From Tissierellales bacterium (GTDB lineage: Bacteria > Bacillota > Clostridia > Tissierellales > Sedimentibacteraceae): 64,000 bases of DNA. The position numbers and the translations under genes were made by a program. Shown here piece by piece: positions 1 to 64,000 of this stretch; position 1 is the stretch's first letter, and each line of letters starts with the position of its first letter. The notes below the pieces were generated by a model, which was not told the origin of the DNA, ran no database searches, and worked only from the letters and a program-made list of their open reading frames with translations. Location of the stretch: contig JAHDQO010000021.1 in the NCBI GenBank assembly GCA_018433765.1, forward strand, positions 1 through 64,000. The letters run 5' to 3'.

Positions 1-16
1 AAAGTCAACAAGATGG

Positions 17-139
17 CAGGCTTTTGAGAAACTCGAAGTTCGAGGCGTGCCGAAAGCGAGTAAGCGGAGCGTATATAGAAATACGTGAGCATTCTCGATT
101 GAGGCAACAACGATGAAATTCGGGTTTGTCAATAGCCTG
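17..139. repeat. Imperfect inverted-repeat element, GC-rich
   Basis: The outer arms, 17-45 and 111-139, are reverse complements at 22 of 29 positions. The interior holds smaller palindromes, such as CTCGAAGTTCGAG near 33-45. The block is clearly richer in G+C than its surroundings and contains no convincing open reading frame. It looks like a dispersed structured intergenic repeat (REP or MITE type) rather than a gene. Whether other copies exist in the genome cannot be seen here. Confidence 0.6.
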
Positions 140-165
140 AACTATAAACTAATTATAGTTACATC

Positions 166-702
166 TTAAACTCCAGGATCACTTCTAACAATAAATCCAT
201 ACTCACATTCATTTTCTGCCCATGTGCATATAAGCTTAAATCCTCTAATTGCAGCACCCGGTTTATAATCATCAAGGTTAGAACTAAACGCAACTGCATA
301 ATTTACATCTAATATAAATTTACATTTTCCATCAACAACTTCAATAGGTATTTCTTTAATCTCTGGAATCCAATACTTTATTTTACCTTTATCATCTAAA
401 ATATTATCGTATAATTTAACTGTATCTGGAGGGTCACCATTAAAATTAATATTGATTTCTTCATTTAAATTTATATATTTAAGCTTTTTAGAATCTTCCT
501 TCATTATTGTATCAAAGGTATCTTTGGAATCATTCCATGAATTCATTCCAACAGCATAATCTATATTAGTATCACCTGATACAATTGAAATTTTAGGTGG
601 TTGATTAGATGATTTATTTGTTGTATCATCATTACATGAAACTAAGCTTAAAATAATTATTATTAATACTACTATATTGCCTTTTTTCATTACTGAAATC
701 AT
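166..702 (-). CDS. Small lipoprotein coupled to a Cys-repeat precursor; possible immunity protein
   Basis: A 178-residue protein with a lipoprotein signal: a hydrophobic stretch ending in the lipobox LVSC, with the lipidated Cys at residue 23, so it should sit on the outer face of the membrane. The rest is hydrophilic and I recognise no domain. I chose the ATG at 702 because its ATGA overlaps the TGA of the upstream Cys-repeat precursor, which suggests translational coupling. An ATG at 690 is the alternative. Small lipoproteins encoded beside bacteriocin precursors often give self-immunity (LanI type). That role is an inference from position only. Gene 11 of the minus-strand peptide locus. 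Confidence 0.7.
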   Translation of the reverse strand: MISVMKKGNIVVLIIIILSLVSCNDDTTNKSSNQPPKISIVSGDTNIDYAVGMNSWNDSKDTFDTIMKEDSKKLKYINLNEEININFNGDPPDTVKLYDNILDDKGKIKYWIPEIKEIPIEVVDGKCKFILDVNYAVAFSSNLDDYKPGAAIRGFKLICTWAENECEYGFIVRSDPGV

Positions 703-875
703 GTCATGCACCCGCATCCACAATTTACACCATTAGCACAGCTACAACCGCAACCTGCTCCAGTTCTACATGTACACCCACATCCTTTTCCCTTTTCACA
801 GTCACATCCACAACCTGTACCTCCAGCATATTTTGTAACATTATGTAAAATTTGATTATTTCTTAATATCTTCAT
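699..875 (-). CDS. Cys-repeat RiPP precursor, 58 aa, 12 Cys
   Basis: Start chosen at 875 because AAGGAG lies just upstream; a longer in-frame start at 935 would run into the preceding gene. The leader is about 18 residues (MKILRNNQIL...), followed by four tandem units of a decapeptide G-C-G-C-x-C-x-x-G-x: GCGCDCEKGK, GCGCTCRTGA, GCGCSCANGV, NCGCGCMT. The 12 Cys all lie in the core. The leader resembles those of the precursors at 6986-7213 and 7434-7571 (M-[KD]-[IV]-L-R-[NE]). Short length, leader/core layout and nearby SPASM radical SAM genes point to a post-translationally modified peptide, perhaps with sulfur-to-carbon crosslinks. No product is known to me. Confidence 0.8.
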   Translation of the reverse strand: MKILRNNQILHNVTKYAGGTGCGCDCEKGKGCGCTCRTGAGCGCSCANGVNCGCGCMT

Positions 876-931
876 TAACAACTCCTTAACCTTTACTAAA
901 ATTCTATTTGAAAATATATTACTAGCATTTT

Positions 932-2941
932 TCACTTTAACATTATTATATTTTTATACAAAGCCATAAACTTATTACGACCATCTTCACTCATATAATC
1001 AATTGTAGCTAGTGCAATATCATAATTTCCAGTAACCTCAACGTAATGTAACACAGCATTATCAACACCTGCTTCTGACATAAAATTTATTATTGAATAC
1101 AAACTTTGTAAGTTGCTAGTTTCTTTAATATAATCAAATATTAATTCGTCAACTTTTTCTGTAGACATATCTGGAACTATCATCATTACTAGATACATAT
1201 TTTTAGTGCGATTATACCATTCATCTGCCACTAAATCAAAATATTCCTTACTATTGTTTTCCAGAATATCTTTATCAACTGTGTTTTCAATATATCTAAA
1301 AGCTTTTTTAGCTATATTAAAGTTTCTAGTTTTGAACATATAAAGAGAAACTGTTTTTTCAATACCATATGAACTCATATTTGGCAGCAACACACTCATT
1401 TCATCATTCCACATACCACAATAATCAATTATCATATATGCTTGTTTGTCACTATCATTAAATTTACTATATTCTTCTTGTGTTAAAACAGGTTCCCAGC
1501 AATTGATTTGACTACTTTCATTGAATTCATTATTTTGCGTTTGTATTCCAAGTAATGTAGATATTTCAGAGGAACATAATTCCAAAAACTCTTTTTGTCC
1601 CTCTTTAGTCATATACTCAACAGCAGCAATAACTGTACCATAATCCTTAGTTTGTTTTACATAATTAAATATTATCTTATCCATTCCCTCACGAGATATA
1701 TATTCTAACGATTTATATACACAGGAAAAATCTTTACTCTCATCTGTATTAGAAAATACCAATTCATCAACTTTTTTTGTTGACATATTTGGAAATAGCA
1801 TCATTACTAAATAAATGTCATTAGTACGTTTGTACCATTCATCTGCCACTAAATCATAATACCTTTTACTATCATTTTTTAGAATACCTTTATCCACTGT
1901 GTTATTAATATATTCAAAAACTTTTTTAGATACATTGAAATTTCTGGTTTTAAACATATAAAGAGAAACTGTCTTTTCAATACCATATGAACTCATATTT
2001 GGTAGCAAACCATTTATTTCTTCATTCCACATACCACAATAATCAATTATCATATACGCTTGTTTATCACTATCATTAAATTTACTATATTCTTCTTGTG
2101 TTAAAACAGGCTCTACCACTAATTGATTTAGCCTATTCTCAGTAACCTCATTGCTTTGTTCTTTTGTTCCAAGTACAGAAGATATTTCATAGGGACATAA
2201 TTCTAAAAACTTTTTTTGTCCCTCTTTAGTCATACAATCAACAGCAGCAATAACCGTACCATAATCATTAGTCAGTTCTACATAATTAAATATTATCTTA
2301 TCCATTCCATCACAAGATATATATTCTAACGATTTATATACACAAAAAAATTCTTTAGTTTCATTTGTATTAGAAAATACCAACTCATCAACTTTTTGTG
2401 TTGACATATTTGGAAATAACATCATCACTAAATAAATGTCATTAGTACGTTTGTACCATTCATCTGCCACTAAATCATAATACTTTTTACTATCATTCTT
2501 TAGAATATCCTTATCCACTGTGTTATTAATATATTCAAAAGTATTTTTAGTGTTTTCTAAAGCAAACTTATTTCCACCATTTCTTTTCATATAAACAGAT
2601 ACTATTCTTTCTACTCCATCTGAAGTCATTTGTGGAAGCATAAGATTAACCTCTTTAGTCCACATACCTGATGAATTCACTATTTGATATGCCTTTTCAT
2701 CATTCTCATTATATTGTTTCTCTTTATTTAAGGTTTTATCTGTAGAAATTTGATTATTGTTTTGATTTTCTGCTCTTAAATCTAAGATACTAGCATAAAC
2801 CACATTATTTAGCATACTATCGTTTTCAATGACATTATTTCCCATTATTTTTTTTTCATTTTTTATAAACAAAATAACAAATAAAACAATAAAAGCACAT
2901 AAACTATATTTTAAAATAAATTTATTTGTTTTATTCTTCAC
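932..2941 (-). CDS. Membrane-anchored protein with three near-identical ~175-residue repeats
   Basis: A 669-residue protein. Residues 8-27 form one N-terminal transmembrane helix or uncleaved signal anchor, so the bulk should be extracellular. Three tandem units follow at about 81-257, 290-465 and 497-669, sharing DEWYKRTNDIYLVMMLFP and similar blocks, and the first two are nearly identical there. The predicted helical content suggests alpha-solenoid-like repeats. No catalytic motif or family is recognisable. The start is GTG with GGGAG upstream. It sits between two precursor genes on the same strand, so a role in peptide export, immunity or target binding is possible but unproven. Confidence 0.75.
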   Translation of the reverse strand: MKNKTNKFILKYSLCAFIVLFVILFIKNEKKIMGNNVIENDSMLNNVVYASILDLRAENQNNNQISTDKTLNKEKQYNENDEKAYQIVNSSGMWTKEVNLMLPQMTSDGVERIVSVYMKRNGGNKFALENTKNTFEYINNTVDKDILKNDSKKYYDLVADEWYKRTNDIYLVMMLFPNMSTQKVDELVFSNTNETKEFFCVYKSLEYISCDGMDKIIFNYVELTNDYGTVIAAVDCMTKEGQKKFLELCPYEISSVLGTKEQSNEVTENRLNQLVVEPVLTQEEYSKFNDSDKQAYMIIDYCGMWNEEINGLLPNMSSYGIEKTVSLYMFKTRNFNVSKKVFEYINNTVDKGILKNDSKRYYDLVADEWYKRTNDIYLVMMLFPNMSTKKVDELVFSNTDESKDFSCVYKSLEYISREGMDKIIFNYVKQTKDYGTVIAAVEYMTKEGQKEFLELCSSEISTLLGIQTQNNEFNESSQINCWEPVLTQEEYSKFNDSDKQAYMIIDYCGMWNDEMSVLLPNMSSYGIEKTVSLYMFKTRNFNIAKKAFRYIENTVDKDILENNSKEYFDLVADEWYNRTKNMYLVMMIVPDMSTEKVDELIFDYIKETSNLQSLYSIINFMSEAGVDNAVLHYVEVTGNYDIALATIDYMSEDGRNKFMALYKNIIMLK
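935..2701 (-). repeat. Three tandem coding repeats inside the 669-aa gene
   Basis: The DNA units lie at about 2171-2701, 1547-2074 and 935-1453 (first to third in protein order). They are similar enough at DNA level to suggest recent duplication and possible unequal recombination. The third unit is the most diverged in its C-terminal half. Confidence 0.75.
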
Positions 2942-3094
2942 AGTAACATCTCCCTCTATACTATACTCATTTATTCTAAATCTACATAATTGACATTATA
3001 AAGTTTATGGTTAAAATTTATATTTATACTAACTATTCTTATACACTATCACATTTTTCGTCGTTTGTACAAAGCTTTAGGTAATTAGAATAAT

Positions 3095-3334
3095 TTAATT
3101 AACAGTATTCTTTAAATCCGCTTTTTCATAGTTTGCTTCTAAATTAACCATTGTATCATTACAAGTACCAGAACAAACATGACATCCAATATGTCCACCA
3201 TTACTTTTTCCCTTTGAGAAATTATTTGAAGGTATATTACATATACAAGCAAATGGTGAAACTCCTATTCCAAATAATTTCTCAGCATTGTCTTTTGTAA
3301 TAGGTCCTTTTCCTAAAACAGTTATCATTCTCAT
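3095..3334 (-). CDS. Second-type Cys-rich RiPP precursor, 79 aa
   Basis: The leader-like N-terminus contains V-L-G-K, a motif also present (S-L-G-K) in the precursor at 29737-29946. The five Cys are at 30, 32, 51, 54 and 58, arranged ACIC and GCHVCSGTC, and are followed by an acidic/basic tail without Cys. AAGGTGAT precedes the ATG. It lies downstream of a SPASM radical SAM gene, with a strong stem-loop between them. The LGK leader and the CcpM-like neighbour suggest relation to the CLI_3235-type peptides of Clostridia, but it differs from the decapeptide-repeat precursors of the same locus. Structure and activity of the product are unknown. Confidence 0.65.
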   Translation of the reverse strand: MRMITVLGKGPITKDNAEKLFGIGVSPFACICNIPSNNFSKGKSNGGHIGCHVCSGTCNDTMVNLEANYEKADLKNTVN

Positions 3335-3403
3335 ATTATCACCTTGTATAATGAAGTCATAAGGAAATCATTATACATTTTCCTTTCTAGATTATTTCTA
3401 TAT

Positions 3404-3466
3404 AATCTTTATTGAGCGCTGTGGATTAGTATTATCACCTACAGCTCCTCAATTATAATAAAGATT
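3404..3466 (-). terminator. Long stem-loop between maturase and 79-aa precursor
   Basis: The arms AATCTTTATT (3404-3413) and AATAAAGATT (3457-3466) are perfectly complementary, and the inner arms around GCTGTGG and CCTACAGC extend the stem. There is no clean U-tract on the minus strand, so it may be an attenuator or an RNA-processing or stability element rather than a full terminator. Confidence 0.6.
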
Positions 3467-3479
3467 ATTCTTTTAACGT

Positions 3480-5054
3480 TTAACAAATATGAAGTTTATC
3501 AACTTTTTTTATTAAATCAGCTTTATTTTCATAACATTCAAAGTAGTATATTAAACTGTTATAGGCATTATCTCTAGTATCAATACATGCTTTGTTAAGC
3601 TTTGTAACATTGAGCCCATTCTTGTCAAACACTTTAGCATAACAAATATCACAAAGCCTGACAGCCCAACATTTTGAACATTTTTCTTTAACTGCTTTTT
3701 CATATTCATGAACATATAATTTTTTTATAACATCTAAATTGAATCCTGAATATACATTGCCTATATATGGAGAATTTCCAATACGTTCACATACCTTGAA
3801 ATCTCCATTTACAGTAACATACAACCGTCTGTTTCCTGGTACACAACAACCATTAAAACTATATAAATCAAGTGGCTCTTCTAGAATAATTCTATTGTGT
3901 ATTCTTGATAAAGTATTTTCTAAATATTTTTTAGTAAATGTTATATCAATTTTATCATTTAAATACCTATTCTTTGTCCACACTGAAATAGGCGATATAT
4001 ATGAATCACCTGTTTCACTTATCTTTATTCCATCATATTTTCCAATTTTTCTATTTACTGAACCTTCCTCAGGATACGTAATATCCTTTTCTATCTCTTT
4101 AGGTAACCATTCTAAAGAATCAAAGAAATTTTGTATTTCATCAAGTTTAGAGTAAAGATATGGTTGTGCAAAAACCATGCTAATACTAATAGAATTAAGA
4201 GCCTTCTCATTATATTCATTAAGCAACAACTTTAAACCTCTAAGTGAATCTTCAAAACTTCCTTTTCCATTTTTATATTTTCTATATTCATCATGTATTT
4301 CTTTTGGTCCATCAATGCTTGCAGTTATATTAAAATTTTCTTTGTTAAAAAAAGTCGCCATTTCCTTTGTTAATAATGTTAAATTAGTAGTAATACCAAA
4401 AGAAATTTTTTTACCTTTCAATACTTTTTTACTATATTCCACACATTTTTTTAATAAATCAAATTTTAGTAATGGTTCACCTCCATAAAATACTATAGAT
4501 ATTTTGTTTTCTGATTTCATTGATAAAAAATCTATAGCTTTAAATGCTATTTCTTCTGTCATACTGCGCTCTGAAAAATTTCTATTTTCTTTATAATCTT
4601 GATTGTATATACAGTATTCGCATCTCAAATTACATTTTTCAGTTAATTCCAATGTCATTAAATGTATTGAAGACATAGCTTCTTCAATACATTCTTTATG
4701 TAACGGAGAATAAAATTTATTAATAAATTTTGCTTGTAGAATTTTATTTTTTTCTATAAATACTAGTAATTCTGTTAAAAATACATTAAAATCTTCCAAT
4801 AAAGATTCTTTCATATCTCTAATAAATTCTTTTAAATTACAATTGTCTTTTTCAAAAGCTGATATATAATTTAAAAAATCATATTCTTCTTTAGAGCATT
4901 GAAAAATCTTTCCAGTCCCTGCATCAAATAAATAGAAATATTTATTTGTTTTAAATAATTTACACAGTCTATCCATTCCACCATGTGAGTATATAATGTA
5001 ATTTAATTTTTCTAACTTTGTTAATGTATCCATTACTATATTATTAAATTTCAA
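3480..5054 (-). CDS. Radical SAM/SPASM peptide maturase (CcpM-like)
   Basis: A 524-residue protein. The radical SAM motif CNLRCEYC places Cys at 141, 145 and 148, and FYGGEPLL is the SAM-binding GGEP element. The C-terminus is Cys-rich (GCCVPG, VCER, CSKCWAVRLCDIC), as expected for SPASM auxiliary Fe-S clusters. Residues 1-125 form an N-terminal region that probably recognises the leader peptide. It is clearly similar to the maturase at 30037-31488 in the motif context (TEKCNLRCEYCIYN versus TQNCNLRCKYCVYS). It should modify Cys-rich precursors by radical chemistry. Its gene follows the ABC exporter after 19 bases and precedes the 79-aa precursor, which is its likeliest substrate. Confidence 0.85.
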   Translation of the reverse strand: MKFNNIVMDTLTKLEKLNYIIYSHGGMDRLCKLFKTNKYFYLFDAGTGKIFQCSKEEYDFLNYISAFEKDNCNLKEFIRDMKESLLEDFNVFLTELLVFIEKNKILQAKFINKFYSPLHKECIEEAMSSIHLMTLELTEKCNLRCEYCIYNQDYKENRNFSERSMTEEIAFKAIDFLSMKSENKISIVFYGGEPLLKFDLLKKCVEYSKKVLKGKKISFGITTNLTLLTKEMATFFNKENFNITASIDGPKEIHDEYRKYKNGKGSFEDSLRGLKLLLNEYNEKALNSISISMVFAQPYLYSKLDEIQNFFDSLEWLPKEIEKDITYPEEGSVNRKIGKYDGIKISETGDSYISPISVWTKNRYLNDKIDITFTKKYLENTLSRIHNRIILEEPLDLYSFNGCCVPGNRRLYVTVNGDFKVCERIGNSPYIGNVYSGFNLDVIKKLYVHEYEKAVKEKCSKCWAVRLCDICYAKVFDKNGLNVTKLNKACIDTRDNAYNSLIYYFECYENKADLIKKVDKLHIC

Positions 5055-5073
5055 TTTAGCAAACTCCTTTCAT

Positions 5074-6912
5074 TTATAAAGAAGTATAGTGTCTTGCTTG
5101 TGATAAGTAAAATTTTGCATATTCGCCATTATTGCCCATAAGCTGTTTATGTGTACCTTCTTCATGAATCTTTTTATTCTTTATAAAAATTATGTGATCT
5201 GCTTTATTTGCACAAGTCATCCTGTGAGATACATAAATTATCATTTTACTTGAAGATAAATTTTCAATTCTACGTATTAAATCATCTTCCGCCAATGGAT
5301 CCAATGCTGATGACGGTTCATCTAAAATTAGTATAGGTGATTCTCTGTATAAAGCTCTAGTAAGTGCAAGTTTTTGATTTTCTCCGCCAGATAAAATAAT
5401 ACCATCATCATGAAATATTTTTTCCAAATGAGTTTCCAATCCTTTGTCAAAAGTATTTACTTTATTCAATAATCCAGAATATGTAAGATGTTTATTAATT
5501 TTTTTAATACTATTTAAATTATTTTTATCATATTCAGACAAAGCAATATTTTCTCCTATCGTAAATGAAAAACATTTAAAATCCTGAAATACAGTACCAA
5601 ATAATTGTTTATATTGAATATAATCAATATTGTTAATTGGAATATCATTTAAATAAATAAATCCAGATGTAGGTTCATATAGTCTACAAATTAAATTAAT
5701 TAAAGTTGTTTTACCTGCACCATTTTCTCCTAATATTACATATAATTTTCCCGTCTCAAATGTACAATTAAAATTTTCTAATACATATTCATTACTATTT
5801 GGATATGAAAAATATACATTTTCAAATTTAATTACAAAATCATTATTCTTTAAAACCTCTTCTATAGAGATTGTTTTTTGTTTCAAATTATTATCGTTAT
5901 ATTGTTTATATATTTCACTTTCAAGTTCCATAAATTCCCTAAATGATTCTATATACTTACCATTAATATTTAATTTTGTTAAAAAAGTTACTAAACTTAC
6001 TAAAGAATTCGAAAGCTGATTAGTTGCACTAAAACATTGAGTAAAAGAGCCTACAGAAATGTTTTTATTAAATGTGATCCATGCTAAATAAAGGTAAATA
6101 CCACTATTTTTAATTATATCCGCAACACTTGATGTTATATTTATAGATATACTTATTTTATATAATTTATTTAGTCGCTGCTTTAAGTATTCGAGAGTCT
6201 TTTTATATTTTTTCATAATCCACTCAACAAATCCATAAACTTTCATTTCTTTAATATTTTTTTTATCACCTAAAATTTGTATATAATAATTTATAACTCT
6301 TGTTAAATACATATTTTCATCTCGAAATTTAATTTGCCACAATTCTGCAATATTATTTAAAATAAATGATATTGCAGTAAAAAAAGCTATAACAATAAGC
6401 AATCTACTATCAGCCACTATAATAATAGTAACTGTTGATATAATTAATATTATATTAGATATTGCCTGAAAAAAACTATCAATGAGATTGTTTCCAATAC
6501 CTTTATAAATTATATCTTGAGCAAGAGCAATTTTTTGATGTGTTTCTGGATTATCAAGTTGTGACATATCTAGTGTTACAACTTTCTTATTTATTAACAA
6601 TAAAAAATGCATAGCATACAAATGTCCATTTAAATTGATAAATTTATGCTCAAGAAAAATATTAATTACCGTAGCAAAAACTTGAATAAAGAAATATATA
6701 CATATATACTTAATTATTAAATCAAAATCGTTACCAGAAATTATTTCATCAATAATTAACTTTGGTAAAATCATATATATCAAAGGAGTTACTCCATTCA
6801 TGATTGCTAGAACTGCTTGTGCAATAACATATGATTTACTAAAATCTTTAACATACTTAAAGAAATATAAATTATTTAAAAGATTTTTTTTTAAGAGACG
6901 TATAAAAGTCAT
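5074..6912 (-). CDS. ABC exporter (fused membrane and ATPase domains), peptide type
   Basis: A 612-residue half-transporter: about six membrane helices in residues 25-330, then an ATPase with Walker A GENGAGKTT, signature LSGGENQK and Walker B ILILDEP. It should form a homodimer and export the modified peptides. There is no N-terminal C39 peptidase domain, so leader removal must be done by another protein. AAGGAG precedes the ATG. It lies between the 75-aa Cys-repeat precursor, from which it is separated by a 14-bp stem-loop, and the radical SAM gene. Confidence 0.85.
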   Translation of the reverse strand: MTFIRLLKKNLLNNLYFFKYVKDFSKSYVIAQAVLAIMNGVTPLIYMILPKLIIDEIISGNDFDLIIKYICIYFFIQVFATVINIFLEHKFINLNGHLYAMHFLLLINKKVVTLDMSQLDNPETHQKIALAQDIIYKGIGNNLIDSFFQAISNIILIISTVTIIIVADSRLLIVIAFFTAISFILNNIAELWQIKFRDENMYLTRVINYYIQILGDKKNIKEMKVYGFVEWIMKKYKKTLEYLKQRLNKLYKISISINITSSVADIIKNSGIYLYLAWITFNKNISVGSFTQCFSATNQLSNSLVSLVTFLTKLNINGKYIESFREFMELESEIYKQYNDNNLKQKTISIEEVLKNNDFVIKFENVYFSYPNSNEYVLENFNCTFETGKLYVILGENGAGKTTLINLICRLYEPTSGFIYLNDIPINNIDYIQYKQLFGTVFQDFKCFSFTIGENIALSEYDKNNLNSIKKINKHLTYSGLLNKVNTFDKGLETHLEKIFHDDGIILSGGENQKLALTRALYRESPILILDEPSSALDPLAEDDLIRRIENLSSSKMIIYVSHRMTCANKADHIIFIKNKKIHEEGTHKQLMGNNGEYAKFYLSQARHYTSL

Positions 6913-6944
6913 TTTGTTTCTCCTTGTAAAAACAAATTTAAACC

Positions 6945-6974
6945 ATCGATGCTAGTTAAATAACTAGCACCGAT
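6945..6974 (-). terminator. 14-bp stem-loop between precursor and exporter genes
   Basis: ATCGATGCTAGTTA (6945-6958) pairs with the segment ending at 6974, with one G-U wobble and a 2-base loop. A run of five T lies 12 bases further on in the minus-strand transcript. It probably acts as a partial terminator or 3' stabiliser that keeps precursor mRNA more abundant than exporter mRNA. Confidence 0.6.
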
Positions 6975-6985
6975 AGTCTGTAAAT

Positions 6986-7213
6986 TTAAGTAGGTATACA
7001 ACCGCAACCGCAACCTATACCTACACTGCCACATCCGCAGCCACAACCTATTCCACTTGTAGGAGGTGGATTACAATTACAACCTATGCCACCTGCGCAA
7101 GCTTGACCCATATAACATCCACAGCCAATTCCGTTTGCACATCCGCAACCACAACCCTTACCAATATTAATTGGTAGATTAGAATTTTGATTACCTTCTC
7201 TTAATACATCCAT
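6986..7213 (-). CDS. Cys-repeat RiPP precursor, 75 aa, 14 Cys
   Basis: Leader MDVLREGNQNSNLPINIGK, then a Gly/Cys core: GCGCGCANGI, GCGCYMG, QACAGGI, GCNCNPPPTSGI, GCGCGCGSVGI, GCGCGCIPT. The units follow the same G-C-G-C-x-C scheme as the 58-aa and 45-aa precursors but with irregular spacing, one unit reduced to a single Cys, and a Pro-rich interruption. AGAGG precedes the ATG. It sits directly upstream of the ABC exporter. The leader shares M-D-[VI]-L-R-E with the 45-aa precursor. The core is Gly and Cys rich and lacks aromatic residues apart from one Tyr, so it is probably a heavily crosslinked or metal-binding peptide. Confidence 0.8.
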   Translation of the reverse strand: MDVLREGNQNSNLPINIGKGCGCGCANGIGCGCYMGQACAGGIGCNCNPPPTSGIGCGCGCGSVGIGCGCGCIPT

Positions 7214-7313
7214 TTAATTTACCTCTTTTCAATTAATTGCAATTAGAAAGCTTTATATTTAACTACATATTTGTAACTTAAAAAATAGCAAGTTTTTATT
7301 TAATAATACTAAA

Positions 7314-7395
7314 TCAACTACATCCACAGCCACAGCCCAAATCCATACATATTTTTGTGAGTTTTTGTGATTAATTGTTTCTTAGTATTTTTAAT
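7314..7395 (-). pseudogene. Decayed Cys-repeat precursor
   Basis: The upstream sequence GTTAAGGAGT matches the ribosome-site region of the 58-aa precursor, and the leader region aligns with that gene, but the start codon is ATT instead of ATG. Reading on gives a degenerate leader (KNTKKQLITKTHKN), then a frame change. In the next frame the DNA still encodes GCGCGCS before a stop. Only one Cys unit remains. It lies between two intact precursors, which points to tandem duplication and loss within the array. Confidence 0.6.
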
Positions 7396-7433
7396 TTAGA
7401 ACTCCTTAACATTTACTAAAATATGTAAGCAAA

Positions 7434-7571
7434 TTAATTGCATCCACATCCTGCTCCTCCAGTACATCCACAACCGCATCCTGCTCCAGTTGTACATCCA
7501 CATCCACATCCTTTTCCAGGATAAAAAGTATTCACACTACTTTGTTTAGAATTTTCTCTAAGGATATCCAT
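7434..7571 (-). CDS. Cys-repeat RiPP precursor, 45 aa, 8 Cys
   Basis: A short gene with a near-perfect ribosome binding site (AGGAGG, 7 bases before the ATG at 7571). The product has leader MDILRENSKQSSVNTFYPGK and core GCGCGCTTGA, GCGCGCTGGA, GCGCN, an exact decapeptide period. The leader matches that of the 75-aa precursor (M-D-[IV]-L-R-E). It follows the radical SAM/SPASM gene at 7648-8985 by 76 bases on the same strand, so that enzyme is its most likely modifier. The short length and clean repeat make this the simplest member of the family. Confidence 0.8.
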   Translation of the reverse strand: MDILRENSKQSSVNTFYPGKGCGCGCTTGAGCGCGCTGGAGCGCN

Positions 7572-7647
7572 AATTACACCTCCTTCTTTAAGCTTTCAAA
7601 TTAACAAAATATAAAAAAATAACTTATTTAAGCTATAAATATGTCTT

Positions 7648-8985
7648 TTAATTATAATAACTTATTAATTGTTCTAATGTATTTTCTTCAGCTTTTGCAT
7701 CACAAAAATAAGATTCGCCATGTACTCTACCATTTATACATCTACCACCGAAACAAATTGGCAAAACTCTACAATTTTTACATTCATCAGGCAAATCTAT
7801 TTTTGCACCAACCCATTTTGAAAATTTATTACTATCAATAACTATTTCACCATCTTTTATATATCCTACGTGATTTATATCATCATCTAATACCAAAGTA
7901 CATTTCATAATTGTTCCATCATAATCAACTAGTAAATTATTATGTTTAGATGCATAGCAAATTCTACTGTATGGCAGTGTCATGGCATCAATCAAGTCAT
8001 TATTCAAACCTAAGCTTGATATTTTTTTTGCTATATTTACACTTTGTTCGTCAACATTAACTTTATGTAGTATATCTAATTGATCATCTTTTTTTCCTCC
8101 TAATTTTTTTATGCCTTCATAATACACGCTAAATCTTTCGTCTAGTATTTCACTTAAATATTCATAAAATTCTTCTGCTCTCTGAAAAACTTCATCGTTA
8201 AAATTCGTTCTAACAGTAACTTTAAAATCATGTTTTGTGGTAACCATATATTTAATATTTTCTATGATTTGATTCCAACTTCCTTTTCCATCAGCATTAA
8301 TTCTATATTTATCATGAGTATCTGAAAAACCATCAATTGTAATCTGGTAATATCTACATCCAGCGTTTATTAATCTATCAAATCTATCTGGATAAATTAA
8401 TGTTCCATTTGTTGTTGCAGAAACGAAATAAGGAACATCATATTTCTGACAAATCTCATTAGCTTTTTCTAAAAATACAATTAAATTATCATACTCAACA
8501 AATGGTTCTCCACCAAACAAACCAATAGATACCCTATTATGAACTTTATTCTTCAGTGATGTTTCCAAATACTCTAAAATTGAATCATATATTTTTTTAT
8601 CCATAACTCTATTTTCATGTTCTTCGTAGCAATAAACACACCGCAAATTACATTGTCGAGTAACAATCAACGTCATGTCCAAACCTCTATCATTTACAAC
8701 GTCTCTTTCATAGCAATATCTTACAAATTCATATTCATTTTTATTTTCTGGAACTAAAAACCCATTATCATATAATGTGGATATAATTTCACAATCTGAT
8801 GAATATTGTATTATGTCATTATCCATGATATTTTTTAATTTATCAATTTTTTCTTTATTGTGAATATTAATAATTGAACCAGTCATAGAATTAAAAATTG
8901 TAAAACTTTCATCTTCTCTCGGTACATAAAAATTATAAAAACTTTTTTTTAATGATTTTGGCTTTTCAATACTTTTTTTTCTCAT
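7648..8985 (-). CDS. Radical SAM/SPASM peptide maturase, probable modifier of the Cys-repeat peptides
   Basis: A 445-residue protein. I chose the ATG at 8985, which follows GGGAGG at good spacing, over one 12 bases earlier. CNLRCVYC gives the [4Fe-4S] Cys at about 112, 116 and 119, and FGGEP is the SAM-binding element. The C-terminal SPASM region has IC, MKC, CKNC, PIC, RC and FC cysteines. Residues 1-95 resemble the N-terminal leader-binding region of sactipeptide/ranthipeptide maturases. It is first in the locus behind a consensus promoter and is followed directly by the Cys-repeat precursors. It differs in sequence from the CcpM-like enzyme at 3480-5054, so two different maturases serve this locus. 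Confidence 0.87.
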   Translation of the reverse strand: MRKKSIEKPKSLKKSFYNFYVPREDESFTIFNSMTGSIINIHNKEKIDKLKNIMDNDIIQYSSDCEIISTLYDNGFLVPENKNEYEFVRYCYERDVVNDRGLDMTLIVTRQCNLRCVYCYEEHENRVMDKKIYDSILEYLETSLKNKVHNRVSIGLFGGEPFVEYDNLIVFLEKANEICQKYDVPYFVSATTNGTLIYPDRFDRLINAGCRYYQITIDGFSDTHDKYRINADGKGSWNQIIENIKYMVTTKHDFKVTVRTNFNDEVFQRAEEFYEYLSEILDERFSVYYEGIKKLGGKKDDQLDILHKVNVDEQSVNIAKKISSLGLNNDLIDAMTLPYSRICYASKHNNLLVDYDGTIMKCTLVLDDDINHVGYIKDGEIVIDSNKFSKWVGAKIDLPDECKNCRVLPICFGGRCINGRVHGESYFCDAKAEENTLEQLISYYN

Positions 8986-9059
8986 AATACCTCCCAATAA
9001 TTTTTTGATATAAAAACTAAGTAACTAAATATATATGCCAAAATTTCCTAATTATCAAG

Positions 9060-9088
9060 ATAATATCATTTATTATAAATAATGTCAA
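9060..9088 (-). promoter_or_regulatory. Sigma-A type promoter for the peptide locus
   Basis: On the minus strand, TTGACA (9083-9088), a 17-base spacer and TATTAT (9060-9065), about 75 bases before the maturase start at 8985. It probably starts transcription of the whole leftward locus. Confidence 0.75.
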
Positions 9089-9158
9089 TATTTTATTCCA
9101 TTTTATTCTATTATTTAACAATATTTATTAAGATTTATAGGTTTTTTTTGTCAAATAA

Positions 9159-9198
9159 AAAGTCAATTAGAATTATTCTATTGAATTCCAATTGACTT
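9159..9198 (-). terminator. Terminator after the acetyltransferase gene
   Basis: The AAGTCAATT and AATTGACTT arms flank a weaker inner stem, and TTTTTATTT follows on the minus strand. The rest of the 338-base gap between 8985 and 9323 holds the promoter at 9060-9088 and no gene that I can see. Confidence 0.65.
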
Positions 9199-9322
9199 CT
9201 ACATATTATGGTACGATGAAAATACATAATTTTCAACTTTGAGGCTTTCTCATTTATATTTTAGGCCTAATAAGTTGACTTGTTTTAGTTTTTAATTGAC
9301 AATTATGACTTATCTACAATAT

Positions 9323-10117
9323 CTATCTCAATTTTACTGTTAACACTCTGTGATAAGGATAAAATCCACTCTTCTCTATTGTGTGCTGAGAAGCAATATT
9401 ATCCTTATCTGTAGAACATATAGCTTTTAATCCTTGTTTATTAGCTAAAAGCCTCATATTAGATAATATATAAGTACCAATATTCATTCTTCTATATATT
9501 TCAGAAACAGTCACACCGAGATTTGCATATGATTTACTGCTGAAACTAGGTCTCATCTCACCTGTTCCAATTATTTTATCTTCAATCTTATATAAAATTA
9601 ATCCATGATTACATATTAAATCCTTGCAGTATTTAATTAACCAATCACCTTTGAAACCCATTTCATTATTATAAACCAGCACTCTATCAAGGTCTTCTAC
9701 ATTTGCTAATTGAGAACTAATTGATTCTAATGGTTTCTTGAATTCAATAGCTTCCATTTCAGTATATAAATAGCTATTAATTTCAACGCCATCATTATTA
9801 TCTAAGCACAATGACAAATATCTTGGTTCAGACGTACTTACAAAAGCTTGTTTTATTTCTTTGCTTGTTTTTATAAGCTCAAAAATGTTTGAAGATTCGT
9901 TTAGGCACTCATCTTTTAAAAAGAACTGCAAAAGATTATTATCATTATCTACTACAAAATAACCTAATACATCTTCTTTCTTTTTTATTGTAAAATAATC
10001 ACCTTTTCCGATTATCCCTGATTCCCACATATCATCCATTGGAGCAGTAACATTTTTATAATAGCTATTAATCATTTCATTAATATTCTCTTTATCTACT
10101 TTAATTAAATCATACAT
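9323..10117 (-). CDS. GNAT-family N-acetyltransferase
   Basis: 264 residues. The C-terminal third shows the GNAT acetyl-CoA fold: the core strand GVTVSEIYRRMNIGTYIL followed by QHTIEKSGFYPYHR, which is typical of the Q/RxxGxG/A-type loop region and the last strand. The N-terminal half (1-130) is poorly conserved, as in two-lobe GNAT proteins. Substrate unknown. AAAGGAG precedes the ATG. It follows the AraC gene by 25 bases on the same strand and probably shares its transcript. Confidence 0.8.
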   Translation of the reverse strand: MYDLIKVDKENINEMINSYYKNVTAPMDDMWESGIIGKGDYFTIKKKEDVLGYFVVDNDNNLLQFFLKDECLNESSNIFELIKTSKEIKQAFVSTSEPRYLSLCLDNNDGVEINSYLYTEMEAIEFKKPLESISSQLANVEDLDRVLVYNNEMGFKGDWLIKYCKDLICNHGLILYKIEDKIIGTGEMRPSFSSKSYANLGVTVSEIYRRMNIGTYILSNMRLLANKQGLKAICSTDKDNIASQHTIEKSGFYPYHRVLTVKLR

Positions 10118-10142
10118 AATAATTCTCCTTTACTTATCAAAC

Positions 10143-11123
10143 CTAACTCCATTTTTGTTGTATATTTCTATACTTTTTAGGAGTAACTCCATACATTTTC
10201 TTAAAAAGGCCAGCAAAGTGTCCGGCATTATTATATCCTACTTCTAATGCAATATTTTGGATGCTATAATCAGAATCTCTTAAAAGAAGCAGTGCTTTAT
10301 TCATACGCAATGTTTTTAAATATTCATAGGCTGTCGTACCGTAAACTTTTCGAAAAGCCAATTGAAATCTAGTTGTACTCATATTTCCTATTCTTGAAAG
10401 TTCTTTTATTGAAGGATAACTAGATAGATTCTTGTCCATAAATTCAATTACTTTTTTTAATGAGCGTAAATCTGATTTTGTAAGCTTTACATGTATAGAT
10501 TCCATCTTAGTTGACTGCTCATAATTATATGTTGCTAGTGCCAAAAGTTCCAATATCTTGCCTTCTAAATAAATATGCTGTGATAATCCTTTTGCTTGAC
10601 AGCTTTTAATTTGCTGGAAAATAAAATTAATTTCAGGAAGGTTTGGACTTAAAGATAAAAATTTCATAGCATTTTTTGCACCAGAATAACAATCACCATA
10701 TCTTTGATTTAAAAAAATATCATAATATTCCTGTGAAATAACCACTTTTGTAAAACGTACTGGTTCCTTAGCCTTACAATTTACATATATTTTTTTACTT
10801 TTATTTATATAGCAACAAATTCCCTTCTTTACAGGTTTAATTTTCTGCTTACCTACCTTAAATGAACTTGAATTTGTTTCAAATTGACTAATCTCCACAT
10901 AGCTTTGACTGATTTCTGAAACCTTTTCAAAATCTTCATTTGGAGTATAATCAGCTATCAATACCAAGAACATATCATTAAAAGAAATTACACGGAGACT
11001 GCCATTTCCTTTTTGTGGTATCATCCTATAAAAATAATCGCCTTCCTGCGAATACTCTGGAAGCAGTGTAAATGGTGACTGTTCTATAGAAATTGAATAA
11101 TATTCTTGTAATGTTTGTGTCAT
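10143..11123 (-). CDS. AraC-family regulator, likely of the ABC-ABC-MATE operon
   Basis: 326 residues from the ATG at 11123, which follows GGAGG; a TTG five codons upstream is less likely. The C-terminus (about 225-325) holds two helix-turn-helix units: IKELSRIGNMSTTRFQLAF and IQNIALEVGYNNAGHFAGLF. The N-terminal domain resembles no named ligand fold, as in siderophore-type AraC regulators. A 57-bp block just upstream (11161-11217) reappears before the iron-regulated transporter operon at 15589, so this protein probably controls itself and that operon. Confidence 0.85.
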   Translation of the reverse strand: MTQTLQEYYSISIEQSPFTLLPEYSQEGDYFYRMIPQKGNGSLRVISFNDMFLVLIADYTPNEDFEKVSEISQSYVEISQFETNSSSFKVGKQKIKPVKKGICCYINKSKKIYVNCKAKEPVRFTKVVISQEYYDIFLNQRYGDCYSGAKNAMKFLSLSPNLPEINFIFQQIKSCQAKGLSQHIYLEGKILELLALATYNYEQSTKMESIHVKLTKSDLRSLKKVIEFMDKNLSSYPSIKELSRIGNMSTTRFQLAFRKVYGTTAYEYLKTLRMNKALLLLRDSDYSIQNIALEVGYNNAGHFAGLFKKMYGVTPKKYRNIQQKWS

Positions 11124-11160
11124 TTTTTTTACCTCCAATATGTTACACGTAATTATATCA

Positions 11161-11217
11161 TAATTTTATATCATGTAAAATCATAATTATATCACAATAT
11201 TATAAGTTATATATATT
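11161..11217. repeat. Copy A of a 57-bp putative AraC-binding region
   Basis: It matches 15376-15432 at 48 of 57 positions without gaps. Three TCAT/TCAC-starting half-sites recur at 10-base steps, as expected for AraC-type direct repeats. It lies 38 bases upstream of the AraC start codon and just before the MATE remnant. Confidence 0.6.
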
Positions 11218-11226
11218 TTATTATGT

Positions 11227-11322
11227 ATATATTCACAAGCTTTAGCAGATGTACTTACCACTATTATTACTATTGCTTTTGCAATTAAAATTAATCAGGA
11301 AATAAAACAACTTATTGAATAA
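11227..11322 (+). pseudogene. 3' remnant of a MATE efflux gene
   Basis: An open stretch of 31 codons ending in TAA encodes IYSQALADVLTTIITIAF and onward. It aligns with the last 29 residues of the intact MATE protein at 19070-20419 at 20 of 29 positions, and the last 90 bases match at 66 of 90. It has no start codon or ribosome site and directly follows repeat copy A. The level of divergence indicates the relic of a paralogous operon rather than a recent copy. Confidence 0.7.
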
Positions 11323-11330
11323 TTATTAAG

Positions 11331-11363
11331 TCAAGCTTGACAATTACTAATTGTCAAGCTTGA
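11331..11363 (-). terminator. Perfect 15-bp hairpin holding the permease stop codon
   Basis: TCAAGCTTGACAATT (11331-11345), loop ACT, then the exact reverse complement (11349-11363). The TAG of the permease gene reads through the loop. The U-rich tail is weak, so it could also stabilise the 3' end of the mRNA. Confidence 0.6.
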
Positions 11364-12072
11364 TTGCACTTGCTGGGCATTTAGAAATAATTTGTTCTAA
11401 CTTTTCTTTATCTGCCTCTGTAACTTCTCTCTTAATACATTTAGCCTTTTTATTTTCCACTGCAAAATATTCAGGTATAAGCTTAGAACATAATCCACAG
11501 CCAATGCAATAATTCTGATTAACTTTTAGACTGCCTTCTTCAAACTTATCCTTAACTTCTATAGGTATGTTATTCTTTTTAACAATTTTGTTAACAATAT
11601 AAGCCATCAACATTATTGATGTCACTGTCAATATCCATCGTATTCCCATAAATTCTCCACCAAGAAACTTAACTTCATTTATAAGCATCGGCACCTTAAT
11701 TACTGCCCAAGCACTTAAGATAATAATTATATTATAAATACTCGCACCTTTTTTAAGAAGCATTTTGCACACAGGAAAAGCTGCATAAATTGGTCCTGCT
11801 GAGAAGCTTCCAATAACAAAAGACAATACACTTCCCTTTATTCCTGAATCTTCACCAAAACTATTATATATAACCTTTCTTGGTACCCAAGCTTCAAGTA
11901 GTGAAGTTAATATAAATACAACTGGCATAATTTCAAGCATTTCTATAACATAATACATGCTGTTTTTAACTGCTTCCTGACCCTTATTAGGCATTACTAC
12001 AAATAACACAATATAAATTAATATTACTACTGATAATAGCTTGTTTCCTTTTAAAAACTTTAATATCTTCAC
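11347..12072 (-). CDS. Permease half (COG0701-like) with C-terminal ferredoxin domain
   Basis: 241 residues with a GTG start after AAAGGAA. Residues 1-165 carry about five membrane helices, including GSFSAGPIYAAFPVCKMLLK, typical of the UPF0718/ArsP-related permease family. Residues 184-241 form a single-cluster ferredoxin: CIGCGLC at 189-195 and a closing SKCPASAI Cys near 232. The gene at 12117-12599 encodes the other half, so the two would assemble one transporter. Substrate unknown. The Fe-S domain suggests coupling to redox state. A very similar pair without ferredoxin lies at 43124-44142. Confidence 0.75.
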   Translation of the reverse strand: MKILKFLKGNKLLSVVILIYIVLFVVMPNKGQEAVKNSMYYVIEMLEIMPVVFILTSLLEAWVPRKVIYNSFGEDSGIKGSVLSFVIGSFSAGPIYAAFPVCKMLLKKGASIYNIIIILSAWAVIKVPMLINEVKFLGGEFMGIRWILTVTSIMLMAYIVNKIVKKNNIPIEVKDKFEEGSLKVNQNYCIGCGLCSKLIPEYFAVENKKAKCIKREVTEADKEKLEQIISKCPASAIKLDN

Positions 12073-12116
12073 GTTAATATTCCTTTCGTTTAATTTTTTT
12101 ATAATTTATAATTAAT

Positions 12117-12599
12117 CTAAATTATTACACCCATAACTAATGCTATAATTATTGCAAATACAAAGCTCAATAAATTTCTAGTCACTGTAAATTTAAGACC
12201 AAATTCTTCCTTCTCTAGTGGAAATGTAACTATACCAACCATTGTTAAAGTTGTTAAGAATGCTGCCGAAGGTACTAAACTTGCTCCAGCATCAACCAAT
12301 GATCCTACTAATGGGAAAGCTACAAAAGCTGGTATTAAAGTTATACTTCCTATTAATGCAGATATTGCTGTAGAAATATAAACATTTGATTTACCTAATA
12401 AAACTTTAATAGTATCAGGCGGAACAAAAGTTAATATAAGTCCAATTAAAAGCAGTATAGCAAAAATTTCTCCAATCATTCCCTTCATTAATCCTCGTGC
12501 CATCTTCATAGAATTTAAGGTTTTTAGTTTATCTTTCTTTAAAAATACAACAAAACAAATTGCAGTAATTATCCAAAGTGCTACTGTAAATATATCCAT
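12117..12599 (-). CDS. Permease half (COG0701-like), partner of the ferredoxin-bearing half
   Basis: 160 residues with four to five membrane helices. The conserved core IGSITLIPAFVAFPLVGSLV corresponds to the repeated half of this permease family, and TMVGIVTFPLE follows. GAGGAG precedes the ATG. It lies upstream of and 44 bases from the ferredoxin-bearing half. Transcription appears to start from the region shared with the divergent Crp/Fnr gene, which carries a perfect palindrome. Confidence 0.75.
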   Translation of the reverse strand: MDIFTVALWIITAICFVVFLKKDKLKTLNSMKMARGLMKGMIGEIFAILLLIGLILTFVPPDTIKVLLGKSNVYISTAISALIGSITLIPAFVAFPLVGSLVDAGASLVPSAAFLTTLTMVGIVTFPLEKEEFGLKFTVTRNLLSFVFAIIIALVMGVII

Positions 12600-12660
12600 T
12601 TAATCATCTCCTCTTTTAATTTTGCTGATTATATATTATAATTTTTATAGAATAAAATCT

Positions 12661-12674
12661 GTTACCATGGTAAC
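12661..12674. promoter_or_regulatory. Perfect palindrome GTTACCATGGTAAC, probable Crp/Fnr operator
   Basis: It lies between the divergent permease and Crp/Fnr genes and has the 5-N4-5 geometry of Fnr-type sites. The centre is about 27-28 bases upstream of a minus-strand TATAAT, close to a class II activator position. The paralogous cassette has a palindrome with the same TTAC-N4-GTAA core at 44214-44231. Confidence 0.6.
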
Positions 12675-12700
12675 TAATTAATAATATTTTGGAGTGTTTT

Positions 12701-13381
12701 ATGAAAACTGAAAATTACATACAATTTTTAAAGATTAATCCTCTTTTTAAAGATGTACCTTATATTGAAATAAAATATATCTTTGAAAATAGTACAGATA
12801 TATCTTGTACTTCATATAGAAAAAATAGTGTTATTCATTTTGAAAGTGAAAAATGTTCTACCTTAGATATAGTAATGGAAGGAACAGTTCTTGTACAAAA
12901 AATTGATGAAAAGGGAAATATACTAACAATAACTGAATTTATTGAAGGTGATAATATGGGTGGTAATCTGCTTTTCTCAAACTTACCTTTTTATCCTATG
13001 AGCGTAATTTCAAAAACTTCTGCTGTTATTCTGCATGTAAAAAAAGACACAATTTTAAATCTGTGCCAGAGTAATTTAAATTTTCTTAAGAATTTTTTAT
13101 GTGACATATCCTCTAAAGCTAACCTTTTAACTGGAAAAATAAAAGCCATCTCACAAAAAACTATAAGAGAAAGCATTATTGATTTTTTGAACTATGAATA
13201 CTGCCTTCAAAATTCTTATAAAATTAAACTTTCAATGACTAAGAAAGAACTTGCAGAAAAGCTTGGAATACAAAGAACTTCTTTATCTCGAGAATTAAGT
13301 AAAATGAAAAAAGATGGTTTGATTTGTTTTGATGCTCATTCCATAACTATAGAAAAGAAAAATTTAATCGTTTCAAAATAA
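12701..13381 (+). CDS. Crp/Fnr-family transcription regulator
   Basis: 226 residues from the ATG that follows GGAG (12701). The N-terminal cyclic-nucleotide-binding-like beta barrel covers about 5-120 (FIEGDNMGGNLLFSNLPFYP), and a winged helix-turn-helix covers 150-220 with recognition region KKELAEKLGIQRTSLSRELS. There is no N-terminal Fnr-type Cys cluster, so oxygen sensing by an Fe-S cluster is not indicated. It is divergent from the split permease, with a palindrome in between, and probably controls those genes. It is similar to the regulator at 44326-45015. Confidence 0.85.
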   Translation: MKTENYIQFLKINPLFKDVPYIEIKYIFENSTDISCTSYRKNSVIHFESEKCSTLDIVMEGTVLVQKIDEKGNILTITEFIEGDNMGGNLLFSNLPFYPMSVISKTSAVILHVKKDTILNLCQSNLNFLKNFLCDISSKANLLTGKIKAISQKTIRESIIDFLNYEYCLQNSYKIKLSMTKKELAEKLGIQRTSLSRELSKMKKDGLICFDAHSITIEKKNLIVSK

Positions 13382-13415
13382 TTAAAAACCTTTCAATTAT
13401 ATATTTTATCAAATT

Positions 13416-13453
13416 AGCGGTTAATAATTTGTTATTTATCATTATTAACCGCT
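13416..13453. terminator. Bidirectional terminator between convergent genes
   Basis: AGCGGTTAATAAT (13416-13428) and its exact reverse complement (13441-13453), followed by TTATTTATTT. It separates the Crp/Fnr gene from the convergent SulP gene. Confidence 0.8.
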
Positions 13454-13540
13454 TTATTTATTTCATATACGATATTTTTATAAAATAACTATATTTTTAA
13501 AAGATTCTATCAAATAAGCAGAATAGTCCGAGTATTTTTA

Positions 13541-15202
13541 CTACTGGTATTTATTATTAGTATATTCAAAAGCTTCATCAATAGTATTAAAGAAACATTC
13601 ATCACCACTAATTTCACTAATAGATGCTTTATCCAGAACACTTTTAGGTTGTTTATTTATCCCTGTTATAAGTATTTTAATATTCTTGCTTTTGCAGATA
13701 TCTATTAATTGTTTAAAAGCATGCAATGCTGTTGCATCCATTGCTGGTACATTACGCATTCTCAGTATTATTACTCTTGTCGGAATACCAATTTCATTTA
13801 ATATTTCCATGAATTTATCTGCAGCACCAAAGAAAAAAGGTCCGTTTATTTCATATACTTGTATACTATCTGTTATTTTGAATTTTTTATTTTCCTCTTC
13901 AAAATTAAAATTCTCATCATCATCTTCTGATGCATCCATAATTGTTTCTTTTACATTTGTTACATCTGCCATACGCTTCATAAATAAAAGAGAAGCCAAT
14001 ACTATACCTATTTCTATTGCTTTTACTAAGTCAAATAAAACTGTAATAAAAAATGTAATTAACAAGACAAAAACATCACTTTTTGGTGATTTAAATAATT
14101 CTTTGAATTCACGCCATCCACACATATTATATGCAACAATTATTAACACCGCAGCTAATGAAGAAAGAGGTATTAACTTAGCTAGAGGCATAAAAATGAG
14201 CATTATTAAAAGCAGTGTAATAGAATGAACGATACCTGCAACAGGTGTTCTTCCTCCACTTTTTATATTTGACACAGTTCTTGCAATAGCTCCGGTTGCA
14301 GGAATACCTCCAAATAGTCCTGATGCAATATTTGCAACTCCCTGAGCAACCAGTTCCATATTAGAGCGGTGTTTACCTCCAATCATACCATCTGATACTA
14401 CTGCCGATAACAATGATTCTATAGAACCTAAAATCGCAATTGTTACTGCAGGTCCTAACAGCATACTTATTTTTGATAAATTTAACTCAGGTACATACGG
14501 TCTAGGAAATGCAGAAGATAATTCACCAAATTTTGACCCGATAGTTGGAACATCTAATTTAAATACTAAAACAATAACTGTCGTAATAATTAAAGAAATT
14601 AATGTGCCTGGTATTTTTTTATTGATTTTAGGCCATAAAACTATAATTAATAATGCAATAATACCTATTAAAAAAGCTGATAAATTAATAGTATCAATAG
14701 CATTAATATAAACACTCCATTTTCCTAAAAAATCAGAAGGTACTTCACCTATGTTAAGCCCTAGAAAGTCTTTTATTTGTGAAGAAAAAATCACCAGTGC
14801 AATTCCACTGGTAAATCCTGTTGTAATTGGATAAGGTATATATTTTATAGCACTCCCTAATTTAATAAGTCCCATAATTATCATAATAATACCTGACATT
14901 ATAGTTGCAATGATCAATCCATCAATGCCATATTGAGTAACTATACCATATACAATGACCATAAAAGCTCCTGTAGGTCCTCCGATTTGTACTCTACTTC
15001 CACCAAGTAAAGAGATAAAAAATCCAGCAATTATTGCTGTGTGTAATCCTTTCTCAGGTGAAACACCTGATGCTATAGCCAGAGCTATAGATAATGGTAA
15101 AGCAATTATAGCTACAATTATTCCAGCTGTAACGTCTTTAGCTAATTGCTCTTTTGAATAATTTTTCATGGTACTAAATAACTTTGGTTTTAATTTAGAC
15201 AT
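13541..15202 (-). CDS. SulP-family anion transporter with STAS domain
   Basis: 553 residues. The membrane part covers about 20-405 with the SulP hallmarks GLHTAIIAGFF and GGSRVQIGGPTGAFMVIVYG. The cytoplasmic STAS domain covers about 440-550 and includes RMRNVPAMDATALHAF. It should move sulfate, bicarbonate or another anion; the sequence does not say which. AAAGGAAA precedes the ATG. It is convergent with the Crp/Fnr gene and appears to be transcribed alone. Confidence 0.88.
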   Translation of the reverse strand: MSKLKPKLFSTMKNYSKEQLAKDVTAGIIVAIIALPLSIALAIASGVSPEKGLHTAIIAGFFISLLGGSRVQIGGPTGAFMVIVYGIVTQYGIDGLIIATIMSGIIMIIMGLIKLGSAIKYIPYPITTGFTSGIALVIFSSQIKDFLGLNIGEVPSDFLGKWSVYINAIDTINLSAFLIGIIALLIIVLWPKINKKIPGTLISLIITTVIVLVFKLDVPTIGSKFGELSSAFPRPYVPELNLSKISMLLGPAVTIAILGSIESLLSAVVSDGMIGGKHRSNMELVAQGVANIASGLFGGIPATGAIARTVSNIKSGGRTPVAGIVHSITLLLIMLIFMPLAKLIPLSSLAAVLIIVAYNMCGWREFKELFKSPKSDVFVLLITFFITVLFDLVKAIEIGIVLASLLFMKRMADVTNVKETIMDASEDDDENFNFEEENKKFKITDSIQVYEINGPFFFGAADKFMEILNEIGIPTRVIILRMRNVPAMDATALHAFKQLIDICKSKNIKILITGINKQPKSVLDKASISEISGDECFFNTIDEAFEYTNNKYQ

Positions 15203-15375
15203 ATGTTTTCCTTTCTCTTTAAGCTAATAATATTATGTAAACGTCTCACAGTATTTTAGTACACATTATTCTAGAATGCAACATTTTATATTAGTTTTTC
15301 CAATCTATTTCGTTTTTCTTTTACTAAATAAACCTCAATATCATTTTTTACAATTTGATGCATGTCATTAAATCT

Positions 15376-15432
15376 TAATTTTATGTCATAAGACATCATA
15401 AATATATCATAATATTATAATTTTTATATATT
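15376..15432. repeat. Copy B of the putative AraC-binding region
   Basis: It matches 11161-11217 at 48 of 57 positions. TCATAA appears three times in direct orientation at 10-11-base steps. It lies about 77 bases upstream of the operon's -35 element. The rest of the 386-base gap before 15589 holds the promoter and Fur box and no gene. Confidence 0.6.
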
Positions 15433-15508
15433 AGTATGAGCTTTAAAATATTGAAATGAGTGTATTTTACGAGTCTTAGCAAAATACATTATCTAAAGCA
15501 ATGCCCTA

Positions 15509-15536
15509 TTGTCATTCTACAAAAACGAGCTATAAT
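15509..15536 (+). promoter_or_regulatory. Promoter of the ABC-ABC-MATE operon
   Basis: TTGTCA (15509-15514), a 16-base spacer and TATAAT (15531-15536), upstream of the Fur box at 15557 and the ATG at 15589. Confidence 0.65.
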
Positions 15537-15556
15537 TAGAAAAGTCGATACTTTTT

Positions 15557-15575
15557 GATAATAATAATCATTAGA
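15557..15575. promoter_or_regulatory. Fur box
   Basis: GATAATAATAATCATTAGA matches the 19-bp Fur consensus at 16 of 19 positions. It lies just downstream of the likely transcription start, where a bound repressor would block the operon. Iron control is an inference from the motif. Confidence 0.7.
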
Positions 15576-15588
15576 AAGGAGCTTTAAA

Positions 15589-17331
15589 ATGAATAAAAAT
15601 CAATCTTTGTTTCACAGCATGTTTCCTCTATTAAAGGGTGAACGAATTAAGCTTAGTTTTGGATTACTGCTTGCAGTAATCTGTTCTGCACTGTCTTTTG
15701 TTCCATATTTGGCAGTCTATAATATTATTCTTGGATTAAGTGAAAATAAACTTAACTTTTCATTTATTATTTTCTGGGCATTTTTAAGTATAGGTTCAGT
15801 TATCCTAAAATCTTTATTAATGTCCATTGCAAGCCTTTGTACTCATACATCTGCATTTAATACTATGCATAAGTTAAAAATCAAAGTACTTCAGCATATG
15901 TCATCATTAAATCTTGGATTTTTTAATAACAATTCACAAGGTAAAATAAAAACAGCTATATTTGACGATATTGGACGATTAGAAAACTTTATAGCTCATA
16001 ATCTTCTTGAGCTGGCTCAATCATTTATTGTGCCGCTTATATTGTTTATTGTACTTTTAACAATACAGCCAATAATGGCCTTGTGTATTTTAATTCCTGC
16101 AGTACTTGGAATTGTTATACCTATGAAAATAATGAAAGGGTATCCTGATCTAACAAAAGAATATACCAACACATTTTCTTCTGTTAATTCATCTATAAAT
16201 GAAATGATTACTGGAATGCAGGTTCTTAAAATGTACCATCTGTCTGCTAAGCATTTTAAAAGATACACAAATTCACTTAAGCAGTATACAACATGCCTTA
16301 AAAAAATGGCAAAAACATCCTGCTCACCAATAGCGGTTACAGTAGTCATATTAGATTCAGCAATTCTTTTTACATTACCTGTAGGTGGTTTTTTATATTT
16401 GCACAGTATGATTACGCTTGGTAAATATTTATTATTTATTTTATTATCTATGTGTTTCTTTAGTGCATTTTTCAACCTTATAAATATACGTATGGGTATT
16501 ATGGAATTAAAGAGCGGTTTAACACATGTACAAGAAATTATAAATATGGAATCCATAAAAAATGGTACAGTAACACTTTCTAGCCAAGACTGTTATGATA
16601 TAGAACTTCGTAATGTTTCTTTTTCATATGGTAATAATGCTGCGTTATCTAATGTAACCCTAATTATACCTAATGGTACTCTTACAGCATTTGTAGGAGC
16701 ATCAGGAGCTGGAAAAACCACAGCAGCTCAGTTGATCGGTAGATACTGGAATGTAACTTCTGGTGAAATATTAATTAACGGCATTAACATTAATGATATT
16801 TCTACTAAATCATTAATGAATCTTACTGCGTTTGTATTTCAGGATGTATTCATACTAGATGACACATTATATGAGAATATCGCTATGGGAAGCGATGCAG
16901 AAATGTCAAAGGTTATAGAAGCTGCTAAGGCAGCTCAAATTCACGATTTTATTCAAAATTTACCAAACGGTTATAAAACAAGCTTAGGTGTTTCAGGAAT
17001 TAAACTTTCTGGAGGACAAAAGCAACGTATTGCTATAGCTAGAGCTATCCTAAAAGATGCACCAATCATTATTTTCGATGAAGCAACTTCTTTTTCTGAT
17101 ATTGAAAACGAACATAAAATTCAGCTAGCTTTGCAAAGTTTACTAAAAGGTAAAACTACTATTATGATTGCCCATAGACTTCACACAATTAAAAATGCAG
17201 ATAATATTGCGGTGTTTGATGAAGGTAAAGTAGTTGAACAAGGCAAACATGATGATCTAACAAAATCAGATGGTATTTATGAAAAAATGTGGAATACATA
17301 CATATACTCATCTGTAAAGGAGGTAATGTAA
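15589..17331 (+). CDS. ABC half-transporter, first of a heterodimer (YbtPQ-like)
   Basis: 580 residues: a six-helix membrane domain (20-320), then an ATPase with Walker A GASGAGKTT, signature LSGGQKQR and Walker B PIIIFDEATSF. The fold is that of type IV ABC exporters. The YbtP/YbtQ pair of the same fold imports ferric yersiniabactin, and the Fur box and AraC site favour a role in iron or siderophore movement, in either direction. The DEATSFSD sequence after Walker B is unusual. AAGGAG precedes the ATG. The next gene starts at the base after its stop. Confidence 0.85.
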   Translation: MNKNQSLFHSMFPLLKGERIKLSFGLLLAVICSALSFVPYLAVYNIILGLSENKLNFSFIIFWAFLSIGSVILKSLLMSIASLCTHTSAFNTMHKLKIKVLQHMSSLNLGFFNNNSQGKIKTAIFDDIGRLENFIAHNLLELAQSFIVPLILFIVLLTIQPIMALCILIPAVLGIVIPMKIMKGYPDLTKEYTNTFSSVNSSINEMITGMQVLKMYHLSAKHFKRYTNSLKQYTTCLKKMAKTSCSPIAVTVVILDSAILFTLPVGGFLYLHSMITLGKYLLFILLSMCFFSAFFNLINIRMGIMELKSGLTHVQEIINMESIKNGTVTLSSQDCYDIELRNVSFSYGNNAALSNVTLIIPNGTLTAFVGASGAGKTTAAQLIGRYWNVTSGEILINGININDISTKSLMNLTAFVFQDVFILDDTLYENIAMGSDAEMSKVIEAAKAAQIHDFIQNLPNGYKTSLGVSGIKLSGGQKQRIAIARAILKDAPIIIFDEATSFSDIENEHKIQLALQSLLKGKTTIMIAHRLHTIKNADNIAVFDEGKVVEQGKHDDLTKSDGIYEKMWNTYIYSSVKEVM

Positions 17332-19077
17332 ATGTTAAAAACAATAAATAATCTGCTTGGTGACAATAAAAAAAGACTTTATATGCCTATCTTTTTAACA
17401 GTTATTGATGCAATTGGCAGTATGGCTTTATATTTTATACTGTATTTAACTGTAATAGATCTACTTAATAAAAGCTTAACAGAAAATAAAATTATTGTTT
17501 ATACCTGTATATGTGCTGCAAGTGTAATCTATAGAATTATTGTTTATCGCAAGGGATATCTTCTCTGCTTTACAAAGGGGTTTGATGTAGCACACGATGT
17601 ACGTGTTAACATCGGTGAACATATATGTAATTTAAGTCTTGGATATTTTAATCAAAACAGCATGGGTTATTTGATGAATACTCTCACAAATGACGTTGGA
17701 AACTTTGAAGGAATCATAACTCATGCTCTACCGTTTTGCATAAAGGCTTTGACTTCATGTGCTTTAATTATAATAGGTACATTTTTTATAAATTGGAAAC
17801 TAGCTTTAACACAATTTTTTGTGATAATCTTATCTTTTCCTGTTTTACACTGGGGTAATAAACTCATTAAGAAATACGGCAGTGAGAAAAGAAATCTTTC
17901 ATCTCGTGTGGTTTCTGTTGTTATGGAATACCTAAATGGATTTAAAGTATTTAAATCTCATAATATGACAGACACACATTTTGATCGTCTTCTTAACACA
18001 TTGGAAGATACAAGGAAATTAAGTATTAAGACTGAGTATAAAATGGCAGTACCTAATTGCACTTATTCAATCATAGTTAGTTTTCTAACTCCTTTAGTTT
18101 TGCTTCTTGGCAGCTATATGCTATCTGGACATAAATTTACTTCTGACTCTTTTACAGCATTTATGATAATGAGTCTAGCTCTATCTGCTATTCTTGTATC
18201 ATTTGAACATTATTATATTATGCTCAATGATTTAAAATTAGCTGCTAACAACTTAGAGAAGGCATTTTCAATAAAACCACTTCCTTATTCAGATGAAGAC
18301 TTTAAATTAAGCAGCTATGATATTAAATTTAATAACGTTAATTTTTCTTATGAAACTGGAAAACAAGTTCTATATGATATAAATTTTTGTTCAGAAAGTG
18401 GAAGCGTTACTGCCTTAATAGGACCTTCCGGAGCAGGAAAATCCACTATTGCAAATTTAATAGCACGTTTTTGGGATTCAACTAGTGGTGAGATTTTTAT
18501 TGGTGGACGAGACATAAAAGAATTAAATCCCGATAGACTTCTTCACTATATAAGTGAAGTATTTCAAGAAAATATATTATTAAACGATACAATCTTAAAT
18601 AATATAAAAATAGGCCGTCCTGAGGCAAGTTATGACGAAATAGTAGAAGCATCAAAAGCTGCTCATTGTCATGAATTTATAGAAAAACTTACAGAAGGAT
18701 ACAATACAGTTGTATCAGAAGGAGGAAAATCACTTTCAGGAGGAGAACGCCAGCGTATTGCTATAGCTCGAGCTATTCTAAAAAATGCTCCTATTTTATT
18801 ATTAGATGAATCAACTGCTTCACTCGATCCTGATAATGAGTCAAAAATTAATCATGCATTAGATCAACTTATGAGAGAAAAGACAGTTTTTGTAATTGCT
18901 CATAGATTAAATACAATAAGTCATGCTGATCAAATTATCTTGTTAAATAACGGAAAGATTGAAGAAATAGGCAGTCATGATAATTTAATGCAGCAAAAAG
19001 GTCATTATTTTAGAATGGTTAAAGAACAAGAAGCAGCCCGTAAATGGAATATAAAAGGAGAGAGTAAAAATGAATAA
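17332..19077 (+). CDS. ABC half-transporter, second of a heterodimer (YbtPQ-like)
   Basis: 581 residues: membrane domain (15-310), ATPase with Walker A GPSGAGKST, signature LSGGERQR and Walker B ILLLDESTASLD. AAAGGAGG sits at the end of the preceding gene, so the two subunits are made from coupled ribosomes. Its stop overlaps the MATE gene by 8 bases. It is the likely partner of the preceding subunit. Similar pairs occur at 22348-25846. Confidence 0.87.
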   Translation: MLKTINNLLGDNKKRLYMPIFLTVIDAIGSMALYFILYLTVIDLLNKSLTENKIIVYTCICAASVIYRIIVYRKGYLLCFTKGFDVAHDVRVNIGEHICNLSLGYFNQNSMGYLMNTLTNDVGNFEGIITHALPFCIKALTSCALIIIGTFFINWKLALTQFFVIILSFPVLHWGNKLIKKYGSEKRNLSSRVVSVVMEYLNGFKVFKSHNMTDTHFDRLLNTLEDTRKLSIKTEYKMAVPNCTYSIIVSFLTPLVLLLGSYMLSGHKFTSDSFTAFMIMSLALSAILVSFEHYYIMLNDLKLAANNLEKAFSIKPLPYSDEDFKLSSYDIKFNNVNFSYETGKQVLYDINFCSESGSVTALIGPSGAGKSTIANLIARFWDSTSGEIFIGGRDIKELNPDRLLHYISEVFQENILLNDTILNNIKIGRPEASYDEIVEASKAAHCHEFIEKLTEGYNTVVSEGGKSLSGGERQRIAIARAILKNAPILLLDESTASLDPDNESKINHALDQLMREKTVFVIAHRLNTISHADQIILLNNGKIEEIGSHDNLMQQKGHYFRMVKEQEAARKWNIKGESKNE

Positions 19078-20419
19078 TAAGAATAATAAAATACAATTAA
19101 TGAGTGAAGGAAATGTAACTAAGGCTCTATATAAACTAGGTATGCCAATGGTTGTTAGTATGCTCGTTACAGCACTTTACAATGTTGTTGATACTTATTT
19201 TGTGTCAGGACTTGGGACAAGTCAAGTCGCAGCAGTTTCAGTTGCATTTCCTATTTCGCTTATTTTTTCAGGTGTTGCGCTTACTTTTGGTGTTGGAGGA
19301 GGTTCCTATATTTCAAGGCTTTTAGGAGCTAAAGAAAATAAAAAAGCTAATGAAATAGCATCTACAGCTTTATTTAGTAGTTTAACTATTGGTATTATAT
19401 TATCATTAGCAATTATGCTATTTTTAAATGATGTATTAATTTTCATGGGAGCAACAAAAACAATTTTGCCCTATGCAAGAAATTATGCGTCAATATTCAT
19501 ATTCAGTATGCTTTTTAGCACAATAAATGTCACAAGTGGAAATCTTGCAATATCACAGGGAGCATCTAATATTACTTTAACTGCTATGATAATAGGTGCT
19601 GTTCTAAATATGATTTTAGACCCTTTGTGCATTTATTTATTACATTTGGGAGTACGTGGTGCAGCTATTGCTACTCTATTTTCTCAAATAATAACCACTC
19701 TAATTTATTTATGGTTTTTTTATAGCGGTAAAAGTTATATTAAAATTGGACTGTCATTTTTTAAACCTAAAATAAAAACTTATACTCAAATTATTAAAAT
19801 TGGTATATCAATGCTGCTTTTACAAGTACTTTCTAGTTTATCAATGAGCTTTATCGCAAAATCAGCTAGTTATTATAGTGATGAAGCTGTTGCAGCTATA
19901 GGAATAGTTCTAAGAATTGTTACACTTGGAACAAACGTTGTTTTTGGGTTCATGAAAGGATATCAACCTATGGCAGGATTCAACTATGGAGCAAAAAACT
20001 ATGCACGACTTAACGAAGCTACTCACATCTGCTTGAAATTGACAACTATCTTCTGTATTGTTTGGACAGTTTTAACATTTGCTATTGCTAATCCTGTAGT
20101 TTCACTTTTCAGTACGGATGAAAATGTAATAAAAATTGCTGAGAAAGCATTAAAAGCAAATACAATAATGTTCTTCACTTTTGGTTTTCAATTTACTTTC
20201 TCCACATTGTATCTTTCTTTAGGCAAAGCAATAGCTGGTGGAATTTTAAGCATAAGCCGCCAAGGAATATTTTTTATCCCAGTAATTTTAATTCTACCTT
20301 CGATATTTGGCTTAGATGGGATTATATACTCACAAGCTGTAGCAGATTTACTTACTACTCTTATAACCATTATATTTGCAGTTAAGATAAATAAAGAAAT
20401 CAAGGTGCTCGCAAAATAA
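19070..20419 (+). CDS. MATE-family multidrug/Na+ antiporter
   Basis: 449 residues with twelve predicted membrane helices. The N-terminus has MSEGNVTKALYKLGMPMVVS, usual in MATE proteins, and the middle has GFMKGYQPMAGFNYGAKNY, a conserved MATE motif. It should expel small molecules in exchange for cations. As third gene of a Fur-box operon it may export a siderophore or a spent chelator, which is an inference. A related 3' fragment remains at 11227-11322. Confidence 0.87.
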   Translation: MNNKNNKIQLMSEGNVTKALYKLGMPMVVSMLVTALYNVVDTYFVSGLGTSQVAAVSVAFPISLIFSGVALTFGVGGGSYISRLLGAKENKKANEIASTALFSSLTIGIILSLAIMLFLNDVLIFMGATKTILPYARNYASIFIFSMLFSTINVTSGNLAISQGASNITLTAMIIGAVLNMILDPLCIYLLHLGVRGAAIATLFSQIITTLIYLWFFYSGKSYIKIGLSFFKPKIKTYTQIIKIGISMLLLQVLSSLSMSFIAKSASYYSDEAVAAIGIVLRIVTLGTNVVFGFMKGYQPMAGFNYGAKNYARLNEATHICLKLTTIFCIVWTVLTFAIANPVVSLFSTDENVIKIAEKALKANTIMFFTFGFQFTFSTLYLSLGKAIAGGILSISRQGIFFIPVILILPSIFGLDGIIYSQAVADLLTTLITIIFAVKINKEIKVLAK

Positions 20420-20439
20420 CTATAGACATAAATAGCCAA

Positions 20440-20509
20440 AGATCCTTCGACTCGCAATGTCCGCTTAGGATGACTGTCATCGTCATCCTGAACATTAGCC
20501 GAAGGATCT
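20440..20509. repeat. Palindromic intergenic element between convergent genes
   Basis: The outer arms AGATCCTTCG (20440-20449) and CGAAGGATCT (20500-20509) are perfect, and the inner arms AGGATGAC and GTCATCCT flank a short loop. The sequence style (CATCCTGA...CGAAGGATCT) is like widely dispersed bacterial palindromic repeats. It can also act as a terminator for both flanking genes. Confidence 0.65.
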
Positions 20510-20529
20510 ATAATATAGCCTGAGAATAA

Positions 20530-22164
20530 TTATTTTAAAGTAATATTTCCTACATTAATTAGAACTGGCTGTCCATAAAAATCATAATTAGAAATAGTAT
20601 CTAGATTGTAAACAGCTAATTGTTTTCTATTAGTTAATGGTATTAAAGCAGCACCTTTATGTATTTCTGAAAGAATATAATTGTATTTCTTTTGTATTTT
20701 ATCTTTGCTTACCATAGAAGTAAGCTGCATAATAATTTCGTTGCTGTTTTCAATATGTTTAAATCCCTGAGCAACAAGATTATCCTTAAGAGGTACTGTA
20801 CAAAGATTAGACACAAACAAATATGGATCGTATGGAATACCATAAGTATCCTGTATTGCAATATCATAATCTCCCTTAGCTATAGTTTGAAAAAGAGTAT
20901 ACCTTTCTAAACTAGTTGTATTAATTTTCATTCCAATTTTATCAAGAAAAGATGCTAATGTGGCAGAAACATCATCAAGATTAGCTGTACCATTAATATA
21001 AATAAGCTCACCTTCTAGCTTCTTCCCATTTTTTTCACGAATACCATCACCATTCGAATCTATCCATCCAGCATCATCTAGTATCTTAACTGCTTTTTTA
21101 ACATTATATTCATAAGAATCAACTTGTACATTGCAATAAGGCAAAGATGTATCCAATACATTATAAGCTATTGGTTCAATTCCATAGAAAATATTTCTAC
21201 TAATGCTTTTCTTATCAATTGCGTAATTAATTGCTAATCTTACTGCTTTATCATTAAATGGTTCTTTATCAGCATTCAATCCTAATAGACGTGTTTGTCC
21301 ACTTACATCAGAAGTTACTGCATTATAGTTACTATCATTTTTCAATTCATTGTATGTATCATAAGACATGTTTACAGAACCAACAATCATATCTATTTCA
21401 CCGCTTCGTAATGCAAGCAGTTTAGCATCATTGTTAGGAATTACTTTTATATGAAAAACATCAACTTCTGGCTTTTCTCTATTGTAGTAAGGATTTCTTA
21501 CAAATGTATAATTTTCTTCTTCCCTCTGTCCATCATACATATAAGGTCCTGTTCCAAGTGTAGCATTTTTTGTTCTATCAGAAAGTGTACCATCTTTGTT
21601 ATAAGCTGATGGTGCCATTATAGCTAGAGAATTTAAAAGTGTAAAATCCTGCAGAGTTCCATAATATGATGATGTTAAATAAACTTTAACTTTATATTCA
21701 TCAACTGCTTCAATTTTATCAAATAATAGAGTAGTCATTCCAAAAGCTCCATTATATTCACCAAATAGTTTAGGTATATTTTCTAAATTTATCTTTACTG
21801 CTTTTGCATTTAAAACACTGCCATCAGAAAATTTAATACCTTGTTTTAAATTAAAAGTATAGACAAGACCATCATCTGAAACATCCCATGATTCAGCTAA
21901 ACCTGGAACAATTTTTCCATCTTCGTAGTTTACTAGTGTTTCATAAAAATTACTCAAATAATTATATAAACCCATATTTGTAATGATGTTTGGAGATAAA
22001 ACAGTAAAGAATCCACCTTCAAAATCCCAACTCTCACATAATGTAATTTCTTTTTTAACATCCTCTGCTATAGGTTTCTCTGTAGAACAACCTGCAAGCG
22101 ATGATATACTAACAACTATACACAAACCTACAGCAGAAATTCTTTTTAATATTTTTTTATACAT
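20530..22164 (-). CDS. Family-5 solute-binding lipoprotein, iron-regulated
   Basis: 544 residues with signal peptide and lipobox LAGC (Cys about 26). The SBP_bac_5 body includes ESWDVSDDGLVYTFNLKQGI and GTGPYMY. The family binds peptides, nickel or metal chelates. No Dpp-type permease is nearby, so it probably delivers its ligand to the YbtPQ-like pair at 22348-25846. It is a paralogue of the protein at 25863-27533. It has its own promoter with an overlapping Fur box. GGAGG precedes the ATG. Confidence 0.87.
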   Translation of the reverse strand: MYKKILKRISAVGLCIVVSISSLAGCSTEKPIAEDVKKEITLCESWDFEGGFFTVLSPNIITNMGLYNYLSNFYETLVNYEDGKIVPGLAESWDVSDDGLVYTFNLKQGIKFSDGSVLNAKAVKINLENIPKLFGEYNGAFGMTTLLFDKIEAVDEYKVKVYLTSSYYGTLQDFTLLNSLAIMAPSAYNKDGTLSDRTKNATLGTGPYMYDGQREEENYTFVRNPYYNREKPEVDVFHIKVIPNNDAKLLALRSGEIDMIVGSVNMSYDTYNELKNDSNYNAVTSDVSGQTRLLGLNADKEPFNDKAVRLAINYAIDKKSISRNIFYGIEPIAYNVLDTSLPYCNVQVDSYEYNVKKAVKILDDAGWIDSNGDGIREKNGKKLEGELIYINGTANLDDVSATLASFLDKIGMKINTTSLERYTLFQTIAKGDYDIAIQDTYGIPYDPYLFVSNLCTVPLKDNLVAQGFKHIENSNEIIMQLTSMVSKDKIQKKYNYILSEIHKGAALIPLTNRKQLAVYNLDTISNYDFYGQPVLINVGNITLK

Positions 22165-22189
22165 TTTTTCCTCCTTTTTAATGGTTATT

Positions 22190-22208
22190 GATAACGATAG
22201 TCATTATA
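22190..22208. promoter_or_regulatory. Fur box over the -10 of the solute-binding gene
   Basis: GATAACGATAGTCATTATA matches the Fur consensus at 16 of 19 positions. It covers the minus-strand -10 element at 22203-22208. Confidence 0.78.
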
Positions 22209-22231
22209 TAATTTACAGCTACCATTTGCAA
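22203..22231 (-). promoter_or_regulatory. Promoter of the solute-binding gene
   Basis: On the minus strand, TTGCAA (22226-22231), a 17-base spacer and TATAAT (22203-22208), overlapped by the Fur box. Confidence 0.7.
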
Positions 22232-22246
22232 GAACCTAAAATAAAA

Positions 22247-22279
22247 GAGGATGCTGTTATAAATATAACATACATCCCC
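22247..22279 (-). terminator. Terminator after the ABC pair
   Basis: On the minus strand, GGGATG and TGTTATA pair with TATAACA and CATCC, followed by TCTTTTATTTT. It separates the ABC transcript from the next solute-binding gene. Confidence 0.7.
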
Positions 22280-22347
22280 TATTTATCAATATTTAAATGA
22301 GTCTAAATATATAGTCATTTGTATTATAGTGATATTATAATGTTGTA

Positions 22348-24099
22348 TTATGATATTTGTTTATTCTTATTGATTTTCCAACTTCTGGCACTCATACGTC
22401 TTTCCCAAAAATCACTGTACTGTCCTTTTTCTTTGATTAGTTCATTATGTGTTCCACTTTGAACAATCCTTCCATCATCTACTACAAGTATTTGATCAGC
22501 ACTCTTTATAGTAGATAATCTATGAGCTATAACAACAAGAGTTTTATCTTTAACCAGTTCATTTATAGCCATTTGAATATATTTTTCATTATCGGGATCA
22601 ACGCTGGCAGTTGCTTCATCAAGGAGTATAATAGGTGCATCTTTCAAAATAGCTCTGGCTATTGAAATTCTCTGTTTTTCTCCACCTGATAAAGATGAGC
22701 CTCCTTCTCCAACTACTGTATCATATCCATTTTCAAGGTTTACTATAAAATCATGACACCTTGCTTTTTTACAAACTTCAATTACTTCTTCTATTGTAGC
22801 TTCTGGTTTTCCAAATTTAATATTATTCAATATAGTATCATTAAATAAGTATACATTCTGGAATACCATACTAATATTTTTAAGCAAACTGCTGCATGTC
22901 ATTCTTTTTACATTAATACCTCCAATTTTAACTTCACCTTCCTGTACGTCCCAAAATCTAGCTACAAGGTTTGCTATTGTAGTTTTTCCACAACCTGATT
23001 TACCTACCAAAGCTAACATGCTTTGTTCCTTAACCTTAAAGCTTACATCATGAAGTACTTTACTTTGTTCATATGCAAACGAAACATTTTCAAACTCTAT
23101 ATCAAAATTATCAAGATCTATATCTTTACCATTTTCATCAATTAAATCTGCATTTTTAACTGCTTCATATCTATTAAGTGCAGCTTCCATTACACGTACT
23201 TGACCTGTTAATCCTCCTAGTATTTTGAAAGGAGTATAAATTTGAAATACAAATATCAGCATCATCAGCATTAAAGGCATATCTAGAGTTTTATTAAATG
23301 TAAAATAAGATGATGCTAAAACTGTCAATCCTACTGCAAAAGAAAAACAGCTTTCAAAAACTAAATTTGGAGGAATAAATTTTTCTTCAAACTCAATAGA
23401 TGTATCACGAGATTTGTGGAATTCATCGTTTATTGATTTTGCTCTATCTCCAAGCATATTTAATGACTTAATTACTGAAATTCCTTTAACATATTCTAGT
23501 ACAGCACTAATCAATTTTGCTTGTGTTTCTTGCCTAATCTCAGAATGGTATTCGCCAACCTTCTGAATCTTTCCAAGAGCTAACTTACCCAAAATCATAG
23601 CTATAAAGGAAATAGCTCCTAATCTATAATCTAAGACAGTAATCATGATTGTTCCAATTACAATACTTAAGTATCCTGTAACTATTTTTGAAAGAGTACC
23701 CATAGAATGTTCTTCTATAAAAACTAAATCAGAGGTTATAACTGCTGTAACATTACCAATATTTCCTTCTGAAAAATAACCCATTGGAAATCTTTTTAAT
23801 TTATCTCCTATTTCCATTCTTTCTCTTTCAAAAATATCATATCCTGTACTTCTTTGAAATCCGTCAACAGCTCTTTTACATAATGCTCTTAAAATTACAC
23901 TTACAATCATTAATATACCAACAATCCACGCATCTTTTATAGTTACTGTAACTGACACTATTTTTATGAGTACATACAATACTAGCATAATCGGAACTTG
24001 AGTAAATATTGATTCTAAAACACTTATTAGAAATGCTATTTTAATTCTTCCAGCATAATTCCCTGCAAGTTTTAATAATCTCTTAACAATACTAAGCAT
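22348..24099 (-). CDS. ABC half-transporter (YbtQ-like)
   Basis: 583 residues from the ATG at 24099, which follows AAGGGGG and overlaps the upstream stop by 8 bases. The longer reading frame from 24195 lies inside the neighbour and is unlikely. It has six membrane helices and an ATPase with Walker A GKSGCGKTT, signature LSGGEKQR and Walker B IILLDEATASVD. It is the partner of the 24092-25846 subunit and probably imports a metal chelate handed over by the adjacent solute-binding lipoproteins. Confidence 0.85.
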   Translation of the reverse strand: MLSIVKRLLKLAGNYAGRIKIAFLISVLESIFTQVPIMLVLYVLIKIVSVTVTIKDAWIVGILMIVSVILRALCKRAVDGFQRSTGYDIFERERMEIGDKLKRFPMGYFSEGNIGNVTAVITSDLVFIEEHSMGTLSKIVTGYLSIVIGTIMITVLDYRLGAISFIAMILGKLALGKIQKVGEYHSEIRQETQAKLISAVLEYVKGISVIKSLNMLGDRAKSINDEFHKSRDTSIEFEEKFIPPNLVFESCFSFAVGLTVLASSYFTFNKTLDMPLMLMMLIFVFQIYTPFKILGGLTGQVRVMEAALNRYEAVKNADLIDENGKDIDLDNFDIEFENVSFAYEQSKVLHDVSFKVKEQSMLALVGKSGCGKTTIANLVARFWDVQEGEVKIGGINVKRMTCSSLLKNISMVFQNVYLFNDTILNNIKFGKPEATIEEVIEVCKKARCHDFIVNLENGYDTVVGEGGSSLSGGEKQRISIARAILKDAPIILLDEATASVDPDNEKYIQMAINELVKDKTLVVIAHRLSTIKSADQILVVDDGRIVQSGTHNELIKEKGQYSDFWERRMSARSWKINKNKQIS

Positions 24100-25846
24100 G
24101 CTGTACCCCCTTAACATTAATATCCCAATTATTGGATTGAATATTTGAATTCCATAATCTATTATAATCATCTGATTTGGATAATAGCTCATCATGAGTT
24201 CCCTGCATAAGTATTTCTCCCTTATGCATCAGTATAATATTATCAGCTTCAACTATAGTAGATAACCTATGAGCTATAACAATAAGTGTCTTTCCTACAA
24301 TTAGCTCGTTCAAGGCTTCTTGTATTTTATCTTCATTTTCAGAATCAGTAAAAGCAGTAGCTTCATCTAATACAATTATTGGAGCATTCCTTAAAATTGC
24401 TCTTGCTATTGTAATTCTCTGTTTTTCACCACCTGATAGCTTATTTCCAGCATCACCTACATTTGTGTTATATCCGTTTTCCATATTCATTATAAAATCA
24501 TGACACATAGCAAGCTTAGAAACTTCTATGACCTCTTCATCAGTAGCATTTGGTCTTCCCATCCGTATGTTTTCTATTATAGAAGTATTAAAAAGGAAAG
24601 TATCTTGTGAAACATAGCTAATCATATTCATTAATCTTTCAAAAGACATATCATTTATGCTTACATTTCCTATTGAAATTTCTCCACTTTTAACATCCCA
24701 GTAATGAACTAATAATTTGGCTAATGTACTTTTTCCACTTCCTGATTCCCCTACAATAGCAGTAACAGAATTTTCTTTTGCACAAAAAGAAACATCCTTT
24801 ATAACTTCTTTTTTATCATAAGCAAATGTTACATTTTTAAAATTAACATCATTATTATTAGGATCAATATTTTTGTCAGATGTTTCTAATTCTTCTCCAT
24901 CAAATGTCATTTCTAATTGTTCTATTTTATATTTAAGATTAGGTATCAAAGGAATGAATTCTACAAACCTAACTAATGGAACACCAAGACTCATAGATAA
25001 CAACAATGAAAAAACAAACTTTGATAATTCGAGTGTTCCATTTATATACATTACAGTACCAACTGGCAGTAAAAACATTATTGTACAAGGAAGCACAGCT
25101 CCGTAAATAGACATATAAGTCCACGATTCTTTAAACCATGCTAATGTATAGTTTCTGTAATCTCTAACAGATGATGCATATTTTTCAAAGGAGTCTGTAG
25201 TTCTATTAAAAATTTTAATTACTTCCATACCGGAAATATATTCTACTATAGTTGAATTCATGTTGCTAGCTGAATTATAATATGCGCTCATTTTTTTTAA
25301 TCCATTTTTCATCATCAACATCATTGCTGTCATACCTATTGGAATAGATACCATTGAAAGAAGTGCAAGCCGCCAATCTAAAACAAACAACACTATAATT
25401 ACTAATACTGGAACAACTGCATAAGGTATACCTTCTGGTACCATATGTGCTATCAATGCTTCTATGCTTTCAATATCATCTACAAAATTTTTCTTATAAT
25501 TACCTGTACCTTTTTTATTTATATCTCCAAGAGGTAATTTTGCCATCTTATCAGCAAATTTTATTCTCATACCCATTAAAGTATCATAAGCAGCTTCATG
25601 TGATGCTGAAAGACCTTTAAAATACAAAAACGATTGTAGAAGTAAGCAAACCACAACTAAACTAGACATTAACAGCAAATAGCTTATAGTAACAGAATTA
25701 TTCTCTATAAAGCTTAATATTATATCATAAGCTATTATATAAGGAATAATTCCTACTATTACACTAAAGAATATCAAAAACATAGCTAAAAATAGTTTGT
25801 TTTTGTAATCTTGGGCATAAACCAATATTTTCTTTAATGCACCCAT
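24092..25846 (-). CDS. ABC half-transporter (YbtP-like)
   Basis: 584 residues: membrane domain (15-310), ATPase with Walker A GESGSGKST, signature LSGGEKQR and Walker B IIVLDEATAFTD. The start follows AGGAGG, 16 bases after the solute-binding gene at 25863. The overlap with the next subunit indicates a heterodimer made in equal amounts. Pairing an SBP with exporter-fold subunits is unusual; YbtPQ-type importers are the known precedent for import by this fold. Confidence 0.85.
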   Translation of the reverse strand: MGALKKILVYAQDYKNKLFLAMFLIFFSVIVGIIPYIIAYDIILSFIENNSVTISYLLLMSSLVVVCLLLQSFLYFKGLSASHEAAYDTLMGMRIKFADKMAKLPLGDINKKGTGNYKKNFVDDIESIEALIAHMVPEGIPYAVVPVLVIIVLFVLDWRLALLSMVSIPIGMTAMMLMMKNGLKKMSAYYNSASNMNSTIVEYISGMEVIKIFNRTTDSFEKYASSVRDYRNYTLAWFKESWTYMSIYGAVLPCTIMFLLPVGTVMYINGTLELSKFVFSLLLSMSLGVPLVRFVEFIPLIPNLKYKIEQLEMTFDGEELETSDKNIDPNNNDVNFKNVTFAYDKKEVIKDVSFCAKENSVTAIVGESGSGKSTLAKLLVHYWDVKSGEISIGNVSINDMSFERLMNMISYVSQDTFLFNTSIIENIRMGRPNATDEEVIEVSKLAMCHDFIMNMENGYNTNVGDAGNKLSGGEKQRITIARAILRNAPIIVLDEATAFTDSENEDKIQEALNELIVGKTLIVIAHRLSTIVEADNIILMHKGEILMQGTHDELLSKSDDYNRLWNSNIQSNNWDINVKGVQHA

Positions 25847-25862
25847 AATAACACCTCCTAGT

Positions 25863-27533
25863 TTATCTTAACTTAATTCCTGAAATATTAACATTAGATG
25901 GCTGACCATTAAATATATAATCATCTATAACTTTATTGTTATATACAACTAATTCCTTTATATCAGATATTGGAACAAATGCTGCATTATTGTGTATTTC
26001 ATTGAGTATATAATTATACTGATCCTGTATATCATCTTCATCAGCTAAAGTATTCAAATTAACAATTAACTCATTACCATTTTTAATATGAGCGAGCCCT
26101 TGGGCAATTGCATTATCTATATTTAAATCTGAGTTCATGTTACTGATGCTTGTAAATGGGTCATTAGGTATGTCATAAGTCTCCTTATTTACTATTAAAT
26201 AATCATCTTCTTGAACTTTTGCATACCACGCCATCATTTCAAGACCTGTAATTTTAACATCCATACCAATTTGCTTTAAGTATGACGAACAAATCAAAGT
26301 AAGTTCTTCAGTAGATGTTCTATTACCAATATAAATAATCTCAGCAGTTAATTTTTTATCATCCTTTTCTCTAATTCCATCCCCATCTATATCTTTCCAT
26401 CCAGATTCTTCAAGTAACTGCTTTGATCTGTCAACATCATATTCATAAGGAATCACTTCTACATCACAGTATGGTAATTCTTTATTGAAAAATGTATCTG
26501 CCTTTGATTCAATACCATAAAATAAATTTTCACATATAGCTTGTTTATCTATAGCATGATTAACAGCTAGCCTGATATTTTTATCATCAAATGGTTCTTC
26601 AGAAATATTAAAACCTAAAAATCTTGTTTTTATACTTGTGTGAGATGCTTTGCAGTCATAATCTTCCTCATCAGAAAATTCTTTAAATCCATCGTAAGAT
26701 ATTTTGGTAGCACCAAAAATCATATCTATTTCTCCATTTCTTAAAGCTAAAGCTTTTGACTCATCATCTGATATAACTTTTACATTAAATTTATCAACAT
26801 CAGGTTTTTCACCGCAATAATTTGGATTGCGCACAAAAGAATATACATTATCATTTATTTTTCCATTATAGATATACGGACCTGTTCCCATAGTTTCAGT
26901 CATTATCTTATCCGATAGCGTATCATCTTCATTAAATGCGTTAGGTGACATCATACTTAGTGGATTGGCTTTTGTAAAATCCTGAAGAGTTCCATAATAA
27001 GGATTATTTAGATGTACCTCAACTTCATAATCATTAATAACTTTTATTTCTTTAAAAAGTGTAGTAACTAATGCAAAAGAACCGTTATACATCCCTGATA
27101 GTTTTGGAATCATTTCTAAATTTCTTTTAACAACATCTGCATTAAAATCTGCTCCATCAGAGAACTTAACCCCTTCTTTTAATTTAAAAGTGTATACTAA
27201 TCCATCTTTTGAAATATTCCATGATTCTGCAAGTCCAGGAACTATTTCTCCATTTTTATAATTTACTAATGTTTCATAAAAATTAGGTAAATAATAATTC
27301 ACTCCAAAATTCTTATTGTTTTCTGGTGTTATTACTGTAGAAAATCCTTTTTCAAATCCCCAACTTTCACATAATGTAATTTCATTAATTTTATCTGCCT
27401 CTTTAAAACTATCACTAACTTTCAATTTGCTTTGTTCTTCACCGTTATTTGTAACCTCAGTTTTTGAAGAACAGCCAAACGATAAAGACAATACAGCTAC
27501 AGACAAAATTAAAATTATTAGTTTTTTTAACAT
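25863..27533 (-). CDS. Family-5 solute-binding lipoprotein, first gene of the uptake operon
   Basis: 556 residues with lipobox SFGC (Cys about 21). It shares long stretches with the protein at 20530-22164, such as ITLCESW, NFYETLVNY and GLAESW. It is the probable receptor of the ABC pair whose genes follow at 16 bases. A Fur box lies 70 bases upstream of the ATG. Ligand unknown: a metal-opine, nickel or siderophore-like complex is more likely than a nutrient peptide, given the Fur box. Confidence 0.87.
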   Translation of the reverse strand: MLKKLIILILSVAVLSLSFGCSSKTEVTNNGEEQSKLKVSDSFKEADKINEITLCESWGFEKGFSTVITPENNKNFGVNYYLPNFYETLVNYKNGEIVPGLAESWNISKDGLVYTFKLKEGVKFSDGADFNADVVKRNLEMIPKLSGMYNGSFALVTTLFKEIKVINDYEVEVHLNNPYYGTLQDFTKANPLSMMSPNAFNEDDTLSDKIMTETMGTGPYIYNGKINDNVYSFVRNPNYCGEKPDVDKFNVKVISDDESKALALRNGEIDMIFGATKISYDGFKEFSDEEDYDCKASHTSIKTRFLGFNISEEPFDDKNIRLAVNHAIDKQAICENLFYGIESKADTFFNKELPYCDVEVIPYEYDVDRSKQLLEESGWKDIDGDGIREKDDKKLTAEIIYIGNRTSTEELTLICSSYLKQIGMDVKITGLEMMAWYAKVQEDDYLIVNKETYDIPNDPFTSISNMNSDLNIDNAIAQGLAHIKNGNELIVNLNTLADEDDIQDQYNYILNEIHNNAAFVPISDIKELVVYNNKVIDDYIFNGQPSNVNISGIKLR

Positions 27534-27601
27534 AATAATCTCCTCTCTAGTTTAATTTTAAGTATTTAAGTATTTTTACTATCTATACTGATATAAAATA
27601 T

Positions 27602-27620
27602 GATAATGGTTGTCATTATC
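27602..27620. promoter_or_regulatory. Fur box upstream of the uptake operon
   Basis: GATAATGGTTGTCATTATC matches the Fur consensus at 16 of 19 positions, with intact outer half-sites. I could not place a convincing -35/-10 pair beside it. Confidence 0.75.
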
Positions 27621-27753
27621 GCTATATCTCTAAAATATACCTATAGTTTAGTAATATACTTATCAATTTAGTAAGTGTAGCATAAAAGTTAACCGCTTTC
27701 TTACGTAATTAGAGCAAAAGGGTTCCAATCAGAAAATAAAATTTTAAAAAAAT

Positions 27754-27773
27754 AATGACTCAATAGAGTCATT
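27754..27773 (-). terminator. Terminator overlapping the AraC stop codon
   Basis: AATGACTC and GAGTCATT with a 4-base loop, followed on the minus strand by ATTTTTTT. Confidence 0.75.
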
Positions 27774-28746
27774 GCATATTAAGTCTCCTCGTTTCTCTTG
27801 GAGTAATTTTATATTGTTCTTTAAAAGCTTTAGTAAAGCTATGATGATTACTATAACCACAAATTAAAGAAATCTCTGTAATACTTCTATCACTGTTTTC
27901 TATAAGTTCTTTACCTTTATCCATCCTAGATTTTTTTATATAAGCATATACGCTTGTACCATACATTTGTTTAAAACATCTTTTTAATTTATCTAATGAT
28001 ATATTAAACTTTTCGCATAACATATTTAGTGTTATTTTTTTATCTAAATTATTCATTATATATATTTCTATATTAATTATCTTATCAATAGTTGATTTAC
28101 TATAATAAACTTCCTTACGCTTCCTGTTTTTTTCAAAATTTTTAAGCTCATATATCAACAATTCAATTGTTTTGATCTTAATGTTTTCATACTTATTACT
28201 TTTAAATGCTTCTTTTATTTCATTTAATAAACTAATTATTTTTGAATTGCTATTACCAACTATAAAGTCCTTTTCTTTATTTATTAATTTACAGAAATTA
28301 GTAAATTCACATTTTTTAATTTCAAATATTTTTTCAAAAACATCTGACATTTTATTTATATACCCAAATAACGTAATACTTTCATAGTATTTATCAAAAT
28401 GTTCTACAGTATATATATTTTCAACACCATAATAGTAAGCAATACTGCCTTTATTAGATAAACAGATCTTGCCTCTTTTATTACAAGCAAGCATTTTACC
28501 TTTAATACAATAGTTAATTTTTAGTATAGGCTCAGAAAACAACTGATATTCATCGTTATAGTTTATAATTTCATGATATAGCTCAAAACTGTTAAAAGCT
28601 AATTTCAATCCCGGTATTATATTTAAAATAGTAAATGTTCCTTCTCCATATTTAGGCAAGATTGAGTAAATATAATAATTATCTCTTACTGTTGTTAAAA
28701 CAGAAATTTCGTTAAGATAATATGAATCCTTTTTTATATCATTCAA
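27769..28746 (-). CDS. AraC-family regulator of the uptake block
   Basis: 325 residues with a TTG start after GGAG. The C-terminal pair of helix-turn-helix units is at about 222-322: LNMLCEKFNISLDKLKRCF and ITEISLICGYSNHHSFTKAF. The N-terminal region has no named domain. The arrangement, an AraC gene beside a YbtPQ-like transporter with Fur boxes, resembles YbtA-type control, in which the regulator senses the chelator. Its own promoter abuts a Fur box. Confidence 0.85.
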   Translation of the reverse strand: MNDIKKDSYYLNEISVLTTVRDNYYIYSILPKYGEGTFTILNIIPGLKLAFNSFELYHEIINYNDEYQLFSEPILKINYCIKGKMLACNKRGKICLSNKGSIAYYYGVENIYTVEHFDKYYESITLFGYINKMSDVFEKIFEIKKCEFTNFCKLINKEKDFIVGNSNSKIISLLNEIKEAFKSNKYENIKIKTIELLIYELKNFEKNRKRKEVYYSKSTIDKIINIEIYIMNNLDKKITLNMLCEKFNISLDKLKRCFKQMYGTSVYAYIKKSRMDKGKELIENSDRSITEISLICGYSNHHSFTKAFKEQYKITPRETRRLNMQ

Positions 28747-28784
28747 ATAATTATCTCCTTTTTTGTAATAAATAAATTATTCAT

Positions 28785-28813
28785 ATTATAACAATTTATT
28801 TATAATATTTCAA
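28785..28813 (-). promoter_or_regulatory. Promoter of the AraC gene
   Basis: On the minus strand, TTGAAA (28808-28813), a 17-base spacer and TATAAT (28785-28790). The Fur box at 28812-28830 overlaps the upstream edge of the -35. Confidence 0.7.
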
Positions 28814-28830
28814 TAATAATAATCATTATC
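28812..28830. promoter_or_regulatory. Fur box between AraC and a small plus-strand gene
   Basis: AATAATAATAATCATTATC matches the Fur consensus at 17 of 19 positions. It may control the AraC gene, the divergent 58-aa gene at 28912, or both. Confidence 0.75.
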
Positions 28831-28911
28831 ATTAAAATTATTTTATTGAATAATATTTTTTTTTAAGACCATACTAATTAATGAAAAAAAATTTTTTTAG
28901 GAGGTGTTTTT

Positions 28912-29088
28912 GTGCACGGAAAAGCTAAACAATATGTAGATCAAAGCATGTCAAATGTTCAAAATACAGTTTCTTCATTGCAGCAAGCACTTAGCTCAGC
29001 AGAAAAACAAGAAAATAAAAATAAAATTCAATCAGCTATAGATTCTCTTAACTCAGCATACAGAGAATTACAGAATTATCAAGATTAA
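28912..29088 (+). CDS. Small helical protein, 58 aa, unknown function
   Basis: It starts with GTG after a perfect AGGAGGTG and ends before a strong terminator, so it is very likely a real single-gene transcript. The product is hydrophilic and rich in Gln, Ser, Asn and Lys. A heptad-like pattern (MSNVQNTVSSLQQALSSA) suggests one or two amphipathic helices that may form a coiled coil. It has no Cys, signal peptide or membrane segment. The neighbouring Fur box hints at iron control. No family recognised. Confidence 0.7.
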   Translation: MHGKAKQYVDQSMSNVQNTVSSLQQALSSAEKQENKNKIQSAIDSLNSAYRELQNYQD

Positions 29089-29102
29089 TTTGATAATAAT
29101 CT

Positions 29103-29127
29103 TACCACCCCTTTATATGGGGTGGTA
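29103..29127 (+). terminator. Terminator of the 58-aa gene
   Basis: TACCACCCC, a 7-base loop and GGGGTGGTA, followed by TTCTTTTATT. Confidence 0.85.
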
Positions 29128-29388
29128 TTCTTTTATTACTCTTTACAAGTAATATCTTTATAAGAATACAGCCTTGAAAATATTATAGGTTTTTTAAATG
29201 CTATATTTTTTAGTTTTTGCATATAGTTTGCCTCCTAATATATTGTTTTTTATCCTCCAAGTGTAACTGTACCTATAGCTAAAAATATCATGACTAATAA
29301 GTCTTGTAAGAAATGTATAGACTACTCTTCCGATATACTTATATCAAGTTAATTATGTACATTTATGTAAATATAATGCAAATTATTA
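29128..29388. other. Gap without a confident gene
   Basis: A 28-codon minus-strand frame (29136-29222) has AGGAGG eight bases before its ATG, but the product is short, Lys-rich and unlike anything I know. A hydrophobic stretch (FLQDLLVMIFLAIGTVTLGG) ends upstream of it without a start. These may be remnants of a lost gene. Nothing else is supported. Confidence 0.4.
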
Positions 29389-29417
29389 TTGACAAAATTA
29401 GGTAATTATTATATTGT
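29389..29417 (+). promoter_or_regulatory. Probable promoter of the second peptide operon
   Basis: TTGACA (29389-29394), a 17-base spacer and TATTGT (29412-29417). It would give an untranslated leader of about 310 bases before the precursor ATG at 29737. Confidence 0.5.
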
Positions 29418-29427
29418 ATATATATTG

Positions 29428-29485
29428 TTTTGTTGTGTGAAAAAATTTCTATCCAAATTGCAGCTGTGCAGGTAACACAACAAAA
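29428..29485 (+). promoter_or_regulatory. Inverted repeat at the start of the long 5' leader
   Basis: TTTTGTTGTGT (29428-29438) and ACACAACAAAA (29475-29485) are exact reverse complements 36 bases apart. A further hairpin, GGTAA...TTACC, follows near 29507-29524. I recognise no riboswitch class. This could be a structured leader RNA or a protein-binding site. Confidence 0.5.
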
Positions 29486-29736
29486 TACTTTAAATATAAA
29501 TATAATGGTAATAGGGAATTTACCGTGAAGGGGTCAATGGTGCTTTTCTAGAATATTTTAAATCACAAATAATTTTCAATTAAAAAATCATTTAGCTGTA
29601 AATTAAATTCGTACAAGCTAGCTAAAATTATGTCAATTAATAATCTAGATTTAATTGATAGACATTCTGAAGTTAAAACAATTTGATACTAACTCATATA
29701 GTGATTTAGTATAAATAACATAAAAGGAGGGGGACT

Positions 29737-29946
29737 ATGAGCAAAATAAGCTTAGGTAAAAAGAACAACTTTGAAAAAGGTACTTTTGTAGCATATGCTT
29801 GTAACTGTAACTGTTTTGCTATTTGTGGTACATGCAATAACTGTAATTACAGTACACCACAAGAAGTAGGCACATATTACTTAGATTACGCAGAAAAAAG
29901 TAAAGCTAACACTAGTACATACTCTGCTTTAGTTTGGTTTGGTTAA
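29737..29946 (+). CDS. CLI_3235-type Cys-rich peptide precursor, 69 aa
   Basis: AAAGGAGG precedes the ATG. The leader has S-L-G-K-K, then VAYACNCNCFAICGTCNNC: six Cys at 22, 24, 26, 30, 33 and 36, followed by a Cys-free tail ending VWFG. The LGK leader, the A-Y-A-C entry into the Cys block and the adjacent CcpM-type radical SAM gene match what I remember of the CLI_3235 putative bacteriocin family of Clostridia. Crosslinks and activity are undetermined. A hairpin separates it from the maturase gene. Confidence 0.75.
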   Translation: MSKISLGKKNNFEKGTFVAYACNCNCFAICGTCNNCNYSTPQEVGTYYLDYAEKSKANTSTYSALVWFG

Positions 29947-29965
29947 AAGCTAAGTAAAAGTACAC

Positions 29966-29995
29966 AGCCGGAAAGCTCAATTAAGCTTTCTGGCT
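29966..29995 (+). terminator. Hairpin between precursor and maturase
   Basis: AGCCGGAAAGCT (29966-29977) pairs with AGCTTTCTGGCT (29984-29995), with a 6-base loop and no U-tract. It is probably an attenuator or RNA stabiliser, as in locus 1. Confidence 0.65.
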
Positions 29996-30036
29996 GAACT
30001 AATATATTAAAATTATTTATTAATGGAGGTGTCAAC

Positions 30037-31488
30037 ATGCTAACTGAAAAGCCTCATATACATATGTTTAATCTATATAATAATTACTATATGTATGACG
30101 TTAATTCTAATTCTATTTTTGAAATACCTAAAGAAATACATGATTATTTAAGTGTAGTAATGAGTATAGATAATCAAACAGTTCTGCAAGAATTATATGA
30201 TGAATTGAGTTTTAATTCAAAAAAAGGACTAGAGTATTTTTCTAAACAAGGCTTACTAAAACCTGTACAAAATACAATAAAATTTGAACATGTAGAAACT
30301 AATAGATTAGAAGAAATATATAATGGTAACTTAAAAAATATTACTTTACAAGTAACTCAAAACTGCAATTTACGCTGTAAATACTGCGTATATTCAGGAA
30401 GCTACTCTAATAGAACTCATACAAATAAAAGGATGTCTTTTGAAACTGCTAAAAAAGCTCTAGATTTTTTTAATACTCATTCTAGTAATAATAAAAAATT
30501 AACAATAGGTTTTTATGGAGGTGAACCCCTATTAGAGTTTGATTTAATTAAAAAAAGTATAGAATACGCTAAAGAAATATTTTACGGAAAAGAGCTTTTC
30601 TTTACAATGACAACAAATGGAACAATTATGAATGAAGAAATCATAAAACTTCTTTCTGACAATAATCTTCATTTAGTTATTAGTTTAGATGGTGCAAAAA
30701 AAATTCAAGATGCAAATAGAGTCTTTGCTGATAACAATACAGGAACATTTGATACTGTTATAAATAACATAGAAAAAATTAAAAATATAAATGAACATTA
30801 TTTAAATAATCACATAAGCTTTAATGCAGTTATTGATTTATCTAAAGATTTCAATTGTGCAAATGACTTTTTTGTTAATTATGATACAGTTAAAAATTTA
30901 GGAGTAACAGGTAATTTTATAAATACTACTACTAGAATTGATGAATACACTATAGATGATCAATACGCTGCTGATTCACAATATGAAATTTTCAAGGTTT
31001 TTCTAAATAAATGTACTGATGTGTTAAAAAACTATGAGTCAAGATTGTTAACTCCTGCTTTTGAATCGTTGATTATAAATATACATAATAGAAAGGTTGT
31101 CAATAACGAAAATGCTACCACTACTTCACCCGGCGGGCAGTGTATACCTGGAATTCAAAGATTTTTTGTTACTTCTGATGGAGTCTTTTATCCGTGTGAA
31201 AGAGTCAACGAAACAGAAGAACTTTCAATAGGGGATATTGATGATGGTTTTAATTTAGAAAAAGCTAAAAAAATATTAAATGTTGGAAAACTTACTGAAA
31301 AAGAATGCAGACAATGCTGGAACTTTCAATTATGCAGTCATTGTATATCAACTTGTGAACAAAATGGAGTTTTGTCTAGAACTAGAAGATTATCTAGATG
31401 TAATGACATGAAAACAAGTACAGAAAATCAAATAAAAAACTATATAACTTTAAAGAAATATGGTTGTGATTTTGAAGAAAGTAGGTAG
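30037..31488 (+). CDS. ccpM: Radical SAM/SPASM Cys-rich peptide maturase CcpM
   Basis: 483 residues. CNLRCKYC places the cluster Cys at 110, 114 and 117, and FYGGEPLL is the SAM site. The SPASM-type C-terminus has GGQCIPG, YPCERV, CRQCWNFQLCSHC and RCNDM. The N-terminal 90 residues probably hold the leader-recognition region. It should install bonds on the six-Cys peptide by SAM radical chemistry. GGAGG precedes the ATG. The gene order with a TIGR04066-type protein and an acyl-carrier-related protein supports the CcpM assignment. Confidence 0.85.
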   Translation: MLTEKPHIHMFNLYNNYYMYDVNSNSIFEIPKEIHDYLSVVMSIDNQTVLQELYDELSFNSKKGLEYFSKQGLLKPVQNTIKFEHVETNRLEEIYNGNLKNITLQVTQNCNLRCKYCVYSGSYSNRTHTNKRMSFETAKKALDFFNTHSSNNKKLTIGFYGGEPLLEFDLIKKSIEYAKEIFYGKELFFTMTTNGTIMNEEIIKLLSDNNLHLVISLDGAKKIQDANRVFADNNTGTFDTVINNIEKIKNINEHYLNNHISFNAVIDLSKDFNCANDFFVNYDTVKNLGVTGNFINTTTRIDEYTIDDQYAADSQYEIFKVFLNKCTDVLKNYESRLLTPAFESLIINIHNRKVVNNENATTTSPGGQCIPGIQRFFVTSDGVFYPCERVNETEELSIGDIDDGFNLEKAKKILNVGKLTEKECRQCWNFQLCSHCISTCEQNGVLSRTRRLSRCNDMKTSTENQIKNYITLKKYGCDFEESR

Positions 31489-31493
31489 ATATT

Positions 31494-32591
31494 ATGATTA
31501 AGAAATTAAAAGTAGCTGTCTTTCCATATGAAAGTGAGTTTATCCCAGTATTAAAAAACAGGCATATGTTATTAGATATTGAAATAACATACTTAATTTC
31601 ACCTCATGGTTTTGGTTTAACTAATAAAGATGGCTATATACACGAAGATAATAAATCTGGATTTGTAATTCAAGATGGTTTGTCAAAAGAAGTAATTGAA
31701 AATATTGATGCTGTATGGCTGACAGAAGCTATTTGTAAAATGAATGAAAAGGATTTTACTTATATATTAGAAGAGATATGTCATTGCAATAAAAAAATTA
31801 TATCTACATTAAATAATTATAAAGACATTATAGAAAAAGTCTGCAAAAAAAATAATGTTGAACTTATATCAGCAGAAAATTACTCAGAAAAATATAATTT
31901 GTTAAATAGTAAAATAATAACTAAAAAACTTGAATTAAAAAAGGTTAATACGCCTGTAATAACAGTATTGGGAATATCAAAATTTAATCAAAAATTTGAC
32001 TTACAGCTTTATTTAAGAAATAATTTCATCAAAAATGGATATAAAGTAAGCCAAATTGGTACAAAATCTTTTTGTGAAGCATTAGGCTTCCATTCATTAC
32101 CAAACTACTTAATTGAAGATAATTTTACACCAACAGACATAATATTAAATTTCAATAACTTTGTTAAAGAAATAGAAAAAAAGGAAAACCCAGACGTTAT
32201 AATTATTGGTATTCCTGATGGTATATTTCCGCTAAATACAAAACATCACTTTAACTTTGGAATACATGCTTTTGAAATATGCAATGCAGTTGAATCAGAT
32301 TTCACTATACTATCATTGTTTGATGGCAGTTATAACGACAAGTTTTATAAAGAATTAGAAACTATGTGTAGATATAAGTTTAACACAGATATAGACGCAT
32401 TCTTTGTATCTAATTACGGTATTGTATCAAACTCTTTAGACGAAATAAATTTGTCTTATACATATGCAAAGAATACCTTTAATGAAAGTAAAAAATACAA
32501 AGTTTTTAACTCTAATGCTTTAAATGATAAAAACATATTTAATTATGTTATACAAAAACTGTCGCTGTATTCATCTTTTAAAGCTATTTAG
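31494..32591 (+). CDS. Peptide maturation system protein, TIGR04066 type
   Basis: 365 residues, no signal peptide or membrane helix. Residues 155-280 contain VITVLGISKFNQKFDLQLYL and NPDVIIIGIPDGIFPLN, which match my memory of the TIGR04066 family found with CcpM-type maturases. Biochemical role unknown; the alternating hydrophobic strands and Gly turns suggest a Rossmann-like nucleotide-binding region. It starts 5 bases after the maturase stop. Confidence 0.65.
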   Translation: MIKKLKVAVFPYESEFIPVLKNRHMLLDIEITYLISPHGFGLTNKDGYIHEDNKSGFVIQDGLSKEVIENIDAVWLTEAICKMNEKDFTYILEEICHCNKKIISTLNNYKDIIEKVCKKNNVELISAENYSEKYNLLNSKIITKKLELKKVNTPVITVLGISKFNQKFDLQLYLRNNFIKNGYKVSQIGTKSFCEALGFHSLPNYLIEDNFTPTDIILNFNNFVKEIEKKENPDVIIIGIPDGIFPLNTKHHFNFGIHAFEICNAVESDFTILSLFDGSYNDKFYKELETMCRYKFNTDIDAFFVSNYGIVSNSLDEINLSYTYAKNTFNESKKYKVFNSNALNDKNIFNYVIQKLSLYSSFKAI

Positions 32592-32602
32592 GAGGTTTTA
32601 AT

Positions 32603-32872
32603 ATGGATAGAAAAGAAATTATCAATGAAACTAATCTTGTAATACGTAATAATCTTCACATAGATTTATCAAAACTTACAAAGGAACAAGAAAATTACAG
32701 TTTACTGCATCCAAAAGTAGGTCTTGAACCTAGAGATTTGGTAGCTATATTTTTTGAACTTCAAAACGCTTTTAATATAAAGTTTGAAGAAAAGGATATA
32801 ATGGAAAATAGGTTTGACTATTATAACAATATAATAGATATTATTGAAGAAAAACTGCGTAAGGTAAGTTAA
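32603..32872 (+). CDS. Acyl-carrier-related protein lacking the carrier Ser
   Basis: 89 residues with the four-helix carrier-protein pattern: VGLEPRDLVAIFFELQNAF followed by IKFEEKDI. In true carriers the helix II start reads D-S-L, with Ser carrying phosphopantetheine; here it is P-R-D-L, so it probably cannot be primed. It corresponds to the acyl carrier-related protein of this maturation system (TIGR04069 type). It may act as a scaffold. AGGAGG precedes the ATG. Its stop abuts the protease start. Confidence 0.7.
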   Translation: MDRKEIINETNLVIRNNLHIDLSKLTKEQENYSLLHPKVGLEPRDLVAIFFELQNAFNIKFEEKDIMENRFDYYNNIIDIIEEKLRKVS

Positions 32873-34276
32873 ATGAATCCCAAAATAGCTGTAATAGATA
32901 ATGGTGTATCTTCTGCTTTTAAGCAGTTTTTAACTGCAAATATATATATAGACGAAGAATGTAATGTTAAAGAAGATGATTACTGCCAAAGTTCTTTTAA
33001 TCATGGGACAAACTGCTTTTTAATAGCGAATAAATATGTTAAGGATAAAAGTTTCGTAAGTGTTAGAATTTTAAATAACGATGGAACAGGAACACTAAAA
33101 AAGCTCCCCACAGCTTTGGAATGGTGCTGTAAAAACGATATTAAAATAATTAATTTGAGTTTTGGCAGCACTCATTTTCAGGATAAATATTATATTCGCT
33201 CGGTTATTAATCATTACTCAAATAAGGGATTAATATTTATTAGTGCAAATGCTAATATTGGATATACTACTTATCCTGCTTTATTTTCAAATGTTATAGG
33301 AGTTCAAAACGGTAATGTAAATGACATTACTGTTAATATGAATATACATACCGGTGTCGAAATCACTGCACCATCAGAACATAATATTTGTTTCAATGAA
33401 TGTAACTTTAAAACTACAGCAAGTAACAGTTATGCGGTACCAGTAGTTACTGCTGAGGTTTATAATATTTTAAAATTAAATCCTAACTATAAAATACATG
33501 ATATAAAAAAATTATTATTGAGTGATTATTATAAAAATATAACTTCACCTGATTGGATAGAAACTGCATATATAGTAGGTAAAAGAAAACCTACAAATGC
33601 TAAGCCATATTTTAAAATTGCAGAAGGAGATTACAATGAAATTAAGAATAATATAGATACAATTATATTATTAAATCATGATAAAAAATACATGTATAAA
33701 AGAAAAAACATTATATCTTTCTATCACGAGTCTTTCAATAAAGAATATACTAACTTTTTCTGGTGTCCTGAGTTAAAAGAAAAACAAATAAAAGATTATA
33801 AAGAAAATAAGTTAGGTGAAGAAATACCGATAATTGTAATTTCACTTGATAAGAAAATAGATGAATTTTTCTTTTTACAGCAGTTAAAGTCTATGTTTTA
33901 TAATGAATGCTTTAACGCTTTAACAGCCAGTTTAAATGCTGAAAGTGTTCTATATGATTTAGATTATATTCCTGAAAAATTTTTATTTAATGCCAATGAT
34001 GCTGAGAAATTGTTTCTGTTTTTAAATAATGAAGCTTATTATAAAATGGCTGATGTTATTATTATCAGCAGTAATGAATTTATAGATTCAATAAATGCTT
34101 TTTCTGAATTCATAAAACCGCAGTTAAAGATAAACATATATAAGAATGATAGTTTTAATGTCTCAATGGTTGACGATGAGGACAGTAGTACAATAGAATT
34201 TTATAAGTCAATTGACAAATTAGCAATTAAAAATATATTTAAAGATATAAAAAAATTATTAAGTGGTGAAGATTGA
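32873..34276 (+). CDS. S8 subtilisin-like protease, candidate leader peptidase
   Basis: 467 residues. The catalytic triad is visible: Asp9 (AVIDNG), His44 (FNHGT) and Ser186 (SNSYAVPVV), with oxyanion Asn126. There is no signal peptide or propeptide, so it should act in the cytoplasm, which suits removal of the leader of the modified precursor. Residues 230-467 form a second region of unknown fold. The start codon follows the preceding stop directly. It is encoded between the carrier-like protein and the ABC exporter. Confidence 0.82.
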   Translation: MNPKIAVIDNGVSSAFKQFLTANIYIDEECNVKEDDYCQSSFNHGTNCFLIANKYVKDKSFVSVRILNNDGTGTLKKLPTALEWCCKNDIKIINLSFGSTHFQDKYYIRSVINHYSNKGLIFISANANIGYTTYPALFSNVIGVQNGNVNDITVNMNIHTGVEITAPSEHNICFNECNFKTTASNSYAVPVVTAEVYNILKLNPNYKIHDIKKLLLSDYYKNITSPDWIETAYIVGKRKPTNAKPYFKIAEGDYNEIKNNIDTIILLNHDKKYMYKRKNIISFYHESFNKEYTNFFWCPELKEKQIKDYKENKLGEEIPIIVISLDKKIDEFFFLQQLKSMFYNECFNALTASLNAESVLYDLDYIPEKFLFNANDAEKLFLFLNNEAYYKMADVIIISSNEFIDSINAFSEFIKPQLKINIYKNDSFNVSMVDDEDSSTIEFYKSIDKLAIKNIFKDIKKLLSGED

Positions 34277-36018
34277 TGTTGCAAAATAAATACAAAAAAC
34301 AGTTATTAGCATTATTTAAGCCTTATATTAAAAAAATTGTTTTAATAATACTTTTTTTATTAATATCTTCATTAGTATATTTGATTACTCCGCTTATTAA
34401 TAGAAACATAATGGACAATGGTTTTTTGAAAAGTGACTATAAAGTTGTAGTGTTGGGAGCTGTTTCAATATTAGTTCTTATAAGCTTTAATAAGGTTTTA
34501 GAGCTGTTAAAAGAGATTATAAGAGTAAATTTAAAAGGTGAAATTACTTTCACTCTTTTTAAGGATGCTTTTAATCATTTCGAGAAGATGAAAATGTCTG
34601 AAATAAACAAAAAGAGTAATACAGAATTTTTAAACAACCTATATAACGACATAGGAAATATATCTTTATTAATAGACAATGTTTTTTTTATAATGATAAC
34701 TCAACTGTTTAACATCTTTGGCGGATTAATAGGACTATTTATCATCAGCCCTAAACTAACTTTGTTTGTAATAGCAGTTATTCCAATAAAACTTATTGTA
34801 GTAAATAAATTCGCTAAAACTAGAAAAAAGATGGTTGAAGAATATATGTCAAAAAATTCACAATTTGCAAATTGGTTTGGAGATACTTTAAATGGTATTA
34901 AAGATATAAAATTATATGATATTTTTAAAGAAAAAGTTAAAGAATTTGAAATTCAAAAGAAAAATATTATAAAGATAGAAAAGAAAATGTCTATTCAGCA
35001 GGAAATGAATATGTCTTTCGATCAAATTCTATTACAAATTCTAATAGCAACTATATATATAGTTGGAATCAATATGATATTAAATTTAGAATTAACTGTA
35101 GGCAGTATACTTTCTTTCAGTGCATACAGCTCTTACGTAGTAACCCCTATTTCATCAATACTAAACATTAAATTAATATTGTCCAGCATAGGTCCTGCTT
35201 CAAATAGATATTTTGAATTTTTAGGTACGGAAGTAGAAGTTGAGGATACAAAATATAAAGAAACTAGTAAATTTAAAGATATAAATGAAAATTTAAACAT
35301 TAATTTTGAAAATATTAATTTTTCATATAATGGCTCAGATAATATACTTAAAAATATTAATTTTTCAATTAACGCTAAAGAAAAAGTAGCTATAATAGGA
35401 CCTAATGGCTGCGGAAAAACTACTATTATAAATTTGTTAATGAGATTTTATACACCTCAAGATGGAAAGATTAAAATAAATAACATTGATATTAATTCTA
35501 TAAATATTAATGACTATAGAAAAAACATTTCATTAGTTTCACAAAATAGTTATTTATTCAATGATACTATTGAAAATAACATATTTCTATATAGAAAATT
35601 TAATAAGAATAATTTACAAAAAGTATTAATTGACTGTAATTTATATGATCTATATAAATCACTTCCTATAGATTATAAATTAGGAGAAAACGGTAGAAAT
35701 TTATCTAGCGGACAAAGACAAAAAGTTTTATTAGCTAGAGCTTTAATCGGTAATAATGATTTAATCTTATTAGATGAAGCTACTTCTAATATTGATATTG
35801 AAACAGAAAATCAAATAACTCAATTAATAACAACAAAATTTAATAATAAAACGGTAATAATAATTAGTCATAAAACTAAAATTCTAAATTATGTAGATAA
35901 AATAATTTTATTAAATGATGGCTGTATTGAAGCAGTAGGAAATCATAATGAATTATTGGCTAAAAACATATTATATAATGATATATTAAATACAGAGCAT
36001 ACAGTGCCAAACTGTTAA
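34276..36018 (+). CDS. ABC exporter of the second peptide operon
   Basis: 580 residues from the ATG at 34276, which overlaps the protease stop as TGATG; a TTG one codon earlier is possible. It has six membrane helices (20-310) and an ATPase with Walker A GPNGCGKTT, signature LSSGQRQK (Ser for Gly at the third position) and Walker B LILLDEATSN. No peptidase domain. It should export the mature peptide after cleavage by the S8 protease. Confidence 0.85.
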   Translation: MLQNKYKKQLLALFKPYIKKIVLIILFLLISSLVYLITPLINRNIMDNGFLKSDYKVVVLGAVSILVLISFNKVLELLKEIIRVNLKGEITFTLFKDAFNHFEKMKMSEINKKSNTEFLNNLYNDIGNISLLIDNVFFIMITQLFNIFGGLIGLFIISPKLTLFVIAVIPIKLIVVNKFAKTRKKMVEEYMSKNSQFANWFGDTLNGIKDIKLYDIFKEKVKEFEIQKKNIIKIEKKMSIQQEMNMSFDQILLQILIATIYIVGINMILNLELTVGSILSFSAYSSYVVTPISSILNIKLILSSIGPASNRYFEFLGTEVEVEDTKYKETSKFKDINENLNINFENINFSYNGSDNILKNINFSINAKEKVAIIGPNGCGKTTIINLLMRFYTPQDGKIKINNIDINSININDYRKNISLVSQNSYLFNDTIENNIFLYRKFNKNNLQKVLIDCNLYDLYKSLPIDYKLGENGRNLSSGQRQKVLLARALIGNNDLILLDEATSNIDIETENQITQLITTKFNNKTVIIISHKTKILNYVDKIILLNDGCIEAVGNHNELLAKNILYNDILNTEHTVPNC

Positions 36019-36039
36019 ATAGTCTAACAGTCTGGCACT
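36003..36039 (+). terminator. Terminator of the second peptide operon
   Basis: AGTGCCA (36003-36009) and TGGCACT (36033-36039) enclose an inner ACTGTTA/TAACAGT stem, and AGTTTTATC follows. The stop codon lies inside the structure. Confidence 0.8.
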
Positions 36040-36055
36040 AGTTTTATCAGTAACT

Positions 36056-37072
36056 TTAAACTTTTATTATTTCTTCTGGTATTTTTGAATACCACGAAAA
36101 TAGCTCAGCATCAATGCTTCCCCTAAAATCCTTTTTTACTGGCTTAATCATACATAATCTGCTCCTAAATCCGTTAACTCCAAATTTCTTGTCTGATCTA
36201 AAAATAAACGTATATCCTGAAGAAGAAGAAATATATACTGGCTTTTTAGATAAAAATTCATTTGAATAAAAATTAAGCTGTATATCATCCTCAGCTTCAT
36301 ATTCAAGCATTGCTAAATTCATTCCTTTTGGACAAATCTCCTCTAAATTACTAATATATTCTTCTTTCATCTGCTCATATTGTTCTTGAGGCAGAACTTG
36401 CTTAAATTCTTTTTCAAATTTATTGTTTGCATCTTCCCAAATATCATAATTTTCTATTTTGTTGATATAATAAATACGGTTTTTCTTTTCAATTGAGTCA
36501 TAAAAATAATATTTATTACCTTTTTCCATTTCTCCATATTCAAGATATATTGGCTGATTTATCAGTACTTCCATAGACTCTTCATTAACTTTTATAATAA
36601 TATCTAATTCTTCTGACAAATCTATTGAAGGAAATTCTTCACTTTCTTCTTGTATATATGATTTTATCCATATACTATCCAAATATAATTCATCCCAATC
36701 TATTGTAGTTAATCCCTTTTCAACAAAATGCTGCATTAACATATATTTTTCATAATCATCTACTCGACTTGAATATGAAGAACTAAATGACATCTTTTGA
36801 TCTTGTATAGTTATTTCAGATATATTTATTTTTTGTTTATTCGTATCATTATTAACAATATCAATCATTTCATCCTTGTTTGTAGTATATTCTTTTCTTT
36901 CTTCTAAATCTACTTCTTCAGGTTCTTGGTACATTAGCCATAATACATTTCTATGTTCTTCCATAGTTATAGAAATTAAATGAATATCTCTTTCCCTGAT
37001 CTTAACAGTTTTATTAATAAAAATCTCTTTATCAGGTAAAAGCATATTCTTCTTTAAATCTCTTAAAAGCAT
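36056..37072 (-). CDS. Hypothetical protein, 338 aa
   Basis: Acidic, soluble, no signal peptide or membrane helix. Residues 20-60 and 160-210 look beta-rich, and 240-270 form a charged helix. No motif points to an enzyme. AAAGGAG precedes the ATG. It follows a one-helix membrane protein at 37084 by 11 bases, so the two probably work together. Family not recognised. Confidence 0.65.
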   Translation of the reverse strand: MLLRDLKKNMLLPDKEIFINKTVKIRERDIHLISITMEEHRNVLWLMYQEPEEVDLEERKEYTTNKDEMIDIVNNDTNKQKINISEITIQDQKMSFSSSYSSRVDDYEKYMLMQHFVEKGLTTIDWDELYLDSIWIKSYIQEESEEFPSIDLSEELDIIIKVNEESMEVLINQPIYLEYGEMEKGNKYYFYDSIEKKNRIYYINKIENYDIWEDANNKFEKEFKQVLPQEQYEQMKEEYISNLEEICPKGMNLAMLEYEAEDDIQLNFYSNEFLSKKPVYISSSSGYTFIFRSDKKFGVNGFRSRLCMIKPVKKDFRGSIDAELFSWYSKIPEEIIKV

Positions 37073-37083
37073 AATTATCTCCT

Positions 37084-37575
37084 TTACCTTGCTTTTAGTT
37101 CAATAAGTTCGTCTTTTTTAAACTTTAATTGTATATTTCCAACAGCATCTAAGCCAACAATTTTAATTCTGCTTGTTCCGGGTTCTAGTTTAATTTCTTT
37201 AACTCCTGATTGGCTTTGTTCAAAGATATTAGTAATGTTATTTGATGGAGAAATTAATACAACTTTTAACTTACCTTTTTCAATTACAGAATTATATTCA
37301 ATTTCAATAGATGCTTCTTCATTAACAGTTATGTCCCACAATGTCTCCATTCCTGTTAATACAAATTCCAGCTTAGTTTGATTATCTCTGCTCTCTCCTC
37401 TTCTTGTCATATAATTATATGAATCAGAATCTTCTGAGATTTTACTTTCATTATCATAAATTCTATTCACATTATAAGAATTAAATATCCCTGAAAAAGG
37501 ATTATTTAGTATAAATGATACTGCGGCAATAAGTATTATAAAAACTATCAGTATCCATACTTTTCGATTTTTCAT
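37084..37575 (-). CDS. Hypothetical membrane-anchored protein, 163 aa
   Basis: Residues 5-23 form one transmembrane helix, and the rest is outside, with a predicted beta-sandwich pattern (KLEFVLTGMETLWDITV, then alternating strands). Pattern-wise it resembles small extracytoplasmic beta domains of unknown function. AAAGGAAG precedes the ATG. Probably co-transcribed with the 338-aa gene. Confidence 0.65.
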   Translation of the reverse strand: MKNRKVWILIVFIILIAAVSFILNNPFSGIFNSYNVNRIYDNESKISEDSDSYNYMTRRGESRDNQTKLEFVLTGMETLWDITVNEEASIEIEYNSVIEKGKLKVVLISPSNNITNIFEQSQSGVKEIKLEPGTSRIKIVGLDAVGNIQLKFKKDELIELKAR

Positions 37576-37636
37576 GTCTTCACTTCCTTTATGTAATTTT
37601 TATGTATTTTTAATATGGATTATTTTATATAACAAG

Positions 37637-37996
37637 CTATAAAGCTTCTATTTCCTTTTGCTTTTTTTTAGTCAAACCTTTTAATACAAGCTCATACGAT
37701 TTATTAACCATGTCTTTTAATAATTCGTCTGAAACACTTCCTTCAAGATTGACCGAATTCCAATGTACTTTATTCATATAATAACCCGGCTTTATATCGT
37801 CAAATTGATTCCTTAAAAATTCGCCATCTGAAGGATTCAATTTTAGTGTAATAATATTATTACTATCTTTATCCTCACATATAGCAGCAAACATCTTATT
37901 TCCTACTAAATATCTTGTCCAACTCCATTCTACTTTAAAATCTTTTCTAACACCTTTTTTTGACAGTAAAAATTCATCTAACCATTGATATTTCAT
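37637..37996 (-). CDS. YjbR/MmcQ-family protein
   Basis: 119 residues, the usual length of this family. It contains the core pattern SWTRYLVGNKMFAAI, then LKLNPSDGEFLR and PGYYMNKVHWNSV, which are characteristic (YyaQ-like CyaY fold). These proteins are thought to bind DNA or nucleotides; the function is not settled. The ATG follows a purine-rich ribosome site. Not clearly in an operon. Confidence 0.8.
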   Translation of the reverse strand: MKYQWLDEFLLSKKGVRKDFKVEWSWTRYLVGNKMFAAICEDKDSNNIITLKLNPSDGEFLRNQFDDIKPGYYMNKVHWNSVNLEGSVSDELLKDMVNKSYELVLKGLTKKKQKEIEAL

Positions 37997-38095
37997 TGTT
38001 TTCTCCTTTTTATACCATTTCTAAATAATTTTTATCAATACCGTCTGATTTCATTCATTTGTTAGTCTTATTATACCATATATCAAACCACTAAA

Positions 38096-38132
38096 AAACA
38101 GCTTAACATCATAAAAACTTGAAAAGCTGTTT
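38096..38132. terminator. Hairpin terminator after the ABC-2 operon
   Basis: AAACAGCTT (38096-38104) and AAGCTGTTT (38124-38132), with A- and T-runs on the outside so that it can work both ways. Confidence 0.7.
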
Positions 38133-38160
38133 TAATATAACACTTCTCATAAAGAAAACT

Positions 38161-38898
38161 TTATAAATCATCGCTGTTCATTTTTTTTGTAAATACAAGA
38201 ATAGCAATTATCATAATAACCACTGCATATCCAATTACCCACCATAAATCTGGAAAAACAGAAGAATAATCACCTGAAAGTGCTGCTCTTCCAGACCTCA
38301 CTGCATGAACAAAGGGTAGTGCATCTGCAATTTTTCTAAATGCACCTCCAACTAAATCAAGATCAAACCAAGTACCTGAAAGCCATGCACTCAAATTTGT
38401 TAGCAGTGCACCACATACACCACCAACCTGCTTATCGTTAAATAAACTGCCGCAAAGCAAACCTATTGCAATAAACAAAAATGCTGCTGGAATTAATACA
38501 ATAATAGTAATAAGTACATTTATGTTAACTGTAAGTCCCAATAGAAAAGCTACAGCAAAAGATACTGCAATCTGTAACACTGCCATCGGCAGTAATGGAA
38601 TTGTATATCCAAATATAAAATCACTTGATTTTAGCGGAGAAGTAAATAAACGCATCATAAATGAACTAGTTCTATCCTTCGCAATCAGCATGCCTGAAAA
38701 AAGCGAAATGAATGAAAGTCCAAAAACAGCAATTCCCGGAGTAAGCCGGTCAATTGTAAATAATTCAACAGGAATACTTGACTGTATTGCTGACAACAGC
38801 AGTAGTAGAACAACTGGAAAGCCTATACCAAAGGCTAAATTAAGTCTATCTCTCAAGATTTCCTTTCTGTTGCGAGAAGCAAAAGCTAAAGTTTTCAT
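38161..38898 (-). CDS. ABC-2 type transporter permease
   Basis: 245 residues with six membrane helices in the ABC-2 arrangement, including GLSFISLFSGMLIAKDRTS and LLCGSLFNDKQVGG. Partner of the ATPase encoded upstream, whose TGA it overlaps as ATGA. GGAGG lies before the ATG. Such pairs export drugs, antibiotics or lipids. Substrate unknown. Confidence 0.87.
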   Translation of the reverse strand: MKTLAFASRNRKEILRDRLNLAFGIGFPVVLLLLLSAIQSSIPVELFTIDRLTPGIAVFGLSFISLFSGMLIAKDRTSSFMMRLFTSPLKSSDFIFGYTIPLLPMAVLQIAVSFAVAFLLGLTVNINVLITIIVLIPAAFLFIAIGLLCGSLFNDKQVGGVCGALLTNLSAWLSGTWFDLDLVGGAFRKIADALPFVHAVRSGRAALSGDYSSVFPDLWWVIGYAVVIMIIAILVFTKKMNSDDL

Positions 38899-39629
38899 AT
38901 CTGCATACCTCCTTGTTCTACAATTTCAACAAATGCATCTTCAAATTTTGTTGTTTGCGTTTCTGTCATCAGTTCATTAGCTGTACCAATTGCTTTAAGT
39001 TCACCTTTCGCCATTACACCAATTCTATCAGCTAAAGACTCTGCTTCTTCTAAATAATGTGTAGTTAATATAATTGTTACTTTGCCCTTTAGCTGCTTTA
39101 TAACTCTCCAAAGTTCTCTTCTTGCAAGGACATCAAGACCTAATGTAGGCTCATCGAGAAATAGAATTTTAGGCTCTGAAATTAAAGCCATTGCAATACT
39201 CAGCCGTCTTTGCCAGCCACCTGACAAAGTTTTTGCCTTATCACAAGCAATTTCAGATAATCCAAAATCTACTATAATCTCTTCGGCTTTTTGCTTAGAT
39301 TGTTTTTTGTCACTCCCATATATACCTTTAACAAGTTCAAGATTTTCTCTAACAGTAAGATTTCGAGCTATTGCTGTTTCCTGAGGGGAAACATTAATTA
39401 TTTCTTTTACTTTAATTGCATCTAAAACAATGCTGTTACCCAGAATTAATGCTTCTCCATTTGTTGGCTTTGTAAGACATGACAGCATTTTTATAGTAGT
39501 AGATTTTCCAGCACCATTTACTCCTAACAAAGCAAACAGTTCTCCTTGTTCAATAGTCAAATTTAGAGAATTCACAGCTATTTTCTCTTTATATTTTTTA
39601 GTAAGATCTTCTGTCTGAATTGCTATCAT
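38895..39629 (-). CDS. ABC transporter ATPase (ABC-2 partner)
   Basis: 244 residues: Walker A GVNGAGKST, signature LSGGWQRR, Walker B ILFLDEPTLGLD. It belongs to the drug-export group of stand-alone ATPases. It overlaps the AbrB-type gene upstream and the permease downstream by ATGA, so the three genes form one tightly coupled operon. Confidence 0.9.
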   Translation of the reverse strand: MIAIQTEDLTKKYKEKIAVNSLNLTIEQGELFALLGVNGAGKSTTIKMLSCLTKPTNGEALILGNSIVLDAIKVKEIINVSPQETAIARNLTVRENLELVKGIYGSDKKQSKQKAEEIIVDFGLSEIACDKAKTLSGGWQRRLSIAMALISEPKILFLDEPTLGLDVLARRELWRVIKQLKGKVTIILTTHYLEEAESLADRIGVMAKGELKAIGTANELMTETQTTKFEDAFVEIVEQGGMQI

Positions 39630-39931
39630 TTATTTTTCTCCTCATCACCATTAATTTTTTTAATTTCTTTTGCAAACATTAAGCTGTCTTCCTCGCTGTG
39701 ATCAGGATAAATTTCTTTACCTTTTCCGTTAAAAATCGCATCTGAAATTTTACTGAAAGTACTCATTCTTTCAATTGCAATACCTCTTTGAGCATCTGCA
39801 AGTAAAATCAATGTATCGCCAGAGCTAATATCAAACATATCACGTACTTCCTTTGGAATCACAATTTGTCCTTTTGGTCCTACTTTGACTGAACCCATAT
39901 ATTTATTATTATCCTTAGGATTTTTACCCAT
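39626..39931 (-). CDS. AbrB/SpoVT-type DNA-binding regulator
   Basis: 101 residues. The N-terminal swapped-hairpin domain is clear: VGPKGQIVIPKEVRDMFDIS then GDTLILLAD. The C-terminal 45 residues are a charged tail. As first gene of the ABC operon and beside a perfect 13-bp inverted repeat at its own start site, it probably represses the operon. GGGAGG precedes the ATG. Confidence 0.9.
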   Translation of the reverse strand: MGKNPKDNNKYMGSVKVGPKGQIVIPKEVRDMFDISSGDTLILLADAQRGIAIERMSTFSKISDAIFNGKGKEIYPDHSEEDSLMFAKEIKKINGDEEKNK

Positions 39932-39945
39932 ATTAATACCTCCCT

Positions 39946-39974
39946 TAGTATTACAAGTTATACTTGTAATACTA
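39946..39974. promoter_or_regulatory. Operator: 13-bp perfect inverted repeat
   Basis: TAGTATTACAAGT (39946-39958), a 3-base centre and its exact reverse complement (39962-39974). It starts directly after the -10 box, so a bound AbrB-type repressor would block initiation. Confidence 0.75.
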
Positions 39975-40003
39975 ATTGTACTACTCGTCTTTTATTTTGT
40001 CAA
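39975..40003 (-). promoter_or_regulatory. Promoter of the AbrB/ABC operon
   Basis: On the minus strand, TTGACA (39998-40003), a 17-base spacer and TACAAT (39975-39980). Confidence 0.8.
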
Positions 40004-40026
40004 TGATTCTTATGATTAATTAACAA

Positions 40027-40060
40027 AAAAACCGCAAAATTAGTTATTTAGCGGTTTTTA
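40027..40060 (-). terminator. Terminator after the secreted protease gene
   Basis: AACCGC (40030-40035) and GCGGTT (40051-40056) with an extended A/T stem, and a T-run on the minus strand. Confidence 0.75.
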
Positions 40061-40144
40061 TTTGTACATACTTTCTATAAACTTATTGATACTTTCATAA
40101 CATTTATATTATTAATTGTATTTAACTAATATCATAAATTAATA

Positions 40145-42976
40145 TTATTTGACTCTCACTAAACATATACTGTCCATTAGTCCTTTATCAATCCACACAA
40201 AGTTTCTACTACCTAAATTTATTGCCAAACCCTCTTCATATCCTTTAACATCATCCTTATTTAATTTTATAATTAATGTATTTTCACCTTTTTTTGTACC
40301 ATTATCATATTTTTGACTTAGTCCTGGTGCATCACCTTGCAGAAATATAAAAATATAATCTTCTATATTTGAATTATACTTTATCTTAAGATAAATGTTT
40401 GTATCGTCTACACCTGCACTTACTTCTTTTAATTCTTTTTCATTGTTACTTATAGTAATGTCATAAGGAATGGAAGCATAGTCAATGTTATCTTCCTCAA
40501 ATGCAATAAGTTCTTCTTGATTTTTACTTACATAAGGTATTTTGGATAAATCAAAATCACCATAAAATTTTGATGCTATGAAATTTTTTTCAATAGTATC
40601 CTCTAAGCTGCTTAAATTAATATTAGAACCTTTATCATAATCTAATACTCCTAAATAATTTTGGGATAAAATATTATGCAGTTGATATTGTTGATTGCCA
40701 TGACTTTCATCATCACCAAGGGATGAATTCTTTAACACTTCTTTTGCATAAGCTTTTTTAGCTTTATAATAACTATCACTAATAGTATTACCTCTAGCAA
40801 GGCTGTAAACATAAACCATATAATTATATGCAGAGTTATTGTTTTTTAGATCATCTAACTCTCTATAAACATCAAATCCATTATTTGCACCTATACTTGA
40901 ATTACCTATTGCATTTACTAGTAATCCATCTGCTAGTCCTTTATGAAAAAGGTTCTCTTTATTCAAATTATAAGCATTTAAACAACTTCTTGAAAATATA
41001 TTATAATAATTTTCATTTAAAGTTGTATTAATTGTATTTATATTAATTAATGATAGTCTTGTAACCATTTCATTCTTATCATTTAGATATTGCAATCTTG
41101 CTTCATCTTTAAATGCATTATGGTCATCAGACAAAATGTATTGATCAATATTATTCCATTGTCCATGGCTGTTGATATTTAAATTCATAATTCCTTTTTC
41201 ATTTTCGAGTTTAAGACTTTCTTTTGAAAAATCGCCAAGTACTTGAGTTTCAACTGGATACTTACCAAGCAAGTTGCCATAAAGGCGATAATCTTTTTTG
41301 TCTATAAGATTAAGTTCCTCCATATGTGTTAGCAAAACACCTGTATCATCAGAATGGACTTTTGAATCAAATATAGGACTTGAAAAATCAATAATCGGTA
41401 AGATTTTATCTTTAGTTACATTTTTATATTTTTTATATTTATCAAAATACTTTTCTATTTCACCTTTACCTAATGGCAGTCTTGCAACTGGCCAATTAGG
41501 TATAAAACTTAAGCCAAGACCTTCTTCCGCAGATGCATAGACACTAATCTCCTTATCTAAATCTGTAGATTCAAAATTAGAATAAAAATAATCGCTTAAG
41601 AAATAGTCACCTTCATCAATACCTGTTACCGTATTAACTTTATAATGCACATTGAAAGCAGGTACTTCTTCTGAAGAACCTATAATCTGAATACCTAATA
41701 ACCTTCCTTTTTTATCCTTCGAATCATCTTTAATATATTCATATATATTTTGTGCACTTTTATAAGAAGACGCATCAATAATTATTTTTTCTGTATTTTG
41801 GTCAAATTGATTAATATATTCTTCCAAAGCAGTATAATCTTTATCTGTTACTTCATTTTTATTGTATAAGAAATAATAATAGTCTTTAGGTGAATTTTTC
41901 CTAACAAGCTCAATAAAGCCTTCTGGATTGATGACATTATTAGTCAAAGCAGCACTTTCTTTAAAATAGCTTACAATTTCATCTTTTGTAAGATTAGGAT
42001 TTATTTGTAATCCCAAAGCAGCTAATCCAACCATATATGGTGTTGCCCAACTAACACCTCCATTGGTATAATATGTATAGCTGCTAGAGTTCTCACAATT
42101 AGCTACAGTACGACTTCCTGTTGGTACACCAAAAGTAATTAATGGACTATTGTACCATTTTACAGTTTCATAATTCTTATAATTTTCCTTATCTGTTTTG
42201 ATTTTAGAACGTATAGGAGTTAATTCTTCCATAGGATCAAAGCAGAAAAATACTATAACACCATTATTTTCAGCATATTCAACAGCCTCTCTTAATGCGT
42301 CTGGATTATCTTCTGACTCATCAATATTATCTGAAAATCCTACAATTTTTATTTTATCGTCATCGTCTAATTTTTTATTATCCTCAACAATTTGATATAA
42401 TGCTTTTGCATGAACTTTCTGATCTCCTAACCAAGGAGCAGTAGCATAATAATATACCGTTGAATCCGGTGCCACTCCTATATCCTTACCAGCTAGTAAA
42501 CTTAGTACAGCCGGTCCATGCATAGAATTTGATTCTAGAGTTATATTTGAACCTTCATACTCTATAATTGTATAATGTAAATCAACATTATCGTATGCTT
42601 CGTGACTCGTAAGCGGTTGGTCTATATATGCTATACTGACACCTTTTCCTGTTAATCCTTTTTCATGTAATGATTTAATACCTAAACCTGGTTCTTTTCC
42701 ATACTCAATTAATTCTGTCGGATTAAAACCATTCGGTAGCTTATCTTTAGTAGGCCAGATAACTGTATCTGTAAAATTAATGTTGCTCAAAAGTTCAATT
42801 TCGTTACTAAAATCAAAATTACTTAAATCTCTACAATTTCTTAATGTATCTAGCATTCTAGGATAATCATTAATATCACTTCCATCTGCAAAAATATTTA
42901 ATGTTCCCATATTTAATGCCATTATGCAAATCATAAGCAAGCAAATAAATTTTTTAACTTTTTTCAATTTATTCAT
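40145..42976 (-). CDS. Secreted S8 protease fused to a C25-like (clan CD) domain
   Basis: 943 residues with a signal peptide ending near NIFA (30). The S8 domain (about 95-330) has Asp119 (AYIDQ), His153 (NSMHG) and Ser309 (GVSWATP). Residues 365-790 look like a gingipain-type C25 domain: FIPNWPVARLPLGKGEIEKY matches the family's GR[IL]P region, and INSHGQW (His604) and SRSCLNAYN (Cys665) form a plausible His-Cys dyad. A beta-rich tail closes the protein. There are no sorting signals. The ATG at 42976 sits directly on its ribosome site, so a TTG at 42967 is also possible. The second-protease reading is an inference from motifs. Confidence 0.78.
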   Translation of the reverse strand: MNKLKKVKKFICLLMICIMALNMGTLNIFADGSDINDYPRMLDTLRNCRDLSNFDFSNEIELLSNINFTDTVIWPTKDKLPNGFNPTELIEYGKEPGLGIKSLHEKGLTGKGVSIAYIDQPLTSHEAYDNVDLHYTIIEYEGSNITLESNSMHGPAVLSLLAGKDIGVAPDSTVYYYATAPWLGDQKVHAKALYQIVEDNKKLDDDDKIKIVGFSDNIDESEDNPDALREAVEYAENNGVIVFFCFDPMEELTPIRSKIKTDKENYKNYETVKWYNSPLITFGVPTGSRTVANCENSSSYTYYTNGGVSWATPYMVGLAALGLQINPNLTKDEIVSYFKESAALTNNVINPEGFIELVRKNSPKDYYYFLYNKNEVTDKDYTALEEYINQFDQNTEKIIIDASSYKSAQNIYEYIKDDSKDKKGRLLGIQIIGSSEEVPAFNVHYKVNTVTGIDEGDYFLSDYFYSNFESTDLDKEISVYASAEEGLGLSFIPNWPVARLPLGKGEIEKYFDKYKKYKNVTKDKILPIIDFSSPIFDSKVHSDDTGVLLTHMEELNLIDKKDYRLYGNLLGKYPVETQVLGDFSKESLKLENEKGIMNLNINSHGQWNNIDQYILSDDHNAFKDEARLQYLNDKNEMVTRLSLININTINTTLNENYYNIFSRSCLNAYNLNKENLFHKGLADGLLVNAIGNSSIGANNGFDVYRELDDLKNNNSAYNYMVYVYSLARGNTISDSYYKAKKAYAKEVLKNSSLGDDESHGNQQYQLHNILSQNYLGVLDYDKGSNINLSSLEDTIEKNFIASKFYGDFDLSKIPYVSKNQEELIAFEEDNIDYASIPYDITISNNEKELKEVSAGVDDTNIYLKIKYNSNIEDYIFIFLQGDAPGLSQKYDNGTKKGENTLIIKLNKDDVKGYEEGLAINLGSRNFVWIDKGLMDSICLVRVK

Positions 42977-43123
42977 CTCCTTAGAATTTTGAATTTAACT
43001 CTACAGTAATTATTATAGCAAATTTTATTATATTTTACAAAATTATTTAAATATTTACATTTTTCTTTCTTAAATGCAAATTTTAGATTTTTTTAAAATA
43101 TTTTATTAATGAGACAAGTTTAC

Positions 43124-43657
43124 TTATAGTTTATTTGCATTTTCATATATCATATCTTTATTTTTATCTGTTAATATTGTGTCGATTAAATAGGCAGTAA
43201 TAAGAACTACAAATATATTGACAACAAACCTTGTAGCTGTAAATTTCCATCCCATAGATGAACCTTCAAAAAGTAATAATGGGATTCTTATACTAGTACA
43301 TGAGCATATAAATATTAGAACATTTGATATTTTACTTCCTTTTTTAAGGAGCATTCCAGCCACTGGTAACAATGCATATAAAGGAACGGCTGTTAATACG
43401 CCAAACATAAATGATACTAAAACTCCTCGTATACCTGATTTTTCTCCCATAATTTTAATCATGGTTTCTCTTTCTACCCATATGTCTAAGAGCCCTATAC
43501 AAATGAATATTGGTGGTAGTATATATAAGAAATTAATGAGGTTCTTACCAGTAAAAACAATTGATTCTCTTCCCTTATATGGAAAAACAATAAGTACAGC
43601 TAAATCAATAATTAACACAACAAACAAAAATTTATGTTTTTTAATTATTTCTCTCAT
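43124..43657 (-). CDS. Permease half (COG0701-like), second cassette
   Basis: 177 residues, four to five membrane helices. VSFMFGVLTAVPLYALLPVA is equivalent to GSFSAGPIYAAFPV in the 11347-12072 protein. It lacks the C-terminal ferredoxin of that protein. It overlaps the preceding half by ATGA, so the two are made together. Confidence 0.75.
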   Translation of the reverse strand: MREIIKKHKFLFVVLIIDLAVLIVFPYKGRESIVFTGKNLINFLYILPPIFICIGLLDIWVERETMIKIMGEKSGIRGVLVSFMFGVLTAVPLYALLPVAGMLLKKGSKISNVLIFICSCTSIRIPLLLFEGSSMGWKFTATRFVVNIFVVLITAYLIDTILTDKNKDMIYENANKL

Positions 43658-44142
43658 ATTAATATCACTCCCATGATAAATGAAACTACGAATGAAAATA
43701 AAAATGCAAATATATTGCGAAGAAAAGCAACTTTTTTACTTAAGTATCTACTCTCTAATGGCAATGTAACAAATCCTACTGTAGTGAGAGTAGATATAAA
43801 TACTGTAATCTGCATAAGCCCAGCACCATTTTGAAATAATTCTGAAGCAATAGGAAATGCAATCAAAACAGGTATTAATGAAATTGTACCAATTAATGAT
43901 GATATAATCATGCCTATTACTCCCGATTCAGTTCCTATAACCTTTTGAATTGTTTCCTTTTGAAAAACAGCTAATATGAGACCCACAAGTAATAAGATAG
44001 CTAAGAACTGAGGAAGAACAGTTTTAAACATTTTCCATGCCTTTTTTAAAGCTAAAAATGTTTTTTTCTTATCTTTCATAAAAGATAAACCTAATAAAAT
44101 AATTGTAACTATATAAATTATACTTGTATAAAAAATATTCAT
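43654..44142 (-). CDS. Permease half (COG0701-like), second cassette partner
   Basis: 162 residues from the ATG at 44142, which follows GGAG; an ATG four codons earlier overlaps the ribosome site. IGTISLIPVLIAFPIASELF and TVGFVTLPLE match the 12117-12599 protein. Divergent from a Crp/Fnr gene, as in the first cassette. Confidence 0.75.
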   Translation of the reverse strand: MNIFYTSIIYIVTIILLGLSFMKDKKKTFLALKKAWKMFKTVLPQFLAILLLVGLILAVFQKETIQKVIGTESGVIGMIISSLIGTISLIPVLIAFPIASELFQNGAGLMQITVFISTLTTVGFVTLPLESRYLSKKVAFLRNIFAFLFSFVVSFIMGVILI

Positions 44143-44213
44143 ATTGTACTCCATTTCACTTTATAAGTTAATAGTTAATTTTCTTACGAAAATTTGATTT
44201 TTTATTTTAAATC

Positions 44214-44231
44214 GCTTTACGTAAGTAAAGC
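44214..44231. promoter_or_regulatory. Palindrome GCTTTAC-N4-GTAAAGC, probable Crp/Fnr operator
   Basis: An exact inverted repeat with a 4-base centre in the gap between divergent permease and regulator genes. It shares the TTAC-N4-GTAA core with the site at 12661-12674. Confidence 0.6.
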
Positions 44232-44325
44232 TTCCATAACTTTACACTTTTATCTTTTAACTTTTATCTTAATAAGCTTTTTCTTGTTTTTACTAATTTA
44301 TTATATTACAATTTACTTGGGAGGT

Positions 44326-45015
44326 ATGTTGCGTAGGCAACTTAACTTAAGAATGAAAGAATATATAGAAATTTTAGAACAAACAAGTCTTTTTTCTGGT
44401 ATAGCAAAAGAAGATATAAAAATAATGCTTAAATGCCTAAATGCTAGACAAATAGAATATAAAAGAAACGAAATGATAATTTGGGAAGGGAGTATTATAA
44501 ATGATATTGGAATTATACTATCAGGACATGCCCGCTCTATCAAAACAGATTCCTCTGGCAAGCTGATCATAGTAACTCTTTTAGGAAAAGGTAGTTATAC
44601 AGGAGTTCTTCTGGCAGCCAGCCGTAAAAGAAAAAGTCCTGTATCTGTTCAGGTACAAGATAATATATCTCTTCTGTCAATACCTATTGATAAAATAGTT
44701 AGTCAATGTTCACACTCATGTTCAAAACACAAGTTGCTACTGTATAACTACATTAATATTATCGCAGAGAAATCTATGGTTCTGCATGACAGGATTGACT
44801 GCTTAGTTAAACACACAGTAAGAGAAAAAGTATTAGCTTATTTATTAAGAATAGCTAAAGAAAATGAGAACCATGCTTTTACAATCCCACTAGACAGAAA
44901 AGCCATGTCAGAATATCTCAATGTTGAACGCAGTGCTCTTTCCAGAGAGCTTTCTAAAATGAAAAAAGATGGATTAATAGACTTTTATAAGAATAGATTT
45001 AAATTACTTTTTTAA
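44326..45015 (+). CDS. Crp/Fnr-family regulator, second cassette
   Basis: 229 residues from 44326. Upstream in-frame sequence encodes a hydrophobic stretch that is probably not translated. GGGAGG lies just before 44326, very close, so a TTG at 44329 or an ATG at 44353 may be the real start. Cyclic-nucleotide-binding-like domain (about 20-130), winged helix-turn-helix (about 160-225) with DRKAMSEYLNVERSALSREL. No Fnr-type N-terminal Cys set. It likely controls the divergent permease pair. Confidence 0.82.
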   Translation: MLRRQLNLRMKEYIEILEQTSLFSGIAKEDIKIMLKCLNARQIEYKRNEMIIWEGSIINDIGIILSGHARSIKTDSSGKLIIVTLLGKGSYTGVLLAASRKRKSPVSVQVQDNISLLSIPIDKIVSQCSHSCSKHKLLLYNYINIIAEKSMVLHDRIDCLVKHTVREKVLAYLLRIAKENENHAFTIPLDRKAMSEYLNVERSALSRELSKMKKDGLIDFYKNRFKLLF

Positions 45016-45024
45016 TTAATAAAC

Positions 45025-45053
45025 AAGCACCAAGATTTTTAATCTTAGTGCTT
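45025..45053. terminator. Terminator between convergent genes
   Basis: AAGCACCAAGATT and AATCTTAGTGCTT around a 3-base loop, with one mismatched position. T-rich tails on both sides. Confidence 0.8.
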
Positions 45054-45062
45054 TTATCTAAC

Positions 45063-46799
45063 TCACAGATACCGTACAGCAAAGGCATACATGATATGAT
45101 TTTCATTTTCCCATTTACAGTCAATGACGTAGTATTCCGTTTTGTTTTTCCCATCATATATTAAAGTAATGTAGTTATTTTTTACATTAATATCTTCTAA
45201 CATTCCATTTATGTCACGCTTAACTATAACAGTTTTTGGAGGATAGCTGCCAAAATTCATACTCACCATAGTACCATTAGCTACAGACTGAGGAATACCA
45301 TCTGCTTTTTTAAACTGTTCATCAAAAACTTCACTATAGCTTTTATATTCTGATATTGGTTCATCATTCCATTTTAGAATATAAGTAATAAATTCAAGAT
45401 TCCTTTCTTTTACCAAATCGTTAGGAAGATTTTGGCTCAAATGCTTGCCTGTTGCGGTAAGAAAAAAGGGTATGGAGTTACTACTAATCTGAAGTGTATC
45501 ACTTTTTACTGTCACACGAAAATATATTGTTTCTCTTTTTCCATTCGGCCATTCTAGTTGTGCATAGTAATCATATACTCCAGCTTCATCATTAACAAGA
45601 ATAATGCCATCCTTTATTGCAGACTGAAGGATAATATTGTTTGTTCCACCTTCTTTTACAACAACTGAAAGTACATTAGCTTTTTCTTCATTAAAATGAA
45701 ACTCTAAATCAGAAGTATATCCTTGCTTAAATATAAATCCTCTTAATTTATCAAGCTCAGATAATATCTGTTCATCACTTACATTACTTGTTCGCCCATA
45801 CTCACAGCCAATGGGAGCATTATCATTTGCTGTCATGACATAAAAATTGTAAGAATCTTTTATATCTTGACTGCTGACCACCTGTTTTTTAGGATTTGCT
45901 AAAAGTCCAACACTAATTACTACAACTATCAAAACTGCTGCGATAACTACCCAAAACAAAGATTTTTTATAGTTCAGCACATTTTTAATTCTGCCTTTTA
46001 TATTGCTTTCACCAAAGGCAAGAGGGCTTCCATTTATAATTCTTCTGTTCATAGACAATGATAGCAGTAAAGTTGAATAATCCTTCTTAATTTCACTGCC
46101 CATTTCTTTTATTACACGTTCATCGCAGGAAAGTTCCATATCTGTCCCCATAAGGAAAAAAGCAAGCCATACTAGAGGATTAAACCAGTGAACGCACACA
46201 ACCAAGAAAGCTAAAGGTTTTATTATATAATCAAACCTTTTAATATGTATCTGCTCATGCCTTATAATACAGCTTCTTTCCATCTGTGAAAGTCTTGAAG
46301 GAATGTAGATTTTGGGATTTATCATGCCTAGTACAAATGGTGTTTTTAAATTTTCAGCTTCATAAATATTATTTATTTTAGGTAACGATGAAGAAAGACT
46401 TCGCTTTAATTTCAAAGCTGAGATAATGCTGTATATTACAAGGGCAGCAACACCTATTAACCAAATAACAGATAAGGTAAAAAATATACTATGCGATGTA
46501 TTTGCACTACTAGTAATAGTAGATGGTAAATTTTCTGAAACAGTTTGAGTAATACTATCGATTTGAAAACTTTGATGACTAGAGGCATTATTAATAATAG
46601 TAGTTGGATTTGCTGGTAATAGACTAAAAACACTTTCAAATGAAAATGGACATATAAGCCTGAAAAACACTACACCCCACAATGCATATGATAAAATCTT
46701 AGGTGCCTTTTTTAGAAATAACCGTACTATTACAACAAACAGTATTACATAACTAGCGGTAATACTCATGTTTAAAACGCCTAAAAACAACTTATCCAT
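45063..46799 (-). CDS. BlaR1/MecR1-like M56 membrane metalloprotease
   Basis: 578 residues from the ATG at 46799, 2 bases after the repressor stop. Membrane helices lie in 1-300, with the zinc motif HEQIH and the following ELSCDERVI in a cytoplasmic loop. The C-terminal 270 residues are extracellular but lack the penicillin-binding triad (SxxK, SxN, KTG), so beta-lactam sensing is not supported. It should transduce an outside signal by cleaving the cognate BlaI-type repressor. Confidence 0.85.
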   Translation of the reverse strand: MDKLFLGVLNMSITASYVILFVVIVRLFLKKAPKILSYALWGVVFFRLICPFSFESVFSLLPANPTTIINNASSHQSFQIDSITQTVSENLPSTITSSANTSHSIFFTLSVIWLIGVAALVIYSIISALKLKRSLSSSLPKINNIYEAENLKTPFVLGMINPKIYIPSRLSQMERSCIIRHEQIHIKRFDYIIKPLAFLVVCVHWFNPLVWLAFFLMGTDMELSCDERVIKEMGSEIKKDYSTLLLSLSMNRRIINGSPLAFGESNIKGRIKNVLNYKKSLFWVVIAAVLIVVVISVGLLANPKKQVVSSQDIKDSYNFYVMTANDNAPIGCEYGRTSNVSDEQILSELDKLRGFIFKQGYTSDLEFHFNEEKANVLSVVVKEGGTNNIILQSAIKDGIILVNDEAGVYDYYAQLEWPNGKRETIYFRVTVKSDTLQISSNSIPFFLTATGKHLSQNLPNDLVKERNLEFITYILKWNDEPISEYKSYSEVFDEQFKKADGIPQSVANGTMVSMNFGSYPPKTVIVKRDINGMLEDINVKNNYITLIYDGKNKTEYYVIDCKWENENHIMYAFAVRYL

Positions 46800-46801
46800 A
46801 C

Positions 46802-47164
46802 TCAACTCTCCTTATGATCGTCAATTAATTTTTTCAGTTCAGCAGCCTGAGATTTACTTAACTTCTTACCGCCTATAAAAGCTGTTAAAAACTTTGGAAG
46901 AGAACCTCCAAATATATCTTCAACAAATTGCTGACTTTTAAGTCCGTAGAATTCATCTTTTTTTATTAGTGATGTAACAACTGCATTTTTATTTTGTAAA
47001 ATTCCTCGGTCACATAGTTTCTTTAAAACTGTATAGGTAGTTGACTTTTTCCAGCTTAATTCACATTCACAAAGTTTTACCAATTTACCTGAATTGATAG
47101 GTTCGTTCTTCCACACTAAATCTGTAAATTTTGCTTCACCTTCAGCAAGCTTATATTTTTTCAA
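46802..47164 (-). CDS. BlaI/MecI-family repressor
   Basis: 120 residues with a TTG start after GGAG. The winged helix has LCECELSWKKSTTYTVLKKL, typical of the recognition region, and the C-terminal half makes the dimer. Two matching operators lie just upstream (47181-47235). Co-transcribed with the M56 protease gene. No beta-lactamase gene is nearby. Confidence 0.9.
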   Translation of the reverse strand: MKKYKLAEGEAKFTDLVWKNEPINSGKLVKLCECELSWKKSTTYTVLKKLCDRGILQNKNAVVTSLIKKDEFYGLKSQQFVEDIFGGSLPKFLTAFIGGKKLSKSQAAELKKLIDDHKES

Positions 47165-47180
47165 AATATCATCTCCTTCA

Positions 47181-47235
47181 TTTGGTCTATTGCCAATAAA
47201 CTTTGTTTTCTTTAGTCTATCGCAAATAGACCAAA
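47181..47235. promoter_or_regulatory. Twin BlaI-type operators
   Basis: Two related palindromes, 47181-47205 (TTTGGTCTATTGCCAATAAA...) and 47211-47235 (TTTAGTCTATCGCAAATAGA...), with an exact 30-base offset. They share GTCTAT half-sites and start 16 bases upstream of the repressor start codon. Confidence 0.7.
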
Positions 47236-47251
47236 AAGTAAAGAGAAAATA

Positions 47252-48427
47252 TTACAATCTTTCGCTTAACCAACTGTCAATAGTATCAAGAAGCAATTTA
47301 CAATTACCAACTTGACAATGATTCTCGGCACATTCTTTATTATTAAAAATTCTAAAAGTCATAGAATTTACATTGTTAAAAGCATCAATCATAAATTTAT
47401 AAAAATCTATAGGAATAAAATGATCGTTATCTCCAGCTAAAATCAAAATATCCTGTGAAACATTCATTCCAATGTCAGTTACATTATATTTTTTTGCTTT
47501 ATTAAAGAAATCAAACGGAGTTTTAGAATCAAATATTTCCATACCATGTCTAATTCCCCATTCAGCAAGCATATCACTCTTCATCATATTATTTATTAAA
47601 AAATTTATAGTATTTTTACAATTAAACTTAAATAAGATTTTCAAAATATTTTGTACTCTTTTATTTCTTGTAGATATTAATACATCATAAAAATTATGCA
47701 TAAGACCTACTGATACAACTCTTTTAATTCTTTTTTCAAAAGCTCCTGCTCTTGGTGCTAACATTGCTCCTAGAGATAATCCAATAATTGTAGATTCATT
47801 TATATCAAATTTATCATGTATTGCTGTAACTATTCTTTCCCATTCAAATGTAAATGGTATTTTTTCAATACGATTTGCATATCCTTGACCGGGTCCATCA
47901 AAAAGAATAACACGATACCCTTTACTTCTAAGATATAGAATCGAATCAAAAAACTCTTCCATATATGAGTCAAAACCTCCATGCAAAATTAATGTATCTT
48001 TCAATTTACCTTCTGGATTAACTAAATAATATGGTACTCTTTTTTTATCATATTTTATAAATCCTTTTTCAACAATGTTACTTTCAAAATATTTATAATT
48101 CTTTAGATTAAACAAATTCAAAGCTCTGTTATAAGCTGTTAACTTTCTATTATCTTCTACTCCTAAGAAAAAATCGACCAATCTATAGCAAGCTATTGCA
48201 TTATCAATATTACCTTTTTGTTCTTGGATAGCCGCTTCAGCATAGCACTTGTCTACTAAACTCTTAATATTTCTTAAATTAGAACTTATTTTTTTAATCA
48301 GTTCAATATCTGCATTGCTCCAATTTATTGCTCTATTTAATTGATAATTTATATTACTATTCTCGTGTAACTCATATGTTCCTTTCTTAAAACTTGGTAT
48401 TTGGTTCATGTCTAAAACTTTATTCAT
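47252..48427 (-). CDS. Alpha/beta hydrolase
   Basis: 391 residues from the ATG after GGAGG at 48427. The alpha/beta hydrolase core covers about 135-390: oxyanion region LHGGFDSYMEE, FDGPGQGYANR, and nucleophile Ser in GLSLGA. Near the end, LAGDNDHFIP supplies the Asp and CAENHCQVG the likely His. The N-terminal 130 residues are a helical cap or TPR-like region, as in FrsA-type enzymes. Substrate unknown. Downstream of the MarR and ATC-hydrolase-like genes. Confidence 0.85.
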   Translation of the reverse strand: MNKVLDMNQIPSFKKGTYELHENSNINYQLNRAINWSNADIELIKKISSNLRNIKSLVDKCYAEAAIQEQKGNIDNAIACYRLVDFFLGVEDNRKLTAYNRALNLFNLKNYKYFESNIVEKGFIKYDKKRVPYYLVNPEGKLKDTLILHGGFDSYMEEFFDSILYLRSKGYRVILFDGPGQGYANRIEKIPFTFEWERIVTAIHDKFDINESTIIGLSLGAMLAPRAGAFEKRIKRVVSVGLMHNFYDVLISTRNKRVQNILKILFKFNCKNTINFLINNMMKSDMLAEWGIRHGMEIFDSKTPFDFFNKAKKYNVTDIGMNVSQDILILAGDNDHFIPIDFYKFMIDAFNNVNSMTFRIFNNKECAENHCQVGNCKLLLDTIDSWLSERL

Positions 48428-48468
48428 AATGTAGCTACCTCCATATATACTATTCCGCAATCTCTTTC

Positions 48469-49086
48469 TTATATATGTTTTTCAATTACAAACATACATT
48501 CAGAAGCCCCATCTACCATCCTATTTTTAATTCCATTACGATGAAACGTAATTTTTTCTGGCAGATATGAATTAAAAATTGCATTATCTATACTGCACAT
48601 TATACGTGTTAATTCTGGTACACCTAAATACTTAAAAAACTCATAAAACATACATTTAGTAACTTTATACATATACTTACTTTCTGTTTGAGATATTATT
48701 TCCATTTTATTAAGTTTTGTTGATCCTTCATTTTTAGCACGCTGTTGATATTTAATTAAATTTTCAAATGTTCTATTATCTTCTACATTTCTAAAATTAG
48801 CTTGTTGAACAGCTAAGCCTGAACACAATACTACAGCTCTAATTACTTCAAAAGCCTTTTCTTTTTCTATTTCTCTTTTTAGCCTAATATATAACCAAGC
48901 AATCAACCCACTCGAATTGACAAATTGTTTTGGTAAATCCATTTCTATATTTTTCTTAAATTTCTTAAAACTTAGTATGCTTTTAATAAAAAATAATGTT
49001 GGTTTCTCAATATATCCTTTTAGTATACCTATTATAATCATTGCACTTGCAGGTTTTGCAATGTTATCAATATTAGTTTTTATCAT
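48469..49086 (-). CDS. L-2-amino-thiazoline-4-carboxylate hydrolase-like protein
   Basis: 205 residues from the ATG at 49086, which follows AAAGGGTG; it overlaps the MarR stop by 14 bases. The C-terminal motif run MCSIDNAIFNSYLP then FHRNGIKNRMVDGASECMF matches the ATC-hydrolase family (C-x2-D-x-, H/Y..., G-x3-C). Family members open thiazoline rings, but many are of unknown substrate. Probably regulated by the upstream MarR protein. Confidence 0.65.
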   Translation of the reverse strand: MIKTNIDNIAKPASAMIIIGILKGYIEKPTLFFIKSILSFKKFKKNIEMDLPKQFVNSSGLIAWLYIRLKREIEKEKAFEVIRAVVLCSGLAVQQANFRNVEDNRTFENLIKYQQRAKNEGSTKLNKMEIISQTESKYMYKVTKCMFYEFFKYLGVPELTRIMCSIDNAIFNSYLPEKITFHRNGIKNRMVDGASECMFVIEKHI

Positions 49087-49570
49087 GATTACACCCTTTA
49101 TAATTATGTTCATCATCTAATTTTTTTATATGTTTCAATAAATAATCTTTTGTAAATTCATACATTTTCAGAATTGTTTCTTCATTTTTAATAACAAATT
49201 TATAAAATTCTTCAGTTGGTTCACCAAAAAAATCTTCATGAAATTTTTCATGTCCTTGACATGCTAATAACCCTTTTTCACTTAATTTAAAATAAGTATT
49301 CTTATTATTAGATGTTTTTTTATATCGGCTCAATAACTCTTTTCGCTCTAATTTTTGTATTATTTTAAAAATAGCACCTTTAGTAACCCCTAATTTTTGA
49401 GCTATTTGAGTCATGTTAATTTCATCATTGTCTTTAATAAATACTAATGTATGTATCTCAGATGGATATAACTCTATTCCGTTAAATTCTCGTTTAACTT
49501 TTTCAGTTTTGTCAATGAGTTCCATATATATATTGGATACTTCCATAAATTCATTAATTACTTTCTTCAT
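49073..49570 (-). CDS. MarR-family repressor
   Basis: 165 residues. The winged helix-turn-helix has NMTQIAQKLGVTKGAIFKII, followed by the wing. AGGAG precedes the ATG. Twin operators lie inside and beside its promoter, so it represses itself and the two downstream enzyme genes. The ligand is unknown. Confidence 0.88.
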   Translation of the reverse strand: MKKVINEFMEVSNIYMELIDKTEKVKREFNGIELYPSEIHTLVFIKDNDEINMTQIAQKLGVTKGAIFKIIQKLERKELLSRYKKTSNNKNTYFKLSEKGLLACQGHEKFHEDFFGEPTEEFYKFVIKNEETILKMYEFTKDYLLKHIKKLDDEHNYKGCNHDKN

Positions 49571-49593
49571 TTTTATTCTCCTAAATTAATTTT

Positions 49594-49633
49594 GTAATAC
49601 AGGTATACTAAATATAGTAATACAGGTATACTA
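49594..49633. promoter_or_regulatory. Two identical 17-bp MarR operators
   Basis: GTAATACAGGTATACTA occurs at 49594-49610 and again at 49617-49633, with the palindromic core ATAC-N2-GTAT. One copy fills the promoter spacer; the other lies downstream of the -10. Confidence 0.8.
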
Positions 49634-49642
49634 TTTTGTCAA
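49614..49642 (-). promoter_or_regulatory. Promoter of the MarR operon
   Basis: On the minus strand, TTGACA (49637-49642), a 17-base spacer and TACTAT (49614-49619), interlaced with the operators. Confidence 0.8.
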
Positions 49643-49672
49643 GTTATTAATTTAAATTAATTTCAAACATAA

Positions 49673-49710
49673 AAAATGACTGAATTTTAAACTAATTTCA
49701 GTCATTTTTT
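49673..49710 (-). terminator. Terminator after the UvrA-like gene
   Basis: AATGACTGAA and TTCAGTCATT with runs of A and T outside. Works on the minus strand. Confidence 0.8.
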
Positions 49711-49732
49711 TCTATATTATTAACTTTGTACT

Positions 49733-52700
49733 TTATTTTTTTAACCAACCCTCATTAACGACATATCCACCTAAATCTCCACCTTTTGGACCCATCTCAA
49801 TTATCCAATCTGATTGCTTTATAAGCAGAGGATTATGCTCTATTACTACAACAGTAGCTCCACTACTAGTAAGCTCTTTTAAAATGAAGATAAGTTTTTT
49901 TACATCTTCATCGTGAAGTCCTGTTGTAGGTTCATCAAGAATATACAATACATCTTTTGTTTTACCTAGACATAGTTCTTTTGCAAGCTTTATTCTTTGA
50001 GCTTCTCCTCCTGATAAAGTTGTTGCACTTTGACCTAGCTTTAGATAAGATATCCCTACTTTATCAAGCATATCTAGTACATTAAAAATCTTTTCTTCTT
50101 GTTTAAATATTTCTTTTACATCATTAATTTCAAGCTCTAATAAATCAGAAATAGTATATCCTTTATATTTTACTTCTAAAATCTCATCCTTATATCTTTT
50201 ACCCTTACATTTTGTGCATGTAGTATAAATATCCGGCATAAAATGCATAGGAACAGCTATTTTACCAACTCCTTTACATGCTGGACACTGTCCTTTCTTG
50301 CTGTTGAAACTAAAATGTTCTTTTGATAATTTTTTCTTTTTTGCCTCATCTAAATTTGCATAAAAATCTCTTATTAAGTCAAATACTCCTGAATAAGTTG
50401 CAGGGTTAGATCTTGGTGTCTTGCCAATTGCTTTTTGACTCACGTGATAAACCTCTTTTAAATTGTCAATCCCGATAATTTTCTTATAATCGCCCATAGT
50501 ATCAGTTCTCTTTCCAAGTGATTTTAAAACAGCAGGATATAAAGTTTTTGATACAATACTGCTCTTACCTGACCCACTAACACCAATAACGCAAGTTAGT
50601 TTTGAAAGTGGTATTGAAATATCAATATTTTTTAGATTGTTGGTCGTTACACTTTTTAATGATATTTTTTTATCATCACTTATAAACTTTCCTTTAGGAT
50701 GAAAATTAAATTCTTCTGGAATTACCTGCTCATTGTTTTTAACTTTTTGCGCACGAATTAATTCTCCACCATATTTTCCTGCTCTTGGACCTATCTCCAC
50801 TATGTAGTCTGCCATGTTAATAAATGCCTTTTTGTGTTCGACCATAATAACTGTATTATTTAATTTTTTCAAGTCTTTAATAGTTTTTATAAGAAAGCTA
50901 TAATCCCTAGGGTGTAGCCCTTTGGATGGTTCATCCATTATATAAAGAATGTTTGAAAGTCCTGAACCAAATTGTGTCGCTATTTTGAGTCTTTGAGCTT
51001 CTCCACCTGATAAAGAAGGTATACTTCTATTTATACTTAAATAGCTTAATCCAACTTGGTCTATCTTATTTAATCTATATAAAATCTTTATAAAAATTGC
51101 TTTAGATTTTTCTTTTTCTGTATTAGTTAATGCTTTGTATGTTTTGTGGCACCAATTTCTCAGCCTTGTTATATTCATCGACGCAGCTTCAGGATATCTT
51201 GTTTTACCTATTGTTACTAAACGTCCTTCTTCCAATAAACGCTCCCCATTACATCGGCTGCATTTCTTTTTTATAATGAATGGTTCCAAATGTGCTATAG
51301 ATTTTTCTGAATTGTTATCACGTAATAGTCGGTACATAGTATTCACTACACCTTCTACAGGTCTTGTTATGGTTCCTTTTCTGCCGTTAGGATTTTCATA
51401 ATTTAAACTAACTTCTCTGCCATTTGTTCCATAGAAAAGCTGTTTTTTAAATTCATCAGACAGATATTTAAAAGGTACTTCTATATCTTCATTCATATCT
51501 TCAGCTAGAGCTAGCACTTCGCCTCTCATCCAGTTTGCATTAGGCTTTTCTCTGTGTTTTCTTAAATTCCCCCACCAAGTAGAAGCTCCATCTAAGATAG
51601 ATTTCTCAGGGTTATTTACAATAAGATTAACGTCAATCTGCAGTTCTTCACCTAGACCTTTACAGACAGGACACATATAATCTGGGTTATTATAGCTGAA
51701 CACTCCTGGTGTTAGTGCAAAAAAGATAGCACCACATTCTCTGCATACATTGTTTACAGGTACAGATTGATGACAGTGAGGACATGTTCTTTTACCAATA
51801 GCTGCATATAATAATTTTAAATAATCTCCTATTCTAGAAACCGATCCAACTGTTGATCTTGGATTCATACCTAAGTTTCTCTGCTCAATAGCAATAGATG
51901 GCTGTAATCCAGTTATTTTTTTTACCTTAGAATCATTAAGGTCATTGCCAATGTGTGAATTTGAAGAAACTAAATCAATGAATTGTTTTTGACTTTCATG
52001 ATATATGGTATCGAACGCTAAACTTGATTTTCCACTTCCACTGACACCTGTTATTACTGTAATCTGCTCTTTAGGAATTTTTACAGATATATCTTTTAAA
52101 TTGTGGATAGATGCATGTTCTATAACAATTTCATTTGAATTTACCTTTTCAATATCCAAACTGCTTTCTGGTTCAAGTTCTTTAACATAGACTTTTTCTT
52201 CATCCATCGTACTTTCTGATTTGTTATCAATTACTTTACTATTCATACTTGATTCTTTAAAAACCTTATATCCAGTCCAATGCTCTACCCACTCTGGAAC
52301 AATTACCTCATCAAAAATAGGAATAGAATTATAAGGCATAATTTGCAGTATCTTTGTGTTTTCAAAGCCGTCAAATCCACAGATTTTTAAAAAATGGTTA
52401 TACTTATCCACAGATTCTACCTTTACTACTGTGGATGCAAGAGGATTTGGTCTTACTGGTGATCTTGTAGCAAAAATGCCGCATCTTGGTGCATTTTCGT
52501 AAGGTGGTTTACACATACAATTTCTACGATATATTGGTTTATTAAACTTATCAAACCACCAAAGCACTCTTAAATAATCGCCTGCTACTATCGATTCTAG
52601 AGCTGATTTAATTTGAAAGCTTGAAAGATTTTGAGATTCTCTAAACTGTATTACACCTTTGTTGTTTATGAATAGATACTCACCAATAGGTTCTCCTTTA

Positions 52701-53029
52701 AATGTAATGCTAGCAGTTTTCTGATTATTATTTATATTTTTTATTCTTTCTTCACATGGGTAATAGGGTTTTATATCTACAATTTCACCTTTTATCTCTT
52801 CATCAATTATGATTTCACCATTCTTTTCATTGAGCTTTTGAATTTTTACTCCATAACAATTAAAGCTTTTTTCATTTTTGGTGAAAATAAGACAATGACT
52901 AAAATTACCTAATTTTATAATTAATTTTTCATAACCCTTTTTGAGAGTAATTTTTGCTATTTTTTGTTTGTCAGCTGTTTTATTTATAATTTTATAATCT
53001 ACAATAGATTTAAATACTATTTTATTCAC
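49733..53029 (-). CDS. Fusion of TrmO/TsaA-like domains with a UvrA-like ATPase
   Basis: 1098 residues, GTG start after GGAGG. Residues 110-255 carry a TrmO (UPF0066) domain: CGIFATRSPVRPNPLAST is its signature. Residues 1-95 look like a second, degenerate copy ending in VDIKPYYP. From about 300 a UvrA-type double ATPase follows: two Walker A motifs GVSGSGKSS, signatures SLSGGEAQR and TLSGGEAQR, and zinc modules with CxxC pairs. The UvrA part is about 800 residues, shorter than canonical UvrA (about 940), like UvrA2 proteins. True UvrA functions in DNA repair; UvrA2-type proteins are linked to drug tolerance. Confidence 0.85.
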   Translation of the reverse strand: MNKIVFKSIVDYKIINKTADKQKIAKITLKKGYEKLIIKLGNFSHCLIFTKNEKSFNCYGVKIQKLNEKNGEIIIDEEIKGEIVDIKPYYPCEERIKNINNNQKTASITFKGEPIGEYLFINNKGVIQFRESQNLSSFQIKSALESIVAGDYLRVLWWFDKFNKPIYRRNCMCKPPYENAPRCGIFATRSPVRPNPLASTVVKVESVDKYNHFLKICGFDGFENTKILQIMPYNSIPIFDEVIVPEWVEHWTGYKVFKESSMNSKVIDNKSESTMDEEKVYVKELEPESSLDIEKVNSNEIVIEHASIHNLKDISVKIPKEQITVITGVSGSGKSSLAFDTIYHESQKQFIDLVSSNSHIGNDLNDSKVKKITGLQPSIAIEQRNLGMNPRSTVGSVSRIGDYLKLLYAAIGKRTCPHCHQSVPVNNVCRECGAIFFALTPGVFSYNNPDYMCPVCKGLGEELQIDVNLIVNNPEKSILDGASTWWGNLRKHREKPNANWMRGEVLALAEDMNEDIEVPFKYLSDEFKKQLFYGTNGREVSLNYENPNGRKGTITRPVEGVVNTMYRLLRDNNSEKSIAHLEPFIIKKKCSRCNGERLLEEGRLVTIGKTRYPEAASMNITRLRNWCHKTYKALTNTEKEKSKAIFIKILYRLNKIDQVGLSYLSINRSIPSLSGGEAQRLKIATQFGSGLSNILYIMDEPSKGLHPRDYSFLIKTIKDLKKLNNTVIMVEHKKAFINMADYIVEIGPRAGKYGGELIRAQKVKNNEQVIPEEFNFHPKGKFISDDKKISLKSVTTNNLKNIDISIPLSKLTCVIGVSGSGKSSIVSKTLYPAVLKSLGKRTDTMGDYKKIIGIDNLKEVYHVSQKAIGKTPRSNPATYSGVFDLIRDFYANLDEAKKKKLSKEHFSFNSKKGQCPACKGVGKIAVPMHFMPDIYTTCTKCKGKRYKDEILEVKYKGYTISDLLELEINDVKEIFKQEEKIFNVLDMLDKVGISYLKLGQSATTLSGGEAQRIKLAKELCLGKTKDVLYILDEPTTGLHDEDVKKLIFILKELTSSGATVVVIEHNPLLIKQSDWIIEMGPKGGDLGGYVVNEGWLKK

Positions 53030-53043
53030 TGCTCCTCCTCTTC

Positions 53044-53967
53044 TTAAAGAGGAGTTATAGGAATGAATATTTCTACAACCTGCTCCTCTTTATCTTTATA
53101 TTCTTGAGGTGGGTAATATTCAAAAAACATACGGTCATCTGGCATATATCCGCTTTCTGGAAGCCATTTTGACAGCATATAATTCCAAGCCAATTGATAC
53201 TCATCTGACTTTAATAAGAACTTTCCTACTGCATACTTTCCACCTTCTAGAATCATACTGCCAAATTCACCGTCAGTTTTTACTTCTTCATTAATAGACA
53301 TACAGACACTTAATCTTAACTTTTCCTCTGTTGTAATATCACCAAAATCATGATATACAGCAAACCATTTTGAATCTTTTCTTATGTATTCTTTTAAACT
53401 AGTATAAGAATACAGCTTTGAAAACAGACTCTCAAAAAGACTGCTGTCCCCTTTATATGTACCTGTGTGTCTAATATATACAACTTTTGCAGGTTCTATT
53501 GATTTAACAGATAATTCTACAGGTTTAGTATACATGATTTTATCATCATATACTTTTCCATTCATGCTAACATCTTTTTTATGTATACTCTCTATAATTT
53601 TCTTTCTTTCAAATTTGTTAAGGCTCCTGAATTCACTTGCATTGAAACTAAATTTTATTTTAAATGCTTTTGCAAAGGAGGCTTGATTAGAAAAGCCTAG
53701 TGACAAAGCAATATCTTGAATTGATTTCTTCTTATTTGCAAGAAGTAAAAAAGCAGCTTTCTCAAGACGCAGTCTTTTGATATAACTATAGAGACTTTCT
53801 CCTGTTATTTGTCTATAAATTCTCTGAAAATGAAAAGATGAAAATGAAGCAATTTCAGCAAGCTGTCCTACACTTAATTCATCTTCTAAATGCTTTTCAA
53901 TGTAATCTTGTACCTTATTGATTTTAGAAATATAAATTAACCTTGATTCATTGAGTATAAAGTTCAT
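53044..53967 (-). CDS. AraC regulator with GyrI-like effector domain
   Basis: 307 residues from the ATG at 53967 after AAGGAGG. The N-terminal AraC DNA-binding pair covers 15-115: VGQLAEIASFSSFHFQRIY and IQDIALSLGFSNQASFAKAF. The C-terminal GyrI-like domain covers about 150-305, with YIRHTGTYKGDSSLF, and binds small drugs in this family. It lies 15 bases upstream of the UvrA-like fusion gene, on the same strand, so it may regulate that gene in response to a drug. Confidence 0.87.
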   Translation of the reverse strand: MNFILNESRLIYISKINKVQDYIEKHLEDELSVGQLAEIASFSSFHFQRIYRQITGESLYSYIKRLRLEKAAFLLLANKKKSIQDIALSLGFSNQASFAKAFKIKFSFNASEFRSLNKFERKKIIESIHKKDVSMNGKVYDDKIMYTKPVELSVKSIEPAKVVYIRHTGTYKGDSSLFESLFSKLYSYTSLKEYIRKDSKWFAVYHDFGDITTEEKLRLSVCMSINEEVKTDGEFGSMILEGGKYAVGKFLLKSDEYQLAWNYMLSKWLPESGYMPDDRMFFEYYPPQEYKDKEEQVVEIFIPITPL

Positions 53968-54162
53968 CAATACCTCCTTAAAATCTCTTCATGTTCATAT
54001 ATTATCATATACTTATTTGTTTTAAAAATATCTATATTCATTTTACCTATTTGTTTAATTAATTAAACAATTAAAAACATTGATTTAACTATTAAATTAT
54101 GTCATAATAAATACATATAATAGGTTATTTTGTAAATATCAAGTGTGTTTTAGGAGGTAAAT

Positions 54163-54762
54163 ATGAAAGAAATGAAAACGGCTGTTTTACTATTTGATTT
54201 GTTTAGCAATTATGAAATCAGCGTAGCACTATCAATACTTTCTCAAGGTGGAAAAAAATACGATGTTTTCTGCATTAACGAATATGCACATAGTGAAGAA
54301 GGTTTAACAGTTAAAAGATCGAAATCGTTAGAGGAACTTTGCATTGACGACTATGATTCACTACTATTACCGGGTTGCATGAACTTTAGTGGTATAATAG
54401 ATAATGAGGATATACACAATTTTCTTAGGCAGTTTGATTTTTCTGATAAAGTTATTGCAAGTATCTCTAGTTCACCTATCTTGCTGTTGAAAGCAGGCCT
54501 TCTTAAGAATAAAAAATATATGGCTGCTGTAGTGAAAGAGGAATTAGTTGAAGAAGGATTTACTATGGATCAGATGAGTAATATGAGAGATATTACAGAA
54601 CTAAAAAATGATGATGGAACAGTTGACACTTTTCTAATAGATGGAAATTTATTAACAGCAATAGGTGTAGGCTTTATTCAGTTTGGTATAGAATTTGGTA
54701 AGTTACTGAATTTAAAATTTGAATCAAGGTGGTATCGAAATAGAGAAGAAACTTGTATATAA
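54163..54762 (+). CDS. DJ-1/PfpI-family protein with Ser at the nucleophile position
   Basis: 199 residues. The fold is clear from KTAVLLFDLFSNYE (conserved Glu18), DYDSLLLPGCM and KAGLL. At the nucleophile elbow, where the family has A-I-C-x-[GA]-P, this protein has S-I-S-S-S-P, so Ser102 replaces Cys. It may be a Ser-type variant or a non-catalytic binding protein. AGGAGG precedes the ATG. Divergent from the AraC-GyrI gene. Confidence 0.85.
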   Translation: MKEMKTAVLLFDLFSNYEISVALSILSQGGKKYDVFCINEYAHSEEGLTVKRSKSLEELCIDDYDSLLLPGCMNFSGIIDNEDIHNFLRQFDFSDKVIASISSSPILLLKAGLLKNKKYMAAVVKEELVEEGFTMDQMSNMRDITELKNDDGTVDTFLIDGNLLTAIGVGFIQFGIEFGKLLNLKFESRWYRNREETCI

Positions 54763-54894
54763 TATTTTTATAATCGTGTCAAACATATATTAAATTTTTT
54801 ATACTTGAATATAACTTATTTCCAATAAATATAATAAGCATTATAAATATGCTAACGATAGGTTATTTGGTACGAAATAATTATTTATTAAAGT

Positions 54895-54939
54895 AAAAAA
54901 TTAACTGCCCAAGTTAGTTAACTGGAAAGTTAATTTTTT
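54895..54939 (-). terminator. Terminator after the SLH protein gene
   Basis: AAATTAACT and AGTTAATTT arms, with T-runs on both sides, near 54895-54939. Confidence 0.65.
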
Positions 54940-54953
54940 AATATATTCAACAA

Positions 54954-56210
54954 TTATTTAAACATTTGAAATGCTCTATAAAGTAAAATAACAGCTGTTT
55001 GCTTATCTACTGTTTTAGTAGGAATAAGATTTGTTCCATCACCTTTATATATATCGTATCCATTTAAAATCTTCATACTCTCAACAGCCCAATCATCTAT
55101 TTTATCAATATCAGAATATTCATTTTGGAAATCTTTTGTCTTGTCAAGTTCTACACCTGCACTCTCTAATGCTCTCACTATCATAGTGCATAATTCTTGT
55201 CTTGTAACCTTACCATTAGGATTAAATTTTCCATCACTTCCATTAGCAATGCCCGCTTTATTAGCTCTCAATGTTTCAGTATCAGTAGTATCTGTAAAAG
55301 GGTTATCCGCAACTATTACTTCTTGTCCACCCAATCCATCATACATTTTCATTACTATTTCGCAGAACTCTTCTCTTGTAGCATTATCCTTATAATTTTC
55401 TTTCGTCATTCTTTCTGTAGCTAGATTTTCTTTAATTGCAGATAATAACTCTGATTTTGCCCACTCATCTGCTGTACTAACTAGATTTAATTCTGATTCT
55501 AGTTGTTTTAAAAGTTCAGAAGCTTCATCCTCAGATACTACCCAAATTCCTATGTCTACTAAGTTCTTAAATTCATATATAAAATCTAACGACTCTTGAC
55601 CTTCTGCGTTCTTAAATTCATATATACTATCTATAGACTCTTGGCCTTCTGAGTCCTTAAATTCATATATACTATCTAAATCAGCGGCACTATTAGGAAA
55701 AGTCGTAGGAACAGCTATTATTGCTTCTCCAGTAGCCTTACCATCTATAATAGTATAAGTCCTCAAATATGGACTAGATCCCATACCTTCTAACAATTTC
55801 ACAGTCATAGTTCCATCATCTACTACAGCAACTACATTAAAATTTAACGTTTCTGCTGTAAAATTCTTGCTTAGATATTTTTTAAGTTCATCACGTGTGA
55901 AACTCTTGTCCTCTCCTTCTATGCCGGTATACATGGTATATGAATCAGATTCTTGCTTATAAGATATACCATATGCTTTTGGATAATACAGCACAGATAT
56001 ATTAGGTGTATAGCATGTACAATCATCTTTTTGCTGTCCAACTACACCTGTTAATGTTATGTCAAGCTTTATAGGATCACTATGAACATCTTGTCGTTCT
56101 ATTGATTTCCATTTTAGTGTTCCATAATCTGATACGTCTGCAAATACTGCAGTAGTCATAAACATAATCAGCAATATAGTTAGTAATAAAATACTTACAG
56201 TTTTTTTCAT
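54954..56210 (-). CDS. Secreted SLH-domain protein
   Basis: 418 residues with an N-terminal signal ending near AVFA (24). The C-terminal 150 residues hold S-layer homology modules: NPFTDTTDTETLRANKAGI, GIANGSDGKFNPNGKVTRQE and a final TAVILLYRAF, so it should attach to the cell wall. The middle has 2.6 copies of a 15-residue repeat (IYEFKxxEGQES[IL]D). The N-terminal half has no named domain. The start is without clear ribosome site but uniquely placed. Confidence 0.82.
   Translation of the reverse strand: MKKTVSILLLTILLIMFMTTAVFADVSDYGTLKWKSIERQDVHSDPIKLDITLTGVVGQQKDDCTCYTPNISVLYYPKAYGISYKQESDSYTMYTGIEGEDKSFTRDELKKYLSKNFTAETLNFNVVAVVDDGTMTVKLLEGMGSSPYLRTYTIIDGKATGEAIIAVPTTFPNSAADLDSIYEFKDSEGQESIDSIYEFKNAEGQESLDFIYEFKNLVDIGIWVVSEDEASELLKQLESELNLVSTADEWAKSELLSAIKENLATERMTKENYKDNATREEFCEIVMKMYDGLGGQEVIVADNPFTDTTDTETLRANKAGIANGSDGKFNPNGKVTRQELCTMIVRALESAGVELDKTKDFQNEYSDIDKIDDWAVESMKILNGYDIYKGDGTNLIPTKTVDKQTAVILLYRAFQMFK
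55567..55680 (-). repeat. 45-bp tandem repeat in the SLH gene
   Basis: Copies start at 55567, 55612 and 55657, each with TTAAATTCATATATA, and encode the 15-residue IYEFK unit. Copy number may vary between strains. Confidence 0.75.
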
Positions 56211-56419
56211 TGTTTACTCCTTTAAATTGATTTTTTTACCATGAAAGTATATCATTGTAAAGTTTAGAGGTCAACCCAATAAATGTATAACGAGTCAAAA
56301 AAAAATAAGTTTATTTTTTGATAGAAAAGAGTTAAAATAGTTAATAGTCTCAAAAGACAAAACAATATTATAATATATAATATAGTATAAATCAGTTAAC
56401 AAAAGAGGGCGAAAGAAAT

Positions 56420-58888
56420 ATGGAAAACAAAAAGAAAAATACTAGCTTTATGGAGAAATTATCAACATTCATTGTAGATAAGCGAAGCGGTTTTATATTA
56501 GTTTATATCATCCTTTTTATCTTTTGTATTTTCTCAAGATCATGGGTTGATGTTAATAATGATATTACTTCTTATTTACCCGCTGATACAGAGACAAGAC
56601 AAGGTTTAACGCTTATGGAAGATGAATTTTTAACTTATGGTCAAGCTAGGGTAATGATAACTAATGTTACATATGAACATGCTGAAACAATTCAAAGTAA
56701 ACTTGAAGAAATTGAAGGTATTTCTGCTGTTGAATTTGAAAATGATGAAGAACATTATAAATCTTCCTCAGCTTTATTTTCTATAACCTTTGAAGGTGAA
56801 GAAAATGATGAAATCACACTAAACGCAATGGACAAGCTCAAAGAATCATTAGCAGACTATGATTATTATATATCTAGTGAAATAGGAAAAGATATGGCTG
56901 CTTCACTTGCTGCTGAAATCTCTACAGTTCTTGTTATAGCAATATTTATTATTTTAGGAGTGCTTTTATTTACTTCTAAAACTTATATGGAAATTCCGGT
57001 AATGCTTATAACATTCGGAGTAGCAGCAGTATTAAATATGGGAACACATTTCTTGTACGGAGAAATCTCATTTGTATCTAACTCTATTGCTGTTATACTC
57101 CAGTTAGCTCTGGCAATTGATTATGCTATTATTCTCTGCCACCGTTTTACTGAGGAACGTCAGCACCTTGATGCTAGAGAAGCAATAATCAAAGCTTTAA
57201 GTAAAGCTATACCTGAAATTTCATCAAGCAGTTTAACTACAATCTCGGGGTTAATGGCTCTTATGTTTATGCATTTTAAACTTGGTTTTGATATGGGATT
57301 AGTTTTAATAAAGGCATTACTTTTTAGTATACTTGTAGTATTTACGTTAATGCCTGGACTGCTAATGATATTTAGTAATTTAATGGACAAGACAAAACAC
57401 CGCAACTTTGTACCTAAGATTTCGATATGGGGTAAATTTGTTGTAAAATCAAGATATATCGTTCCACCTATTTTTATAATCATTTTAATAGGTGCTTTTA
57501 TTACGTCAGGAAAATGCAACTATGTTTTTGGTTTCAGTACCTTAAAAACTGCTAAGCAAAATGAGACACAAATTGCTGAAGAAAAAATTAAAAATACATT
57601 TGGAAATCCTAATATTATGGCTTTAATAGTCCCTTCTGGTGATTACGAAAAAGAAGGATTATTGTTACATGATTTAGAACAACTTGACGTTACTGAATAT
57701 GCAATGGGATTATCAAATATAAGCGCACTAGATGACTATGTACTGACAGACAAGCTAACTCCAAGACAATTTGCTGAACTAACAGATTTAGACATTGAAG
57801 TTACAAAACTCTTTTATAGTGCGTATGCTGTTGATAAAGAATTATATGGTAAAGTAGTTAATGGACTAGATCAATATGCTGTACCACTTATTGATATGTT
57901 TACTTTTCTTTACGATCAAAAACAGCAGGGTTATGTAAACTTAGATAAAGACATTGAAGAAGAATTAGAAGACCTTTATTCTCAATTAAACGATGCAAAG
58001 CTTCAGCTTCAAGGTGAGAATTATTCACGTATGCTTTTAAATTTAGACTTACCTGAAGAAGGTGAACAAACATTTGATTATTTAGGAAAATTACATAAAA
58101 TTGCTGGTAAATATTACGATGAAGCATACATCGTAGGTAACTCCACGAGCGACTTTGATTTATCATCTTCATTTACTTATGATAACTTAATCATCAGTAT
58201 TTTATCTGCGTTATTTGTTATGGCCATTTTGCTATTTACATTTAAATCAGCAGGACTTCCAGTACTTTTAGTTCTTACTATACAAGGAAGTATATGGATC
58301 AATTTTTCTTTTCCTCCATTATCAAATACTAATATATACTTTATGAGTTATCTAGTAATAAACGCAATTCAAATGGGAGCAACAATTGACTATGCAATAG
58401 TTATTACGAGTCGATATATGGAATTAAAGAAATTTATGCCTATAAAGAAAGCTATGGTTGAATCGTTAAATCAAGCTTTCCCAACTATAATAACATCTGG
58501 CAGTATTCTAGCTTCTGCTGGTTTACTTATTGGTCAGCTGTCATCAGATTATGCTATATCATCAATAGGTACATGCTTAGGTCGCGGAACAATTATTTCA
58601 CTTATCTTAGTAATGGGGGTTTTACCTCAAACATTACTTCTTGGTGATGTAATCATTGAAAAAACTGCCTTTGTAATAAAAAGACGCTCCATTGTATCAA
58701 GTTACAGCGGCAGCATGCGTGTTAACGGACGTGTACACGGTTATGTAAAAGGTATAGTTGATGGGCAAATTAATGGAACTATAAAGGGTGATATTACTGC
58801 TATTGTGGAAACAGGAAGTGTTAATGTTGATCACAAGAAAGCTTTATTGAAACCAAACAGCGAGGAGGTAGACAGTGATGAACAATAA
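56420..58888 (+). CDS. MMPL/RND-family transporter with glycine-rich C-terminal tail
   Basis: 822 residues with about twelve membrane helices in two halves. QLALAIDYAIILCHRFTEE and IQMGATIDYAIVITSRYMEL are the paired TM4/TM10 motifs with conserved Asp. The external loops include a coil (EEELEDLYSQLNDAKLQLQ). After the last helix comes a short repeat VNGRVHGYVKGIVDGQINGT, alternating hydrophobic and Gly positions like a bactofilin strand. It should export lipids or peptides with the following protein. GAGGGCG precedes the ATG. Confidence 0.85.
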   Translation: MENKKKNTSFMEKLSTFIVDKRSGFILVYIILFIFCIFSRSWVDVNNDITSYLPADTETRQGLTLMEDEFLTYGQARVMITNVTYEHAETIQSKLEEIEGISAVEFENDEEHYKSSSALFSITFEGEENDEITLNAMDKLKESLADYDYYISSEIGKDMAASLAAEISTVLVIAIFIILGVLLFTSKTYMEIPVMLITFGVAAVLNMGTHFLYGEISFVSNSIAVILQLALAIDYAIILCHRFTEERQHLDAREAIIKALSKAIPEISSSSLTTISGLMALMFMHFKLGFDMGLVLIKALLFSILVVFTLMPGLLMIFSNLMDKTKHRNFVPKISIWGKFVVKSRYIVPPIFIIILIGAFITSGKCNYVFGFSTLKTAKQNETQIAEEKIKNTFGNPNIMALIVPSGDYEKEGLLLHDLEQLDVTEYAMGLSNISALDDYVLTDKLTPRQFAELTDLDIEVTKLFYSAYAVDKELYGKVVNGLDQYAVPLIDMFTFLYDQKQQGYVNLDKDIEEELEDLYSQLNDAKLQLQGENYSRMLLNLDLPEEGEQTFDYLGKLHKIAGKYYDEAYIVGNSTSDFDLSSSFTYDNLIISILSALFVMAILLFTFKSAGLPVLLVLTIQGSIWINFSFPPLSNTNIYFMSYLVINAIQMGATIDYAIVITSRYMELKKFMPIKKAMVESLNQAFPTIITSGSILASAGLLIGQLSSDYAISSIGTCLGRGTIISLILVMGVLPQTLLLGDVIIEKTAFVIKRRSIVSSYSGSMRVNGRVHGYVKGIVDGQINGTIKGDITAIVETGSVNVDHKKALLKPNSEEVDSDEQ

Positions 58889-61800
58889 TAAAAGATGTCT
58901 AATTGGTATACTTATAGCACTGTTAATCTTTAATATGACTTCAAGCTATGCAGTGACAAATGAACAGATAGATGAAACAATTTATATTAACAATGCACAA
59001 GAATTAATGGCATTAGCAGATAAATGTAGTTTAGACACATTTTCAATAGGCAAAACTGTCCAACTTACTGCTGATATTGATTTAGTAAATGTTGATTTTA
59101 TATCAATTCCAAGTTTTGGAGGCATTTTTGATGGAAATGGACATACAATAAAAAATATTAAGCTAACAAATGCTGGATCAAATCTAGGTCTATTTAGATA
59201 TGTTGAAGAAACTGGAATTGTAAGAAATTTAAATGTTACAGGTACAATTAAACCTGAAGGTACACAAAAAAACATTGGTGGTATTGTAGGTAGTAACAAA
59301 GGTAGAATTACTAATTGCAGATTTACTGGAACAATAAATGCTAAAGATAATATCGGTGGTATTGCAGGCATTAACGAACCTAATGGTTATATTTCAAATT
59401 GTACCGTATTTGGAACTATAACTGGACATAATTATTCTGGAGGTATTGTTGGACAAAACCACGGCATAATTATACAATCAACAAATGAAAGCTATGTTAA
59501 TACATCTGATTATGATGTATCAATAAAACTTGATGAAATAAATTTAAGCAGATTAAATGCTTCGGGAAATATAATTTCTTATACCGATACAGGTGGAATT
59601 GCTGGATACTCTAATGGAATTTTGCAAAGCTGTATAAACAATGGAAAAATCGGATACCAGCATGTTGGTTATAACGTAGGTGGTATTGCAGGTCGTCAAT
59701 CAGGTTATATAAGCAATTGTAAAAATTATGGTGAGATTTATGGTCGTAAGGATGTTGGTGGTATTGCAGGTCAATTTGAACCTTATTTACTGATTAAATT
59801 TTCTGAAGATACACTTCAACAGTTAGAAGATGAATTAGACACACTTGAAGGTATTTTAAAAAGTTCTATTGATAACATTGATGCATCATCACAAGACATT
59901 TCATCAAAAATCTCTAATCTTATAAGACTTACTGATCAAGCTAATGGTGAATTAGATGAAGTGTTAACTCAGACTACTGATTTTGCTGACGAAACTATTA
60001 CAGCTGCAAATGAAGTTAGTTTTAGAATTTCAAGGATACTAGATAGAATGGATCCAATCATATCAAATATAGCTGATGCGAGTAACGATATAACAACAGC
60101 ATTTGATAAGTTTTCGTATGCTTTTGGCGAACTTGGAAAAACATCTTCAGAACTTTACGACGGAATAAAGGATATTAGCCAAGCCTCTAAAGAATTATCT
60201 ACAGCCAATGATCGAATTCAACGTGCTTTTGATAAGATTTCAGAAGCTACTAAACTTTTAAATGAAAATTTAGGTAATCCTGAAAAAGTTAATGAAGCTG
60301 TCAATTTGTTGAAAGAAGGTTTTAGTGATCTACAAAAGGCATCTGAAAATGCTACTGAAATAATAAACACTTTAGCTGATCTTTTTAAGCAGCTTGATGA
60401 TATAGGAGGAATAGACTGGGAAAAAGTAAGTGATGATCTTAAGAAAAATGCTGAAGAATTAAATGACAATCTCAGTAATGCCTTTCCTAAGATTCAAGAT
60501 GCATTAACTATCTTAGCTGAAGTTGCATCTGATGATATTGAAACTATTCAAAAATCAATGGAAATATTAAAAGATGCGTTTGAATATTTTAGAAATGCTG
60601 TACGTTATATTGATAATGCAAATATAGACTTAAGTCATGCTTTAATTGATTTTAAACAAGCATCTCAAGCATCAGAAAATTCTATGGATTATATGGAAGA
60701 AGGTATGTCTAGTCTAAGTCAAGGTTCTGATAAACTTTCAACAGCACTTGATGACTTAGAAAAGCTTATTGCTGACACTAATAATAAACCTAATATAGAA
60801 TTTCCTATGCTAAAAAATAAAGTATCTGAGCCAACTGATCAGTTCTTTGCTACACTTGATGATATGTCAGATTCACTAGACGAATTAAACAAATCATCAT
60901 CAAACTCTTCATCTAGTATCATAAACGATGTTAGAGCTATTAATGACCAAGTATGGAAAATTATTGACGTTATAATTGAGAATAGAAAAAGAGTACTCGA
61001 AGAAGATAAAGATTTTTATGAAGATATTTCAAGTGATGACCAAGATACGATTAATAAAAAACAAATTAGTGAAATCAATCAGTCTGGTAAAATAAGAGAA
61101 GGTTACGTAATTGAATGTTATAATGAAGGAAATATTGATGGTGATATAAACATAAGCGGTATAGTAGGGTCAATAGCTATTGAATATGATTTCGATCCAG
61201 AAGATGATATTAAAAGAAAAGGTGATTCATCTCTTAATTTCCAATATCAAACACGTTCAATTTTAAGAGATTCTATAAATAAAGGAAAAATAACAGCTAA
61301 AAAAGATTACGTTGGTGGAGCTGCTGGTAGAATGGATCTTGGATTAATTTATAATTGTGAAAACTACGGCAGTATTGAAAGTACATCTGGCGATTATGTT
61401 GGTGGTATTGCTGGATCATCATCATCGACAATCAAAAATAGTTATTCTAAATGCAAACTTTCTGGTAGCAATTTTGTAGGTGGAATCACAGGTTTTGGTA
61501 CTAATGTTGCTGAATGTTATACCCTAGTAAAAATTGATAATGCAATTGAATCTATCGGAGCAATATCAGGTGAAGCAGATGGAGAATTTAAAAATAACTT
61601 CTTTGTTAAAAATCAATACGACGGTATAGATGATATAAGTTATTCAGATAAAGCGGTTCCTCAAGATTATGAAACCTTTATACAAGCAGAAAATCTACCT
61701 GATGAGTTTAGAAATTTTTCTGTTACTTTTAAAGCAGATAATAAAATTATAAGTGTAATACCGCTTAAATATAGTGATAAAATTTCTGTAGAAGATTTGC

Positions 61801-62369
61801 CGAAAATTCCAGCTAAAGAAGGTTATTATAGCGAATGGCCTGAAGTAAAGAATAATGATTTAATTTTCTATGAAACAATAGAAGCTGAATATATTCCATT
61901 AATCACTACTGTTTCGGTTGAAAATGCAGATGATCAAAAACACCCTAAACTTCTCGTTGAAGGAACATTTGGTCCAGATGCAGTAGTAACTTTAGAAAAA
62001 GATAATAGTAAACCATATAAAACAAAAAATAATGAAACAATTACTGAACAGCTACGCTTCTCCATTTTGGAAAAAGGAAAAGAATTAACTGGGCCATTTA
62101 CAATTAGATACTATATGAAAACTTCAAGTGATGATGTTTCAGTTTACAATCTTGATAATAACAAGTGGAATAAAATTGATGCTGAAATTGATGGAAGTTA
62201 TATAGTATTTAAAACTAATCAGACTGAGTTAACCTTTAGTGTTGTTAACATTGATAATAGTATGTTTCTTATAATTAAAGTAATTATTGCTGTTGCCGTA
62301 GTAGCTGGCTTAATTATTTTAATTAGAATAAGAAAAAAACGAAAAAATAAACAGTTAGCATCTAATTAA
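58878..62369 (+). CDS. Secreted GLUG-repeat/coiled-coil protein with C-terminal membrane anchor
   Basis: 1163 residues from the ATG at 58878; a GTG one codon earlier is possible. It overlaps the MMPL gene by 11 bases, with GGAGG inside it. Signal peptide (about 1-26); GLUG beta repeats at about 80-300 (NIGGIVGSNKGRITNC, NVGGIAGRQSGYISNC) and again after about 735 (YVGGAAGRMDLG, YVGGIAGSSSS). Between them lies a 430-residue helical section with Ser/Asn/Lys heptads. A C-terminal helix (VIIAVAVVAGLIIL) anchors it with a basic tail. It probably works outside the cell with the MMPL transporter. Confidence 0.82.
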   Translation: MNNNKRCLIGILIALLIFNMTSSYAVTNEQIDETIYINNAQELMALADKCSLDTFSIGKTVQLTADIDLVNVDFISIPSFGGIFDGNGHTIKNIKLTNAGSNLGLFRYVEETGIVRNLNVTGTIKPEGTQKNIGGIVGSNKGRITNCRFTGTINAKDNIGGIAGINEPNGYISNCTVFGTITGHNYSGGIVGQNHGIIIQSTNESYVNTSDYDVSIKLDEINLSRLNASGNIISYTDTGGIAGYSNGILQSCINNGKIGYQHVGYNVGGIAGRQSGYISNCKNYGEIYGRKDVGGIAGQFEPYLLIKFSEDTLQQLEDELDTLEGILKSSIDNIDASSQDISSKISNLIRLTDQANGELDEVLTQTTDFADETITAANEVSFRISRILDRMDPIISNIADASNDITTAFDKFSYAFGELGKTSSELYDGIKDISQASKELSTANDRIQRAFDKISEATKLLNENLGNPEKVNEAVNLLKEGFSDLQKASENATEIINTLADLFKQLDDIGGIDWEKVSDDLKKNAEELNDNLSNAFPKIQDALTILAEVASDDIETIQKSMEILKDAFEYFRNAVRYIDNANIDLSHALIDFKQASQASENSMDYMEEGMSSLSQGSDKLSTALDDLEKLIADTNNKPNIEFPMLKNKVSEPTDQFFATLDDMSDSLDELNKSSSNSSSSIINDVRAINDQVWKIIDVIIENRKRVLEEDKDFYEDISSDDQDTINKKQISEINQSGKIREGYVIECYNEGNIDGDINISGIVGSIAIEYDFDPEDDIKRKGDSSLNFQYQTRSILRDSINKGKITAKKDYVGGAAGRMDLGLIYNCENYGSIESTSGDYVGGIAGSSSSTIKNSYSKCKLSGSNFVGGITGFGTNVAECYTLVKIDNAIESIGAISGEADGEFKNNFFVKNQYDGIDDISYSDKAVPQDYETFIQAENLPDEFRNFSVTFKADNKIISVIPLKYSDKISVEDLPKIPAKEGYYSEWPEVKNNDLIFYETIEAEYIPLITTVSVENADDQKHPKLLVEGTFGPDAVVTLEKDNSKPYKTKNNETITEQLRFSILEKGKELTGPFTIRYYMKTSSDDVSVYNLDNNKWNKIDAEIDGSYIVFKTNQTELTFSVVNIDNSMFLIIKVIIAVAVVAGLIILIRIRKKRKNKQLASN

Positions 62370-62380
62370 TTCTTAAAATA

Positions 62381-62424
62381 AAAGATTCAGTATAGCTTTA
62401 ATGGCTTTTACTGAATCTTTTTTA
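62381..62424. terminator. Terminator between convergent genes
   Basis: AAAAGATTCAGTA and TACTGAATCTTTT around a 16-base loop, with T- and A-runs outside. Confidence 0.85.
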
Positions 62425-62433
62425 ATACTTCCT

Positions 62434-63630
62434 TTAACTGCTCTGACTTAGTTGAGTGAATTTTTTTTGAATTACTATCAGTGTTATTAACATAATTGCT
62501 GCAAATGTTAATATTACAACTGAAAATCCTAAATTAATACCTATTATATCACTCACAATTCCTAACAGCCAAGGTCCAAGCATACCTCCTATACCAGCAA
62601 ATGCAAATAGTACTCCTAATCTAAGAGATACATTATCTTTAGATATTTCAGATACAGCCGCTGTAGTTGTAGGAAAGATAATTGAAATAAATAATCCTGT
62701 TAAAGGTACAAGAAATGATATCTCTTTAGGTCCAAATGCTCCCAAAGCTAAACATATTATTGCTGAACTAATGGAATAAATCATTATTTTAATATAACCT
62801 ATTTTTTCTATAATAAAACTACAAAAGAATCTACCAAACATTATACCAAAGAAAAATAGTGATAGTGCAATTGAACTTATTGAAATAGACCAACCTTTAT
62901 ATTCTTGTAAATATTCAACTATCCAAGATGCAAATCCTATTTCCATACCTACATAACTTAAAATAACTATATTGAATAACATCATTTTTTTTGAAAACAA
63001 TATTGTTTTAATTGTATTGAAATTAATCTTATCTTTTTTTATAATTGGTTTTTTGTAATTTATAAAAAGAAAATATACAATTAATATAGCAAGCATTACA
63101 GCTGACATTCTATAAATAATTTTCCATGATACATTAGCTTGTATTAATTTTCCTGCAATCAAAGGTCCTATCATTGAACCTAAACTGTGGAAAAAGCATA
63201 AGAGTAATAAATATTTTCCTCTTTTATTGCTGTCCGCATATAAATCAACTATCAAAGCATTACCTGCAACTTCAATTACTCCTAATCCTAATCCAACAAC
63301 TATCATCGAAAAACTTAATAATATTAAAACAGCACTATAGGAATATGAAATTACGCCAATGAATAATAAAACTGCTCCTAATATTGTAAGCCATTTTCTT
63401 CCTATCATATCTCCTATGATTCCAGAAAAAATTACTGCAATAAAAAATCCAAAATAAGCTCCTAAAAATATTGTTCCTGCATTTGAGTAGTTAAAGCCTA
63501 GTTCTTGTAATAATATAGATATTGTAGGACCTTTTAAATTATCTACAAATCCAAATATAAAAAATGACAAAAATGCACCTATAGTACCAACTAATAATGC
63601 AGTTGATTTGTTTTTACTCTTATTATTCAT
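62434..63630 (-). CDS. MFS transporter (FucP/sugar-type)
   Basis: 398 residues with twelve predicted membrane helices. GIIGDMIGRKWLTILGAVLL is the MFS loop 2-3 motif, and GRFFCSFIIEKIGYIKIM is its second-half counterpart. Substrate not deducible; the overall pattern is close to sugar or drug transporters of the FucP group. CCGGAGG precedes the ATG. Confidence 0.85.
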   Translation of the reverse strand: MNNKSKNKSTALLVGTIGAFLSFFIFGFVDNLKGPTISILLQELGFNYSNAGTIFLGAYFGFFIAVIFSGIIGDMIGRKWLTILGAVLLFIGVISYSYSAVLILLSFSMIVVGLGLGVIEVAGNALIVDLYADSNKRGKYLLLLCFFHSLGSMIGPLIAGKLIQANVSWKIIYRMSAVMLAILIVYFLFINYKKPIIKKDKINFNTIKTILFSKKMMLFNIVILSYVGMEIGFASWIVEYLQEYKGWSISISSIALSLFFFGIMFGRFFCSFIIEKIGYIKIMIYSISSAIICLALGAFGPKEISFLVPLTGLFISIIFPTTTAAVSEISKDNVSLRLGVLFAFAGIGGMLGPWLLGIVSDIIGINLGFSVVILTFAAIMLITLIVIQKKFTQLSQSS

Positions 63631-63683
63631 TATTTAACCTCCGGTTATTTTGTTTAATTTACTAAATTCTATCCAATCTATTC

Positions 63684-64000
63684 TCAATTCAATATTGTAT
63701 ATTGTCCCTTTTCAAACTTTATGATTGCATCACAACTCTCAATTGTTTTAATAACATCTTTATTGAATTCTATATGTATTGGCTTTGATTTATTAGTTAT
63801 CTCATTTATGCCCTTAATATAGCAAGATTCTATTTTACTATTTCTTATTTTTACTATTGAAAAGCATTTCCCTTCCAGCAATATCTTCAGTTTTTCATTG
63901 TCTATAGGATAGAAGATATGCTGTGAATTTTCATCTCTGTTTATAATAAATATATATTTTATTTTCTCAGTTTTGTTTTCATATTCCGATACATATAATT
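63684..64000 (-). CDS. Hypothetical protein, 5' part beyond the window
   Basis: An open minus-strand frame enters from the window edge (at least 105 codons) and ends at 63684, so the start is outside. The visible part is Lys/Glu/Ile-rich with no membrane helix, and ends KFEKGQYTILN. No domain recognised. It lies 53 bases upstream of the MFS gene on the same strand and may share its transcript. Confidence 0.7.
   Translation of the reverse strand, partial: LYVSEYENKTEKIKYIFIINRDENSQHIFYPIDNEKLKILLEGKCFSIVKIRNSKIESCYIKGINEITNKSKPIHIEFNKDVIKTIESCDAIIKFEKGQYTILN

Follow-up and report, generated by a model that had tools for sequence, protein, structure and literature searches.

Gly-Cys peptide genes and the surrounding cassette

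The window, meaning the whole analysed stretch of 64,000 nucleotides from a Tissierellales bacterium, starts where its contig does (C33:1), and part of the locus may therefore be missing on the left. It contains three genes for short Gly-Cys peptides on the minus strand, all open and with an ATG start: precursor 1 (699-875, 58 aa, 12 Cys), precursor 2 (6986-7213, 75 aa, 14 Cys) and precursor 3 (7434-7571, 45 aa, 8 Cys). By eye, an RBS-like sequence lies just 5' of each. Reading the open reading frames confirmed the three intact genes, with short leaders and 12, 14 and 8 Cys in Gly-Cys cores, that an earlier sequence-only reading had described. The fixed period claimed there stands for precursors 1 and 3, where it is exact, but not for precursor 2, whose Cys spacing is irregular. 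In precursor 1 the spacing 2,2,6 recurs without exception and defines a ten-residue unit, and precursor 3, with 2,2,6,2,2,6,2, has the same period.

Of the 2.7 billion ways to place 12 Cys in the 38-residue core of precursor 1, 4 yield the observed period, and none of 20,000 shuffles reached its 9 Cys pairs at lag 10 (maximum 7). The same number of shuffles did not reach the lag-10 pairs of the peptide from an uncultured Eubacteriales MAG either (maximum 8). The Gly and Cys codons vary synonymously from unit to unit, which argues against a recent duplication at the DNA level. Between precursors 2 and 3, blastn detects a decayed copy of precursor 1 (7320-7422, minus strand). Its stretch 7348-7422 matches the start of precursor 1 significantly (77% over 78 columns, E 7e-12), whereas the Gly-Cys part, down to 7320, gives only a weak match (E 0.15).

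A search with RiPP-family HMMs, as the sequence-only reading had proposed for the 45-aa peptide, gave no NCBIfam match for any of the three peptides up to E 10, TIGR03601 included. Pfam likewise gave none up to E 1, metallothionein included; in both cases the HMMER filters may hide low-complexity cores. PHROGs gave no matches for the peptides. Four PDB sequences resembled the 45-aa peptide, the best at E 0.15, and were rejected as not credible.

As previously noted, two SPASM-type enzymes and an ABC exporter are interleaved with these genes. The putative radical-SAM/SPASM maturase of the Gly-Cys peptides (7648-8985, minus strand, 445 aa) has an intact CxxxCxxC motif for the Fe-S cluster (CNLRCVYC) and intact SPASM cysteines (C-x2-C-x5-C-x4-C), with a Pfam SPASM score of 16.3, below the cut-off of 21.5. 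Among the named models listed it scores best against CefB (NF038107) with 172 bits (cut-off 600), followed by TIGR04463 with 165 (525), PapB with 121 (340), CcpM (TIGR04068) with 94.6 (500) and SCIFF with 72 (425), each below its cut-off. In sequence-profile comparison, CteB, a thioether enzyme, is the closest of the solved enzymes. The genome has no close paralog of the maturase (next best 25% identity).

The ABC exporter (5074-6912, minus strand, 612 aa) has no recognised peptidase domain, none being present among its 12 Pfam matches. In the gap between it and precursor 2 lies a terminator-like 18-bp hairpin (6940-6979, minus strand). The four loci folded, two in the window genome (this one and a second locus) and one each in Tissierella and Tepidibacter, all have a hairpin between the last precursor and the exporter, the z scores ranging over -9.0, -5.9, -5.2 and -2.8. 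The hairpin at 6940-6979 may act as a read-through attenuator. Upstream of the maturase, a promoter-like site (TTGACA-17-TATTAT, 9060-9088, minus strand), which is a consensus match only, scores highest on the minus strand in 1-9400; 95 such sites were counted against 75.6 expected.

The maturase, precursors 2 and 3 and the exporter form one cassette, and the locus as a whole is composite. Next to the Gly-Cys genes, neither a protease gene nor a clear immunity gene could be recognised. A predicted lipoprotein (166-690, minus strand; LVSC lipobox by eye) has a possible ATG at 690 or 702, so it starts just past precursor 1 or overlaps it; one could guess at an immunity protein. The co-directional gene at 932-2941 (minus strand) encodes a 669-aa protein with an N-terminal hydrophobic segment and similar internal stretches, both seen by eye.

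A RumC-like module and the recurrence of the cassette

The second SPASM enzyme (3480-5054, minus strand, 524 aa) belongs elsewhere. The RumMC cysteine signature CX13GX4CX36CX2CX5CX2CX18C (PMC6779426) is exact in this enzyme, the one among ten tested. It scores 493.2 bits against the RumMC model NF035951 (cut-off 720) and 286.4 against CcpM (TIGR04068, cut-off 500), in both cases below the cut-off. It has its own RumC-like precursor (3095-3334, minus strand, 79 aa, C30-x-C32 ... C51-x2-C54-x3-C58), which the sequence-only reading missed. This peptide matches TIGR04067 weakly (16.5 bits, cut-off 45) and has no similar PDB sequence up to E 10. Judged by these sequence features, the pair is a putative sactipeptide-type module separate from the Gly-Cys cassette. 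The earlier assignment of both SPASM genes to one Gly-Cys system is not supported, as only 7648-8985 recurs beside Gly-Cys peptides, and 3480-5054 is RumMC-like with a precursor of its own.

Our sample for recurrence is four genomes including that of the window. Tissierella praeacuta and Tepidibacter thalassicus have the cassette as well, with no RumMC-like enzyme in the stretches read, and the MAG has an enzyme and Gly-Cys peptide pair with no exporter adjacent. The maturase orthologs directly beside these peptides are 61% (T. praeacuta), 59% (T. thalassicus) and 44% (MAG) identical to that of the window. A related exporter is present in three of the four enzyme loci, with 61% and 59% identity to the window exporter in Tissierella and Tepidibacter; the best match in the MAG genome has 32%. 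The MAG pair, which by eye sits between trp and his genes, has a site resembling a promoter, and a terminator-like one lies upstream. The leader pattern M-[DEK]-[IV]-[ILV]-R fits all eight enzyme-linked peptides.

Enzymes at 33-40% identity (L019, L020/G417, L021, L022) have no adjoining Gly-Cys repeat peptide, and profile searches of their genomes found none, which suggests that the core type follows the enzyme subfamily. Our A2 profile, built from eight Gly-Cys peptides, matched in 2 of 391 genomes of the class and in 3 of 7 chosen genomes, always only at enzyme loci. These counts are lower bounds, since the profile was built from those same peptides and missed one of the three T. praeacuta peptides in the 391-genome survey as well as all three peptides of the second locus described next; in the large searches scoring was confined to the top few candidates of each genome.

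This second Gly-Cys locus of the window genome (G000:C32) has three tandem peptides and an exporter 57% identical to that of the window. It has no adjacent SPASM maturase, the nearest radical-SAM genes being of other kinds and 5.8-10 kb upstream, and its leaders, M-[EV]-V-K-R, lie outside the pattern above. Its peptides may be modified in trans, by something else, or need no modification.

Carriage by mobile elements was considered and rejected. The enzyme matched three plasmid records at only 27-28% identity. Its matches in 34 phage records all stayed under 60% (24-34% among the 20 of 34 listed), and seven IMG/VR loci reached at most 31%. The exporter had no plasmid record at E 1e-70, and IMG/VR scans for single Gly-Cys peptides gave none that was confirmed.

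Possible chemistry and competing explanations

All four genomes have a Cys-rich precursor next to a SPASM enzyme of the radical-SAM type, the arrangement by which thioether RiPPs are recognised, and this adjacency supports well the earlier view of RiPP precursors with a radical-SAM maturase. As the Gly-Cys peptides mostly lie beside such an enzyme and an exporter, they are probably precursors of a new cross-linked peptide. We give the full explanation that follows a probability of about 55%. The N-terminal domain of the maturase would bind the leader, and its radical centre would move along the repeat and abstract hydrogen, most likely from Gly alpha-carbons. Each activated carbon would then be joined to a Cys sulfur with a loss of 2 Da per bond. 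Because the hairpin lies between them, precursors might be made in excess of the exporter. An unlinked protease would remove the leader, and the ABC protein would export the product, probably a peptide with an antibacterial or signalling role. The RumMC-like enzyme with its precursor would form an independent module of its own, also on the minus strand, and might use the same exporter.

The shortest core, that of the 35-aa Tissierella peptide (GCGCGCGCGCGCGTKA), consists of little but Gly and Cys and strongly restricts the possible chemistry. With hardly any acceptor in it other than Gly, thioethers from Cys to Gly appear likeliest. Accessible text of two sources describes Gly in this role, as Cys31-Gly34 in streptosactin (PMC8172795) and as an engineered Gly61 that accepts a thioether with RumMC2 (PMC8188230). 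Against the full explanation stand the odd Cys counts among the peptides (13, 11, 7) and the second locus, as well as the MAG pair with no adjacent exporter, the lack of a recognised protease or clear immunity gene, and the maturase scores far below the model cut-offs. In a bolder version, which we consider rather unlikely, the SPASM enzyme builds a ladder of small rings by joining each Cys sulfur to the alpha-carbon of a neighbouring Gly, and serves the unlinked precursors of the second locus in trans. Rings closed between neighbouring residues would be six-membered thiomorpholinones; such a ladder as a peptide scaffold was not found in the literature searched, which included few subscription papers.

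The predicted structure of the maturase (AF2, mean pLDDT 78, from 7 sequences, four low-confidence segments) matches TigE (8vpo, Z 22.1) and CteB (5why/5wgg, Z 20.1/19.9) over nearly the full length. TigE, a repeat-acting cyclopropyl synthase, is tied with anSME (Z 21.6), so the predicted fold does not tell the chemistry; to our knowledge neither of the two is a thioether enzyme. These top fold matches might favour another radical chemistry iterated over the repeat, such as epimerisation, C-C bonds or Cys-centred chemistry, and accessible text on TvgB reports conversion of TVGG repeats to poly-cyclopropylglycine (PMC9062424). We find this unlikely, as the shortest core lacks the Val or Ile that cyclopropane chemistry would need, the conserved core residues are Cys and Gly, and CteB is nearest by sequence profile.

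It is doubtful, though not far-fetched, that the peptides are lightly modified or unmodified, exported or kept, and chelate Cu, Zn or Fe like a metallothionein. The fixed-period C-x-C-x-C clusters would suit such a role, the second locus has peptides and an exporter with no maturase adjacent, and copper-binding RiPPs with repeated Cys exist in the captophorins with their EGKCG repeats (PMC12668002, accessible text). A split ArsP_1-type permease beginning 2.4 kb upstream of the maturase and a FeoB-like gene, recognised by eye, some 5 kb away from the Tissierella cassette are weak hints in the same direction. The constant company of a SPASM enzyme in four genomes would, however, need another reason. 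No metal transporter or regulator was recognised in the ORF lists inside the cassettes, and window positions 1-40000 had no Rfam match and hence no known metal-responsive RNA. Could the two radical-SAM enzymes and the two precursor types instead make one multi-component product? All genes are on the same strand, with a gap of 19 nt between exporter and RumMC-like gene and other gaps of up to 220 nt, and thuricin CD uses two radical-SAM enzymes for its two peptides (PMC12093266, accessible text). This is quite improbable given the precursor beside the RumMC-like enzyme and the absence of a RumMC-like gene from the stretches read at the T. praeacuta and T. thalassicus loci and, at E 1e-110, from the T. 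praeacuta genome. We regard as very improbable that a distant YcaO enzyme cyclises the cores to thiazoles. Heterocycloanthracin precursors have Gly-Cys repeats and can lie far from the enzyme gene (PMC4603692, accessible text), and a YcaO/SagB locus in a genome of the same family (G024) includes an exporter 53% identical to that of the window, but no YcaO was recognised among the ORFs of the Gly-Cys loci and the TIGR03601 search described above, with its filter caveat, found nothing.

Related systems and the neighbouring CcpM-type locus

SCIFF/CteB, the PapB ranthipeptides, CefB and TIGR04463 also combine a SPASM enzyme that has an extra N-terminal domain with an adjoining short Cys-rich precursor, but the window enzyme falls far below their cut-offs and the precursor cores beside it are Gly-Cys repeats. 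Ruminococcin C shares the RumMC signature with 3480-5054 and C-x-C ... C-x3-C with 3095-3334; the latter differs in a fifth Cys and wider spacing, the former in its score below the NF035951 cut-off. The remaining comparisons follow the accessible parts of the sources. Streptosactin has a reported thioether from Cys to a Gly alpha-carbon, as proposed here, but in two separate small rings and with no Gly-Cys repeat. The TvgB system and the Asp-Cys repeat clusters 59/115 also pair a radical-SAM/SPASM enzyme with a short-repeat core, made of TVGG or Asp-Cys and, in Tvg, with Val-based chemistry. Captophorins, described from Pseudomonadota, are likewise repeat-Cys RiPPs but involve an MNIO enzyme, thiooxazoles and copper. 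Heterocycloanthracin and sonorensin (TIGR03601) have Gly-Cys repeat cores too, with sometimes distal precursors, and are modified by a YcaO cyclodehydratase, whereas the cassette has a radical-SAM enzyme. The core type alone is thus not unprecedented. We did not find such a core paired with a radical-SAM/SPASM enzyme in the literature searched, with its few subscription papers. The system bears on the question whether repeated use of Gly alpha-carbons is possible for a SPASM enzyme, a question for which the MAG unit of two genes and the Tissierella peptide of 35 aa provide compact and clean material.

The suspected overlap with the CA_C0660 type found no support. TIGR04067 (CA_C0660/CLOSPO_01332) does not match the three Gly-Cys peptides, which have no NCBIfam match up to E 10 (subject to the filter caveat above), and has no match in their own genome at E 10. 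A CcpM/CLI_3235-type system does lie in the same window at a separate locus about 20 kb away (29737-36018), where the enzyme at 30037-31488 scores 518.5 bits against CcpM (TIGR04068), above the cut-off of 500. The presence of all three kinds of locus (Gly-Cys, RumC-like, CcpM-type) in a stretch of about 36 kb shows how several radical-SAM peptide systems can build up next to one another.

Two enzyme modules in one locus

The window carries a genuine radical-SAM RiPP-type cassette, uncommon and patchy in its distribution, with an unusual core and set in a composite locus. In minus-strand order, it runs from a radical-SAM/SPASM enzyme, the maturase (7648-8985), through peptide 3 (7434-7571), a decayed peptide copy and peptide 2 (6986-7213), past an 18-bp hairpin to an ABC exporter (5074-6912), a RumMC-like enzyme (3480-5054), a RumC-like precursor (3095-3334), a 669-aa protein (932-2941), peptide 1 (699-875) and lastly a predicted lipoprotein (166 to its start at 690 or 702). 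Genes as far as peptide 1 lie 19 to 220 nt apart, and the 2-nt gap between peptide 1 and the lipoprotein depends on an arbitrarily chosen lipoprotein start. The window starts at base 1 of its contig, in a 4.19-Mb genome.

The sequence-only reading took both SPASM genes as one system. This was not borne out, since the RumMC-like enzyme has its own RumC-like precursor. The enzyme scores 493 bits against the RumMC model NF035951 (cut-off 720) and carries exactly the CX13GX4CX36CX2CX5CX2CX18C signature published for RumMC1/2 (PMC6779426), found in none of nine other enzymes tested; the 79-aa peptide beside it shares C-x-C and C-x3-C with RumC. At E 1e-110, a search of 226 class genomes found this enzyme once, in the genome of the window. 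For the maturase, the best models are CefB (172 bits, cut-off 600) and TIGR04463 (165 bits, cut-off 525), and the nearest solved relatives by sequence profile are CteB (5wgg, E 5.5e-23) and TigE (8vpo, E 2e-17). Its AlphaFold model (mean pLDDT 78) aligns with TigE (Z 22.1, rmsd 4.1, 390 residues) and CteB (5why/5wgg, Z 20.1/19.9, 381/395 residues) with the N-terminal region included, and with anSME at Z 21.6, tied with TigE and covering residues 100-445 only. The fold, as modelled, does not settle which chemistry the maturase performs.

The suspected overlap with the clostridial CA_C0660/CcpM type was also not supported. A CcpM/CLI_3235-type system is present in the window, but as a separate plus-strand locus (29737-36018) with a Cys precursor (29737-29946; TIGR04065 21.8 bits, cut-off 26), CcpM (30037-31488; 518.5, above the cut-off of 500), a TIGR04066 protein (31494-32591; 276, above 200), a subtilisin-like protease (74 bits by the QhpE model, cut-off 165) and an ABC exporter. 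Elsewhere, a permease of ArsP_1 type split into two half genes occurs twice (11347-13381 and 43124-45015, one half of the latter slightly under the ArsP_1 cut-off). By eye, a divergent Crp-like regulator adjoins the copies, one of which has a C-terminal ferredoxin domain.

The Gly-Cys repeat and its likely chemistry

The three short Cys-rich genes are indeed intact and share the minus strand; peptides 1, 2 and 3 contain 12, 14 and 8 Cys. The fixed period claimed for them holds in peptides 1 and 3, while peptide 2 has a looser spacing. Peptide 1 follows 2,2,6,2,2,6,2,2,6,2,2 with zero exceptions, a period that arises in just 4 of 2.7 billion placements, and its Cys autocorrelation was reached by none of 20,000 shuffles. 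Gly and Cys codons differ synonymously from unit to unit, which argues for maintenance of the repeat at the protein level. Of the decayed fourth copy, the start (7348-7422) aligns at 77% over 78 columns, with E 7e-12. Pooled, all 11 Gly-Cys cores comprise 412 residues (140 Gly, 112 Cys and 160 others), with Cys spacings of 2 in 69 and of 6 in 20 of 102 cases, one leader Cys counted in.

We favour, with moderate confidence and from sequence, a product in which the maturase would form repeated Cys-S to Gly-C(alpha) thioethers along the Gly-Cys repeat, because the acceptor choice in the 35-aa peptide of Tissierella is almost limited to Gly and Gly acceptors have been reported for streptosactin (PMC8172795) and, on an engineered peptide, for RumMC2 (PMC8188230). 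Heterocycloanthracins, which are modified by a YcaO enzyme, have Gly-Cys repeat cores (PMC4603692). The TvgA and Asp-Cys clusters pair radical-SAM enzymes with short-repeat cores, where the repeats are TVGG or Asp-Cys (PMC9062424). No radical-SAM system with Gly-Cys repeats came up in the literature searched. Candidate roles of the exported product are antibacterial, signal or metal binding.

A locus in another genome of the same family (G024; L065 7905-16295) encodes an exporter 53% identical to that of the window. YcaO and SagB, each scoring above cut-off, are encoded there too, as are what by eye is a SPASM-like radical-SAM enzyme and a candidate precursor containing CGGGCSGACTPGCCDVPPACCDGC; the locus is possibly an azole/radical-SAM hybrid.

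A further Gly-Cys locus on contig C32

The finding that weighs most against a simple reading of the system comes from another contig of the window's genome, C32. The exporter search found a second exporter there (C32:250846-252624), 57% identical to that of the window, and upstream of it three tandem Gly-Cys genes of 50, 54 and 41 aa; exporter and peptide genes together make up L058 6971-9633. The peptides have M-[EV]-V-K-R leaders and a poly-Gly linker; in one of them the core reads GCGCGCGCGCGCGC before a short tail. No SPASM maturase adjoins these genes. Further upstream, at 5.8-10 kb and with opposite-strand genes in between, are a MoaA-like radical-SAM gene, a PqqD-like gene and two genes of B12-radical-SAM type, each scoring below its model cut-off. 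The genome holds no close paralog of the maturase: at E 1e-5 it has 10 matches, with 25% identity for the next best. Either the maturase acts on these peptides in trans, or another modifier does, or they are exported without it. Profile A2, built from eight enzyme-linked Gly-Cys peptides, missed them and therefore undercounts. After the B12-radical-SAM-type genes, an M50-like peptidase and MFS-like proteins were seen by eye, and the stretch that holds these and the radical-SAM and PqqD-like genes (L064 6959-12004) is possibly a further peptide locus.

All four loci folded have a hairpin in the gap from last peptide gene to exporter: the window (z -9.0), Tepidibacter (-5.9), Tissierella (-5.2) and C32 (-2.8, where 4 of 200 shuffles folded equally well). 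No sequence common to the four hairpins is apparent, and a terminator scan flags those of the window and Tepidibacter only. Precursor output probably exceeds that of the exporter.

Relatives in other genomes

The maturase search of 392 class genomes gave six genomes with a match at E <= 1e-45. One is the window's own; two (G154, 61%; G417, 39%) adjoin Cys-rich peptides, and G229, G103 and G074 (30%) have no Gly-Cys peptide within the 1.5-kb enzyme flanks. A scan of genome contigs gave 16 loci, three of which have Gly-Cys repeat peptides (GCGC or GC.C.C in small ORFs) adjoining the enzyme: Tissierella praeacuta (L016, the same contig as G154), Tepidibacter thalassicus (L017) and a Eubacteriales MAG (L018). 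Among enzymes 33-40% identical, L020/G417 and L021 have 'GCDCVC'/'GCDCHC' cores, L019 a two-Cys candidate and L022 no Gly-Cys peptide beside the enzyme. L015 and L021 combine related enzymes, 'GCDCxC' cores and exporters with another two genes of similar appearance, which by eye resemble an HPr kinase and a nucleotidyltransferase.

In T. praeacuta the cassette encodes three Gly-Cys peptides, of which one is looser, and its exporter shares 61% identity with that of the window; the T. thalassicus cassette has one peptide and a 59% identical exporter. In these two species, the stretches read showed no RumMC-like gene. The MAG has the enzyme and peptide alone, flanked by trp and his genes (by eye), with a best exporter match of 32% anywhere in the genome; its peptide, GCGCDCSSGAGCGCDCGIGAGCGCDCSTGAGCGCDC plus a tail, has the exact 2,2,6 period seen in the window.

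At 1e-80 the enzyme profile matched three genomes among 249 of the order, including G613, which has no Gly-Cys peptides within 18 kb; at 1e-70 it matched two among 398 of the phylum, and the second of these, G957, has none within 17 kb. In the T. thalassicus family it matched one of 71, T. thalassicus itself. At 1e-130 the exporter occurs in three of 228 order genomes: the window's own (two copies), G154 and G024, the genome of L065. The distribution of the cassette is sparse and patchy, which fits horizontal transfer.

The Tissierella cassette is flanked by an AgrB-like protein (23.7 bits, cut-off 282) and, by eye, a regulator/kinase-like pair (L014 4408-5016, 10812-12868), so that quorum-sensing control is possible. 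In Lachnospiraceae bacterium 28-4, a small ORF with SGCGCTGNCGQSCSGGCETGCSGNCGRSCSG lies close to a weakly related radical-SAM gene (L030 near 7784).
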